This document shows positions 1 to 64,000 of a stretch of DNA of 64,000 bases, piece by piece. Location: NCBI RefSeq assembly GCF_024323335.1, contig NC_066583.1, forward strand, positions 14,536,665-14,600,664. The letters run 5' to 3'. Position 1 is the first letter of the stretch. Every line of letters starts with the position of its first letter. Under the pieces are notes generated by a model that saw only the letters and a program-made list of their open reading frames with translations, was not told where the DNA came from and searched no databases. The translations under genes were made by a program, and so were the position numbers. Source of the DNA: Lathyrus oleraceus (lineage: Eukaryota; Streptophyta; Magnoliopsida; Fabales; Fabaceae).

Positions 1-2
1 AC

Positions 3-3000
3 TGTGAACTCCCTGAAGAACTTACCAGGTTACTAAAACAAGAGGAAAGGGTCATTCAACCGCATCAAGAGTCTATTGAAGTGATTAATCTCGGCACCGA
101 GGACGCCAAGAGAGAAATCAAGATAGGGGCTGCTTTGGAAGACAATGTAAAGAAGGGGTTGATTGAATTGCTGCAAGAGTATGTTGACATCTTCGCTTGG
201 TCTTATCAGGACATGCCAGGGCTTGACACAGACATCGTGGTACATCGCTTGCCGCTCAAAGAAGGTTGTCCTCCGGTCAAGAAGAAGCTCAGAAGAACAA
301 GACCAGAGATGGCTGTCAAGATAAAGGAAGAAGTGCAAAAACAGTTGGATGCAGGGTTTCTAGCAGTCACAAATTATCCGCCATGGGTTGCAAATATCGT
401 TCCGGTACCTAAGAAGGATGGAAAGGTATGGATGTGTGTTGACTACCGGGATCTAAACAGGGCTAGTCCTAAAGATGATTTCCCCTTACCTCACATTGAC
501 GTTTTGGTGGATAACACGGCTCAGTTCTCGGTATTCTCCTTCATGGATGGCTTTTCTGGCTATAATCAAATTAAGATGGCACCAGAAGACATGGAGAAGA
601 AAACATTCATAACCCCATGGGGCACCTTCTGCTACAAGGTGATGCCGTTTGGTCTGAAAAATGCCGGAGCAACATATCAACGAGTGATGGTGACTCTTTT
701 CCATGATATGATTCATCATGAAATCGAGGTTTATGTTGATGATATGATTGGCCAATCTCAGACGGAAGAAGAACATTTGGTGAATTTGCAGAAACTGTTT
801 GGGCTTTTGAGGAAATTCAAGCTGAGGCTTAATCCGAACAAGTGTACATTTGGGGTGAGATTTGGAAAACTACTGGGTTTTGTTGTTAGGGGAAAAGGGA
901 TTGAGGTGGATCCGGCCAAAGTGAAAGCGATACAGGAAATGCCTGAGCCAAGAACAGAGAAACAAGTCTGTGGTTTCTTAGGGAGGTTGAACTACATTGC
1001 AAGGTTCATCTCTCACCTAACAGCCACGTGTGAGCCAATATTCAAATTGTTGAGAAAAGATCAGGCTATCAGGTGGAATGATGATTGTCAAAGGGCGTTC
1101 GAGAAGATAAAAGAGTATTTGCAGAATCCTCCTATCCTTGTGCCTCCGGTCCCAGGGAGACCGCTGATTATGTATTTGACAGTACTAGACAATTCCATGG
1201 GTTGTGTTCTCGGTCAACACGACGAGACAGGTAGGAAAGAGCATGCCATCTACTACCTGAGTAAGAAATTCACAGATTGCGAATCGAGATACTCAATGCT
1301 TGAAAAAACATGTTGTGCACTTGCATGGGCTGCGAAGCGATTGAGACAATACATGCTGTCTCACACAACCTTACTAATCTCCAAAATGGATCCAGTCAAG
1401 TATATATTTGAGAAGCCAGCTCTCACCGGAAGAGTTGCTCTTTGGCAAATGGTACTGACAGAGTACGACATCCAGTATACTTCCCAGAAAGCCATCAAGG
1501 GGAGTATTCTGTCAGACTATCTTGCTCAACAGCCGGTTGAAGATTATGAGCCGATGAAGTTTGATTTTCCAGATAAAGACATCATGTTCCTCAAGATGAA
1601 AGACTGTGAAGAGCCAATTGTTGAAGAGGGACCTGATCCAGACGAAAAGTGGACTTTAATGTTTGATGGGGCCGTCAACGCCAGAGGAAGTGGAATTGGT
1701 GCTGTCATTACAACTCCGAAAGGTGCCCACATGCCTTTCACCGCTCGTCTGACTTTCGAGTGCACCAATAATGAAGCTGAGTATGAAGCCTGTATCTTGG
1801 GTATTGAGCAAGCCATTGATTTGAGAATCAAGACTTTGGACATCTTCAGAGATTCAGCTCTGGTAATCAATGAAGTGAATGGTGATTGGAACACTCTGCA
1901 GCCTACTCTGGTCCCCTACAGAGATTACACGAGAAGACTGTTGACTTTCTTCATAACAGTAAAGCTGTACCATATACCTCGTGATGAGAACCAGATGGCA
2001 GATGCTCTTGCTACTCTATCCTCCATGATCACGGTGATCCGTTGGAACCATGCTCCCAAGATCGACGTGATGCGCCTTGGTAGGGCCGCGTATGTGTTTG
2101 CTGCTGAACTGGTAGTTGATGACAAGCCCTGGTATCACAACATCAAGTGCTTTCTGAAGAATCAAGAGTACCCTGCAGAGGCATCCAACAATGATAGAAA
2201 GACTTTGAAAAGATTGGCAGGCAGTTTCTTCTTGAACAAAGACGATGTGTTGTATAAGAGGAACTTCGACATGGTTTTGCTCAAATGCGTGGATAGACAC
2301 GAAGCAGACATGTTAATGCAGGAAGTTCATGAAGGCTCCTTCGTTACTCATGTCGGCGGACATGCAATGGCTAAGAAATTGTTGAGAGCAGGTTATTACT
2401 GGATGACCATGGAATCTGATTGTTTCAAATATGCTCGGAAGTGCCATAAATGCCAGATTTATGCTGATAAGGTGCATGTGCCGCCAAATCCTTTGAATGT
2501 GATGTCTTCGCCGTGGCCTTTTGCTATGTGGGGCATCAATATGATTGGAAAGATTGAGCCGACCGCTTCCAATGGGCATCGCTTCATCCTTGTTGCCATC
2601 GACTATTTCACCAAGTGGGTCGAAGCAGCGTCATTTGCGAAGGTCACCAGACATGTGGTTGCCCGATTCATCAAGAAAGAAATCATTTGTCGCTATGGGA
2701 TTCCCGAAAGAATCATTACTGATAATGGTTCTAATCTCAACAACAAAATGATGAAGGAGTTGTGCCAGAACTTCAACATTCAGCATCACAATTCTTCCCC
2801 TTACCGCCCTAAGATGAACGGTGCTGTTGAAGCGGCAAATAAGAACATAAAGAAGATTGTGCAGAAGATGGTCGTTACGTACAGAGATTGGCATGAGATG
2901 CTACCCTTCGCCTTGCATGGGTACCGTACTTCAGTACGTACATCGACCGGGGCAACCCCTTACTCCCTTGTGTATGGTATGGAAGCAGTCCTACCTGTTG

Positions 3001-3380
3001 AAGTGTAGATTCCTTCTCTAAGTGTCCTGTTGGATGTCAAGTTAGACGAAGCTGAATGGGTTCAGACATGGTTCAATGAGTTGAGTCTTATCGAAGAGAA
3101 GCGAATGGCAGCCATTTGTCATGGGCAGTTGTATCAAAGTCGGATGAAGAAAGCCTTTGATCAGAAAGCGCGTCCTCGATGCTTCCAGGTCGGAGATTTG
3201 GTGTTGAAAAGGATCCTTCCTCCTCAGACAGATCACAGGGGCAAGTGGACTCCTAACTATGATGGACGGTATATTGTCACCAAGGTTTTTGATGGTGGGG
3301 CCTTAATGCTTGCAACGATCGATGGTGAAAACTTCACTTCCCCGGTGAACTCAGACGCAGTTAAAAAATACTTCGCATGA
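3..3380 (+). pseudogene. pol: Ogre-1 pol (RT, RNase H, archaeal-type RNase H, integrase), 5'-partial and inactive
   Basis: One reading frame enters from the left edge and runs to a TGA at 3378-3380, with one in-frame TAG at 3006-3008 where Ogre-B has GAG. Domains in order are RT with the YVDD box (about 733-744), the usual Ty3/gypsy RNase H (about 1165-1500), a second RNase H with FDGA, NNEAEYEA and MADAL motifs (about 1645-2030), and integrase. Integrase has a His/Cys zinc finger (VHEG...H, CHKC; about 2325-2460) and a DDE core. The first catalytic Asp (GIDMIG in Ogre-B) is Asn here, codon AAT at 2538-2540. The second Asp (ITDNGS) and the Glu (GAVEAANK) remain. Such proteins copy element RNA into DNA and insert it. 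This copy cannot do so because of the Asn change and the stop, which removes the C-terminal domain. Confidence 0.93.
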
Positions 3381-3390
3381 AATAGACCCG

Positions 3391-3580
3391 CTGGACAATA
3401 AAAAGAGTAGTCCAGGGAAAAATGGGCATCCCGACGAACCAAGAAAATGAAAAAGGTTCGGGAAAAAATTAGGGATTAAAAGTGAAAAGATTGTACACCC
3501 GGTAAGTTGAAAACCTGAAAAGGCAACTTAGGAAAAAATGGGTATCCCGGTGGATGGAAAACCCGAAAAGGGCGATCCAG
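3391..3580 (+). promoter_or_regulatory. Ogre-1 post-pol hairpin cluster (four hairpins, GAAA-type loops)
   Basis: Four inverted repeats follow the pol stop at once. H1 is CTGGAC/GTCCAG (3391-3396, 3410-3415). H2 is CGAACC/GGTTCG (3435-3440, 3455-3460). H3 is TAAGTTG/CAACTTA (3503-3509, 3524-3530), enclosing AAAA and an inner CCT-GAAA-AGG hairpin. H4 is TGGAT/ATCCA (3551-3555, 3575-3579), enclosing CCC-GAAAA-GGG. The linkers are A-rich and resemble one another. Ogre-B has the same four hairpins and Ogre-A has H3 and H4, with base changes that keep pairing. I infer a structured RNA element; its role is unknown. Confidence 0.7.
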
Positions 3581-3600
3581 GAAAAAGTTAGGGATTAAGC

Positions 3601-4826
3601 GAATGACTGCGTTCTGAGTAGTTCTGAATCTCATCTCGTGTCAATGACTGGAAACTTTTGAAGGATAGGAAACAGTCCAATCACTCTTTCAGAAAGCTGA
3701 TCATCTGGAGGATCTTGAAGACGAGCAAGTCATAGCAGAATTGGAACCCAATAGAAATCCATTTCACATTGCGATTAGATTAATGTCTGTTTTTATCTGT
3801 TGTGCGATTACCTCTTTCCAGGGATTGCTTCCTGATGTAAATGCCTATTCAGAGGCCGTTCAATCAATAAAATCATGTTATTCAGTATATCTCTGTTTTC
3901 ATTTTCATTTTTCTGTTTTGTTTGCAAAAATGACGTCCGAATTTTTTGATAAACATTGCATCATGACACATAAGAGCTTTACAGGTACATGCTTAATAAA
4001 CATTTAAAATTGCTGTAAATTTTAAGTGCTTTGGATCGTCTATTCAGAACAGGTACCCTCGGGGCATTCCCTTAAAATCCTTTGCAGATGATCGTGAATG
4101 TTTTCCCCAGTGAATTCGCCAACAGACGAATTCGGTATCTTATCCCTGCAGAGCTGATTAGAGCGTTGGATTCTTCAATTCCCAGCAGGTTCTCACCACT
4201 GTACCTCCCCCCAAGCGGTGGTTTCAAATTATACACTCCTCAGTAGAGTTGACAGTGTCAGACTATATACCCCCAGCGGAGTTGATAGTGCCAGACTGTA
4301 TCTTCCCAGCAGAAGCGGCTGCTCCTCAGAGTTCGAGGCCAGATCGATAATCCCAATGCCAGATCCATGGTTTCTTTCCTTGAAGCAGAACCTCGATACC
4401 GTATCGGTGTTTGCTTCCCCTGCTGAGTCATCTCTCGCAGATCGTGGTTGCCAGAACCACTATCGCTTTCCCCAACAGTAGGTTTTCAGTGCCGTTCTCT
4501 CCCCAGTCAGAATCTCGGTATTTCGTCATTGCTAGAACACCGTGTGGCGGGTCATTTCCCCACAGAATTCTTTGCGTTGTGCATCTCCAGCAGCCTTGAC
4601 AGGGTCCAGAAGATGGTGATCATTTCCCCAGCAGATCCCCTTTCCTCAGCTTGGCATTCTACCTAGCATTTCACATCCCTGCATGTAGAATCATATTGCA
4701 TTGCATCCTCCCAAATCGCGTAGCATTTCCATTTTCATGGAGCATTACGCCATTGAAAAATTCAAACATACGCATGTAAGCATAAAACATTCTCGATATC
4801 CCAAGTGATAAGCCAGAAGTTGTTTC
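3601..4826 (+). other. Ogre-1 3' UTR with degenerate primer-tRNA-like motifs
   Basis: No gene is visible. From about 4100 to 4640 the sequence repeats variants of TCCCCAGCAGAGTTG at irregular spacing of roughly 25-45 bp. This resembles the complement of the Ogre primer-binding site (TCCCCAGCAGAGTCGCCA). The best examples are 4104-4121 and 4237-4254, each matching 14 of 18 positions by eye, and 4626-4636 matches the first 11 exactly. The stretch 3601-4100 shows nothing recognisable. A short hairpin at 4718-4750 is listed separately. Confidence 0.55.
4718..4750 (+). promoter_or_regulatory. Conserved 3' UTR hairpin (GCGTA/TACGC)
   Basis: Outer arms GCGTA (4718-4722) and TACGC (4746-4750) enclose a symmetric GCAT/GCAT interior and an inner TCCAT/ATGGA stem. 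Ogre-B has the same arrangement at 46785-46818 with a different terminal loop (CCCAT instead of TTTC), in otherwise conserved surroundings. Arms kept while the loop varies suggests a folded RNA or a DNA-binding site. Confidence 0.5.
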
Positions 4827-5420
4827 CAGTACTCAGACTGAAGATTGTTCATGACTTACCTTTGTTATCCCCAGCAAGTGTCATTGGCCCATGTGCCGCC
4901 TCTATTATCGTTCCCTATTTCTGCCGATGCTGACAGGCATGAAGTTTCCGGTATTCAGACCGAAGTGGCGTTCAGGCCAGTTTTCCGATGTTCAGATCGA
5001 AGAAGTTTCCGACGTTCAGGTCGATGCAACTTGTGGCGTTCAGGCCAGTTTTCCGATATTCAGATCGAAGAAGTTTCCGACGTTCAGGTCGATGCAACTT
5101 GTGGCGTTCAGGCCAGTTTTCTGATGTTCAGATCGAAGAAGTTTCTGACATTCAGGTCGATGCAACTTGTGGCATTCAGGCCAATTTTCCGATGTTCAGA
5201 TCGAGGAAGTTTCCGATGTTCAGGTCGACGCAACTTGTGGCGTTCAGGCCAGCCTCTCGGTGTTCAGACCGATATCAATAATCTCATATCTCCCGATGTT
5301 CAGATCGAAGTCATTTCCAGTATTCAGACTGATGAGCGACATTTAGGCCATGGTTATTTCTGTGTTACCATTTTTTTTGGTATCCAGGTTAACATTGTTT
5401 TTCGGTATTCAAACTGACTC
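4827..5420 (+). repeat. 68-bp minisatellite made of RTTCAG-loop hairpins
   Basis: The core (about 4965-5270) is a tandem repeat with a 68-bp period: the same phase recurs at 4977, 5045, 5113, 5181 and 5249. Each unit holds three tiny inverted repeats with the loop GTTCAG or ATTCAG. Stems are CGAT/ATCG (4986-4999), CGAC/GTCG (5010-5023) and TGGC/GCCA (4966-4979). Flanking copies use CGGT/ACCG (4949-4962) and CAGT/ACTG (4827-4840, loop ACTCAG). About 19 loops are present in all. Ogre 3' UTRs are known to be hypervariable and to give rise to satellite repeats. The constant-loop, changing-stem layout is what I see here. Confidence 0.85.
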
Positions 5421-5590
5421 TCACCGTAACAGACGGATTCTTCTTTCAAGACCACCTCTTTGCCGATTCTGACAGGAATTGTTACTTCACTTCACTTCAG
5501 TTCAAATTTTCGGGCTTTTATTGTATTCAATCCCTTGATACCCCGAAAGCACGAAAGCCGCTGCTATCTTCTTTCCAGGTCTCCAGTTGA

Positions 5591-5605
5591 TTGAATAGGG
5601 GCAGT
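5591..5605 (+). promoter_or_regulatory. Ogre-1 polypurine tract
   Basis: The purine-rich run GAATAGGGGCAG lies directly before the LTR start TGTAATACC at 5606. The same run precedes the 3' LTR of Ogre-B. It is the expected plus-strand DNA priming site. Confidence 0.8.
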
Positions 5606-5927
5606 TGTAATACCCCAAAATTTACCCTTCATTTTTCCTGGAAGCATACGCTTTACACCTCATACATGCATTCAGTTTTAGGTCATTTAGCATTTGCATT
5701 TCATCATGGCAATCGGAATCGGATCCAAGAAGCTTGAACATCATCCAGGACACTTTGTGGGCTCTATTTAGATGATCAGTCAACACAAGGGAAAGACTTG
5801 AGTTACTTCCAACAGGGGTCTATTCGTCAGTCAAAATGTTAATCTTGAAGGAGCAAATGTTTGTTCATGAGCTGTCATGCTCGCTAGGCGAAACCCACGT
5901 GTTTTGAAAAAAAAAATGAAAAACGAA

Positions 5928-5930
5928 AAA

Positions 5931-6005
<75 letters not shown>

Positions 6006-6034
6006 GTAAATAAATAAATAAATAAATAAATAAA
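5928..6034. repeat. (AAAT)n microsatellite
   Basis: About 26 near-perfect tetranucleotide units, with one AAGT interruption near 6003. A minus-strand ORF of repeated Tyr-Leu-Phe-Ile is only a translation of this repeat. Confidence 0.95.
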
Positions 6035-6969
6035 AGAAAAAATCTTGGACTTGGACCTCTCTCATTTGAGCCCATAGGTCCACAAAAATCAGGTTATAAA
6101 TTCAGAGTTTCAGTGAAATAAAAGGCCATTCTATTCCTATTACCCTGTCTAGGAAAAAGATAGTGAGAGAAGAACCCTGGGGAAAAAGATAGTGAGAAAA
6201 GAGCTAACAGAGTTCAGAGCAACCTCCAGGCAACTCTGAAAGGTTCATTCTGACTCACACACTTTCAACTCAAGCAAACCCTAACATTGGTTTGCAAATC
6301 CAGCCGTGCCTTTTGATTTCAACCGATCTCTCCAATCAGGTTTGCCCTTATTCCCATTACCTTTGTGCTTTGAAGTTGAATACTCTGAATGTTTGAGGTA
6401 TGATGGATGAATTTCATTAGGTTTTTGCCCACGGGTTCATAATTATGTATGAATGTATAAATAATGCCTTGAATGCTTAATCGTTTAATTTCTGAAGTGT
6501 ATGCCACAGGGTTTGAGGTTTTTTGAAACCATACTGTTATCCATGAAAAACCATACTGTTTTGCTCTAATCTGACTTACGTTTGTCATAGCATGTTTTCT
6601 CCTAATCCTTATCTTGTTTCACTAACCCTTTTGTTGAGTTTTTGTGAAGGCTCACATGACTTTTGCAGGGATAGCTCGCTGTATATTCCACTTTGCTTGT
6701 GGGATACCATTTGGGAGATTTATTCTGATTGCCTTGTTGGCACATTTACTTTATACATGTTTATTTTGTATGTGTTCGTATCCCCGCAGGTAGTGCGGTT
6801 CCTTCGTCAAGGACTGCCTTTTTGCATGAGCATCACAAACCCTAACCCTTCATTGATTTTTCTTCTCCTAAACACACGTTTACTTCTTCTACTACAGGTG
6901 AGTAAGTCTCCAAAGGTCGAGCATCCGGTAGATTGTGTAGTAACGTCGTTCGTCCAAAACCCAATCCAT

Positions 6970-7147
6970 AACCCTGTAGTTAGCCGAACTACGGCTTGCT
7001 CTGATTCTCATTCCAGATGAGATACGTAGGCATAAGACACGATGTCTTAGCGAGCACACATCCCCCTAACCCATAGGTCAGCCGAGCTACGAAGACTCTG
7101 ATTCTCATATTCAGATGAGATACGTATGCAGTGGATGCGACATCCGC
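6970..7147 (+). promoter_or_regulatory. Two LTR hairpin modules (RTTCAG/TCCAG loop plus CGA loop)
   Basis: Each module reads roughly CCGA(A/G)CTACG, then a hairpin TCTCAT/ATGAGA, then TACGTA(G/T)GCA, then a 7-bp hairpin with a CGA loop. The first CGA hairpin is TAAGACA-CGA-TGTCTTA (7033-7049). The second is GTGGATG-CGA-CATCCGC (7131-7147), with one G-T wobble. The stems differ while lengths and loops agree. Ogre-B carries further copies. Confidence 0.7.
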
Positions 7148-7238
7148 GCGAGTCATTTTCATTTAACCCCTTTTTTAGTAAACAACACAAGATAAACTCA
7201 CACCCTTTAGACAAGAACTACCAAAGTGGATCCCGTAG

Positions 7239-7243
7239 AGTAC
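7239..7243 (+). other. Left target-site duplication of the Athila insertion (AGTAC)
   Basis: AGTAC immediately precedes the TG of the Athila LTR. The right copy is outside the window, so this is predicted from one side only. Confidence 0.6.
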
Positions 7244-8748
7244 TGTTGAGTGTAATTTTAAGTGTCGGGTTTTTGTTATCGTCTCCACAGGGATTGTGAG
7301 ATATCGTCGCCTTTCGACAGTTGTTTCAATTCTTAACTCGTAGTAACAAGGGGGTTTTTGGTTTTAGTCACGGTATCTTGCATAAAAGTGTAAGAAATTG
7401 CGGTAAAAGATTTGGTTTTAATATTTGCGAAATATTGCCAAAGTTAGGGTTCGACGATCACTTTGCATGTATATGTTCGATCAACAAAACTTATAAACTC
7501 CTTTAGATGATAAACTATTTCACAAAGTCCTCCCAATGTGTTTATCTCTAACACACATTGTGAGTTTTCCCATTTTGATCCATTGTTTATCTCTAACACA
7601 ATCTATCAAAATGACAACTTTTTGGTTCAACCTTATGGTGAACAAAATCATTCATTACTATCTCTATCTAACAAACAAGATTGGATGAAAACCTAGGTAA
7701 AGAGTTGGTAAACATCTCTCGATCATAAACCAACACAAAGAGTTTTCAATAAGAACAAAGTTTTCACCATATATTCACCATTAAAGAGTTTACAAATGAA
7801 GATCATCGCATTTACACACAAAGCTAATGATCATCTACATCTAACCTTGACAAAATGAAGAACTTATCTACTCATTTTCATGGTAGCTTGGTCAACAAGT
7901 TTCGGAAGAAGGTTGATCAACATCCGAGTCGAATACTCGAGATTGGATGGGAATCCACCTTCTTTTTATGAAAGATTGTTAAGAGATGAAGAGAAATGAT
8001 TTCTAGGTCACAAAAGATCTCTAGAGCAATGCTGGAAAAATATCTAAAAAGTACAAAAGTATGGAGGTGTAAAAGTATGGCTCCAAAAAGTAGCACTTGC
8101 TACTTATAGAGCTGCTACTGAGCTGTCATGCTCGCTAGGCGAGCAGAATGGCTCGCCTAGCGAGCCCCAAAATGAGGCACCTGCGCCCAAAGAAATAACC
8201 TTTGCCAGATTGGCATGTTCACTAGGCGAACAAAACCTTCGCTAGGCGAAGCCCACGCTTCACCCTTCGCTCCAGCGAGCTTAGGAGGTTTTGCTACTGT
8301 AATTGCTCGTTGGGAGCTCGCTAATGGCTCGCCTAGCGAGTGAGTGCTGGCTGCGCTTTTGGCCAAGTCTGGACGTGTTCTCTACACCCTTCGCTGGCTG
8401 CTCGCCTAGCGAGTTTGCTGATGTTTGCTACTGTAAAATACTGGAGCTCTTCGCTGCGCTCTCGCTGGGTGCTCGCCTAGCGAGCTCTTTCCCACAACCC
8501 TCGCCTATCGAGCAAGCTGATGAATGCATCCCTTTTTTGGTCCCTTTGCCAACTTTCTTGTGGCTTCATTTTCTATTATTTCATGCCTAATTCCTACACA
8601 ATAACACACAAATCAAAGGTACCAAGATCGTTTATCATTGTATTGCAATTCATCTAAAACAAAGGTGGTTTCGAACACTTTAGCAAGGAAATAGAGTGAA
8701 AGATGCCCATATTTGATAGCTCAAATAAGCACTTTTGGGTATCTAACA
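7244..8748 (-). repeat. Athila 3' LTR (1505 bp, complete)
   Basis: On the plus strand it runs from TGTTGAGTG (7244) to ATCTAACA (8748), i.e. TG...CA on both strands. Its left end matches the sequence at 23512-23644, the stump of the other LTR, almost base for base. It contains about ten full or partial TCGCCTAGCGA palindromes between 8129 and 8512. No promoter could be assigned with confidence. Confidence 0.9.
8129..8512. repeat. Cluster of TCGCCTAGCGA palindromic hairpins
   Basis: The cluster has repeated near-perfect palindromes with 5-7 bp arms around CTA or TAG. Examples are TGCTCGC/GCGAGCA (8129-8145), GGCTCGC/GCGAGCC (8150-8166) and CTTCGC/GCGAAG (8237-8251), followed by further CTCGCCTAGCGAG copies to about 8512. 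Flanking bases differ between copies but remain complementary. Related clusters lie at 11620-11720 and 12165-12240, and one copy is in the Ogre-1 LTR at about 5881. Confidence 0.75.
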
Positions 8749-8762
8749 ACTGTCCCCAACTA
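8749..8762 (-). promoter_or_regulatory. Athila polypurine tract
   Basis: On the minus strand TAGTTGGGGACAGT lies immediately before the 3' LTR start TGTTAGATACCC. A TGCTTGAGGACAAGCAA motif just upstream is familiar from related plant elements (from memory). Confidence 0.7.
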
Positions 8763-9409
8763 GATTCTTGCTTGTCCTCAAGCAAAGTATGCCTCTTGAA
8801 GGACAAGAGGATTTGCATTAAGAAAAAGGTTTCTCCGAAATCGGATAAAACGGCTCAAACACAAGCGAATCAGCAGATACAAATTTCCAACGGTTAGAAT
8901 AAAATAATACACAAGAACTAAAACTTAGTAGCAATGCGAAATATGTATCTATCCACAACAATATTATCTTGAATGAATCATCCTATCTCTCCTCTTCGAA
9001 TAAGGATTGAAGAAATTACGCGTTTGCAACCGCGGGAATAATCTCACTCTCCAATAAACAATGAGGAAATCAATTCAATTCATACAATGTCTAACAATTA
9101 TAAATGGTCATGTGGAAGCACGAAGATCACTAAGTACTTTTCGGTTGAAGCTTGGTTAGGTTAACAAACAAGGGTCATTTCTAAGGCCATTGAAAACGAA
9201 ATTGCCGATGCAAAAGAGACATTCACTGTACATTATTCACACATCTCACTTCGTTCCAATTATTTCTCATTTGAAACCGTCACAACTCTTATTTCACAAC
9301 TCAATTTTTGTTTTTCACTATTTTTCTTCCAAGCAAGCATTCATTTTTATTTTCTCTATTTTTTTTTCTTTTCTTTCACATCATATTTACAAAACAGATG
9401 TTTCTGTTT

Positions 9410-9489
<80 letters not shown>

Positions 9490-10289
9490 GCTTGCTCGGT
9501 TTTTCAAAAGTTGTGGCACTTACCGATTCTCATTTTCGTTCTCCCCAACTTATTTCTTACTCACCCTAAGTGAATGCTCTTGACTTTTTACGGCAAAAGA
9601 ACAATTATCAAAATTTTCCGGGTTTCAATAAAAAAGATTTTTGAAATCTCGCTTTATTTCAAGCTGAGATTCAACTATTTAAGCTCAAAGGGGTTGACGA
9701 ATACTCTCTCTGCTCACAGGTAAGTTGTATTTGGAACTGGTTGTGCTCGATAGAAAACAAGTGCCTTGATCATTTCTAATTGCTTCCACATATTCACAAT
9801 AATAAAAGACAAAGCATGAATCAAATGAATCAACAAAGCTTATTAGAATCCAGCATTTAAGTGTACAATGGAGGTTTCCTCACAATTTGTGGTTTTAAGT
9901 CCTAGATGAAACATTCATTCAATTATGTTGCAAAAAGACAATATTCAATTACAGAAAAGAGTAAAGTTCTTAATGCATTCTAAAATTCTAGTCGGAGGTA
10001 ACCATGTACCTTAGCATTATTCACTTGTTTATTTTTATCATTTCCATCCAAGCTCGGATGCACCTTCATTGGATACTTCTTTGAGGAGCAACCAATCTAG
10101 AAGGTTTGACACTCAACCAACCAAAAATTTATTAAAACAAACGAAATTTAAAACATAAATAATAACATTACTTCAAAATTTAAAATTGTTCATGGGGGAC
10201 AAAACACCCCAAAAGTACATAACCAACATCAAAATACACAAGTCTGAAAATACAATAGAAATAAAACATAATATGAAAAATAAAATAAC
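8763..10289 (-). other. Athila 3' UTR
   Basis: This non-coding stretch lies between the env-like ORF and the polypurine tract. It is A/T-rich and holds a (TA)n microsatellite at 9417-9485. Short plus-strand ORFs here are low-complexity translations. I see no further gene. Confidence 0.7.
9417..9485. repeat. (TA)n microsatellite
   Basis: About 34 uninterrupted TA units within the Athila 3' UTR. Confidence 0.97.
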
Positions 10290-11537
10290 TTAGCCCTCCA
10301 CGGACTCATAACCCTCATCAGTACCGGCTTCAGAACCGGTAGCCTCATCATCATCATCATCATCTTCATCAGCAGCACCAGAAGAAGCACCAGCACCCGC
10401 CCCCTCTTCAAACACAGGCCTGTCCACAGGCCAGCTAGCGTGCTGCAAAAACTGCTCACGTGTCATCATAGAATGCTCACCGGAGGGGTCGCGCATCTGC
10501 AACTGTAACAGCTGCATAGAATCGTGCATATCGAGCATGGCGCGCTGAGTTGCCGCCATCCAATCCCAGTTGTAGTTGCAGACAGCCTGCTGGAAAGGAT
10601 CAGATCCTAGAGTAGAAGTACCAGGACCATCAGAAGCCCCGGTAACCTAAGCAGCTGAACTACTTCTTACATTCTTCGGTTTGCAATACTTGGCCACGTA
10701 TCGGTCATCAATGGGCGGCGGGATCCTTACTTGACCCCTAGAGGGTAGCCTCACCCTCGCTTGCAGGCACAAAGCCATGATTAGGCAAGGGAAAGCCAAG
10801 GGACAATTCACTCGTGCCCCCGACTTTAGCCCGCTTTCAATCACGGACTTCAACTCAAAAGCAATAATCCTTGCCACATCAATCTGGACGTTCGTGAGGA
10901 TGCTGTGTACCAAGTGTGCCACTGGGATCGGCACGGTAGAAGTATGAGACTTGGGTGCGATGTTTGTAAGAACCAACAAAAGAATCAGTTGAGCCAAGGG
11001 AATCATGTCCTCCCTATGGTATCTCATGGGAACCCCAGATGGGTTCAACTCAACTGATTTCCCTTTCAAAAGTAGGGCAGCAGAAATCGAATCAGTATCC
11101 CTGTGAAGCCTTAAATCTTGGTGGTAGGTGTCTCTCTCCTCGGCTCCCAGATGGAGTGGTTCACCCAGGACACGGTTAATTGCATCCCGATCGAACGCAA
11201 CAGGACGGCCGGACACTCTAGACGTCCATGTGAATGGCTCGTCATCGTTCGGCAGTGCGTTCACGTAGAACTCACGCACTGTTGCGATATCGTAATGCTC
11301 CAGGGGAGAAATTAACCGGTCCCACTTTTTGCTGTTAATCAACCCGACGAATGTTCGGTTCGTGCCTTCAGGGTTGATTAAAAATCTCTTTTCCGGCAAA
11401 ATCTTTCGCTTTTCCAAAGCAACATATCTTGCTGCTTGCTTTGGCCCGACAAATTTGTCGGTGTCGAATTGTATTGGTACGGGACGGGAAGTGTTCCCGC
11501 CCTTTCTCTTTTTCGAAGCTCCGGACCTGGATTCCAT
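10290..11537 (-). pseudogene. Athila env-like ORF with one in-frame stop
   Basis: A minus-strand frame from the ATG at 11537 reads to TAA at 10290, with a single TAG at 10649-10647. Sequence continues in the same frame after the TAG. An alternative upstream ATG lies at 11573. The N-terminal 300 residues (KFVGPKQAARYV, KRKILPEKRF, VREFYVNALP, AINRVLGEPL) resemble the domain databases call 'putative plant transposon protein', common in the env-like position of Athila elements. The C-terminal part is Gln/Met-rich and ends in a run of about nine Asp/Glu residues. I see no signal peptide or convincing transmembrane segment, so an envelope role is not supported here. Function unknown. Confidence 0.8.
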
Positions 11538-12405
11538 TTGCACAGACATAGAGAGGAAACAACACAAACACAAAACAAATTAGAAAGCAACACAGAATTC
11601 CAACTACTGTCATGGTCGCTGCTGCTTCGCCTAGCGAGAACCTAGCGAAGCTTCGCTACTGGTTCGCCTAGCGAAGTGGCAGTGAATGCTCGCCACTGAT
11701 TCGCCTAGCGAGTTGCTAGCGAATCTTACGGGTTTTTGGGTTCTGCAATGTTTACAGTGAAATTTAGGCAAAACCCAAGGTCTCATGGTATCTATTTCAG
11801 AACAAAATGATTTATCAAGAACGGCATTGTTCTAATGTACATGCAAATCTATACCCACATGCAAAATCTAATGTACCCATTCCCTCAAATTCACCCTAAA
11901 TGACATATACATCAGAAATTTACAAAGTTAAAACATAAAGAAATGGAATTAGGGAAAACCTTAGTGAAAGAGATTGATTGAATTTGAAGTGCACAGTGAG
12001 GTTTGCAATGCAATGTAACCGTTTAGGGTTTGAGTGAGATGAAAAGTGAGATAGTGTTTGTGAGAGTTGTGTGAGTGCTTCAGTTCAAAGTGGTAAAAAG
12101 AAAAATTGCATTTGGGCCCAAAAGAGTGGCCTGCTTAGAATTAAATTAGTGTTGCCATGCAGCGCTCACTGCTGCCTCGCCTAGCGAGCAGCTAGCGAAT
12201 CCGCTCGCTACTGCTTCGCCTAGCGAGCAGTTAGCGAGCATGACAGCATTTGCTTTTTCAAAAATAGCATTCCTGGTACATTCAGCCAGGTTTTAACAAT
12301 TGGAATCCCAATACGACACCACAGAAAAACTGTAAATACTTACAATGTTGGGGTGCCTCCCAACAAACACTTGTTTAACGTCGGATAAGCTCGACGATGC
12401 GATGC
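11538..12405 (-). other. Athila pol/env-like spacer
   Basis: This stretch has no ORF worth naming. It holds two clusters of the TCGCCTAGCGA palindrome (about 11620-11720 and 12165-12240), including TTCGC-CTA-GCGAA at 11663-11675. It may contain the splice sites for an env-like subgenomic RNA, but I could not assign them. Confidence 0.6.
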
Positions 12406-14641
12406 TCACAGAGGAGCATCCAAAGAAATAGCACAGCTCCCGCGATCCACATGACCGCCGAGATAAACCTTCAAACGTTGGCCATTAACGGTCCAACTCT
12501 CCTTCTTTTCCATGTCCTCAATGACAATAGCTCCGTACTCCTTAACTTCTTTGACCCGAAATGGCCCGAACCATTTTGATTTCAACTTTCCGGGGAATAA
12601 CTTCAACCTGGAATTGAACAATAGGACCAACTGTCCGGGCATAAATTCTTTCTTTCGAAGCTTTTTGTCATGATATTTTTTTACCTTCTCTTTGTACAAC
12701 CAACTTGAGTGATATGCGGCATTGCGCATCTCTTCCAACTCAAGCAGTTGCACCTTCCTTTTCTCACCGGCCAAATCCTTTTCAAAATTTAAAAATTTCA
12801 GAGCCCACAAGGCTTTGTGCTCCAATTCGACCGGCAAATGGCAAGTTTTACCAAACACCAATTGAAAAGGAGTGAGCCCAATTGGAGCTTTAAAGGCGGT
12901 ACGGTATGCCCATAACGCTTCATCCAATTTTTGTGACCACTCTTTCTTCAAATTTGACACAGTTTTTTCGAGAATTCTCTTAATCTCACGATTAGAGACC
13001 TCAGCTTGCCCATTAGCCTGTGGGTGATACGGAGTTGCCACTCTGTGTGATACACCGTAATGTTTTAAAATGCTTTCTAACGGTGCATTACAAAAGTGTG
13101 ACCCTCCGTCACTTATCAACACTCGGGGGGTTCCGAAACGGGAAAATATGTTTTTCTTCAAAAAAGTTATTACCGTTTTCGCATCCGCCCGAGGTGAGGC
13201 AATTGCCTCAACCCACTTAGAAACGTAATCAACTGCGACAAGCATATATTCGTTACCATAAGAGGGTGGGAATGGTCCTACAAAATCGATGCCCCAACAA
13301 TCAAATACTTCGACCTCTTGGATGTTTTGGAGTGGCATCTCGTCTCTCTTACCAATCCCACCGCTTCTCTGGTAACTATCACAACTTTGCGCATGGGTAT
13401 GTGCGTCTTTGAAAATAATGGGCCAATAAAATCCTGACTGAAGGATTTTAGTGGCCGTTCTCACCCCATTATAGTGTCCGCCGTAAGGCGAGTTGTGACA
13501 ATGCCAAAGGATGCTCTGCGCTTCATCGCCATTAACGCATCTCCTTAAAAGGTTATCACTACCCAACTTAAACAAGTACGGGTCATCCCATACGTAATAC
13601 TTGGCATCCGAAAGAAACTTCCTTTTTTGGTTCGAAGTTAGGTCGGGAGGCACAAAACCACTAGCCTTGTGGCTCGCAAAGTCTACAAACCATGACCTAA
13701 CTTGAATTTTGAAAAGTTTTTCTTCAGGAAACTCTTCCCGGATTTCCTTCTCTGAAGCTGTAACCTCCACATTAACTAAGCGAGATAAATGATCCGCCAC
13801 CAAATTTTCCGATCCTTTCTTGTCTTTGATTTCAACATCAAATTCTTGCAACAAGAGGATCCAACGGATGAGCCTTTGCTTCGAATCCGATTTGGTGAGC
13901 AAATATTTAATCGCCGAGTGGTCGGTATACACAACGACTTTAGACCCTATAAGATAAGACCTAAACTTTTCAAGCGCATACACTATCGCAAGTAATTCTT
14001 TTTCAGTGGTGGCATAGTTAATTTGAGCCTCATTAAGAACTTTACTTGCGTAATGTATCGCATGAAATTTTTTCTCTTTTCTTTGGCCTAGTACCGCTCC
14101 GATTGCATAGTCGCTCGCATCACACATTAGCTCAAAATTTAAATTCCAATTTGGAGCGACTATAATTGGAGCGGTAACCAATTTTTCTTTCAAAGTCTCA
14201 AAAGCTTGCAAACATTCATCGGTTAAGAGAAATACCTGGTCCTTAGCTAGCAAATTACTCAAAGGCTTAGCTACCTTTGAGAAGTCTTTGATAAAGCGCC
14301 GATAGAACCCGGCGTGCCCTAAAAAGCTTCGGATTCCCTTCACATTCACCGGAGGAGGTAACTTTTCAATCACTTCAACCTTAGCACGATCAACTTCAAG
14401 CCCTCTTGAAGAGACTTTATGGCCAAGCACTATCCCCTCGGTCACCATGAAGTGGCACTTCTCACAATTAAGCACAAGATTGGTCTTCACACATCTTTCA
14501 AGCACCGTTTTCAAGTTTGCCAAGCATAGACTAAAGGAACCACCAAATACCGAGAAGTCATCCATGAAGACTTCCATTGTTTTCTCAATAAGGTCGGCAA
14601 AAATGGCTTGCACACATCTTTGGAAAGTCGCTGGTGCATTG
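12406..14641 (-). pseudogene. pol: Athila pol, 3' part (end of RT, RNase H, integrase)
   Basis: A minus-strand frame from the insertion edge to 12406 has no stop. It starts in RT just before APATFQRC, followed by the FMDD catalytic box. RNase H ([14 protein letters not shown]...TDHSAIKYL) and integrase come next, with DDE residues in [16 protein letters not shown] and GQAEVSNRE. The integrase zinc finger has lost one Cys: CDSYQR, where CxxC is usual; the Tyr codon is at 13374-13372. Joined across the solo LTR, minus one 5-bp duplication, this frame agrees with the upstream RT piece (5905 - 5452 = 453, a multiple of three). The LTR therefore entered an open frame. Confidence 0.92.
14637..14641 (+). 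other. Target-site duplication of solo LTR (CATTG), left copy
   Basis: CATTG abuts the LTR terminus TGTAGCGG. The identical copy is at 20089-20093. Confidence 0.95.
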
Positions 14642-17600
14642 TGTAGCGGTGTACTCGTCACTTTATGATTTACTGATTAAACCAAAAGCAAAGCATACAA
14701 AGAATCGAGTCGCCACCGCACTTTTATTTATCCAAAGGAATGGCTAAAAAGCGAACAAAAGCCTAAGAAGTTTTACACATAGAAAACTAATGAAAAGATC
14801 AGAGAATCTGGGTAAGGGGTAAATTACGCAATGGGAAGGTGTTAGGCACCCAAAACGTCCTAGGTACTCCTAGGGAGCCCTTTTCACACTTGTTGTATAA
14901 AAAAGTTTATTTGTTTATGACATATTGTGCAAACACGAATGAAGGGATGAGAAAAGAATATACAATTTTATTGTTTTTGTGTTTGAACGGATGAACCCGT
15001 TGCCTACGTACCTTCCATGAAAGGTAAGGATCAAAACACCGTAGTTCGGCTAAAAGATTTCCAAAAATATGAGTGGGTTCATTTTAAACAAAAGCCCTAA
15101 GGTCTTTCGTTATCCACGGGAGAAAACTCAACCTTATACAAACAACAAGTCCACCACGTGAGAAAAGCTTCAACTTGCTAGTGAGGGGTTAACCCTATAA
15201 TAAGCAAGGAAGTCTTACAATTCAATCACTAAGGACAAGAAGGTGAGATTAACATCAACCAACTAGGATAAATCAAACCTATGGCTAATGTATGAAAACT
15301 TATCAAGAATGGACAAAGCCACAAAACAATTGAATGAGTTGGATTAACCAATTAGGATTTATTCACAAAAAGATGGTCAAAGTATGATTAGAATTCAATT
15401 CAAAGAAGTATTATGAAATGGAGTTTGAAAAATCAAAGGCCCAAGGCCTAGGTTTCTAATTTGAAAAGAGATGAAAATGTTTGCACAATATTTGTCAAAG
15501 TTTTTGAATTAACATGTGAAAAGGGAGTTTAAAGAAACAAAAGGTGGGAGCGTGAGGGAGTGTAAAACTTCTCAGATGTTCACCTCTTGAAATCATATGG
15601 AAGATGATTCAAGTGTGTCCTTTGGAATAAGCAATAAGCAATAACAAATAAGCAAATCAAATGATACCGGATGCCAATTGATGGACTTACACCAATCTCA
15701 TAAACAAAGGTGGATACCAGATACCAATCAATTGATTTACACCAATCTCCTAAAACAAACAAGGATATCAGATGCCAATAAATGAACTTATACCAATCTC
15801 CTAAAGCAAAACAAAACATGGATATCAGATGCCAATCTATATGGGCTTATACTAATCTCCTAAAGCAAAACAAAATATGGATATCAGATGCCAATCTATC
15901 TGGGCTTATACCAATCTCCTAAAACAAAACAATGATACCAGATGCCAATCAATGGACTTATACTAGTCTCACACTATATCATTAGAACAACTGCCAAGTA
16001 ATGGACTTATGCTTGTCTTCTCCATGGGCAAAGCAAAAATGCTATAAAGCAAGGTTTATGAAATGATATACAAATGATGATGATAAATGCACAAAGGCAC
16101 ACTCAAGCAACTATGCACAGATGAATCAAGTAATCAGACAAACAAGTCAATTAGCACACACTATATACAAGTAATTAGGCTCAATCAAGGTTAGACTTTA
16201 CAGTCAACTGGAATGGGGTAAGTTGTGCTCTTAACCTTAACATTGAGAGTTAAGGTGAAGCAGATGAAAAGGAAATGAGGGGTGTGCCTCATAGCTCTTA
16301 TCCCTGGTCAGGGAGAGCTTTGAATAATAGAATGTGTGGGATTTCAGAAAGTTAGAACTCTCTCCACAAGTGAATGACTCTATAGATCTTGGGTTAGTAT
16401 CCACAATGCATCAACATGTTATGTGAGCAAAGGGATGACACACTGAATAGTAGGAGATGGACTACACATCTCTTCTATCTACCAATTGCCTTATCAAAGG
16501 ACTTTTCCTGCTTGGCACAAAGAGTAAACAATCACAAGCATTGCCTCTTAAGGAGGACTTCAGACAGGTGCCTGACCACATAACAGGCCAGGTCTTCCAG
16601 ACTACATGAAGAAGAGAGGTTATACCTAAGTGGTTAAGCAACTAAGAAAAAGCAAGTTCAAAGTGAACTTAAGCAACTAATGTACCTGTTGAAACATCAA
16701 AAAAATCAGTACAACTATACAGACAAACAACCAACAGTTAATACAACAGATAACCAATATACACAATGTGGAAACCAAAAGTCAAACTCAATTGAGTCAA
16801 CAGCCCTACAAAACACACATTAGTAATCCAAAACAAATATCAAATGCTCTCAAGATGAGGCATCATCAATTGTGTAACTTGAATGTGTAACCTGAAACAA
16901 AGCTTCAAACATGAGCAACAAACCACTAGGTCAAAGCCTAGGGTCAAAGATGGAGAAAAAATTTGAAACAGAAGCTGAAAATTGGCATGAATCAACTTCA
17001 AACACATCTTAAGACAATCCAAAAGGTCTCATATCATTATCAATTACCAAAAGTATTTCACAATCAAAACATGTCAAGGTATGCAAGTTAAAACCACATT
17101 GAGACATCAAAAGGAACAAATGCATATTAATTCAAAAATGACTCAAATAATCTCAACAAAATTCATGGCTAAATAGAATACACAACATGATCATCATACC
17201 AAAAATTAGGGCAATATGACAAGATTAAGCATGGTAATCAAATTCATCAAGTCAAGGAAAGCCAAACAAGCTCAAATGAGACACAATTTTCTATATCAAC
17301 TTAGCACAAGCCTAAAACAGAATTGAAACATGATAAAGACCTCCAATCAAAGCCACAATAAACTTCAATGTGTCTAGAAACAATGTGCAAAATTTCACAT
17401 CCATATGATAAACAACCAGCATTTCCCAAATCATTGAATTTCAAGACTATTCAAAAGCTCACAAATGGCAATCCAGAAAGAAAAATCTCAATTAAATCAA
17501 AAATGATTCCAAAAATTCCCCAAGAATTCATGATCATTCCCAACATGCATATCAAGTATCATACAAAAAATCACATCAATTGAAATTTATTTGGCATGGT

Positions 17601-20088
17601 AAAGAAATTCAACAAGTTGGACAAGCAAAGGTGTGAAACACATTGTCACACCTACATTAACATGAGCATATCTCAGCAACCACAAATGATAAAAATGCAA
17701 ACTCAACACCAAAATGTCAAGCCAAATGTCTAGTTTAAGCATGCAAAATTTCAGATTCATTGGATTAAATCTCATCATTTCACAAAGCATATGGCAAGCA
17801 AGGTTCAAAATATGGCACATGCACACAAACCCTAGGCCAAATTAATTTCCATCCGAGCACAATTTCTGGAAAAATCATCAAAGAATACTAGACGCAATAA
17901 GGAGAACAGTGCAAAAATCCACACATTTTTTGGATGATTATTTATTGAGTTATGAATTTTTAAAGTGAAAGAAAAATTAAAAATGAATGATGAAGCATGT
18001 TCATGAATGGATGAAGGAAATGAATAAAATGTAATTGGATTTGGAAATATGTCCAAGCTGGGAATCGAACTGAGCGAAAATTTGAATGTGGCGCTCAATA
18101 CATGAAACGCGCCGTTTCATTAATCATATGTGGCAAGGCGAAGCAATGTGATCCAATCAATGTGCCAACTATGCGCTACGTGGACCAGTAGCGTACGAAC
18201 CCTAAGCCATGCATGCAAACGCTGGGAAATCCGCAGGAAACATGAAGGCCGCATGAAAAAACGCAGGTAACTATGAAGGTGGTAGGAAAATTCGCAGGAA
18301 AAGTGCAGCAACTATGAACACGATGAAGATCTTCAAGATCTTCATCCTCAATTTCCAGAAAATTTCAAATGTGCACAGAAACACAAATCAAGCATAGCAT
18401 TGCAAAGATCTATTATCAGGCAACAAGAATCAACAACAATTTCATCCAAAACACATCATATATGCACGGATCGAATGAAACAATAATCATCAACCAAACT
18501 TTGAACAACTATATCTCACTCAATTTGGCACGGATTCACACGATTTAAAGCTCAATCTACTCAGCATTCAAAGATCTATCATATCATGTCCATTAAAAGC
18601 AAAATTATGAGAATGAATTTGTAACCTCTTGTAGAAGCAGAACTGAATTCAGCTTGAAAACTCTTCTACAATGCTTGTGAAGATGAATGGAAGGAGAATT
18701 GTAGCTCAGTTATGCACGATTCCACAGAATTGTTGATTTGCCATTGTTGCATCCATGCTTCAAATGCTTCAATACTGCACGATTTTGCTATGATTCTATG
18801 TATAATCCTGCTGAAGAACACCTTAACAACAAGAATTAAGCACGAAATTGGATTGGAAATGAAGAAAATGGAAGAAAAATTTGAGAGAGAAATTTGATAT
18901 TCTAGATCTAGATCTGAAAATAATGAATGTTGTTAGCTGAAATCTGTTAGGGTTAGCTATATATACTTCCTCTTAATCACTTCCCTAATCATGCTTAAGC
19001 AAATGCAATTGGAATTAGCTAAAATGAAGTGCAAATGCAAAATGGCCATTTTACCCTATGCATGGTGTGCATGATGAACAGTGCACGTGTTTGTGATCCA
19101 ATTCCACTTAAAACGTCATTTTGGAGCTATTGGCAATGGTAGAAAGTTCCAACAATTAGCCAATTTTAAACTTTGAAAATTCCCTCCAAAAATCAAGTGA
19201 AAAATCAAATAATTGTGTGATGAGAATTCATGAGATGCAATGCATGATTTGGATAGTAGAAGTCAAGAGAAGAATGTACAAAAAAGAACCACTTCATTTG
19301 GCCATTTGGTTGAGAAGTTATGCACATTTGAATCTCCATGTACACCTTGCCATGTTTTGATCATATCTCCTTAACCACACATGAGAAATGGATGATCCTG
19401 GACTTTTTGGAAATGGGAGAGAAAGATCTACAACTTTCATGTTCAACAAAATTTCATTTGAAGCATTTTTGATGATGTAATCGTGAGGAGAAAACCTTTC
19501 CATTTTTGGCAAATTCAAATTATAGGTCACTTTCTATTTTTGGAAAGTTTTGACCTAACTTTATTTTCTTCATTGTTGACGTTTGAAATGTCAAATGAGA
19601 CTTGTTTGAACATGAATGAGGTATTTCTAATCACTTCCCACCTCCAAATCCAACAGTTGACTGGGCAGTTGACTGGCTAGGGTTTCAGTTGACCTGGCTA
19701 TGTTCAGATGAAATTCAAGCCTCTACCACTTGGGATTTTGATTCAAAATAATATCATAGCTCATATAAGCTCTTGTGAATGATCATGGTGCCCAAATTCT
19801 CAAGAATGGCCACCATCTATTGCTCAATGGCTGCCTTTGACTGTCTTGACCTAAAATTGCTTCATCTGCAAGTAACAGGGTTAGATGACATATTTTTGTA
19901 CTTTTGGTTAGTGATAAAAGGAAAAGCAATGATATACAAATGCAAAACATGCTTGGTGATCAAGAACCACTCTCAAAAAGATAACCCACCCACATGGAAG
20001 CAGGCAAGGTGCACAATGATCCTTGAGGCAATGAAATGATATGATATGATGCCATGAGGGATCTTAGGGACAAAATTGGGGTCTTACA
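14642..20088 (-). repeat. Solo Ogre LTR (Ogre-A family), minus strand, inserted in Athila RT
   Basis: On the minus strand it runs from TGTAAGACCCC (20088) to ACCGCTACA (14642), 5447 bp, flanked by a perfect CATTG duplication (14637-14641 and 20089-20093). No internal Ogre sequence remains, so the two LTRs of a full element probably recombined. It is closely similar to the Ogre-A 5' LTR but keeps about 0.37 kb (around 16870-17620) that Ogre-A lacks. It contains a TATA-like TTGTATATAG (rc of 16161-16170), an approximate 50-60 bp tandem repeat (about 15650-15990) and a slightly decayed GGTGTGACA palindrome (17630-17652). Confidence 0.93.
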
Positions 20089-20093
20089 CATTG
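20089..20093 (+). other. Target-site duplication of solo LTR (CATTG), right copy
   Basis: CATTG follows the LTR terminus CTTACA and matches 14637-14641. Confidence 0.95.
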
Positions 20094-20640
20094 CACAACC
20101 CAAAGGGCATTTTTCGGTATGCGAAAACTCCAAACGGACATGTGAAAGCCGTCTTTTCATGATCGGCCGGGTCAACCGTAATTTGGTTATACCCGGAATA
20201 GCCATCCAAGAAACAATAGTATTGTTGCCCCGAGAGTCTTTCGAGGATTTGATCCATGAACGGGAGTGGAAAATGATCTTTTCGAGTTGCGGTATTCAAC
20301 CGCCTATAATCATTACACATTCGCCACCCCGTTGCAACTTTAGTAGGGATCAACTCATCCTTGTCATTTCGGATCACGGTAATTCCACCTTTCTTCGGAA
20401 CCACATGCACAGGACTAACCCATGGACTATCCGAAATCGGGTAAATCATTCCCGCATCCAACAGCTTGACAAATTCATTTCTAACAACCCCCTTCATAGT
20501 AGGATTTAAGCGGTGTTGTGGTTGAGCTACCGGCTTAAAATCCTCTTCCATTAAGATCTTGTGCATGCAATAGGAAGGACTAATTCCTTTGAGATCGGAA
20601 AGAGTTCAACCCATGGCTTCTTGATTTTTTTTAGCACATT
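20094..20640 (-). pseudogene. pol: Athila pol, 5' part (start of RT), separated from gag-pro by frameshift
   Basis: This minus-strand frame encodes the RT fingers and palm: MHKILMEEDFKP, a LDAGMIYPIS motif, WVSPVHVVPKKGG, MCNDYRRLN, FLDGYSGYNQI and MPFGLCN. It stops at the solo LTR. It is out of frame with gag-pro. A TGA at 20608-20606 sits where Trp would be expected, and the frame change maps to a run of eight A (minus strand) near 20630-20640. Both are inactivating unless the frame change is normal for the family. Confidence 0.85.
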
Positions 20641-23385
20641 GATCAAACGGGCTTCTTCATCATTTGACAAAAGGTTGGTTATGATGACCGACTTTGCTTC
20701 GGTCTCATCTAGGAATACATACTTCAAAGTAGAAGGTAACATTTTCAATTCAATAGGCGCTTTTTCGTCATTAACCTCCTTCTTCAAGTCTTCCTCCTCA
20801 ACTTCCCACGATTGTAGTTTGTTTAAACCATCAAGTTCCCTTAAGCATTCATCAAAAGCTTGCTCTTCTTCAGCTGTGAAAACTTCAAATGAGTCGTCAA
20901 GAGCTAACTCCATAGGAGATATCTCATGAATATGCTTAGAAACCTCCAAAGTTGCCTCTTCGATCACATCGATGCGAAATCTATCACTAATATCTTTTGA
21001 ATGCTTCATTGCTTCGAATAGATCGAATGTAACTTCTTCATTTTGGACTCTCACCTTCATCAAACCGTCATCAACGTCTATCATCATGCGCGCGGTTTTC
21101 ATGAACGGTCGGCCCAGAATGAGCGGAGCATCATCATCCTCTTCCATATCAATAACAATAAAATCGACCGGGAAAAGGAATTTGTCGACTTTGACCAAAA
21201 CATCTTGGGCTACGCCATGAGGATGGGTAGTCGACTTATCAGCCAATTGCAACGTCATCCGGATGGACTTAATTTCAATGTTGCCAAGCCTCTTTACAAT
21301 TGAAAATGGTATAAGATTAATGCTTGACCCTAAATCAATTAGTCCTTTTCCGACATAGATATCACCAATTTTAACCGGCAAAGTAACTTGTCCCGGATCA
21401 ACCTCTTTTTTCGGAAGCGTCCTTTGAATAATTGCACTACATCTCGCATCTAGGACAATGGTCTCCGGTTCCGTATACCTCCGCTTTTTTGTAAGTATGT
21501 CCTTCATGAATTTGGCATACTTGGTCATTTTCTCCAAGGCTTCGGCAAACGGAATGTTGATTTTCAGTTGTTTAAAAATATCCATGAATCGGGCGTAATG
21601 CCGTTCATTCTCCCTTTTGGATGGAGCATGTGGATAAGGAAGGTTTTGGATTTGAGTAGCACTCACTACCTCCTTTCCTTTAGCAACTCTAGAACTTCTT
21701 GCTCTTTTCTTTTTCACTTCCTCCACCATTACTTCATCACTCTTATTTTTCTCAATTTCCACACTTTCTTTCTTTTCAACTTCACCATTCTTTTCGTTCT
21801 TTTTAACTTTTTCCTCCTCACTCCACTCCCCCACTTCACCATCAATATTATCCTCCAATATTTCCTCCTCATTTTCTTTCTTTTCCTCTCTTTGTTCACT
21901 TTCATCTCTTTTTTTATTCTCACTAATCAACTCCCTCCCACTTCTCGTCATGATCGCTTTACAATGCTCCTTAGGATTTGTTTGCGTGTTCGCCGAAAAA
22001 GAAGGACCGGGTTGTTGTTCCGCTAGTTGCTTAGCAAGTTGCCCAACTTGAGTCTCGAGATTTTTGATTGCCGCATCGTTGCTCTTTTGATTAGCCATTG
22101 ACATTTGCATAAATTGTGTCAATGTCTCTTCTAATTTTGAAGTTACGACCGGCGGTTGTTGAGGTTGATAAGGATTTTGGGGAGGGTTTTGACGGCTAGA
22201 AGAACCACCCCCATAACCTTGGTTATGGTAATAGTTACTCCTAGGTTGGAACCCTTGATTCCCTTGGAAGTGTTGTTGTTGTTGATTTTGAGGATGTGGT
22301 TGATAAGGTTGTTGTTGTTGTTGTTGTTGTTGTCTCGGTTGGTAGTCTCGTTGGTTCGCCATGTAGTTTACTTCTTCGAACCCGGGAGGTGGACAAAATT
22401 CGGTGTCATGCTCACCTTTGCAAAGCTCACAACAAGCTATTTGTTTAGCTTTTGAAGGTTCTCTCAACTCTTTTATTTGCTGCGTTAAGAGTTCCACTTG
22501 TTGTGAAATCAGTTTGTTTTGGGCAAGAATGGCATCGTTCGTCCCAAGTTCAAGCACTCTCGGCTTCTTCAAAGAGTTGCCTCTAATTTGACTTTGAAGA
22601 TCATTTAGAGCCATTCGATTTATGATATTTGTAGTTTCTTCGGCGCTTTTAGACAATAAAGAACCACCCGAGGTAGCATCCAACAAAGTCTTGCAATTTG
22701 GTAGAAGTCCATTTTTGAAAATATGGATTTGAGTCAATTCATCAAATCCATGCCCTTTACACTTCCGAAGCATGGATTTGAATCTTTCCCACGCCTCATT
22801 TAATGATTCGTTGGTTCCTTGTGAAAACATTGAGATGGCCGTCTTGGATTCCATGAACCGGTTGTGGGAGAAAAATCTTTCGATGAACTTCTCTTCCAAC
22901 ACGTTCCAGTCTGTCATGACGGCTGGTGTTTGATCTAAGTACCAATCTTTTGCTTTGCCGAGCAAAGCGTGGGGAAATAATCTTCTGAACAACGGTAGCT
23001 CTTGAGCTTGATCAACTCCGGCCGCCAATGCTATCTCGTAAACTTTGGTGAGAAAAGCAAAGGGATCTTCATGGTCCATTCCGGTGAATGGACTTCCATA
23101 TAGTAAATTAATAATTCCCGTTTTCATCTCGGCCTGCCTTCCCGTGTGGTTGGCAAACGGAGCAGTATTCCTTGGACTGTTTACACATGGAGTGGAAATG
23201 GGCTGTGGTGGTGGTTCCATGATAGGTATGAACGGTGGTGGATGTGTGGTAGAAGAACTTTCTCCTTGTTCTTGTCGTTGTCTAGCCTGTTGCCTCCTTC
23301 GTCTCGTTCTGCTATTCAGCCTCCTTGCGGTTCTTTCGATCTCGGGATCAAAAAGAAGTTCGTCCACAGGAATCTGCCCTCGCAT
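20551..23385 (-). pseudogene. gag: Athila gag-pro polyprotein, long open frame
   Basis: The frame encodes 944 codons from the ATG at 23385 (MRGQIPVDELLFDPEIERTARR); an in-frame ATG further upstream at 23433 seems less likely. Order: Arg-rich N terminus, retrotransposon gag domain (LFRRLFPHALLGKAKDWY ... FKNGL), a CX2CX4HX4C zinc knuckle (CELCKGEHDTEFC), a Gln-rich stretch, a Glu/Lys-rich linker, and an aspartic protease with DLGSSINLIP and LILGRPF. DLG instead of DTG is usual in Athila (from memory). Gag would form the particle and protease would process it. The frame is open, but the element is inactive because the downstream pol is shifted and split. Confidence 0.88.
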
Positions 23386-23487
23386 AAAATGAAAGTTGCA
23401 CACTAAACCAAACAAATTACAAGCACAAGTCAAAAATTCGAAAGCTAAAAATTAAGCAACTATTGCGATGCTCGCAATATCAATTCA

Positions 23488-23508
23488 CAATCCCCGGCAA
23501 CGGCGCCA
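23488..23508 (-). promoter_or_regulatory. Athila primer-binding site (tRNA-Asp)
   Basis: On the minus strand TGGCGCCGTTGCCGGGGA lies 3 bp from the LTR edge. It is complementary to the 3' end of plant tRNA-Asp (from memory), the usual primer of Athila. Confidence 0.9.
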
Positions 23509-23511
23509 TTT

Positions 23512-23644
23512 TGTTGAATGTAATTTTAAGTGTCGGGTTTTTGTTATCGTCTCCACAGGGATTGTGAGATATCGCCGCCTTTCGACAGTTGTTTCAATTC
23601 TTAACTCGTAGTAACAAGGGGTTTTTTGGTTTTAGTCACGGTAT
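23512..23644 (-). repeat. Athila 5' LTR stump
   Basis: 133 bp from TGTTGAATG match the inner end of the 3' LTR (7244 onward) with few differences and stop at ...CACGGTAT, where Ogre-A begins. The left LTR continues CTTGCATAAAAG at this point, so that sequence is expected on the far side of Ogre-A. Confidence 0.9.
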
Positions 23645-25997
23645 TGTAAGACCCCAATTTTGTCCCTAAGATCCCTCATGGCATCATATCATATCATACA
23701 TTGCCTCAAGGATCATTGTGCACATTGCCTCCTTCCTTGTGGGTTGGTTATCTTTTTGAGAGTGGTTCTTGATCACCAAGCATGTTTTGCATTTGTATAT
23801 CATTGCTTTTTCTTTTACCACTAACCAAAAGTACAAAAATATGTCATCTAACCTTGTTACTTGCAGATGAAGCAATCACAGGTCAAGGCAGCCAATGCAT
23901 TCATTTGAGCAATAGATGATGGCCATTCTTGAGAATTTGGACCCCACAATCATTATCAAGAGTTCATATGAGTTGCGATATCATTTGGAATCAAAATCTC
24001 AAAGTGGTAGAGGCTTGAATCTCATCAAGGCATTCTTCAGTCAACTGAAACCCTAGCCAGTCAACTGCCAAGTCAACTGTTGGATTTGGAGGTGGGAAGT
24101 GATGGGAAATACTTAATTCATGTTCAAACAAGTCTCATTTGACATTTCAAACATCAACATTGAAGAAAATAAAGTCAGGGCAAAACATTCCAAAAATAGA
24201 AAGTGACCTATAATTCAAACTTGCCAAAAATGGAGAGGTTTTAACCTAACTTCAACTTCACATTACATCATCAAGAAAGCTTCAAATGAAATTTTCTTGA
24301 ACATGAAAGTTGTAGATCTTTCTCTCCCATTTCCAAAAAGTCCAAGATCATACATTTCTCATGTGTGGTTAAGGAGATATGATCAAAACATGGCAAGGTG
24401 TACATGGAGATTCAAATGTGCATAACTTTCAAACCAAAACTCCAAATCATGTGGCTCTTTTTGCTAAATTCTTGTCATGACCTATAATTTCATAATCTTG
24501 CATTGCATTGCATCATTTCTCATCACATGAACATTTTGCAAATTCACTTAATTTTGGAGGGAAAATTCAACATTTGAAATTGGTGTATAATTCAAATATT
24601 TTACTTTTGCCATTGATTCCAAAAATGAATTTTAAGTGAAAATGAACCATAATTTCGTGTATTGTTCACTCATATTTGCCATGCAAGGGTGAAATCCCAT
24701 TTTGTCAAAACACCTCCATTTTAATCATTTCCATTACCAATTGGTTAATCATGTTTAGAGGGTGATTAGTAGAGAGTATTTAAACCAAAACCCTAACAGA
24801 AAATCATAACAACACTTCACAAATCTCAGATCTAGAATTTTTTATCAAATTTTTCTCTCATTTTTTCTCTCAATTTCTCCAAATCAAAGCACAAATCCTT
24901 GCCTCATTCATCATCTAGTATCATCATAGAGCAAGATTCAAGCAAGAATCACAGGAATTCGTGCAGTTTGGAAGCATACATGAAGCTTGAGCAACAATGA
25001 TGAATTTCAAATTCTGTGGATTCGAGCTCAATTGAACTTCAATCTCCATTCCAATCAACTCCACAAGCTTGCTAGAGGAAGATCTAAGCACTGCAAGGAC
25101 TGGAACGCGTGAATTCGAAAGCTGCTCTCCAAGAGGTCATAAAATCGCATCTCTCTTTTCTCAATTTCATTATGCTAAACTCGTAGATCGTGTTTGTGTG
25201 AGCATGCTGAGCTTTGAACCGCTAAAAACCGTGCATTATTCACTGAGATTTGAGGATTTAAGGTTTTCATGTTGAAATTTATTTCACTCGATCCGTGCGA
25301 TTTAGGATGTTAGATGCTTAGTTATTGCTTGATTGTTGATCCATGAGGTTTAGGCTACACGATGATATGCTTATTGGTTGATTCTGAGAATTTTGTTCAT
25401 CGTGTTCTTGCTCTGTTACTGTTCATGGCGCGGGTTTTGTTTTGGAGAAGATGATCCAGCATTGGCAACGGTTTTCTGTTTTGCGTAAACCATGTTTTTC
25501 CGTTGCCTTAGGTTCCTTAGGGCTTATACGCTATTGGCCCATGCAGAGCGCCATGCTGAGCGCTGATTGGCTCTGGCCAATTTAATTGAAACACCGCGTT
25601 TCAATAAGTGGCGCCAATCACACATTTCAAATTTTAATTCAATTAATTTTCATTATTCATTTTCCATTTCAATTTTTATTTTGCATCTTTGAAAATTCAT
25701 AATAAATCAAATAATGATCCAAATAATATGGGGATTTTTGCTATGGTTTTCTTTTTCTCTCCAGTTTTTTATCAACATGAAAATCAAAGTTGTGCCTGGC
25801 TGATTTAATTTTTGCCCTAAGGTTCTTGTATGTGTATGCATTTTGACATTGCTTTGCTTTTGCATTTGTGAAATTCTGGTTGTTGATCCAATGAATCTGA
25901 AAATTTACATGTTGAAACTAGACACTTTGTTGGATATTTTGGTGTTGAGTTTGCATTTTTATCATTTATCATTTCTGGTTTGTGATTTTTCTAAGTA

Positions 25998-26020
25998 GGT
26001 GTGACAATTTGTGTCACACC
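25998..26020 (+). promoter_or_regulatory. 23-bp perfect palindrome in Ogre-A LTR
   Basis: Arms GGTGTGACA and TGTCACACC surround ATTTG. The identical 23-mer occurs in both Ogre-B LTRs (32716-32738, 50999-51021), and a 21/23 version in the solo LTR (17630-17652), although the surrounding A and B LTR sequences have diverged. It is a candidate binding site for a dimeric regulator; it presents TGTC and TGAC cores on both strands. Confidence 0.6.
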
Positions 26021-27117
26021 TTGTGATGTTCATCTTGTGCTATGTGTTTACCCTATCAAATGATGCTCAATTGCTCTGATTTTTTGCATGCTGATCATAT
26101 GAGATGTCTTGAATACGCATGAATTTTTCCAGATTTTTGTGAATCATTTCTGATTTAATTGAGATTTTTCATTCTGTTTGGTCACATTTGGACTTTAAAA
26201 TTGCCTTGAACTTCAATTGATCATGAAATACATTTGGTAAATGATATTGATGGGAGACTTTTTGCTATGTGTCAATAATTGTTTGAAGTTGATTCATGTT
26301 AATTTTCAGCTTCTGTTTTGGATTTTTTCCTTATCTTTGACCCTAGGCTTTGACCTAGTGGTTTGCCTCTCATGTTTAAAGCTTTGTTTCAGGTTACACA
26401 TTCAAGTTACACAATTGATGATGCCTCATCTTGAGAGCATTTGATATTTTCTTTTGATTACTAATGTGTGTTTTGTAGGTTGATGTTGACTCTCTTGAGT
26501 TTTGACTTTTGGCTTACACATTGTGTATATTGGTTATCTGTTGCATTAATTGTTGGTTGTTTGTCTGTATAGTTGTACTGATTTGTTTGATGTTTCCACA
26601 GGTACATTAGTTGCTTAAGTTCACTTTGAACTTGCTCTTGCTTGGTTGCTTAACCACTTAGGTATAACCTCTCTTCTTCATGTAGTCTGGAAGACCTGGC
26701 CTGTTATGTGGTCAGGCACCTGTCTGAAGTCCTCCTTAAGAGGCAATGCTTGTGATTGTTTACTCTTTGTGCCAAGCAGGAAAAGTCCTCTTATGAGGCA
26801 ATTGGTAGATAAAAGAGATGTGTAGTCCATCTCCTACTATTCAGTGCGTCATCCCTTTGCTCACATAACATGTTGATGCATTGTGGATACTAACCCAAGA
26901 TCTATAGAGTCATTCACTTGTGGAGAAGAGTTCCAACTTTCTGAACTCCCACACCTTCTATTATTCAAAGCTCTACCAGGCCAGGGATAAGAGCTATGAG
27001 GCACACCCCTCATCTCCATTTCATCTGCTTTACCTTAACTCTCAATGTTAAGGTTAAGAGCACAACATACCCCATTCCAGTTGACTGTAAAGTCTAACCT
27101 TGTTTGAGCCTAATTGC

Positions 27118-27127
27118 TTGTATATAC
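27118..27127 (+). promoter_or_regulatory. Putative TATA box of Ogre-A LTR
   Basis: TTGTATATAC followed by TGTGTGC is conserved in the Ogre-B LTR (TATATAG at 34248) and in the solo LTR (rc 16161-16170), at a comparable distance from the LTR end. The transcription start itself cannot be seen. Confidence 0.4.
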
Positions 27128-27289
27128 TGTGTGCTAATTGACTTGATTGTCTGATTACTTGGTTCATATGTGCATATCTGCTTGAGTGTGCCTTAGTGCA
27201 TTTATCATCATCTTTTGTATATCATTTCATAAGCTTTGCTTTATAGCATTTTGCTTTGTCCATGGAGGAGACAAGCATAATTCCATTAC

Positions 27290-27610
27290 TTGGCAGTTGT
27301 TCCAATGATATGGTGTGAGACTAGTGTAAGTCCATTGATTGGCATCTGGTATCATTGTTTTGTTTTAGGAGATTGGTGTAAATCCATTGATTGGTATCCG
27401 GTATCCACCTTTGTTTGTGAGACTAGTGTAAGTCCATTGATTGGCATCTGGTATCATTGTTTGATTTTAGGAGATTGGTGTAAATCCGTTGATTGGTATC
27501 CGGTATCCATGTTTGTTTAGGAGATTGGTGTAAATCCATTGATTGGTATCCGGTATCCATGTTTGTTTGTGAGATTGGTATAAGTCCATTGATTGGCATC
27601 CGGTATCACC
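27290..27610 (+). repeat. 50-52 bp tandem repeat in Ogre-A LTR
   Basis: Six copies of GTAARTCCATTGATTGG-type units start at about 27326, 27378, 27428, 27480, 27530 and 27580. The solo LTR has a similar array (about 15650-15990), and the Ogre-B LTR has two units 60 bp apart (34912 and 34972). Confidence 0.85.
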
Positions 27611-28635
27611 TTGCTTTGCATTTGCTTACTTGCATTGTTGCCTCATTCCAAAGGACACACTTGAATCATCTACATATGATCTCAAGAGGTGAACATCTAA
27701 GAAGTTTTACACTCCCTCACCCTCCCACCTGCTGTTTCTTTAAACTTCCATCTGTGCATGCTAACCCAAACTTGAAAGATATTGTGCAAGCATTTTCATC
27801 TAATTTTCAAATTAGAAACCTAGGCTTTAGGCCTTTGATTTTTCAAACTCCATTTCATAATACTTCTTTGAATTGAATTCTAATCATACCTTGACCACTC
27901 TTTTGTGAATAAATCTTAATTGGTTAATCCAACTCATTCAATTGTTTTGTGGCTTTGGCCATTCTCGATAAGTTTTCATACATTAGCCATAGGTTTGATT
28001 TATCCTAGTTGGTTGATGTTAATCTCACCTTCTTGTCTTTAGTGATCGAACTGTAAGACTTCCGTACTGAAAACAGGGTTAACCCCTCTAGTACGTCGAA
28101 GCTTTTCTCACATGGCGGACTTGTTGTTTGTATAAGGTTGAGTTTTCTCCCGTGGATAATGAAAGACCTTAGGGCTTTTGTTTTAAAATGAACCCACTCA
28201 TATTTTGGAAATCTTTTAGCCGAACTACGGCGTTTTGTTCCTTACCTTCCATGGAAAGGTACGTAGGCAACGGGTTCATCCGTTCAAACACAAAAATAAT
28301 AACTTGTACATTCTTTTCTCATCTTCCCAATCATTGTTTGCACAATATGTCATAAACAAATAAACTTTTTTATACAACAAGTGTGAAAAGGGCTCCCTAG
28401 GAGTACCTAGGACGTTTTGGGTGCCTAACACCTTCCCATTGCGTAATTAACCCCTTACCCAGATTCTCTGATCTTTTCATTAGTTTTCCATGTGTAAAAC
28501 TTCTTAGGCTTTTGTTCGCTTTTTAGCCATTCCTTTGGATAAATAAAAGTGCGGTGGCGACTCGATTCTTTGTATGCTTTGCTTTTGATTTAATCAATAA
28601 ATCATAAAGTGACGAATACACCGCTACAAAAAAGC

Positions 28636-28653
28636 TGGCGACTCTGCTGGGGA
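28636..28653 (+). promoter_or_regulatory. Ogre-A primer-binding site (tRNA-Arg)
   Basis: TGGCGACTCTGCTGGGGA, identical in Ogre-B, is complementary to the 3' end of plant tRNA-Arg (from memory). Ogre elements are known to use tRNA-Arg as primer. Confidence 0.85.
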
Positions 28654-29651
28654 GATCTTTAGACCTTCCTTGGTGGTTTTGCCTACTTTTCACCCTTGTA
28701 TGATATTTGTTTATTTGTTATATGACATATTTTTGTACAATTTGGGATAACTGTATTGATTGTAATGTTTGAATTGCTTGATATACAATTGCTGTTTGCT
28801 TTGGTGATCTCTGTGAGATGAGTTCTATACCCGAACTCGAGTGCACCTTAGGATAGGAGAATGGCATAGTCTTGTCGACTGGTGTGGAGTATTCCTTAGC
28901 CAGTTGACTTGCGAGTCCATTCACTTGGTGGAGGTCATGTTAAATTAATAATGTCACACAAGTTATTTGTGGTTAGGCATTATTCTTTCAATCATGTGCC
29001 TTAGAAGCCAAGGACCTTAATTTACCAAGCCCATCTTGCCCTATTTTAGGACGTAGTGCGGAGGTCGTTCAGATGTCAATTCTGATGCGATTGTTACGCG
29101 ATACTACACTCATAAGAGTCTCTCTTGAGAATATTTTTGGAATACGAGTATTCGTTCCTCTGATAATATCCGAAAGATGGGACGATGATTATGGGAACCT
29201 CTGGTAGAACATGTTCGGCAGGTTTAAACCCTAGTACACTCCCTTTGGGTGGTCCTTAACCGAGACTCCATGCTCGTGACTCTCAGCAAACCCGTGATTC
29301 ATGGTTGAGTCGTTCAGACAACCTTAATATCAATGGAACTTGGGTGTTGATAAGGTGTAAACCATAATCCGCCAAAATGGATGGTTGATATTAAGGATGT
29401 TGAGCCGGTTCATGTACCATTAATATCAATGGAACTTGGGTGTTGATAAGGTGAAAACCATAATCCGCCAAAATGGATGATTGATATTAGGGATACAATG
29501 AGCTTTCCCATGACCTTTGTCTGGTGTGACTTGCTTGATCCTTGAGTGTGATTGTTGCATTCATGCATTCATGCATTCATCTGCATTCATGTCATCAGAA
29601 AAAGAAAAAATTTCAAGGAACTTAAAGGGTTTATTTGCAAAATTTTCAGAC
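28654..29651 (+). other. Ogre-A 5' leader
   Basis: About 1 kb of non-coding leader lies between the primer site and ORF1. At 29322-29500 it holds a near-tandem duplication (96-bp period), each copy bounded by an inverted repeat. The first has arms CCTTAATATCAA (29322-29333) and TTGATATTAAGG (29385-29396). The second has arms TAATATCAAT (29421-29430) and ATTGATATTA (29480-29489). Both are perfect. No other element was seen. Confidence 0.65.
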
Positions 29652-29989
29652 ATGGAAAGACCGAAAAGGCATACAAAGAAGTACAGCTTTAGACAGCCCG
29701 ATGTGAAAGAGTTAAGGAATTTGACATCCTATGTATTGGATCCCTTGGGTTTCAAAGCTCGCTATGGGAAGCTTCTGCCTCTGTTGACTACTCAGGTTGA
29801 TGAGGGTTTGATGAGTACTTTGGCTCAGTTCTATGATCCTCTGTATCACTGCTTCTCATTTCCGGATTTCCAACTGTTGCCTACGCTTGAGGAGTATGCT
29901 CATCTTATTGGGATCCCGATTCTGGATCAGGTACCGTTCAGTGGCTTGGAGAGTATTCCGACTTCTCGAGAGATTGCAGACTTGTTGCG
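29652..29989 (+). pseudogene. Ogre-A ORF1, N-terminal part
   Basis: The ATG at 29652 (MERPKRHTKKYSFRQ) is the most plausible start: it gives an N terminus like that of Ogre-B ORF1, and the upstream in-frame sequence is not conserved. The frame reads into LLPLLTTQ, FYDPLYHCFSFPDFQL and PTLEEYAHLIGIPI, closely matching Ogre-B, and stops at the insertion site (TTGCG, 29985-29989). ORF1 is specific to Ogre-type elements; its role is unknown. The rest is at 53796-54906 and is in frame when the insertion and one TTGCG are set aside. Confidence 0.9.
29985..29989 (+). other. Target-site duplication of Ogre-B (TTGCG), left copy
   Basis: TTGCG abuts the LTR start TGTAGCACC. The identical copy is at 53791-53795. 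Confidence 0.97.
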
Positions 29990-32715
29990 TGTAGCACCTC
30001 AAATTTGCACCTATCTCTGTACATATCATTTCATATTAAGTCATAGCATATCATGATCCATTGCATAGCATTTGCATTGTCCCCCAGTTGCCTCAAGAGC
30101 AAGCAAGCAAGAATTAGGTCAAACTGATCAGGAGATCAGTCAACCAATCAAGCAAGGGTGTTTCTCAAGGAATCAAAGCCCTAGGGTTTGTCCAACAAGT
30201 TCACATGACTTGGAGGTTCATTTGAAGTGTTCAAGTCAAGGGTTGAAGGCTCAGAGGTCATCAGTCAATGCACAGCCAGGCAAAAACCCTAGAAAGCCAA
30301 CAATCAGTCAAAGCAGTGGATGGTGGTCATTCTTGTGGAATTTGGGCACCATGATCAATAATCAAGAGTCCATACAACATGGGACATCATTTGAAGTCAA
30401 GGTCTCAAAGAATTAGGGTTTGGAATTCATCAGAAGGGCACAGTCAGTCCAAAACCCTAGAAAAGTCAAAGTTGGTCAACTATGGTTGATTCTATGGTTT
30501 TGATGGATGGAAATGGTTTGAAAGAGCTTATTCATGTCCTAATAGGCCTCATATATCATGGCAATCAGCCTCATTGAAGAATTTGAAGCCAATCAGAAAA
30601 TTTCCCAAAATAGAAAGTGGACCTGTAATTTCAACTGCCAAAAATGGAAACTTCTTGATCCTCAACTTGCATCATGATACAAGCTCCAAATGAATTTTTG
30701 CCCAACATGAAAGTTGAAGATCTTGTTCTCCCATTTTCAAAAAGTCCAAGAACTCTCAAATCCCATGTATGGTTGTCAAGATATGATCAATTCAATTTCA
30801 AAAATTTGTGAACTTCAAAGGGCCATATCTCTCAAACCATAAGGCCAAATTTGGTGGGGTTTTTTTCCTACAAACCACATTTTTCCTCCTCTTTCCAAAA
30901 ATGTAAACATCATGTACCAAAACCTTGCCAATCAAAATGGCATTTTTTGACCTATTTCATTTAAAAATCAAGTTTGACTCAAGTTTGACTTTTTGATTTA
31001 AGCATTTTTTACACAATTGGCCAATTGGGATTCATTTTAAATGATATTTGCAAGATGTTCCAAGCTTAAAATCATGCTCATGCTTTCATCATATCACCAT
31101 TTTGTGCATAGGTGCAAAATTGGCAAATTTGGCAATATGGATTCATAAGAGCAAAGCAAGTTCAGCACTCCATTGGCAACTTAAAACAGATGAATTATAG
31201 GTCATTGGCAGCCTGTTTGAGGCCCATTTCGTGGCAGCACTACACCTCCACTTTCCATATGACCAAACTTAGCATTTTTTGCAAATGGTTCATTAAGTTA
31301 AACTTGGATTAGCATGTTATTAGGCAAGCTTAAACAGACAAATATAAGTGAATTTTCTGTCAATTCACAACCCTAGCAGCAGCCATACACGATCAAAACA
31401 CTCCCATTCTCTCATCTTGCAATTTTGCACATTTGGGATTTCTGACCAACCCTTCAAAGAACCCGAGCAACCCATGATTCTTTCTTCACCTGGACAACAT
31501 ATTGAGCTCATTTTCACCATCAAAACCCTGCTGAAAGTTCCATCTCTCGACTGTTTCCTCAAGGTGTCATCCATGGCAGCTCAGGATTAGAGCCAAACCA
31601 AGCTACCTCGAGCCAAGCAGCTTCATCCATACAACATTTGAGGTCTTTGTGTTCATCTGTATCAAACATTTGCAAGCAGAAAACACCAGAATCTTCCACT
31701 GCTCTTCAATTTGGTATTTCTTCGAATCCTTTATTTTTCAAAGCTATGCCATGTTTAATGAAGGTCTTTGAATGCTGGTTCTTTTAAACTATGCCTTGCT
31801 TAAAATGATTAAGAGATGTGTGAGAAATCTGAATTTACATTTTCATGTTCAAACTTGTTTCCTTCGATTTCTCTTTTGTGAGCTTGTTTTAATGTTTTGA
31901 TTGCTGGATATGTGATACTTATTGTTGGTAGATGTTATTGCCATGTTTAATTTGGATTTCTGGGCGATTTGGTTTTGCTCATGTTTGAAGGATGGTGATG
32001 ATACCCTGCTGTTTGAACCTCCAAACCGGCCCAGATTTTGCATGAAATTAGGTTTGGTTGTTGCTAGCTGATGTTTGCATGAGTTTATTTCCATGTTTGT
32101 TCGTGAGTTATTGCTTGAATTTCATGTTGGATGATTGCATGAAGATGAATTGCGTGATGTTTATGAAAACCCTAAGTTGCATGAATGCTGCCCAGAATTA
32201 TGAGCCTCGATTGGCTGTTGTTGTTGTTTGCCCTGCATGTGTACTGTTCCATTGGCCATTAGCCAATGAGATTATTTCGTGGCCATGGCTTAAACGCTGT
32301 GTTTTGATAAATGAAGGCCAAAATTACAAATATGCCATGCGCTGACCATGTTGACTCATTAAATCATGTTGCATTTGTTCATGTTTGCTACAATTGTTCA
32401 TCAACTTGCAAAATTCATTTCTCCCTCAATTCAAACCCAAAAATCATGAAAATTTTTCCATCATCTTCACATGGATGTCTAGTATTTAATTATGATTTTT
32501 AATTAATTTTTCATTGGCTGGATTTTAAATGGTAATTGGTTTTCTAACATGAATGCACATTTGACACCCTTTGCCGTTCCTTTTGTGAAATACTCATGTT
32601 GCATCCATTGCCCCTGAAATTTTTTGTGGTGAAACTAGACTCACTCATCTTTGTTTTGATGTAGAGTTTATGCATTTATCGTTTGTGGTTTGCTAGATAT
32701 GAATTTTTGAACTAG

Positions 32716-32738
32716 GGTGTGACAATTTGTGTCACACC
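32716..32738 (+). promoter_or_regulatory. 23-bp perfect palindrome in Ogre-B 5' LTR
   Basis: This is the same 23-mer as at 25998-26020: 9-bp arms around ATTTG. The 3' LTR copy is at 50999-51021. Confidence 0.6.
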
Positions 32739-34247
32739 AATGATGTGCATTTTCTTGATTTTTGTTCACATGTCTCCTGGCCTCCAATTGACCCCAAATT
32801 TTGCATGAATGATCTCTTACATGTCTAGTTTGTGTATGAATTTTCTTGGAATTAATTGTGCTGTTTTCCATTTGATTGTGAATTTTCTTCCCTGCCTAGT
32901 CAATGGTTGAATTTTTGTGCTACATGTTGCCAAATCATTTGGGAAATTCTTATACCATATTGTATGATCATGAAATTTCATATGTGATAACTAGACATCT
33001 TGAGCTTTGCATTGGTGTTAATCTCATTCATTTCTCATCTGTTTTCAATTTGATATGATTTTTTGAAGTTGACCCATGTTTGTTGACCCTCATTGTGCTT
33101 ACTTGAATTTGGTTTGACTTCATGATTTTAATTGACTGCCTTCCTCTCATCCAAATGCAATGAAATTTGACATGCTTATCATGCTAGATGTTAGGTTTGA
33201 GTGTGATTTATTTGATGATTTTTTTGAAATTGTTTGAGTTGACTTTTGCTGCAAGTCATTCTGTTGACTTCTTTGAGCTTTCATTTGCCTTACTTTGACT
33301 TCAAATGTTCATGAAATGATGATAATGCATGATGTGAATGTGGGCCCAATTGTGATAGCTTCTTAAATGTTTGACTTTGACTTTGGTTGACTTTTCTTTG
33401 CTGTTTTGACTTTTTCTTTCATCCTTGACCCTAGGCTAGTCCTAGTGGTCTTCTGAGCTTACCATTGAGTTATTGTTTCAGGTTAAGCATCAATGCTTCC
33501 AAGATCATACAAATGTGATTGAATTTGCTTACATATGAGCTAACCTTTGTTTTGTAGATGGCTTGACTCATGTGTTTGAGTCTTGCTTTGCACAATTGAC
33601 CATCTGTTTTGTCTGTGAATCCCATTCCTTTTGCTTTTAACTGTTGAATTGCATACTGATTGGTTTGACTTTTTCAGGTACTTTAGTTGCCTAAGTTCTC
33701 TGAACTTGATTTGCTTTGCTTTTTAGCAACTTGCTTGAGGTATAATCTCTTTTACTTCATGTAGTCTGGAGACCCGGCTTGTTACTTGGCCGGGCAAACT
33801 GTCTGAAGTCCTCCTTAAGAGGCAATGCCTGTGTATGTTTAATTTGTCCTTGTACAGAGTCAAAGACCTCCTAAGTGAAGAGGCAATTGGCAGAACCCAA
33901 GGGATAAGTAGCCTATCCCCTGCTATTCAGTGTGTCTTCTGTTTTGCTCACACCATTGTGTTGATGCATCTCAGATAAAAACCCAAGATCTTGTGCAATT
34001 GCACAGTTGAGTCAGTACCAAATGTGTAGAAGGGTTCCCGCTTTCTGAACCCACACATTCTTGTCAAATGCTCTCCCTGGCCAGGGATAAGAGCAATAAG
34101 GCACACCCCTCATCTCCTTGCATCTGCTTCACCTTGGCTCTCAATGTCAAGGTTAAGAGCACTCTTCACCCACTTCCAGAGGTTTGTTTGTTGAGGTTGA
34201 TATGACCCCTCGACTAAAACCTAGCCTTTGCTTGAGCCACTTGTATG

Positions 34248-34254
34248 TATATAG
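34248..34254 (+). promoter_or_regulatory. Putative TATA box of Ogre-B LTR
   Basis: TATATAG, followed by TGTGTGC, aligns with the TATA-like site of the Ogre-A LTR. The 3' LTR copy is at 52531-52537. If used, U3 is about 4.3 kb and the hairpin modules fall in the transcribed part. Confidence 0.4.
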
Positions 34255-34399
34255 TGTGTGCTTCCTGTGATTGTGATTGCCTGTTTGCTTTGCCTCTTTA
34301 GGCTAGCTTAGACTTGCCCTTGTGCAAGGTAGGGTGTGCTTGACTTGCTTCCTGTGCGAGTCAAGTTTGTGTGGCTTGCTTCCTGTGTGAGCCATGCTT

Positions 34400-35210
34400 A
34401 GAGTTTTTAGGCCGAACTACGGCAACTCTGATTCTCATGTTCAGATGAGATACGTAGGCACGAGACGCGATGTCTTGCCGAGTTTGACTAACAACTAACT
34501 CTAATCCTTTTCTCTCGCCCTCGTTGCGATTGAGACCTCCCCTTTCTCTTGCCCTAGTTGCAATCGAGACCCTTGCTTCCTGTGCAAGCCTTGTTTAAGA
34601 TAGGTTGGCCCTCGTGCCATTTAGCTAGAAACCTTAACTTAGGGTTGACTTTGCATGACAACATCTAGGCTCGAGTCGTAGCCTCCCTAGAGTTGTGTCT
34701 CCCTCTGTTATCTGGTTAGGCTAGAACCTTTGTCCCTGCGTAGGGGAACTACATCGCCCTGATCTTCACACCAGATGAAGTATGTAGGCAGGAGATTGAG
34801 CTGATCTCTCCGGGCGCCTTTTTCTTTTCTTTTGTGTGTGTTGCTTGACAGTTATAGGCTCGAGTCCCCGACTCCCTATTAACTTGTTGTGTCGTTGCTT
34901 GTTTGGAAGCCGATGTAAGTCCATCGAGTGGCATTTGGGTTCCAGTGTGCGTGTGTTTTGGTTCGGATGCTGATGTAAGTCCAGTGATTGGCATTCGGGC
35001 TCCACGTTTGCCTGTGGGTGTCTTGTTTGTTTGTGTGCGTGTCAGCCGAGCTACGAGTGCTCTGATTCTTCTCTCGTCCGAGGAGATACGTATGCATAGG
35101 ATGCGATATCCTAGCGAGCATGTGTCGTTTCCCCCAGTCCGAACTACTTCGACTCTGATGTCTATGCCTGATAGACTAAGTAGGCCCAGGATGCGACATC
35201 CTGCCGAGTC
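34400..35210 (+). promoter_or_regulatory. Four hairpin modules in Ogre-B LTR (7-bp stems, CGA loop)
   Basis: Repeated modules start with a GAACTAC- or GAGCTACG-like box, then an inverted repeat (for example TCTCAT/ATGAGA around GTTCAG, or GTCTAT/ATAGAC), then an ACGTAGGCA-like box. Three end in a 7-bp hairpin with a CGA loop: CGAGACG/TGTCTTG (34461-34477), TAGGATG/TATCCTA (35097-35113) and CAGGATG/CATCCTG (35187-35203). All are paired over the full 7 bp when G-U is allowed. The module near 34740-34790 lacks a clear CGA hairpin. The set is duplicated in the 3' LTR at +18283. Confidence 0.7.
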
Positions 35211-35509
35211 AGTTTCAGTCAGTCTCTTTTGTCTCTTTCAGCCAGTGTGTGTGAGTTTGAGCAGTGTTTAGCAACCAATTTTCCTTCCTTTTGTGCGTGG
35301 ATCCCGTAGAGTACTACGGATGCGTAGGGTGCCTAATACCTTCCCTTCGCATAACCGACTCCCGAACCCATTCCTCTTTGGTCGCGAGACCATGTTCTTT
35401 CCTAGGTTTACTTCGAGCGTTTCCTTTCCCTCTTTTGGGATAAATAACGCACGGTGGCGGCTCTGTTGTTTCTTTCTTTTCCCGCCGGTTTTTCGCGTAA
35501 TGCGACAGC

Positions 35510-35527
35510 TGGCGACTCTGCTGGGGA
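35510..35527 (+). promoter_or_regulatory. Ogre-B primer-binding site (tRNA-Arg)
   Basis: TGGCGACTCTGCTGGGGA starts 2 bp after the LTR and is identical to that of Ogre-A. Confidence 0.9.
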
Positions 35528-36318
35528 CAGAGAGAAGTTGACCTCTGCTGGTCCATCTTCCCTGAGCGAGTCTCTCCTAGCGCTCTCTAGGATTAGGGTT
35601 TTGGTTGCTTTCTGTTTGTTGTATTTTATTGCATTCGTTGTATATATGTACATTTATTGATTGCATTAATTGTGTGCATTGATGTTTGCATTCATAATTC
35701 ATCATTTGCTGCTGTCTGGCTGGTTGTCTGTTTTTCTTTGTGGGGGGGGAGTCAGTCGAGGTAAAAGGTCCCATACCCAGACCATGAGTGAAAATCTAGG
35801 ATGATTAGGAATAGAGTGATTCATGGGAAGCGGGTGGTATTGCGCCACTTAGCGGAACATTGATATCACGAGCAGTTCAGACCCTGGTGGGATACTGTCG
35901 TTACATACTTCCGGTGTGTATATGATAGTATTTCTGCGAAAGGTTATTTATGCTGCGTTTCTCTCAGCTTTACCCTGGCCTAGACTACACCCGTGAGTGG
36001 GGAGGGGTTATTCATTACAGGTACCGTTGGTGACTTTGGTTCTGTTGGTGACTCTAGTTCAGACAACAGTGTGATCAGTTTGACCATAAGTTGGATTTAT
36101 GTTCTGATTTTGACTGAAGCTCCGACTTAGTATCAGAGTTTGCACAACCAGCCAATCCAGTCTGCATCATGTGCATCATAGCATATTTATTTTCCAAAAG
36201 AAACTCATTAAAAAAATCGAAAAAAAATCAAAAAAAAGAGAAAGAAAAAAGAAAAAAAACTAATCTCTGCATGCATATCATTTCTCAGGTACATTCCAGA
36301 GCTTGTCTACTGATAGAG
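35528..36318 (+). other. Ogre-B 5' leader
   Basis: About 0.8 kb without a gene. It has an 8-G run near 35742 and an A-rich stretch (36205-36262) just before ORF1. The tandem inverted repeat of the Ogre-A leader is absent. Confidence 0.7.
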
Positions 36319-37959
36319 ATGGCAACAATTCCCGAGCCGAAGCAGAAGACCTGTTCCTACAGTTTCCACCGTGAGCCGTTGACTCCGCTAGTTGAGTTGG
36401 GTAGCCTCGTGACAGACGACCGATTGAAGAGTTTTGTTGGGCGGTATGGAGACATCTTGACAGTGTTGAAGACCGTAGTGGATCCAGTGCCTCTGCAGAC
36501 ACTACTTCAGTTTTATGACCCAGAGCTCAGATGCTTCACTTTCCAGGATTACCAGTTAGCACCTACTCTCGAGGAGTATTCTATCCTGTTGAGTATCCCT
36601 ATCCAGCATCAGACCCCCTTCTTGGACGTCCCAAAGGAGGTTGACTTCAGTATTATTGCCAGAGCTCTCCGGTTGAGTGTAAAGGAAGTTGGTGAGAATT
36701 GGAAGCCTTGTGGAGTAGTTGTCGGTTTACCATTGAAGTTCCTGTTGAGAGTAGCCAGAGTTGGAGCAGAAAAGGGGAATTGGGAAGTTTTTCACGCGCA
36801 GCTAGCTGCCATGATCTATGGGATCATCCTTTTTCCCAGTATGCCAAACTTCATAGACTTTACTGCCATCAGTATTTTCATCCGAGGGAATCCAGTCCCT
36901 ACTCTCTTAGCAGACACTTACTATGCCATCCACAGTAGGCATGGTAAGGGTGGAGCCATCAGATGTTGCCTACCTCTTCTGTTCAAATGGTTCATGTCCC
37001 TTTTGCCAGCCAGTGGACCATTTATAGATACCAAGAGCACTCTGAAGTGGACTCAGAGGGTCATGTCGCTCACTTCCTACGACATCAGGTGGCAGTCGTA
37101 CCGGATGGATGTTAAGGATGTTATCATGAGCTGTGGTGAATACCGGAACGTGCCACTCATAGTGACCAAAGGCTGTATCAACTATAACCCAGTTCTCTCC
37201 CCTCGCCAGCTAGGGTTTGTTATGAGTAGAAGGCCACTCGAAGCTGAGATAGCAGAGAGTGTGTGTTTTGAGAAGAAGGATGACCCTGTTAGATTGGAGC
37301 AGATTGGAAGAGCCTGGAGATCTCTTGGGGTGAAGGATGGATCCGTCTTAGGGAAGAAGTTTGCCATTGCAATGCCCGATTACACCGATTGGGTAAAGAA
37401 GAGAGTGGAAACTTTGCTGCTACCCTACGATAGGATGGAGCCGTTGCAAGAGCAACCACCTTTGGTACTTGCTGATAGTGTACCTGCTGAGCACTATAAG
37501 CAAGCCCTGATGGAGGGTCGTCGTCTGAGAGAGAAGGATCAAGACACTCAGATGGAACTATATAAAGCTAAAGCTGACAAGCTGCACTTGGCCCATCAAC
37601 TTAGGGAAGTGCAAGGAGAGGATGCTAGTAGAGCGAGGGGGAAGAAGAGATCATATGAGGAGATGGAATCCCTGATGGATGCAGAGCATAGGGAATGTTT
37701 GAGACTGCAGAGAGCAGAAGTCAACTACCAGAAGAAGATCAGAGACTTGGAGAAGCAACTCAAAGACAAAGACACTCAGTTGAAGAAAGAGATGGAGTTG
37801 AGACAGAAGTCAGAGGATTATCTTGGAGGAGAAGTCTTGGAGCTGAGAAGACAGTTGAAAGAGAAGATCACTCCTCTGCCAGATTGTTCAGAATGCTCAC
37901 TGTTGATAGACCAGTGTCATTACCTGAAGACCCTCATTCCTGAAGACCGTCTGACTTAG
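36319..37959 (+). CDS. Ogre-B ORF1 protein (546 aa), role unknown
   Basis: The ATG at 36319 (MATIPEPKQKT) is chosen because it follows the A-rich leader and matches the Ogre-A ORF1 N terminus; the frame is open further upstream, but with Lys-rich low-complexity sequence. Residues about 15-390 form a globular domain (LLQFYDPELRCFTFQDYQLAPTLEEY, CCLPLLFKWFMS, RQLGFVM) that I associate from memory with DUF7745 or plant-mobile-domain-like proteins. Residues about 400-520 are strongly charged and heptad-like, a likely coiled coil. Ogre-A has a homologue of 482 codons. ORF1 before gag is a hallmark of Ogre elements. No enzymatic motif is visible. The frame is intact. Confidence 0.9.
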   Translation: MATIPEPKQKTCSYSFHREPLTPLVELGSLVTDDRLKSFVGRYGDILTVLKTVVDPVPLQTLLQFYDPELRCFTFQDYQLAPTLEEYSILLSIPIQHQTPFLDVPKEVDFSIIARALRLSVKEVGENWKPCGVVVGLPLKFLLRVARVGAEKGNWEVFHAQLAAMIYGIILFPSMPNFIDFTAISIFIRGNPVPTLLADTYYAIHSRHGKGGAIRCCLPLLFKWFMSLLPASGPFIDTKSTLKWTQRVMSLTSYDIRWQSYRMDVKDVIMSCGEYRNVPLIVTKGCINYNPVLSPRQLGFVMSRRPLEAEIAESVCFEKKDDPVRLEQIGRAWRSLGVKDGSVLGKKFAIAMPDYTDWVKKRVETLLLPYDRMEPLQEQPPLVLADSVPAEHYKQALMEGRRLREKDQDTQMELYKAKADKLHLAHQLREVQGEDASRARGKKRSYEEMESLMDAEHRECLRLQRAEVNYQKKIRDLEKQLKDKDTQLKKEMELRQKSEDYLGGEVLELRRQLKEKITPLPDCSECSLLIDQCHYLKTLIPEDRLT

Positions 37960-38433
37960 GCTGTATCTCTGTTGATTATTTTGTTGAATCACCTCCAGGC
38001 TTGTTGGGTGGGATTCATTTGTGTGTAATCCGTCTTTTGGATCTTTTTGTTGAGAATCACCTCCAGGCTTGTTGGATGGGATTCTTTCTCTTTGTACTCT
38101 GATTATCCGAATATTCTGCTGGTATTGGTTGTATGACTCTTTTACCCTTATGTATGTATAAGGATGTTGGATTCTCTCTGATGTTCTCATTTTTCCCTGT
38201 ATCTGTTTGTTCTCTTGTTGCAGGTTGCCATCTTTTCAGAATGGGTCAGGCTCTTTGAATGCCTGAGAAATGAGCATCTCATGTGCATCATGCATATCAT
38301 TAGACATCATAATCATATCATTTGCATAACAGGTGTTCTTGTGCCGTCTTCTCACTGTGGGTTCCTGTGTCCAGGCAGGATAGCTGATCAAAGACCACAC
38401 CGCTACTCAACGAGGCTCAACCATCAACGCAAC
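37960..38433 (+). other. Ogre-B ORF1-gag spacer with duplicated hairpin
   Basis: A 68-bp tandem duplication starts at 37986 and 38054; each copy holds GAATC ... GATTC arms around CACCTCCAGGCTTGTTGG. Near the gag end an AG acceptor-like CAG/GTGTTCTTG occurs (about 38330), and the frame just upstream of the gag ATG resembles that of Ogre-A (HRYxTRxN). The gag reading frame may therefore start upstream of its first ATG, or be joined by splicing. Confidence 0.5.
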
Positions 38434-40689
38434 ATGGATCAAGTACAAGCCGAGTTGGCAGAGATGAGGGCAAGCATGGCCCAGTTTATTCACATGATGC
38501 AAGGGGTTGCGCAAGGGCAAGAAGAACTCCGAGCAATGGTCCAGAGACAAGAAGCTGCACTACCACCGCCCAACCAACCTCTGCAAGAAGGAAATCCAGT
38601 TCCTGACGTTCCTGCTGCTGCTATTCCCGTCAACAACTATGCTGTGGGTGAAGAGTTGAGGGGTATCCGAGTTGACGGTCAACCAATTGCTCCAGATGTT
38701 GCTAGTGCCAGAGTCATTCAGGTTCCAACCCGTAACAGAATTCCTATTGTTGACAGACAAGAGGATTTGTTCACTATGCTCAGCGAAGACGACGACATCT
38801 TGGGTAGAAATGATGCGAGAGATCGCAAAGTGGAGGCCCTTGCTGAGAAGATCAGGGCGATAGAATGTCAAAACTCCCTCGGTTTTGATGTTACAAACAT
38901 GGGATTGGTAGAAGGACTGAGAATCCCGCACAAGTTCAAGGCGCCGTCATTTGATAAATACAACGGTACCTCCTGCCCTCGCACCCACGTGCAGGCGTAC
39001 TACAGAAAGATATCCGCATACACTGATGATGAGAAGATGTGGATGTATTTCTTCCAAGACAGCCTATCTGGGGCGTCTTTGGATTGGTATATGGAGTTGA
39101 AGCGGGATTCCATCAGATGCTGGAGAGACCTGGGTGAGGCGTTCCTCAGGCAGTATAAGCATAATATGGACATGGCTCCAACAAGGACTCAGCTGCAGAG
39201 TCTTTGTCAGAAGAACAATGAAAGTTTCAAAGAGTATGCCCAGAGATGGCGCGAACTAGCTGCAAGAGTTCAACCCCCTATGCTGGAAAGGGAGTTGACT
39301 GACATGTTCATCGGTACTCTTCAAGGAGTTTACATGGACCGGATGGGAAGCTGCCCATTCGGAAGTTTTTCTGACGTCGTTATCTGCGGTGAAAGAACAG
39401 AGAGTCTAATCAAAGCTGGTAGGATCCATGATGCTGGTTCCTCATCTTCTTCAAAGAAACCCTTCTCCGGGGCACCTCGCCGTAGAGAAGGAGAGACCAA
39501 TGCTGTACAGCACAGAGGGGGTGCGTACAGAGCCAACAACAACAGGGACCAGTATCGTCCAGTGGCCGCAGTGACCATTCCTGCACCTCAACCGCGTCCA
39601 CAACAACAAAGGGCTCAACAACAACAACCGCAACAACAACAACAACAACAGCAACGACCTTTCCAGCCTAGGCAGAGATTGCAGGCTGATAGAAGATTTG
39701 ATCCTCTGCCCATGTCGTACGCAGAGCTACTACCCGAGCTACTCCGGCTAGGGTTTGTAGAGTTGCGAACGATGGCTACTCCTACCGTGCTGCCACCCGG
39801 CTATGATGCTAATGTTAGATGTGACTTTCATTCTGGGGCACCAGGCCACCACACTGAAAGATGCCGGGCTTTGCAACACAAGGTTCAGGATTTGATCAAT
39901 GCCAAGGCGATCAATTTCTCTCCAGTGCCAAATGTCGTGAACAATCCTATGCCTCAACATGGTGGGCATAGGGTTAATAACATTGAAGATGGAGAAGCTG
40001 AAGACTTGATTGTGAATGTTGAAGATGTCCAGACTTCTCTGCTAGTCATCAAGGGCCGATTGTTGAATGGGGGTGTTGACCCAGGTTGTAATGAAGATTG
40101 TGTGGGCTGTTCAGAAGCGATCAACGGTTGTGACCAGTTGAAGACTGGTATTCAGAGGCTGATGGACGAAGGCTGTTTGCAGTTCAGCCGGGCTACCAGA
40201 GATAATGGGGCAGTGTCTACTGTCACTATTTTTTATAAGCCGTCCGAAGGAAGAGGGCGTGGGGCTGTCAGTGCACCCACCACCAGCAATACTCCGGTTA
40301 CCATCCCAACACCGGTAACCATCCGTGCACCTACTACTATTGTGGCGTCCGGCAGAGGACAAGTTGAAAATAGTAGAGCTGTGCCATGGAGATACGACAA
40401 TGCCTATCGCCGTGATAGGAGGGCTGGTAACCAGACAAAGCCAGTTAATCAAGCGCCAGTTACTATCAGTGCTCCTGTGAGAATTCCTGCTGTTGCAAGT
40501 CCTGTAGTGGACAATGTTGGAGGACAGGGAGGTTTCACAAGGAGTGGACGACTGTTTGTGCCTCAGCCTTTGAGGGATGCTACTCTGAGGCATCCGCCAG
40601 AGCTAAGGGCAAACAAGCAGTGGTTGACGAAGAACCGGCTCAGAAGGAGGCTGAGGGTTCTTTTCAGAGGGATGTTGAGGAGTTTATGA
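38434..40689 (+). CDS. gag: Ogre-B Gag (751 aa)
   Basis: The ATG at 38434 (MDQVQAELAEMRASMAQF) aligns with the gag start of Ogre-A. Order: short coiled coil (residues 1-45), Pro-rich linker, retrotransposon gag domain (about 165-300; SFDKYNGTSCPRTHVQAY, YFFQDSLSGASLDWY, FKEYAQRWRELAARV), Gln-rich stretch (about 385-410), and a zinc-finger-like CX2HX9HX... segment, CDFHSGAPGHHTERC (about 463-477). Gag builds the particle and binds RNA. The last about 35 residues are out of frame with the protease region that follows; in Ogre-A gag and protease share one frame. The break maps to about 40570-40592. Confidence 0.88.
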   Translation: MDQVQAELAEMRASMAQFIHMMQGVAQGQEELRAMVQRQEAALPPPNQPLQEGNPVPDVPAAAIPVNNYAVGEELRGIRVDGQPIAPDVASARVIQVPTRNRIPIVDRQEDLFTMLSEDDDILGRNDARDRKVEALAEKIRAIECQNSLGFDVTNMGLVEGLRIPHKFKAPSFDKYNGTSCPRTHVQAYYRKISAYTDDEKMWMYFFQDSLSGASLDWYMELKRDSIRCWRDLGEAFLRQYKHNMDMAPTRTQLQSLCQKNNESFKEYAQRWRELAARVQPPMLERELTDMFIGTLQGVYMDRMGSCPFGSFSDVVICGERTESLIKAGRIHDAGSSSSSKKPFSGAPRRREGETNAVQHRGGAYRANNNRDQYRPVAAVTIPAPQPRPQQQRAQQQQPQQQQQQQQRPFQPRQRLQADRRFDPLPMSYAELLPELLRLGFVELRTMATPTVLPPGYDANVRCDFHSGAPGHHTERCRALQHKVQDLINAKAINFSPVPNVVNNPMPQHGGHRVNNIEDGEAEDLIVNVEDVQTSLLVIKGRLLNGGVDPGCNEDCVGCSEAINGCDQLKTGIQRLMDEGCLQFSRATRDNGAVSTVTIFYKPSEGRGRGAVSAPTTSNTPVTIPTPVTIRAPTTIVASGRGQVENSRAVPWRYDNAYRRDRRAGNQTKPVNQAPVTISAPVRIPAVASPVVDNVGGQGGFTRSGRLFVPQPLRDATLRHPPELRANKQWLTKNRLRRRLRVLFRGMLRSL

Positions 40690-41768
40690 AGATAATAAAG
40701 AAGAGCGACTACAAGATTGTGGATCAGCTCAATCAAACTCCTTCAAAGATCTCGATACTCTCTTTGCTGATGTGTTCTGAGGCACATCGGGACGCCTTGC
40801 TAAAGATGCTGAACATGGCATATGTCCCGCAAGAGATATCGGTCAACCAGCTAGAGGGTGTACTAGCCAATGTGAGTACCAGGCACGGTGTGGGTTTCAC
40901 TGACCTAGACCTAACGCCTGAGGGACGCAATCACAACAAAGCCTTGCACATCACTATGGAGTGTAAGGGAGATGTTTTATCTCACGTGCTAGTGGACACC
41001 GGGTCGTCCCTGAATGTCCTGCCCAAGCAGATCCTGAAGAAGATAGCTGTCGAGGGAGTCGTGCTCACTCCCAGCGACCTGATTGTGCGTGCATTCGACG
41101 GATCCAAACGTTCTGTGTTTGGTGAAGTCACATTGCCGGTAAAGATAGGTCCGGAAGTGTTCGACATTGTTTTCTACGTGATGGACATTCAGCCTGCTTA
41201 TAGTTGTCTGTTGGGGCGTCCGTGGATTCATGCAGCTGGAGCGGTCTCGTCGACTCTCCATCAGAAGCTCAAATATGTCTGGAACGGTCAGATCGTGACC
41301 GTCTGTGGTGAAGAGGAGATTCTGGTGAGTCATCTCTCCTCATTCAAATATGTTGAGGTGGATGGCGAGATCCACGAAACCCTGTGCCAGGCATTCGAGA
41401 CTGTGGCGTTGGAAGGGGTTGCTTGTGCTGAGCAGAGGAAGCCGGGTGCTTCAATTTTGTCATACAAGCAAGCCAAGGAAGTTGTGGACTCTGGCAGAGC
41501 AGAAGGCTGGGGCAAGATGGTTGACTTGCCGGTTAAGGAAGACAAATTCGGCATTGGGTACGAGCCTCTCGCAGCAGAGCAGAGCGTACAAGCAGGTCCG
41601 AATACCTTCACCAGCGCTGGGCTGATGAACCATGGGGATGTCTTCGCTACTGATGGTGAAGACAGTGATCACGATTTGGATGTCTGGGTCCGCCCTTGTG
41701 CACCAGGTGAATCTATCAACAATTGGACAGCTGAGGAAGTGGTCCAAGTTACTCTACTGACAGAGTAA
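40590..41768 (+). CDS. Ogre-B aspartic protease region
   Basis: The frame opens before 40590 and reads ASARAKGKQ ... VVDEEPAQ, so no own start codon is expected. The catalytic motif LVDTGSSLNVLP has its Asp at 40995-40997, and the flap/C-terminal motif YSCLLGRPWIHAAGAV follows. The frame is one base behind gag (-1). I see no slippery heptamer in the overlap, so either a 1-bp deletion or an unrecognised frameshift site is possible. The TAA stop at 41766-41768 lies within the intron donor GTAATT, and splicing removes it. The protease cleaves the polyproteins. Confidence 0.87.
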   Translation, partial: ASARAKGKQAVVDEEPAQKEAEGSFQRDVEEFMKIIKKSDYKIVDQLNQTPSKISILSLLMCSEAHRDALLKMLNMAYVPQEISVNQLEGVLANVSTRHGVGFTDLDLTPEGRNHNKALHITMECKGDVLSHVLVDTGSSLNVLPKQILKKIAVEGVVLTPSDLIVRAFDGSKRSVFGEVTLPVKIGPEVFDIVFYVMDIQPAYSCLLGRPWIHAAGAVSSTLHQKLKYVWNGQIVTVCGEEEILVSHLSSFKYVEVDGEIHETLCQAFETVALEGVACAEQRKPGASILSYKQAKEVVDSGRAEGWGKMVDLPVKEDKFGIGYEPLAAEQSVQAGPNTFTSAGLMNHGDVFATDGEDSDHDLDVWVRPCAPGESINNWTAEEVVQVTLLTE

Positions 41769-42012
41769 TTTTCTTTTGTTTTTTTCATTTTGCATGAAAA
41801 CCCTACGTTCTGCCCAAGGCGTAGTGGTTCATTGTAGGGCCACATCATGTTCACAATGTTTATAAATGAAGGACGTTTTTCAATCAAATTTTGAGATCTT
41901 TGTCTTTCTATTTTCTGTTTTCCACTTTTTTCAAAACAATAAAAATGGCAATGTTTTTGTTTTTGTGACTTTATTGAAATCTTTTTCTAAAAACAAAACA
42001 TTAAACATGCAG
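41765..42012 (+). other. Ogre-B pro/RT intron (248 bp)
   Basis: The donor is CAGA/GTAATT and the acceptor TGCAG/AAGTG, with a T-rich tract before the acceptor. Joining 41764 to 42013 makes codon GAA and keeps frame from protease into RT. The protease stop TAA is part of the donor. Ogre-A has the same arrangement at 58524-58788. A functional intron here is known for Ogre elements. Confidence 0.85.
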
Positions 42013-45000
42013 AAGTGATCTTTTGGCATCCACTGTGAACGACTCTGTTATGGCTCAGTATGATTTCAACAATCCCATATACCAAGCTGAAGAGGAGAGT
42101 GAGGAAGACAGTGAACTCCCTGTAGAATTGGTCAGACTACTGAAGCAAGAGGAAAGGATCATCCAACCTCATCAGGAGGAGTTGGAAACAGTTAATCTGG
42201 GTACTGAGGACGCCAGAAGAGAGATCAAGATCGGTGCTGCTTTAGAAGACTCTGTCAAGAGGAGGCTAATAGAGATGCTGAAAGAATATGTGGAAATATT
42301 CGCCTGGTCATACCAAGATATGCCTGGGCTGGATACAGGCATTGTGGTGCATCGGTTACCTCTCCGAGAAGATTGTCCATCGGTCAAGCAGAAGCTTCGC
42401 AGAACTAGTCCTGATATGGCTGTCAAAATCAAGGAAGAGGTTCAGAAGCAGTGGGATGCAGGTTTCCTGGCTGTTACAAGTTACCCACCGTGGGTTGCCA
42501 ACATCGTTCCCGTGCCAAAAAAGGATGGTAAAGTCAGGATGTGTGTCGATTACCGAGATTTGAATAGGGCGAGTCCGAAAGATGATTTCCCATTACCTCA
42601 CATTGATGTATTGGTGGATAATACGGCTCAGTCCTCGGTATTCTCTTTCATGGACGGTTTCTCAGGCTATAACCAGATCAAGATGGCACCTGAGGACATG
42701 GAAAAGACGACATTCATTACACCTTGGGGCACGTTCTGCTACAAGGTTATGCCGTTTGGGCTGAAGAACGCCGGTGCTACCTATCAGAGGGCAATGACGA
42801 CTCTCTTTCATGACATGATGCACAACGAAATCGAAGTGTACGTGGATGATATGATTGCGAAGTCGCAGACAGAAGAGGAGCACTTGGTAAATCTGCAGAA
42901 GTTGTTTGACAGACTGGTCAAGTTCAAGCTGAGGCTGAATCCGAACAAGTGTACATTTGGGGTGAGATCCGGGAAGCTCTTAGGCTTCATTGTCAGTGAA
43001 AAAGGGATTGAGGTTGATCCAGCAAAAGTCAAAGCTATTCAAGAGATGCCTGAACCGAAAACGGAAAAGCAAGTCCGTGGGTTTTTAGGGAGGTTGAACT
43101 ACATTGCAAGGTTCATATCTCATCTAACTGCCACATGTGAACCAATTTTCAAACTACTCAGAAAGAATCAGGCGATCAAATGGAATGATGACTGTCAGAA
43201 GGCATTTGACAAAATCAAGGAGTACTTCCAGAAACCTCCAATCCTGATTCCTCCAGTTCCAGGGAGACCACTGATAATGTACCTTTCAGTCACCGAGACT
43301 TCGATGGGGTGCGTATTGGGGCAGCATGACGAGTCTGGTCGAAAAGAGCACGCCATATACTACCTAAGCAAAAAGTTTACCGACTGTGAAACAAGATATT
43401 CACTGCTCGAGAAAACTTGCTGTGCTTTGGCCTGGGCTGCTCGCCGACTAAGGCAGTATATGTTGAACCATACTACTCTGTTGATTTCTAGGATGGATCC
43501 TGTGAAATACATCTTTGAGAAGCCAGCTCTCACCGGACGTGTTGCCCGTTGGCAGATGATCTTAACCGAGTATGACATTCAGTACACGTCACAGAAGGCC
43601 ATCAAGGGTAGTATTCTATTAGACTATCTCGCCGAACAACCGATTGATGATTATCAGCCTATGATGTTTGAATTCCCCGATGAAGACATCATGTATCTGA
43701 AGACGAAAGACTGTGAAGAGCCGCTTGTCGAGGAAGGACCGGATCCTGATGACAAGTGGACACTGATGTTTGATGGGGCTGTGAATATGAATGGTAACGG
43801 TGTTGGTGCAGTGCTGATCAATCCCAAAGGTGCTCATATACCTTTCTCTGCCAGATTGACTTTCGATGTCACCAACAATGAAGCTGAGTATGAGGCTTGT
43901 ATCATGGGTATAGAAGAAGCCATTGATCTGAGGATCAAAACACTCGACATATTTGGAGATTCAGCTCTAGTGATCAATCAGGTCAATGGAGATTGGAATA
44001 CAAACCAGCCGCATCTGATTCCGTATAGAGATTACACCAGAAGAATACTGACGTTCTTCAAGAAGGTGAAGTTGTATCATGTCCCCCGGGATGAGAATCA
44101 GATGGCTGACGCTTTGGCTACTTTATCCTCCATGATAAAAGTTCATTGGTGGAATCATGTGCCACATATTGCTGTGAATCGACTCGAGAGGCCTGCATAT
44201 GTGTTTGCAGCCGAGTCTGTTAATGCTATTGATGATAAACCGTGGTATTATGACATCAAGAACTTCCTCAAGACTCAAGAGTATCCTGAGGGTGCGTCGA
44301 AGAATGATAAGAAGACCCTGAGAAGGCTGGCTGGAAGCTTTTATCTGAATCAGGACGATGTGCTATACAAGAGGAACTTTGACATGGTTCTGCTCAGATG
44401 CGTGGATAGACACGAAGCAGACATGTTAATGCAAGAAGTGCACGAGGGTTCGTTTGGTACCCACGCTGGTGGTCATGCAATGTCGAAGAAATTGCTGAGA
44501 GCCGGATATTACTGGATGACTATGGAATCCGATTGCTTCAAATATGCTCGGAAGTGCCATAAGTGTCAAATCTATGCTGACAAGGTGCATGTACCACCAA
44601 GCCCGCTGAATGTCATGAACTCGCCTTGGCCGTTCGCCATGTGGGGCATCGATATGATTGGGAGGATTGAACCAACTACTTCGAATGGACATCGCTTCAT
44701 CTTAGTTGCGATCGATTACTTCACCAAATGGGTGGAAGCAGCTTCCTATACCAACGTCACCAGACAAGTGGTTGCCCGGTTCATCAAGAAAGAAATCATC
44801 TGTCGTTATGGAGTTCCCGAGAGAATCATCACTGACAATGGTTCGAATCTCAACAACAGAATGATGAAAGATTTGTGCAGAGATTTCAAGATCGAACATC
44901 ACAATTCTTCTCCTTACAGACCAAACATGAATGGTGCTGTAGAGGCAGCTAACAAGAACATCAAGAAGATTGTGCAGAAGATGGTCGTAACGTACAAAGA

Positions 45001-45493
45001 TTGGCATGAGATGTTGCCTTTCGCTTTGCATGGGTACCGTACCTCAGTGCGTACGTCGACCGGGGCAACCCCCTACTCCCTTGTATATGGTATGGAAGCA
45101 GTCCTACCAGTTGAGGTGGAGATCCCTTCTCTGAGGGTATTATTGGATGTCAAGCTGGACGAAGCCGAGTGGATTCGTACAAGGTTTAATGAGTTAAGCC
45201 TTATCGAAGAAAGACGGTTAGCAGCTATTTGCCATGGGCAGTTGTATCAGAGAAGGATGAAGCGAGCCTTTGATCAGAAAGTGCGTCCTCGGACATTTCA
45301 AACTGGCGATCTAGTTTTGAAGAGGATCCTTCCTCCCGGTACAGATAACAGGGGCAAGTGGACTCCTAATTACGAAGGTCCGTATGTTGTGAAGAAGGTT
45401 TTCTCCGGTGGAGCCTTGATGCTTACAACAATGGACGGTGAAGACTTTCCTTCCCCTGTTAACTCAGATGTAGTCAAAAAATACTTCGCATAA
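42013..45493 (+). CDS. pol: Ogre-B Pol: RT, two RNase H domains, integrase (about 1159 aa exon)
   Basis: The frame is open from the splice acceptor to TAA at 45491-45493; translation is expected only as a spliced extension of Gag-Pro. Residues: RT with YVDD at about 276-279; gypsy RNase H, about 410-540 (MYLSVTETSMGCVLGQ); archaeal-type RNase H, about 580-715, with FDGA (Asp587), NNEAEYEA, FGDSALV and MADAL; integrase zinc finger with VHEGSFGTHAGGH and CHKCQ; DDE core with Asp880, Asp941 and Glu977 (DX35E). The C-terminal part (RGKWTPNYEGPYVVKKV) is chromodomain-free. Two RNase H domains are a known trait of Tat-lineage elements. No defect is visible. Confidence 0.95.
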
Positions 45494-45502
45494 ATTGACC
45501 CG

Positions 45503-45700
45503 CTGGACAAAAAGAATAATAGAGTCCAGGCAAAAATGGGCATCCCGGCGAACCAAAAACAGAAAGAAAAGGTTCGGGCAAAAGTTAGGGATAAAAATGA
45601 AAAAATTGTACACCCGGTAAGTCGAAAACCCGCAAGGGCGGCTTAGGCAAAAATGGGTATCCCGGTGGATTGAAAACCCAAAAGGGCGATCCAGCCAAAA
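45503..45700 (+). promoter_or_regulatory. Ogre-B post-pol hairpin cluster
   Basis: H1 is CTGGAC/GTCCAG (45503-45508, 45524-45529). H2 is CGAACC/GGTTCG (45549-45554, 45571-45576). H3 is TAAGTCG/CGGCTTA (45618-45624, 45639-45645), with inner CCC-GCAA-GGG. H4 is TGGATTG/CGATCCA (45666-45672, 45687-45693), with inner CCC-AAAA-GGG. Compared with Ogre-1, H3 changed to C-G and U-G pairs and the inner stem changed CCT/AGG to CCC/GGG, so pairing is kept. Confidence 0.72.
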
Positions 45701-47119
45701 GAGGGATTAAAGCGAAGACTACAGTCTGAGTTATCTGTACTTCATCATGCTTCGTCAGCTACCATCTCGACAGATGTGATCGGTCCAGTCATTCTTCTCA
45801 GAAAGCAAGGAATTGGGAGGAAACTGATGATCTATGAGTTATAACAGAGTTGGGAAACAGTGGATGCCGTGTTCACATTGCCATTAGGATAGTTTATTTT
45901 TCCTTTTGTGCGCAATTACCTCTTTCTAGGAATTGCTTCCCAATGTATTGGCCTCTTCAGGCACACTTTCAATCAATAAAAGTCGTTATTCAGATAAATT
46001 GCTCTCTTGTTTTTACTTTTACTGTTTTGTTTGCAAAAACGTCCGAATTTTTGATAAGCATTGCATATAAAAACATGAAGGCTAAACAATGACGTACAGA
46101 AAGATTAAAACATGTGAAAATCATTTTGAATGTTGAGGACACTTGACCGTATCTTGTCCGTGTACTCCCTGGGGCATCTTTTGTTCCGATTTGCAGGTCG
46201 TCACCTGTGAATATTTTCCCCAGTAAGGTCGTCACCTGTGAGCATTCCCCAGCAGTGCTTTCCCCAGACGGAATCATTCTCCTAACTTTGGATTTGTTCA
46301 AAGCCTTCCCCAGCGAAGCAGTTATTTCTCCAGCAGAGTTCATCCCACCAGTGGATTGGACAGGTCTCCATAGCAGGTCGATACTTGCATCCCCAGCTGA
46401 GTTGTTTCTGCTTGTATTGTATGGGTCGTCCCCGGCAGAATAGCAGTTATTCCCCAGCATAGTCTATTTTATCTGAGGTTTGTATGAGCCTTATCCCCAG
46501 AGAGTTGCCTGTTTTAGCTTCCTCAGCGGAGTTTTTATGGATTGATTGGGCTATCCCCAGCAGTTTACCTTTGTTCTCCCCTAGCAGAGTTGCTTTATTA
46601 CTCCCCAACGAGTTGCCTTGTCTTCCTCTAGTGGAGTTGTATTGTTGATTCCCCAGCAGTTGCCTTCTTTTCCCCCAGTAGATTTATCTTGAAGATCCCT
46701 CAGCACAGTCGTCCTGTGTACCTCTCCCCGCAGAGTTCTTATCATTTTTGCATTGCATATAGTAATCATTGCATCCTCAAAACTGCGTAGCATTTCCATC
46801 CCATATGGAGCATTACGCCATAGAAAAATTCAAACATATGCATTCATGTGTTCGAAACCACATCAGACCGTATTCCCCGGCAGAGGCGGATCATATTCGT
46901 TCAACATCAGCACCAAGTCTGCTACAGTTGCTTCGACAGCATTCAGAATTTGCTTATCCCCACAAAGGTTTATTTCCTCACCCAATGGTGACAAGAAGTT
47001 TGTTTCTCCCCAGTGAGACCCCCCAGCAAGTGATCAGCCTCGCTTCAGCATATCCCAGATTTTATTCTTGTGATACCAGTAAGTGTCATGTCAGCACCCG
47101 CGTGTGTTTCTCATTTTTT
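45701..47119 (+). other. Ogre-B 3' UTR, first part, with primer-tRNA-like motifs
   Basis: No gene is visible. From about 46195 to 46740 variants of TCCCCAGCAGAGTTG recur about every 25-40 bp, for example 46217-46234 (14/18 to the complement of the primer site). A later copy at 47450-47467 also matches 14/18. The conserved GCGTA/TACGC hairpin is at 46785-46818. Confidence 0.6.
46785..46818 (+). promoter_or_regulatory. Conserved 3' UTR hairpin (GCGTA/TACGC)
   Basis: Same arms as at 4718-4750 in Ogre-1, with inner TCCAT/ATGGA and a different loop. Confidence 0.5.
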
Positions 47120-48141
47120 GGTGTCGGTAAACGCCATTCTTTCGGTGTCGGTAAACATCGAGTTCCACCCAGTCATCGGTAAATGTCTGGCCATTTTCGG
47201 TGTCGGTAAACACCATTGCTTCGGTGTCGGTAAACATCGAGTTTCACCCAGTCATCGGTAAATGTCTGGTCATTTTTGGTGTCGGTAAACGCCATTGTTT
47301 CGGTGTCGGTAAACATCGAATTCCACCCAGTCATCGGTAAATGTCTGGTCATTTTTTGGTGTCGGTAAACGCCATTGTTTCGGTGTCGGTAAACATCGAG
47401 TCCTTTTCGTCAGTCATCGGTAAATGTCTGATAATTCCCCAGCTAGAAATCCCCAGTAGAGTCATCTGTAAATGTCCTACCTGGTTTCCAGTTGCAAATA
47501 TTTGTTTGTATTTCCCCAATAAATTTCTCATCCCAGTCATCGGTAAATGTCTGGTCATTCTTTTTGATGTCGGTAAACATCATCTTTCGATGTCGATAAA
47601 CATCGAGTCTCATCCCAGTCATCGGTAAATGTCTGGTCATTCTTTGTTCTCTTGCTAATAAAATCGAAATCCCCAGAAGTCGTCGGTAAACGTCTTGTCT
47701 GGTCTCACCACAAAGATTTTGTTCCTCCCCAAGCGGAGATGCCATCGGTAAATGGCCCAGTTTCTTCGATATCGGTAAATATCGAATTCCCAGTTGCAGC
47801 AGCCATCGGTAAATGGTCTTGCTAAGTTGACATCGGTAAATGTCCAATTTCTTTGAAGCCACCATCGGTAAATGGTCTTGCTTCTTTTCTACATCAAATT
47901 TGTTTCCCAGCAGCCATCGGTAAATGGTCTGGCTGAAGTTGATATCGGTAAATATCAAGGTCCCAGTTTTCACCATCGGTAAATGGTTTGGTTTTTCAGA
48001 AGTTTGTTTTCCCCAGCCGCCATCGGTAAATGGTCGTGCTGAAGTTGATATCGGTAAATATCAAGGTTCCAGCTCTTCAACCATCGGTAAATGGTTTTGC
48101 TTTTCTGAAGCTGTCATGCAGTTTGTCATCGGTAAATGACG
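47120..48141 (+). repeat. Array of about 28 CGGTAA-loop hairpins (79-bp tandem core)
   Basis: CGGTAA occurs about 28 times, plus CGATAA and CTGTAA once each, nearly always flanked by inverted repeats. Perfect stems include GGTGT/ACACC (47199-47214), TGATGT/ACATCA (47565-47582), GCCAT/ATGGC (47741-47756), TTCGATAT/ATATCGAA (47765-47786), GACAT/ATGTC (47829-47844), TTGATAT/ATATCAA (47939-47958), AACCAT/ATGGTT and GTCAT/ATGAC. Others have G-T wobbles or one T-T mismatch (CCAGTCAT/ATGTCTGG). The first part is a 79-bp tandem repeat (47174, 47253, 47332) of three hairpins; the rest is irregular. It is not a CRISPR array: this is a plant retrotransposon UTR and there are no unique spacers. Confidence 0.9.
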
Positions 48142-48258
48142 TGGTTCTCCTGTATTATATTCAGTCGGTGCAAATTTCTACGGTTCTTTTGTATTCAATC
48201 CCTGTTTACCCTGAAAGTCTGACAGCCACTGCTATCATCCGTTCGGGTTCCCAGCTGA

Positions 48259-48273
48259 TTGAATAGGGGCAGC
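48259..48273 (+). promoter_or_regulatory. Ogre-B polypurine tract
   Basis: GAATAGGGGCAGC lies directly before the 3' LTR TGTAGCACC, matching the Ogre-1 tract. Confidence 0.85.
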
Positions 48274-51200
48274 TGTAGCACCTCAAATTTGCACCTATCT
48301 CTGTACATATCATTTCATATTAAGTCATAGCATATCATGATCCATTGCATAGCATTTGCATTGTCCCCCAGTTGCCTCAAGAGCAAGCAAGCAAGAATTA
48401 GGTCAAACTGATCAGGAGATCAGTCAACCAATCAAGCAAGGGTGTTTCTCAAGGAATCAAAGCCCTAGGGTTTGTCCAACAAGTTCACATGACTTGGAGG
48501 TTCATTTGAAGTGTTCAAGTCAAGGGTTGAAGGCTCAGAGGTCATCAGTCAATGCACAGCCAGGCAAAAACCCTAGAAAGCCAACAATCAGTCAAAGCAG
48601 TGGATGGTGGCCATTCTTGTGGAATTTGGGCACCATGATCAATAATCAAGAGTCCATACAACATGGGACATCATTTGAAGTCAAGGTCTCAAAGAATTAG
48701 GGTTTGGAATTCATCAGAAGGGCACAGTCAGTCCAAAACCCTAGAAAAGTCAAAGTTGGTCAACTATGGTTGATTCTATGGTTTTGATGGATGGAAATGG
48801 TTTGAAAGAGCTTATTCATGTCCTAATAGGCCTCATATATCATGGCAATCAGCCTCATTGAAGAATTTGAAGCCAATCAGAAAATTTCCCAAAATAGAAA
48901 GTGGACCTGTAATTTCAACTGCCAAAAATGGAAACTTCTTGATCCTCAACTTGCATCATGATACAAGCTCCAAATGAATTTTTGCCCAACATGAAAGTTG
49001 AAGATCTTGTTCTCCCATTTTCAAAAAGTCCAAGAACTCTCAAATCCCATGTATGGTTGTCAAGATATGATCAATTCAATTTCAAAAATTTGTGAACTTC
49101 AAAGGGCCATATCTCTCAAACCATAAGGCCAAATTTGGTGGGGTTTTTTCCTACAAACCACATTTTTCCTCCTCTTTCCAAAAATGTAAACATCATGTAC
49201 CAAAACCTTGCCAATCAAAATGGCATTTTTTGACCTATTTCATTTAAAAATCAAGTTTGACTCAAGTTTGACTTTTTGATTTAAGCATTTTTTACACAAT
49301 TGGCCAATTGGGATTCATTTTAAATGATATTTGCAAGATGTTCCAAGCTTAAAATCATGCTCATGCTTTCATCATATCACCATTTTGTGCATAGGTGCAA
49401 AATTGGCAAATTTGGCAATATGGATTCATAAGAGCAAAGCAAGTTCAGCACTCCATTGGCAACTTAAAACAGATGAATTATAGGTCATTGGCAGCCTGTT
49501 TGAGGCCCATTTCGTGGCAGCACTACACCTCCACTTTCCATATGACCAAACTTAGCATTTTTTGCAAATGGTTCATTAAGTTAAACTTGGATTAGCATGT
49601 TATTAGGCAAGCTTAAACAGACAAATATAAGTGAATTTTCTGTCAATTCACAACCCTAGCAGCAGCCATACACGATCAAAACACTCCCATTCTCTCATCT
49701 TGCAATTTTGCACATTTGGGATTTCTGACCAACCCTTCAAAGAACCCGAGCAACCCATGATTCTTTCTTCACCTGGACAACATATTGAGCTCATTTTCAC
49801 CATCAAAACCCTGCTGAAAGTTCCATCTCTCGACTGTTTCCTCAAGGTGTCATCCATGGCAGCTCAGGATTAGAGCCAAACCAAGCTACCTCGAGCCAAG
49901 CAGCTTCATCCATACAACATTTGAGGTCTTTGTGTTCATCTGTATCAAACATTTGCAAGCAGAAAACACCAGAATCTTCCACTGCTCTTCAATTTGGTAT
50001 TTCTTCGAATCCTTTATTTTTCAAAGCTATGCCATGTTTAATGAAGGTCTTTGAATGCTGGTTCTTTTAAACTATGCCTTGCTTAAAATGATTAAGAGAT
50101 GTGTGAGAAATCTGAATTTACATTTTCATGTTCAAACTTGTTTCCTTCGATTTCTCTTTTGTGAGCTTGTTTTAATGTTTTGATTGCTGGATATGTGATA
50201 CTTATTGTTGGTAGATGCTATTGCCATGTTTAATTTGGATTTCTGGGCGATTTGGTTTTGCTCATGTTTGAAGGATGGTGATGATACCCTGCTGTTTGAA
50301 CCTCCAAACCGGCCCAGATTTTGCATGAAATTAGGTTTGGTTGTTGCTAGCTGATGTTTGCATGAGTTTATTTCCATGTTTGTTCGTGAGTTATTGCTTG
50401 AATTTCATGTTGGATGATTGCATGAAGATGAATTGCGTGATGTTTATGAAAACCCTAAGTTGCATGAATGCTGCCCAGAATTATGAGCCTCGATTGGCTG
50501 TTGTTGTTGTTTGCCCTGCATGTGTACTGTTCCATTGGCCATCAGCCAATGAGATTATTTCGTGGCCATGGCTTAAACGCTGTGTTTTGATAAATGAAGG
50601 CCAAAATTACAAATATGCCATGCGCTGACCATGTTGACTCATTAAATCATGTTGCATTTGTTCATGTTTGCTACAATTGTTCATCAACTTGCAAAATTCA
50701 TTTCTCCCTCAATTCAAACCCAAAAATCATGAAAATTTTTCCATCATCTTCACATGGATGTCTAGTATTTAATTATTATTTTTAATTAATTTTTCATTGG
50801 CTGGATTTTAAATGGTAATTGGTTTTCTAACATGAATGCACATTTGACACCCTTTGCCGTTCCTTTTGTGAAATACTCATGTTGCATCCATTGCCCCTGA
50901 AAATTTTTGTGGTGAAACTAGACTCACTCATCTTTGTTTTGATATAGAGTTTATGCATTTATCATTTGTGGTTTGCTAGATATGAATTTTTGAACTAGGG
51001 TGTGACAATTTGTGTCACACCAATGATGTGCATTTTCTTGATTTTTGTTCACATGTCTCCTGGCCTCCAATTGACCCCAAATTTTGCATGAATGATCTCT
51101 TACATGTCTAGTTTGTGTATGAATTTTCTTGGAATTAATTGTGCTGTTTTCCATTTGATTGTGAATTTTCTTCCCTGCCTAGTCAATGGTTGACTTTTTG

Positions 51201-53790
51201 TGCTACATGTTGCCAAATCATTTGGGAAATTCTTATACCATATTGTATGATCATGAAATTTCATATGTGATAACTAGACATCTTGAGCTTTGCATTGGTG
51301 TTAATCTCATTCATTTCTCATCTGTTTTCAATTTGATATGATTTTTTGAAGTTGACCCATGTTTGTTGACCCTCATTGTGCTTACTTGAATTTGGTTTGA
51401 CTTCATGATTTTAATTGACTGCCTTCCTCTCATCCAAATGCAATGAAATTTGACATGCTTATCATGCTAGATGTTAGGTTTGAGTGTGATTTATTTGATG
51501 ATTTTTTTGAAATTGTTTGAGTTGACTTTTGCTGCAAGTCATTCTGTTGACTTCTTTGAGCTTTCATTTGCCTTACTTTGACTTCAAATGTTCATGAAAT
51601 GATGATAATGCATGATGTGAATGTGGGCCCAATTGTGATAGCTTCTTAAATGTTTGACTTTGACTTTGGTTGACTTTTCTTTGCTGTTTTGACTTTTTCT
51701 TTCATCCTTGACCCTAGGCTAGTCCTAGTGGTCTTCTGAGCTTACCATTGAGTTATTGTTTCAGGTTAAGCATCAATGCTTCCAAGATCATACAAATGTG
51801 ATTGAATTTGCTTACATATGAGCTAACCTTTGTTTTGTAGATGGCTTGACTCATGTGTTTGAGTCTTGCTTTGCACAATTGACCATCTGTTTTGTCTGTG
51901 AATCCCATTCCTTTTGCTTTTAACTGTTGAATTGCATACTGATTGGTTTGACTTTTTCAGGTACTTTAGTTGCCTAAGTTCTCTGAACTTGATTTTCTTT
52001 GCTTTTTAGCAACTTGCTTGAGGTATAATCTCTTTTACTTCATGTAGTCTGGAGACTCGGCTTGTTACTTGGCCGGGCAAACTGTCTGAAGTCCTCCTTA
52101 AGAGGCAATGCCTGTGTATGTTTAATTTGTCCTTGTACAGAGTCAAAGACCTCCTAAGTGAAGAGGCAATTGGCAGAACCCAAGGGATAAGTAGCCTATC
52201 CCCTGCTATTCAGTGTGTCTTCTGTTTTGCTCACACCATTGTGTTGATGCATCTCAGATAAAAACCCAAGATCTTGTGCAATTGCACAGTTGAGTCAGTA
52301 CCAAATGTGTAGAAGGGTTCCCGCTTTCTGAACCCACACATTCTTGTCAAATGCTCTCCCTGGCCAGGGATAAGAGCAATAAGGCACACCCCTCATCTCC
52401 TTGCATCTGCTTCACCTTGGCTCTCAATGTCAAGGTTAAGAGCACTCTTCACCCACTTCCAGAGGTTTGTTTGTTGAGGTTGATATGACCCCTCGACTAA
52501 AACCTAGCCTTTGCTTGAGCCACTTGTATGTATATAGTGTGTGCTTCCTGTGATTGTGATTGCCTGTTTGCTTTGCCTCTTTAGGCTAGCTTAGACTTGC
52601 CCTTGTGCAAGGTAGGGTGTGCTTGACTTGCTTCCTGTGCGAGTCAAGTTTGTGTGGCTTGCTTCCTGTGTGAGCCATGCTTAGAGTTTTTAGGCCGAAC
52701 TACGGCAACTCTGATTCTCATGTTCAGATGAGATACGTAGGCACGAGACGCGATGTCTTGCCGAGTTTGACTAACAACTAACTCTAATCCTTTTCTCTCG
52801 CCCTCGTTGCGATTGAGACCTCCCCTTTCTCTTGCCCTAGTTGCAATCGAGACCCTTGCTTCCTGTGCAAGCCTTGTTTAAGATAGGTTGGCCCTCGTGC
52901 CATTTAGCTAGAAACCTTAACTTAGGGTTGACTTTGCATGACAACATCTAGGCTCGAGTCGTAGCCTCCCTAGAGTTGTGTCTCCCTCTGTTATCTGGTT
53001 AGGCTAGAACCTTTGTCCCTGCGTAGGGGAACTACATCGCCCTGATCTTCACACCAGATGAAGTATGTAGGCAGGAGATTGAGCTGATCTCTCCGGGCGC
53101 CTTTTTCTTTTCTTTTGTGTGTGTTGCTTGACAGTTATAGGCTCGAGTCCCCGACTCCCTATTAACTTGTTGTGTCGTTGCTTGTTTGGAAGCCGATGTA
53201 AGTCCATCGAGTGGCATTTGGGTTCCAGTGTGCGTGTGTTTTGGTTCGGATGCTGATGTAAGTCCAGTGATTGGCATTCGGGCTCCACGTTTGCCTGTGG
53301 GTGTCTTGTTTGTTTGTGTGCGTGTCAGCCGAGCTACGAGTGCTCTGATTCTTCTCTCGTCCGAGGAGATACGTATGCATAGGATGCGATATCCTAGCGA
53401 GCATGTGTCGTTTCCCCCAGTCCGAACTACTTCGACTCTGATGTCTATGCCTGATAGACTAAGTAGGCCCAGGATGCGACATCCTGCCGAGTCAGTTTCA
53501 GTCAGTCTCTTTTGTCTCTTTCAGCCAGTGTGTGTGAGTTTGAGCAGTGTTTAGCAACCAATTTTCCTTCCTTTTGTGCGTGGATCCCGTAGAGTACTAC
53601 GGATGCGTAGGGTGCCTAATACCTTCCCTTCGCATAACCGACTCCCGAACCCATTCCTCTTTGGTCGCGAGACCATGTTCTTTCCTAGGTTTACTTCGAG
53701 CGTTTCCTTTCCCTCTTTTGGGATAAATAACGCACGGTGGCGGCTCTGTTGTTTCTTTCTTTTCCCGCCGGTTTTTCGCGTAATGCGACA
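48274..53790 (+). repeat. Ogre-B 3' LTR (5517 bp)
   Basis: Nearly identical to 29990-35507. Differences seen by eye include T/C at 30333, a T-run length change near 30865, T/C at 31937, T/C near 32261, G/T near 32489, two G/A near 32662-32681, A/C near 32912, G/T near 33708 and C/T near 33774. All landmarks of the 5' LTR recur at +18283 or +18284. Confidence 0.97.
50999..51021 (+). promoter_or_regulatory. 23-bp perfect palindrome in Ogre-B 3' LTR
   Basis: Identical to 32716-32738. Confidence 0.6.
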
Positions 53791-53795
53791 TTGCG
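53791..53795 (+). other. Target-site duplication of Ogre-B (TTGCG), right copy
   Basis: TTGCG follows the LTR end ...TGCGACA and resumes the ORF1 frame of Ogre-A. Confidence 0.97.
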
Positions 53796-54906
53796 CATAG
53801 ATGAATCCCTGATTGAAGCACATATGACCACCAAAGGTGGAATTCAGGGTCTTCCTTCTGATTTCCTCATCGCTCAAGCTACTGTGTATGGGAAGACCAG
53901 GAGTGAGGATGCCTTTGAGGCTTTATTTGTGCTGCTCATCTATGGTTTGGTATTATTCCCTAACATCGACAAATTTGTGGATGTGAACGCCATTAGGATC
54001 TTTTCAGTTCTTAATCCCGTTCCGACTCTGTTGGGTGATGCCTATGTCTCTTTGCATCTGAGGAATGCGAAGGGTGGAGGAGTTATTGTGTGCTGTTTGC
54101 CTCTGCTGTATAAGTGGTTTATTTCTCACTTACCACAGACGGTTGCTTTCAAGGAGAACAAGGGATGTCTACGGTGGTCTCAAAGACTTATGTCTCTCAC
54201 TAATGATGATATCTCTTGGTATGATCGCGTGTATGATACAGTTCAGATCATTGATTATTATGGTGAATTCCCTAATGTGCCTCTTCTCGGTACATGCGGT
54301 GGAATCAGCTACAATCCTATTCTAGCACGTCGTCAGCTTGGGTTCCCCCTAAAGGATAAACCTCATAACATTCTGTTAGAGGGTGTATTCTTTCAGGAGG
54401 GTAAAGATCCCCAAGGCCTGAAAGCCAGATTTATCCGCACTTGGCGCAAGATTCAGAAGAAGAGTAGGAATGAATTGGGTCCAAAGAACTGCATAGCTTT
54501 GGAGCCATATACCTCTTGGGTCAGACAGAGAGCTGCTGTGTACCTTATGCCGTATGATCATCCGAGACCTACACCATTGGATGTGGCTGGGCCTTCAACC
54601 CTCCCCAACCAGGGTGTAGAGAAGTTGAGAGAGGAAGACCTTTCACGTGCTTGGATCCGTGAAAGAGAGGAGTTGCTCCATCAGCTTAAGGAGAAGGACA
54701 CTCTGATTGAGTTTCTCGAGCATCGGGTGATCGATGATCCGAATGATACTTGGACTTCTTTGCTTCCTCAGTCTTCCAAGTTCTGGAAGAGGAAGTATGA
54801 TCGACTTGCAAAGGAGAAAGCGGATATGGAAGCAGCCTATGAGAGAGAGATCAAGAAGCTTTGTGCATCTCGTCTTCCAGCATCCCGAGCTTCTAGGGAT
54901 CCATAG
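53796..54906 (+). pseudogene. Ogre-A ORF1, C-terminal part
   Basis: Continues the frame from 29989 (LR/IDESL). It includes CCLPLLYKWFISHLP, RRQLGFPL and a C-terminal charged, probable coiled-coil region (LREEDLSRAWIREREELLHQLKEKD ... KRKYDRLAKEKADMEA) and ends with TAG at 54904-54906. Apart from the insertion the frame is open, so ORF1 was intact when Ogre-B arrived. Confidence 0.9.
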
Positions 54907-55208
54907 GATGTTGTTTTCGTTTTCCCTTGTAATAATCAAAAATGCTGTACTTCTTTGTTCAAATATATATATTTGATGAGATATTTTTCCATATGCTATT
55001 AAATGCTTAAAAATTCAAATTTGCAAATAAATGCCCTAAAAGGTTCCTTGAAAATAAAAACAAAGCATACACACAAGCATTACATGCATCATTTCGCATA
55101 AGCAGGTTGTTCTGGTCTTCTTGTTTGTGGCCTAACTCTGTGCTCTTCATTTATTTTGAAGACAAGCTGACTCACCGGTACTATACCAGAGCCAATTCTG
55201 CTAGAGTG
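54907..55208 (+). other. Ogre-A ORF1-gag spacer
   Basis: About 0.3 kb, A/T-rich. An acceptor-like GCAG/GTTGTTCTGG occurs near 55105. Just upstream of the gag ATG the frame reads HRYYTRANSARV, similar to Ogre-B. Confidence 0.5.
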
Positions 55209-58200
55209 ATGGATCAATTGGAACAAGAGAACAGAGAGCTGAAGGAAGAGGTCGCTCGTTTGAGTGCTTTGATGGAGCAGTTTCTGTCTACTCAAAACCA
55301 ACCTTCTCGACCTCCAGCAACTCCTCCCCAGAGGACGGTTATATCTGAAGTCGTTGCTCCGACTGTGCCAACTGCCAGTGCTCATTTCATGCCTAATGCC
55401 ATGCCAGCCGGGTTTTCTGTGGGGTACGCCTCCGGGTTTCATGCTAGATATTCCACCTCCGACTTTTGCTTCCATGCCGGCATCCAGCCCGGTCCTTGCT
55501 GCTTCTCCTCCTGTCGTGCATACCATTCCCAGGGTAGACGACACCATCTATCATTCTGAGCCGTCTGAGGGCCCAGATGTCAATGAAAAGATGGATGCGA
55601 TGAATGACCAATTCCTTGAGTTGCGTAAGGATTTGAAGACCCTCCGAGGGAAAGATCTGTTTGGCAAGTCTGCTGCTGAACTTTGCCTTGTTCCCGGTGT
55701 GAAGATTCCAATCAAGTTCAAAGTGCCTGACTTTGAAAAATATAAGGGGAACACCTGCCCTCTTGCTCACCTGGTTATGTACGCCAGGAAAATGTCTACA
55801 CAAATAGATAATGATCAGCTTTTGATTCATTACTTCCAGGATAGTTTGTCCGGTGCGGCTCTTCGCTGGTATATGAGTCTTGATAGTGCAAACATCTGAT
55901 CCTTCAACGATCTTGGCAAAGCCTTCGTCAAGCAGTACAAGTACAACGTAGATATGGCTCATGACCGTGATCAACTCAGAGCCATGTCTCATAAGGATAA
56001 AGAGACATTTAAGGAGTACGCCCAGAGGTGGCGAGAGTTAGCGGCTCAGATTACTCCTCCGCTGGAAGAGAAGGAAATGACTAAGATCTTTCTGAAGACT
56101 CTTAGTTCATTTTACTATGAGCGGATGGTTGCGAGTGCTCCCTCTGATTTCACCAAGATGGTGAACATGGGAATGCGTCTGGAGGAAGGAGTCCGGGAAG
56201 GACGTCTGTCTAAAGATGAAGGCTCTTCTAAACGATATGGGGCGTTTAAGAAGAAAGATGGGGAGGCACATGTTGTGCAGTCCCATGCTAAACCGAGAAG
56301 ACCCTCTGATAAGAGGAAGCCTGTGCGTCATCAGCACCAGGTGGCTAGTGTAGCCCCTGTCTTCAGAGACAATCCTCAACCTTATCAACATCAACAACAT
56401 CAGCAATATCATCATCATTAACACAATCAACAACAATCTTCTCAGCAACAGTATCATCAACAACAACATCGCCCTCAGCAGCAGGCTTATCAGCCTCGTA
56501 GTAATCAATCTGGTGCGAATTTTGAGAGGAAGAAGATCACCTTTGATCCTATTCTTGTTTCTTATGCGGAGCAATATCCCTCTCTAATAGAGCGGAAGCT
56601 GATTACTCCGAGAGATCCTCCGGCTATACCGGTCAACCCCCAGTGGTGGTATAAGCCCGATCTTCACTGTGTCTACCATTCTGGCGCTCCGGGCCACGAT
56701 GTGGACAATTGTTTTCAACTGAAGTCTAAGGTCCAGGACCTTATGAGATGCGGCATCCTGAGCTTCGAGGACTCGGGCCCGAATGTTAAGAAGAACCCAT
56801 TGCCCGAGCATGGGAAGTCAGTCAATATGGTCCAGGATTGCCCTGGGAAGTACAAAGTCAAATATGTGAGCCATATTAGACAGTCATTGGTCGAGTTGCA
56901 CCGTCTGCTATGTGACTACAGTCATTTGGAGCACGACCATGATAGGTGTCGTATCTGCTCTGTCAACAGGTTGGGTTGTCGCAAAGTGCGAAAGGATCTT
57001 CAAGAGCTACTAGACGATGGCACTATTGAGATTCTGCAGAATCGAAATGTTGACGAGGATGAACCAAAGGTGAATGTCATCTCACCTGTGTTTAAAATCC
57101 CTGAGCCTGTTGTCATTCGTTATAATGGCAGCAAGCAAAAGGTTTCTCCTTCTCTGGTCATCAAGCCTGCAGGCCCTGTGCCTTATTCCTCAGAGAGAGC
57201 AATTCCTTTTCATTACAGTGTTGTTGCTGTCGAAGAAGGAAGAGAAGTGTCGTTGCCTTCCACTTCTGTTGTTAACATTGTTGATGTTAGTGGGTTGACC
57301 CGCAGTGGTCGTGTGTTCTCTGCACCCTCTAAACCTCACGCTGTTTCGGATTCTGCTGAGCGCCCGGTTGGGACCGCGTTGAATATTCTGAATCTGGCAC
57401 CTGTTGCCAAACCCTTCTCTGTACAAAAGACTCCTGTTTCTTCTGTTGGCCCGAGTGGCATTATGAACGAAGAAGGTGATGAGATGCTAAGGCTCATCAA
57501 GAAGAGTGAGTACAACGTTGTAGATCAACTTCTACAAACGCCATCCAAGATCTCCGTGCTATCTTTGCTTCTGAATTCAGAACCCCATAGGGAGGCTCTG
57601 CAGAAAGTTTTGGATCTGGCTTATGTCGATCACGACGTCACCATAGAACAGTTTGACAGTATCGTTGCAAACATCACTGCTTGCAACACTTTGAGTTTCT
57701 GTGACGCTGATCTTCCTGAGGAGGGAAGAGACCACAACCTGGCTTTACACATCTCTATGAACTGCAAGACCGACGCTATGTCCAATGTGCTAGTTGACAC
57801 TGGGTCATCTCTTAATGTATTGCCAAAGACCACACTCTCTCGATTGTCATATCAAGGGCCTCCCATGAGGCAGAGTGGTGTTGTTGTGAAGGCTTTTGAT
57901 GGGTCGCGTAAGACTGTGATTGGGGAAGTTGATCTCCCAATCAAGATTGGACCAAGTGATTTCCAAGTTACCTTCCAGGTTATGGATATCCACCCATCTT
58001 ATAGCTGTCTCCTTGGCAGACCATGGATTCACGCGGCTGGCGCCGTGACATCCACCCTACACCAAAAGCTGAAATTCGTCAAGAATAAGAAACTGGTTGT
58101 GGTAGGGGGAGAAAAGGCTCTCCTGGTTAGCCACTTGTCTTCTTTCTCCTATATTGATGCTGAGGATGAAGTTGGAACTCCTTTCCAAGCTTTATCTATT

Positions 58201-58527
58201 GCTGAGCCAATTGAGAAGAAGTCTCCTTCATTTGCTTCCTACAAAGATGCGAAACTGGCCATTGAATGTGGTGCAGTTGCTGGTTTAGGGAAGATGATCG
58301 AGCTTGAAGACAACAAATCCCGGGCTGGCATTGGCTATTCTTCTGGGGCATTCCACGAGCAAGGTTTGTTCAAGAGTGGAGGTGTCATCCATGCAGATCA
58401 ACCTGAGGAAGCTGCTGCTATCTTAGAAGAGGATGCAGAGGACTTGAGCAACTTCATCATACCTGGTGGTGTCTGCCACAATTGGGTCGCTGTAGATGTT
58501 CCTACAGTCATTCATAGATCAGAGTAA
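55209..58527 (+). pseudogene. gag: Ogre-A gag-pro, broken by one frameshift and two stops
   Basis: The start is ATG 55209 (MDQLEQENRELKEEVARL, coiled coil). The frame shifts by one base at about 55400-55425. It then continues through the gag domain (FEKYKGNTCPLAHLVMY, YFQDSLSGAALRWY), with TGA at 55897-55899 and TAA at 56419-56421. A zinc-finger-like CVYHSGAPGHDVDNC follows near 56670. Protease has LVDTGSSLNVLP (Asp codon 57796-57798) and YSCLLGRPWIHAAGAV. Gag and protease are in the same frame here, unlike in Ogre-B. The TAA at 58525-58527 lies in the intron donor. Both internal stops can be explained by C-to-T changes. Confidence 0.88.
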
Positions 58528-58788
58528 TGGTTCACTTTGTTCAAAACGCTTCTCCCATGCCAAAAGGAGAAGTGATGACATTGTTGGCAGCATTTATACA
58601 ATGATATTTTCATTCAATTAATGCATTGTCAAACATTTGTTTTCCATTTGTTTTCACTTTTTGCTTTTGCATGAAATCAGTGATCACAAAAAACCCATAA
58701 AAACAAGAATAAAAGCAATCTTTTCATTTGCATAATGGTTTGCTTGTTTAAATTATGAAGTTTTCTATTAACCAAAATCATTATGCAG
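58524..58788 (+). other. Ogre-A pro/RT intron (265 bp)
   Basis: The donor CAGA/GTAATG contains the protease stop TAA, and the acceptor is TATGCAG/GTTGATTC. Joining 58523 to 58789 makes GAG and keeps the frame, exactly as in Ogre-B. Confidence 0.85.
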
Positions 58789-61700
58789 GTTGATTCTAAA
58801 ACCCATTGAACATAATGATCCAACGCCATCTCCCAATTTTGAATTCCCTGTGTTCGAGGCAGAGGAAGATGATGTTGAAGAGATTCCTGATGAGATTACC
58901 TGTCTCCTTGAGCACGAGAAGAAGATCATTCAGCCGCATCTCGAAGATCTGGAAATAGTCAACTTGGGGTCTGAGGATTGTGTTCGCATGGTGAAGATTG
59001 GGGCACTTCTTGAAGAGTCTGTCAAGAAGGGGTTGATCAGTTTGCTACGAGAATATTCTGATATCTTTGTTTGGTCATATGAAGACATGCCGGGTCTAGA
59101 TACAGATATTGTGCAACATTTCCTGCCTTTGAAGCCTGAGTGCGTGCCTGTGAAGTAGAAGCTCAGAAGAACTCATCCAGATATGGCAGTGAAGATCAAA
59201 GAGGAAGTTCAGAAGCAAATTGATGCGGGGTTTCTGGTGACTTCAACATATCCTCTATGGGTGGCCAATATTGTGCCTGTGCCTAAGAAAGACGGAAAAG
59301 TCCGTATGTGTGTTGATTACCGTGATTTGAACAAAGCTAGTCCAAAAGATGATTTCCCTCTACCACACATTGATATGTTGGTAGACAATACAGCTAAATT
59401 CAAAGTCTTTTCCTTTATGGACGGATTTTCCGTTTATAATCAAATCAAGATGGCACCCGAGGATATGGAGAAGACAACATTCATCACACCTTGGGGAACA
59501 TTCTGTTATCGAGTGATGCCCTTCGGTTTGAAGAACGCCGGAGCCACGTATCAACGAGCTATGACTACCTTGTTTCATGATATGATGCACAAGGAGATAG
59601 AGGTCTATGTCGATGATATGATTGCTAAGTCCCGAACAGAAGTTGAACATGTTGAGCATTTGTTGAAGCTTTTTCAGAGTTTGAGGAAGTTTAGGCTTCG
59701 TCTGAATCCGAACAAATTTACATTTGGAGTCCGTTCCGGCAAGTTGTTGGGTTTTGTTGTCAGCGAGAGAGGTATTGAGGTTGATCCTACAAAGGTCAAA
59801 GCAATACAAGAGATGCCTGTGCCCAAAACTGAGAAGCAAGTCTGAGGTTTTCTTGGCCGCTTGAACTATATTTCCAGATTTATATCCCACATGACTGCCA
59901 CATGTGCGCCGATATTCAAGTTACTCCGGAAAGATTAATCTCATGATTGGACCGAGGATTGCCAGAAAGCTTTCGACAGTATCAAAGAGTATCTGTCTGA
60001 ACCTCCGATCTTGTCTCCGCCTGTAGAAGGAAGACCTCTGATTATGTATTTGACCATTCTTGAAGACTCGATGGGTTGTGTACTCGGTCAACAAGATGAA
60101 TCAGGGAAGAAAGAATCTGCTATCTACTACCTCAGTAAGAAGTTTACTGATTGTGAGTCTTGATACTCAATGCTTGAGAAGACGTGCTGTGCTTTGGCTT
60201 GGGCTGCTAAGCGTTTGCACCAGTACATGATAAATCATACAACTTGGTTGATATCCAGAATGGATCCAATTAAGTATATTTTCGAGAAGCCTGCTTTAAC
60301 TAGGAGGATTGCCCGTTGGCAGATGTTGTTGTCTGAGTATGATATCGAGTATCGAGCTCAGAAAGTTATCAAAGGTAGTATCTTGGCTGACCATTTAGCG
60401 CACCAGCCGATCGAAGATCATCAGTCTGTTCAGTACGACTTCCCAGATGAGGAGATTCTGTATTTGAAAATGAAAGATTGTGATGAGCCTACACTTGGTG
60501 AAGGTCCAGAACCTTGTTCCAGATGGACGATGGTATTTGATGGCACTGTGAATCAGTATGGAAATGGAATTGGGGTAGTAATCATTACTCCTCATGGCAC
60601 ACATATTCCGTTTACAGCAAGGCTAACTTTCAAATGCACGAATAATATGGCTGAGTATGAGGCCTGTATTATGGGATTAGAAGAATGTATTGATTTGAGA
60701 ATCAAGCATCTTGATGTGTATGGTGATTCGGCCTTGGTTGTCAATCAGATCAAGGGTGAATGGGAGACGAATCAGCCAGGTCTCGTTCCATATAGAGATT
60801 ATGCGAGAAGGATTTCAACGTTCTTTACAGAAGTTGACTTTCACCATATTCCTCGAGAGGATAATCGGATGGCAGATGCTCTTGCTACGCTTGCTTCAAT
60901 GATTGTGGTTAAGTATTGGAATGAAGTTCCCAATATTGTCGTGATGCGCTTGGATAGACCAGCTCACGTGTTTGCAGTTGAAGAAGTCAATGATGACAAG
61001 CCTTGGTATTTTGATATAAAGAATTTCCTCCAGAACCAGGTCTACCCACCTGGGGCATCTGTGAAAGATAGGAAAACTTTGAGAAGGTTGTCAGGCAGTT
61101 TCTACCTCAGTGGTGAAGTGCTGTATAAGAGAAATTTTGACATGGTTTTGCTCAGATGCGTGGATAGACACGAAGCAAACCTGTTGATGACTGAGGTCCA
61201 TGAGGGTTCATTTGGTACTCATTCCAATGGACATGTCATGGCTAGAAAGATGTTGAGAGCAGGCTACTATTGGCTGACAATGGACTCTGACTGCTGCAAA
61301 TATGTGAAGAAATGCCACAAGTGTCAGATTTACGCGGATAAGATTCATATTCATCCGACACTTCTGAATGTGATTTCATCACCATGGCCTTTCTCTATGT
61401 GGGGAATTGACATGATCGGCATGATTGAACTGAAAGCGTCCAACAGACACAGGTTTATTCTCGTAGCAATTGATTACTTCACCAAATGGGTTGAAGCCGC
61501 ATCGTATGCGAATGTGACCAGACAGGTGGTTGTGAAGTTTATCAAGAATCAGCTGATTTGCCGTTATGGTGTGCTAGATAAGATCATTACTGATAATGGA
61601 TCTAATCTGAATAATAAGATGATGGATGAGTTGTGCGCTGAGTTCAAGATTGCACACCATAATTCCTCTCCTTACAGACCTAAGACGAATGGGGCTGTTG

Positions 61701-62251
61701 AAGCTGCTAACAAGAATATCAAGAAGATTATCCAGAAGATGACAATTACGTACAAAGATTGGCATGAGATGCTGCCATTTGCTTTGCATGGATATCGTAC
61801 ATCTGTCCGCACTTCAACAGAGGCAACCCCTTTCTCTCTTGTTTACGGTATGGAGGTTGTTCTCCCAGTAGAGGTGGAGATCCCATCAATGAGAGTCTTG
61901 ATGGAAGCCAAGTTGACTGATGCTGAATGGATTCAGAGTCGTTATGACCAGTTGAATTTAATTGAAGAGAAGCGATTGACTACCATGTGTCATGGTCAGT
62001 TATATCAGCAGAGAATGAAGAAAGCATTCGATAAGAAGGTCAAACCTCGTGTATTTCGAGAAGGTGACCTCGTGCTCAAGAAAGTTTTGTCTTTCGCGCC
62101 CGATTCCAGGGGCAAGTGGAGTCCAAACTATGAGGGTCCATATGTTGTTAAGAGAGCCTTTTCAGGCGGTGCACTAATGCTTACAACAATGGATGGGGAG
62201 GATTTCACTCGTCCTGTGAATTCAGATGTAGTCAAGAAATACTTTGCCTAA
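58789..62251 (+). pseudogene. pol: Ogre-A pol with four in-frame stops
   Basis: One frame runs from the acceptor to TAA at 62249-62251, interrupted by TAG 59156-59158, TGA 59843-59845, TAA 59936-59938 and TGA 60161-60163. No frameshift was found. Domains: RT with YVDD (about 59608-59619), gypsy RNase H (about 60040-60370), archaeal-type RNase H (FDGT, NNMAEYEA, YGDSALV, MADAL; about 60535-60900), integrase zinc finger (VHEGSFGTHSNGH, CHKCQ) and a DDE core with GIDMIG, ITDNGS and GAVEAANK all kept. RNase H has NNM where the others have NNE, but the following Glu is present. The stops make it inactive. Confidence 0.92.
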
Positions 62252-62287
62252 AAAAAAGTATATGCAAAAGAAAAACAGAATAGCTCG

Positions 62288-62440
62288 CTAAGTTGAAAAC
62301 CCGAAAGGGCGGCTTAGGCAAAAATGAGCGTCTCGGTGGAGAACCCGAAAGGGAGATCCAGGCAAAAATTAGAGACATGAAAAAAAAAACAGAATTTTGC
62401 ATCCCGCTAGATTGAGCACCTCACCCTGGGGCAATCTAGG
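62288..62440 (+). promoter_or_regulatory. Ogre-A post-pol hairpin cluster
   Basis: The H3-type hairpin is TAAGTTG/CGGCTTA (62289-62295, 62310-62316), with AAAA and inner CCC-GAAA-GGG. The H4-type is TGGA/TCCA (62337-62340, 62357-62360), with inner CCC-GAAA-GGG. A further 8-bp hairpin is CTAGATTG/CAATCTAG (62407-62414, 62432-62439). H1 and H2 of the other elements are not seen. Confidence 0.68.
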
Positions 62441-64000
62441 CAAAAATTAGGGATTTGGCAAGTAACTGCATCCTGACAAGACTTTCTGTTCTACAGCTGT
62501 CTTTTCGTCAAAGATTCTCGATTCGTCGTCGACTGAAGCTTCGCATACATCGAGAATCAAATTGGTAGAGAAAGGATCATTATGTTCAATGTAGCCCTCT
62601 TCCAATATATATCACTGATTTCAAATTTGTACAGATCTATGGAGTCCTGCCATTTGCAGACTACCATTCCATCAAATCAATTTGAGCTTTTATCCAATTA
62701 TTTGCACTCTTATTTGTTTCAAATCAACAAATGTTTTACATGTTTTAATTGATAAAATGTCATTTTTTTAAACAAAACATATTTTTTCAAAATCATTTTT
62801 CAAACAAAGTGGATATTCACAATGATGAAAGGATACTTAAGAATTTCTCAGTGCTCTCCCGAGGGTGGCATGATTCCCAACAGGTAAGACATTTTGTTCA
62901 TATTCCTGGCATGGCTGTATTCTTTCTCCAGACTGTTTTTTGGGGTTCCCCCCAAGCAGAATTGTTGTTGGGTTTTCTCCCAAACAGAGTTTCTGTGGAG
63001 ATTCTATATCCCTAGAGCAGAGCGCTTGTGGAAGACTTCGTTTTTTCTCCAGCAGTAGTCTCTCCCCAGCATGGTTGATTTCCTCTTGGAAAATTCAGTT
63101 GGTGGATTGACACCCCGTTACTTTATCCTTTTCCCCGGTGAAGTCGCTAGTGGAGTTGTTGATATCTCCCCATCAGAAGTGCTTGTTGAGGTTTTCACCT
63201 CTTATCCCTTCAGCAGAGCAGTGATTATTTCCTCCTCAGCAGTTGTGGTATTTTGTGAAGGTTCAGTGTTTGGCGGTCAATCCCCAACTATCCTTCTCTT
63301 TCTCAGGCAAATCTCCAGTAGTTTGGTTGCATGGCGGATGATCTTCCCCTGCAGAGATTGGTTGATCTCCCGATGTTTTAATCCTCAGTAGAGTTGCTTG
63401 TGCAGCCATATTCTACTTGTGTGTTCTGTTCTCTTCAGCAGTTCTTGCCTGTGCAGTGAACTCTTTGTTTCCCAGTCGAGACTGATGATATCTCTTGCAG
63501 AAATCTCTTGATTTTCTCTACATCCCCAACAGATTTGCTTCAGTAGCAATCTCTGCCTGCTGTGAACTTTTGTTCCCCAGTTGGGTCGACCGTTGATCCA
63601 TCACTCAGGGACTTGGTGTTTCCCTTGATATCTTTGATCTTTTGCCTCCCCGCAGATTTTTGCTTTTCAGCATTTGGATCTCCAGCAGATTGGCTTTCCA
63701 GTTGGATTTCTGATATTTTCCTCTAGAGGTGTAGTACCGGGCGTTTGATTCCTGGGCCTGTTTGTGTTAGAAATGTCTGTTTTGTCAGCATTCATCAAAC
63801 ATACATCACGCATATTCATGCATAAATCATAAACATACAGATATTCATGCTGCACTTTTGCCATATATCTTTTGTTTGTTGTCTCCTGCTAATGGTGATA
63901 CAGATCTCTCCAATAAATCTTCCCAAGCAGATGTCGGGTGTCTAATCTCTCAATTTAGAGTCATCCCCTTAAGCAGAAAATGTCAATCTTTTCCTGCCAT
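62441..64000 (+). other. Ogre-A 3' UTR (continues past window) with primer-tRNA-like motifs
   Basis: No gene is visible. From about 62940 to 63970 variants of TCCCCAGCAGAGTTG recur; 63132-63149 matches the complement of the primer site at 13/18 and keeps AGTCGC. No constant-loop hairpin array of the Ogre-1 or Ogre-B kind is seen before 64000; it may lie further right. Confidence 0.6.

Follow-up and report, generated by a model that had tools for sequence, protein, structure and literature searches.

The window analysed here, a stretch of 64,000 nucleotides from pea (Lathyrus oleraceus), contains a young retrotransposon of 23.8 kb (29990-53790) that is flanked by a 5-bp target duplication (TTGCG/TTGCG) and bounded by LTRs of 5.5 kb. 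The two LTRs are 99.8% identical to each other, and the element is therefore recent. It is an Ogre, of the Tat lineage of Ty3/gypsy elements, with the long LTRs, the extra ORF1 and the second RNase H of that group. Its features, all on the forward strand, are:

29990-35507, forward strand: 5' LTR, 99.8% identical to 48274-53790, beside the TTGCG duplication
36169-37959, forward strand: ORF1, DUF7745 (PF24924), the extra ORF typical of Ogre (profile match, E 5e-114)
38215-40689, forward strand: Gag ORF (PF03732), with an arginine-rich C-terminal half
40620-41768, forward strand: probable aspartic protease ORF (PF13650 and PF13975 matches, below the curated cut-offs)
42023-45493, forward strand: reverse transcriptase, RNase H, second RNase H (RVT_3) and integrase, by domain matches
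45494-48273, forward strand: 3' UTR with array A, from the pol stop (45493) to the 3' LTR (48274)
47072-48140, forward strand: array A, 31 short hairpins in the 3' UTR, with stems of about 5-8 bp in at least 12 different 5+5 types
48259-48273, forward strand: polypurine tract TTGAATAGGGGCAGC, about 120 bases beyond the last hairpin of array A
48274-53790, forward strand: 3' LTR, 99.8% identical to the 5' LTR

The ORF1 product is 94% identical to a Lathyrus oleraceus protein over 94% of the query and 88% identical to the Pisum sativum protein Q6WAY4. In the pol product the second, archaeal-type RNase H (RVT_3, residues 583-700) lies after RT_RNaseH (413-517) and before the integrase domains. 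Gag has 48 arginines within its last 424 residues, and a search of this Gag for a CCHC knuckle found none. Passages of PMC2206039 and PMC3305785 name a primer-binding site complementary to tRNA-Arg and a gag-pol intron as Ogre features, and a passage of the former puts Ogres at 20-33% of the pea genome. Ogre 3' UTRs are described, in parts of PMC7004042, PMC9659126, PMC3305785 and PMC2206039, as hypervariable tandem repeats and a source of satellites; PMC11963269 does the same for the related Retand lineage. Of the Ogre repeats, a passage of PMC3305785 says that 'possible functions, if any ... are not known'. These variable 3' UTRs have thus far been treated as a satellite source without known function.

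Array A lies downstream of the pol stop and upstream of the 3' LTR, in the Ogre 3' UTR in which the first-pass annotation had placed it; the known tandem repeats of Ogre 3' UTRs have this position too. The motif CGGTAA, said in that annotation to occur about 28 times, occurs exactly 28 times on the forward strand between 47125 and 48135; in the whole window, on both strands, there are 42 copies against 9.2 expected. The annotation had also called the loop invariant, which needs correction. Besides the 28 CGGTAA loops, the 31 hairpins include one CAGTAA (47077-47082, stem GATAC/GTGTC, just upstream of the CGGTAA run), and two near-loops lie on paired stems inside the array, CTGTAA at 47466-47471 and CGATAA at 47594-47599. 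Since all three variants sit on paired stems, the loop of array A is not strictly invariant and is better written as CNGTAA with a single CGATAA. When both strands of the window were scanned and the clusters ranked by distinct stems per loop, array A came first and a cluster of RTTCAG at 4953-5412 second. Judged by the best cluster for each loop, the hairpins sit together in the 3' UTR and do not appear dispersed over the element. A known RNA family was rejected, as no Rfam match reached the gathering threshold in 46700-48300 (five sub-threshold matches, all on the minus strand) or in three loci.

The stems of array A change from hairpin to hairpin and still pair, as had been claimed. In 30 hairpins, the CAGTAA hairpin being excluded, 177 of the 240 flanking positions (eight per hairpin) form Watson-Crick pairs, compared with 112.6 (sd 8.0) when the right arms are re-dealt; none of 10,000 permutations reached the observed count. 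The result is the same for the 21 distinct flank pairs (120/168 against 77.4, sd 6.7; 0/10,000). The flanks in this check were permuted and not dinucleotide-shuffled, and pairing lay far above the re-dealt level. The 30 hairpins comprise 12 distinct 5+5-bp stems, and the mismatches at positions 1-5 are ten G·T, no A·C and eight others, in keeping with the earlier remark that G-T wobbles are tolerated. The T-T mismatch that had been pointed out is real, occurring in the stem GTCAT/ATGTC of 7 of the 30 hairpins. The region does contain tandem duplications (79 bp x3.9 and 106 bp x2.9, units that cover the array in parts), and the hairpins of array A are therefore not 28 independent events.

The second-ranked cluster corresponds to another array:

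4949-5416, forward strand: array B, 20 loop sites of RTTCAG and decayed variants, at the homologous 3' UTR position of a second Ogre

This second Ogre starts to the left of the window, with its pol at the window's left edge, and is 78% identical to the array-A element across pol and the downstream DNA. The blocks before the two arrays are homologous (4699-4775 with 46767-46843, 85.9% over 78 aligned bases), as are the blocks after them (5497-5622 with 48165-48290, 75.4% over 126 aligned bases); a direct comparison of arrays A and B gave no match at E 1e-3. Nineteen of the 20 loop sites have four standard pairs, on stems mostly of 4 bp (TGGC/GCCA, CGAT/ATCG, CGAC/GTCG, CGGT/ACCG, CAGT/ACTG), and pairing over all 20 sites is 87/160 against 62.0 (sd 5.1) with re-dealt arms (0/10,000). 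A 68-bp tandem unit covers part of the array. In the genome the type-B hairpin CGATGTTCAGATCG occurs 22,644 times, its reversed control 90 times. Across nine copies with 245 NTTCAG loops, stem positions 1, 2 and 4 are Watson-Crick paired in 92-94% and position 3 in 88%; G·U exceeds A·C by 31 to 21 among these loops and by 17 to 13 among the distinct 4+4 stems, so that the G·U excess in type B alone is weak.

Folding with ViennaRNA gave array A a minimum free energy z-score of -4.0 in the sense orientation, with 28 of 30 hairpins having a stem-pair probability of at least 0.5, and of -5.5 in antisense, with 24 of 30. As the array folds in silico on both strands, folding energy alone cannot identify the strand. 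Taken whole, array B does not exceed its shuffles in stability (z +0.9; 11/20 hairpins at P of at least 0.5), and we rejected thermodynamic stability as a criterion because it works for array A and fails for array B. We also rejected the idea that Ogre 3' UTRs are generally rich in hairpins: among 70 one-kb tiles tested with stems of at least 6 bp and 12 shuffles per tile, only 47001-48000 was flagged, array B and the third Ogre's 3' UTR remaining unflagged. The array-A element apparently inserted into this third Ogre and split it, and the third Ogre runs on past the window's right edge; no clear array was found in the Ogre at the window's end.

Related copies, a comparison that the first-pass annotation had proposed, bear out the pattern, as the stems change with compensation in seven further genomic copies of array A. 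The pattern ATCGGTAAAT has 97,599 genomic occurrences, and its reversed control has 6,549. The eight copies, window included, hold 25-44 hairpins each when counted with a loop at most one base from CGGTAA and four of five pairs. Collected with no stem requirement, their 256 CNGTAA loops comprise 207 CGG, 27 CAG, 18 CTG and 4 CCG; positions 1, 2, 3 and 5 are Watson-Crick in 90-99% and position 4 in 66%, mostly through the recurrent T·T mismatch, which the commonest stem of the family keeps (49/256). At stem positions 1-5 of these loops G·U occurs 61 times and A·C seven times, and the 55 distinct 6+6 stems of type A have 15 G·U and 7 A·C.

Alignment of the copies yielded 12 shared hairpin columns, one of which (column 136) is doubtfully aligned. 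Pairwise differences on one side of a stem were Watson-Crick/G·U in 78 cases, Watson-Crick/A·C in 14 and Watson-Crick/other in 18; those on both sides were Watson-Crick/Watson-Crick in 56 and Watson-Crick/other in 10. In 11 columns, with stricter gap handling, there were 27 double Watson-Crick changes in register, against 0, 0, 7 and 10 when the arms were slid by -2, -1, +1 and +2. In a single orthologous hairpin with otherwise aligned flanks, the same pair is U-A in five copies, U·G in L010 and L011 and C-G in L013. Some of the double changes may be due to exchange of modules between hairpins. Divergence is 5.7% in the loop (biased low, the columns having been chosen by loop), 8.0% in the stem, 33.7% in the spacer (inflated by misalignment) and 8.6% in the downstream flank. 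Neutral CpG decay of CGGTAA is expected to yield TGGTAA and CAGTAA about equally; the hairpins with five paired positions in the eight copies include 15 CAGTAA and 3 TGGTAA, which is suggestive and disfavours a neutral-decay reading of the loop changes. The TGGTAA pattern GATATTGGTAAATATC occurs 226 times genome-wide.

To sample Ogre 3' UTRs independently of their loops we used a degenerate polypurine/LTR motif, TTGAAYAGGGGCAGYTGT, with 36,017 occurrences in the genome and none for its reversed control. The sample consists of the first 23 motif sites on contig C1 in coordinate order and is not a random draw; the motif was derived from three elements with arrays (both window elements and L019), a bias that limits the sample to Ogres sharing this motif. 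In a blind test requiring at least three distinct stems around one loop, with n of at least 4, in the 1.6 kb before the motif, 18 of the 23 sites passed; the pass rate was 1/920 for dinucleotide shuffles and 2/74 for control tiles from the window. Three of the failing sites nevertheless hold fully paired type C hairpins (five in L033, 18 in L038 and six in L046). L044 has the same flank as L052 and one fully paired hairpin, and in L045 no recognised array was found in the 1.6 kb before the polypurine motif. An array is thus present in 21 of 23 sites, or 22 if the single hairpin of L044 is counted. The loop types are:

Type A, CNGTAA: L010 and L011 (L018 also holds A hairpins)
Type A2, YGTT: L018, L037 and L041
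Type B, NTTCAG: L036, L042, L043 and L049
Type C, TRRYRYAY: L033-L035, L038, L040, L046 and L047
Type D, TGAG on C-G: L039, L048 and L050
Type F, ATACGA: L052 and L044
L051: A-like hairpins together with GTTT hairpins

Among 5,000 permutations of distinct flanks, the observed pairing was reached by none for types A, B, C and D, by 7 for A2, by 38 for F and by 227 for L051, and type C in L019 alone gave 4/10,000, the loop expressions for types C, D, F and E having been picked after the data were viewed. Chance pairing within ordinary tandem repeats might be expected in a region known to be rich in them, but no permutation of array A in 10,000 matched the real one, and unrelated arrays in other subfamilies show the architecture again; this explanation is rejected by the permutation and shuffle tests, and we regard its probability as negligible.

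Within a subfamily the loop is near-constant, between subfamilies it differs, and the stems vary and yet pair. Because the same architecture appears with other loops in other Ogre subfamilies, it is the architecture that is conserved, and not CGGTAA. At least five loop types coexist in one genome, and loop type mostly tracks the polypurine-flank group, of which there are four: A with A2; B; C; and D with L045 and L051. L043, with a B array beside a D-like flank, is an exception, so that loop type is not strictly tied to flank group; it may represent an exchange of arrays between subfamilies. In L018, L037 and L041, YGTT tetraloops on stems longer by one base pair seem to derive from CGGTAA hexaloops (CAT-CGGTAA-ATG to CATT-CGTT-AATG), possibly a step in loop switching. 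Searches of viral and genome contig collections for relatives gave no match to the patterns used.

In 21 of 22 sites the last fully paired hairpin lies 115-365 bases upstream of the polypurine tract, within the 1.6 kb examined. Hairpins make reverse transcriptases pause, and a role of the array in reverse transcription (RNase H action, strand transfer or pausing near the polypurine tract) would agree with this position. Any hairpins would suffice for such a role, however, and the common loop on differing stems within an array would be left without a reason; we judge it improbable.

The kind of imperfect pair found in the stems bears on the strand and on the molecule under selection. G·U and A·C are each one transition away from both paired states, and similar counts of the two are therefore expected if there is no selection on the sense RNA. 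Genome-wide, GAYAT-CGGTAA-ATRTC matches 18,521 hairpins, of which 1,367 have U·G, 86 have C·A and, by subtraction, 17,068 are Watson-Crick; at the fifth pair G·U (GCCAT..ATGGT) occurs 10,380 times and A·C (ACCAT..ATGGC) 403 times. Because copies descended from few founders are included, these genome-wide figures show tolerance and not numbers of events. We pooled hairpins with a single non-Watson-Crick pair from types A, B, C, D and A2 in 32 array sets, with L018 in both A and A2 and type C without L033, L038 and L046, and obtained 131 G·U, 24 A·C and 83 others. Reduced to distinct stems, the pool holds 39 G·U, 13 A·C and 20 others (binomial p 0.0002 for G·U over A·C), with G·U:A·C ratios of 8:2 in A, 12:6 in B, 6:3 in C, 6:0 in D and 7:2 in A2.

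On the sense strand, G·U is thus commoner than A·C among the broken pairs, which indicates selection on sense-RNA hairpins, and we are confident that the hairpin array is selected on the sense-strand RNA. The proposal in the first-pass annotation that a loop presented on a stem is selected in RNA gains support from both the pairing and this asymmetry. Its use of the G-U pairs against a DNA cruciform stands as far as the G·U:A·C asymmetry goes, on which we too rejected a cruciform, although array A folds in silico on either strand. More broadly, a function at the DNA level, in cruciforms or dyad-symmetric sites for a DNA-binding protein, would draw on an inverted symmetry that is visible in the DNA as well. 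Stem sequence is highly variable, however, and the favoured mismatch, G·T, is a wobble only on the sense RNA strand, so that we give this reading very little weight. The asymmetry also bears on an origin with no selection, in which template switching in quasi-palindromes maintains complementary arms and common descent accounts for the similarity of the loops. The tandem duplications are real and arrays may sometimes become satellite-like runs, as this account would have it, but arm copying would not prefer G·U to A·C on one strand, and the D-type hairpins are irregularly spaced in dissimilar flanks and have TGAG in common all the same. We consider it very unlikely.

Taken together, these data are best accounted for by a cis-acting RNA element of Ogre retrotransposons, a row of roughly 5 to 40 short hairpins that precedes the polypurine tract; in this row the loops would be the recognised letters and the stems mere scaffolds that drift freely. 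The reader would be a protein encoded by the element, most likely Gag, gripping many hairpins simultaneously; such multivalent binding would select the element's own genomic RNA for packaging, and changes of the loop would prevent cross-packaging among related Ogres that are expressed together. We put the probability of this reading as a whole at about 0.5.

The loop varies with subfamily inside one host, so an element-encoded reader is likelier than a host factor, and as loop type goes mostly with flank group, a co-evolving partner fits better than a single common host factor. Gag, with its arginine-rich C-terminal half, is the obvious candidate, and selective packaging would be the obvious use; that Gag reads the loops, the weakest step of the argument, is a proposition we would place just short of even chances. 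An argument for Gag from a zinc knuckle was dropped, no CCHC motif having been found. Instead of Gag, the hairpins could bind a host protein that acts in nuclear export, RNA stability, translation or localisation, or a silencing factor that they titrate. The 3' UTR position and the selection on sense-strand RNA fit a host protein equally well; Gag has no zinc knuckle, and a soybean Ogre with a gag-pol intron, described in a passage of PMC3305785, makes export of unspliced RNA a plausible need. A shared factor should hold the loop constant, however, and at least five loops occur at the same Ogre position in one genome, which leaves a host reader possible but unlikely.

The arrays look like a fast-evolving recognition code in RNA structure. 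More tentatively, Ogres may run a rapidly evolving structural password, a subfamily-specific loop present in tens of copies on disposable stems and read multivalently by Gag, where a switch of loop founds a subfamily isolated in packaging and the hypervariability of the 3' UTR and its satellites are by-products of an arms race. If the repeats do present subfamily-specific loops on RNA hairpins, they would be a natural setting in which to study self-RNA recognition by retroelements, with a bearing on the lack of cross-packaging among related elements and on the fast evolution of this region; the reading predicts that, when the loop is swapped and the stems are kept, recognition goes with the loop.

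Among known systems, the nearest mechanism is that of multiple packaging signals. In hepatitis B virus, many stem-loops carry RGAG loops for which multivalent reading by the core protein is proposed in part of PMC7612645. Ogre arrays likewise show a common loop motif on several stem-loops whose stems vary. Further viruses with multiple, dispersed RNA packaging signals exist. Unlike these signals, the Ogre hairpins are packed in one 3' UTR and not dispersed across the genome RNA, and their loop motif changes between subfamilies; Gag binding is a proposal here. The cis packaging sequences of retroviruses and Ty1 are structured RNA thought to be read by Gag, and consist of few unique structures, mostly in the 5' leader, whereas the Ogre arrays have many equivalent hairpins in the 3' UTR.

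The 3' UTR repeats and satellites of the Ogre/Tat lineage (PisTR-A, FabTR and the GmOgre minisatellites) share with the arrays their lineage, their position between pol and the 3' LTR and their family-specific variability. In PMC7004042, PMC9659126 and PMC3305785 these repeats are described as tandem DNA with no known function, whereas the arrays share a loop on changing stems. The words 'hairpin' and 'stem-loop' are absent from the main texts of PMC7004042, PMC9659126 and PMC11963269, and 'palindrom' appears twice in the last. Among the open-licence papers that the searches listed, no title or abstract opening describes this architecture, a scope that leaves the founding Macas 2009 paper outside. 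The variable tandem repeats of Ogre 3' UTRs were already known; the clustered, subfamily-specific hairpin array within them appears to be new.

Several further structures were observed. Between 247417619 and 247428043 on contig C1 there are 13 matches of ACCATCGGTAAATGGC within 10.4 kb, perhaps an expansion of array A to a run resembling a satellite. At about 0.2-1.6 kb of L009, in the third Ogre beyond the right edge, there are a few hairpins with loops like CTACWACCCG on the stems CTAC/GTAG, ATAC/GTAT and AAC/GTT, which may be what is left of, or a small example of, a further array type; this stretch has no hairpin excess. The window also holds a gypsy-type element on the minus strand (12406-23433, with Gag-protease at 20551-23433 and reverse transcriptase-integrase at 12406-14661) that is apparently split in its reverse transcriptase region by a 5.4-kb stretch resembling an Ogre LTR (14639-20088). 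In two other elements (8110-8520 and 11616-12240, minus sense) a palindromic motif like GCTCGCTAGGCGAGC / CTTCGCTAGGCGAAG is repeated, with some variation of the arms and the pairing kept. Tandem repeats of Ogre-type LTRs at 27314-27612 (forward strand), 15663-15970 (minus strand), 34901-35016 and 53184-53299 contain hairpins around TAAGTCCA-N4-TGGCAT, whose outer stems differ by copy and mostly still pair (ACTAG/CTGGT, ATTGG/CCGGT).
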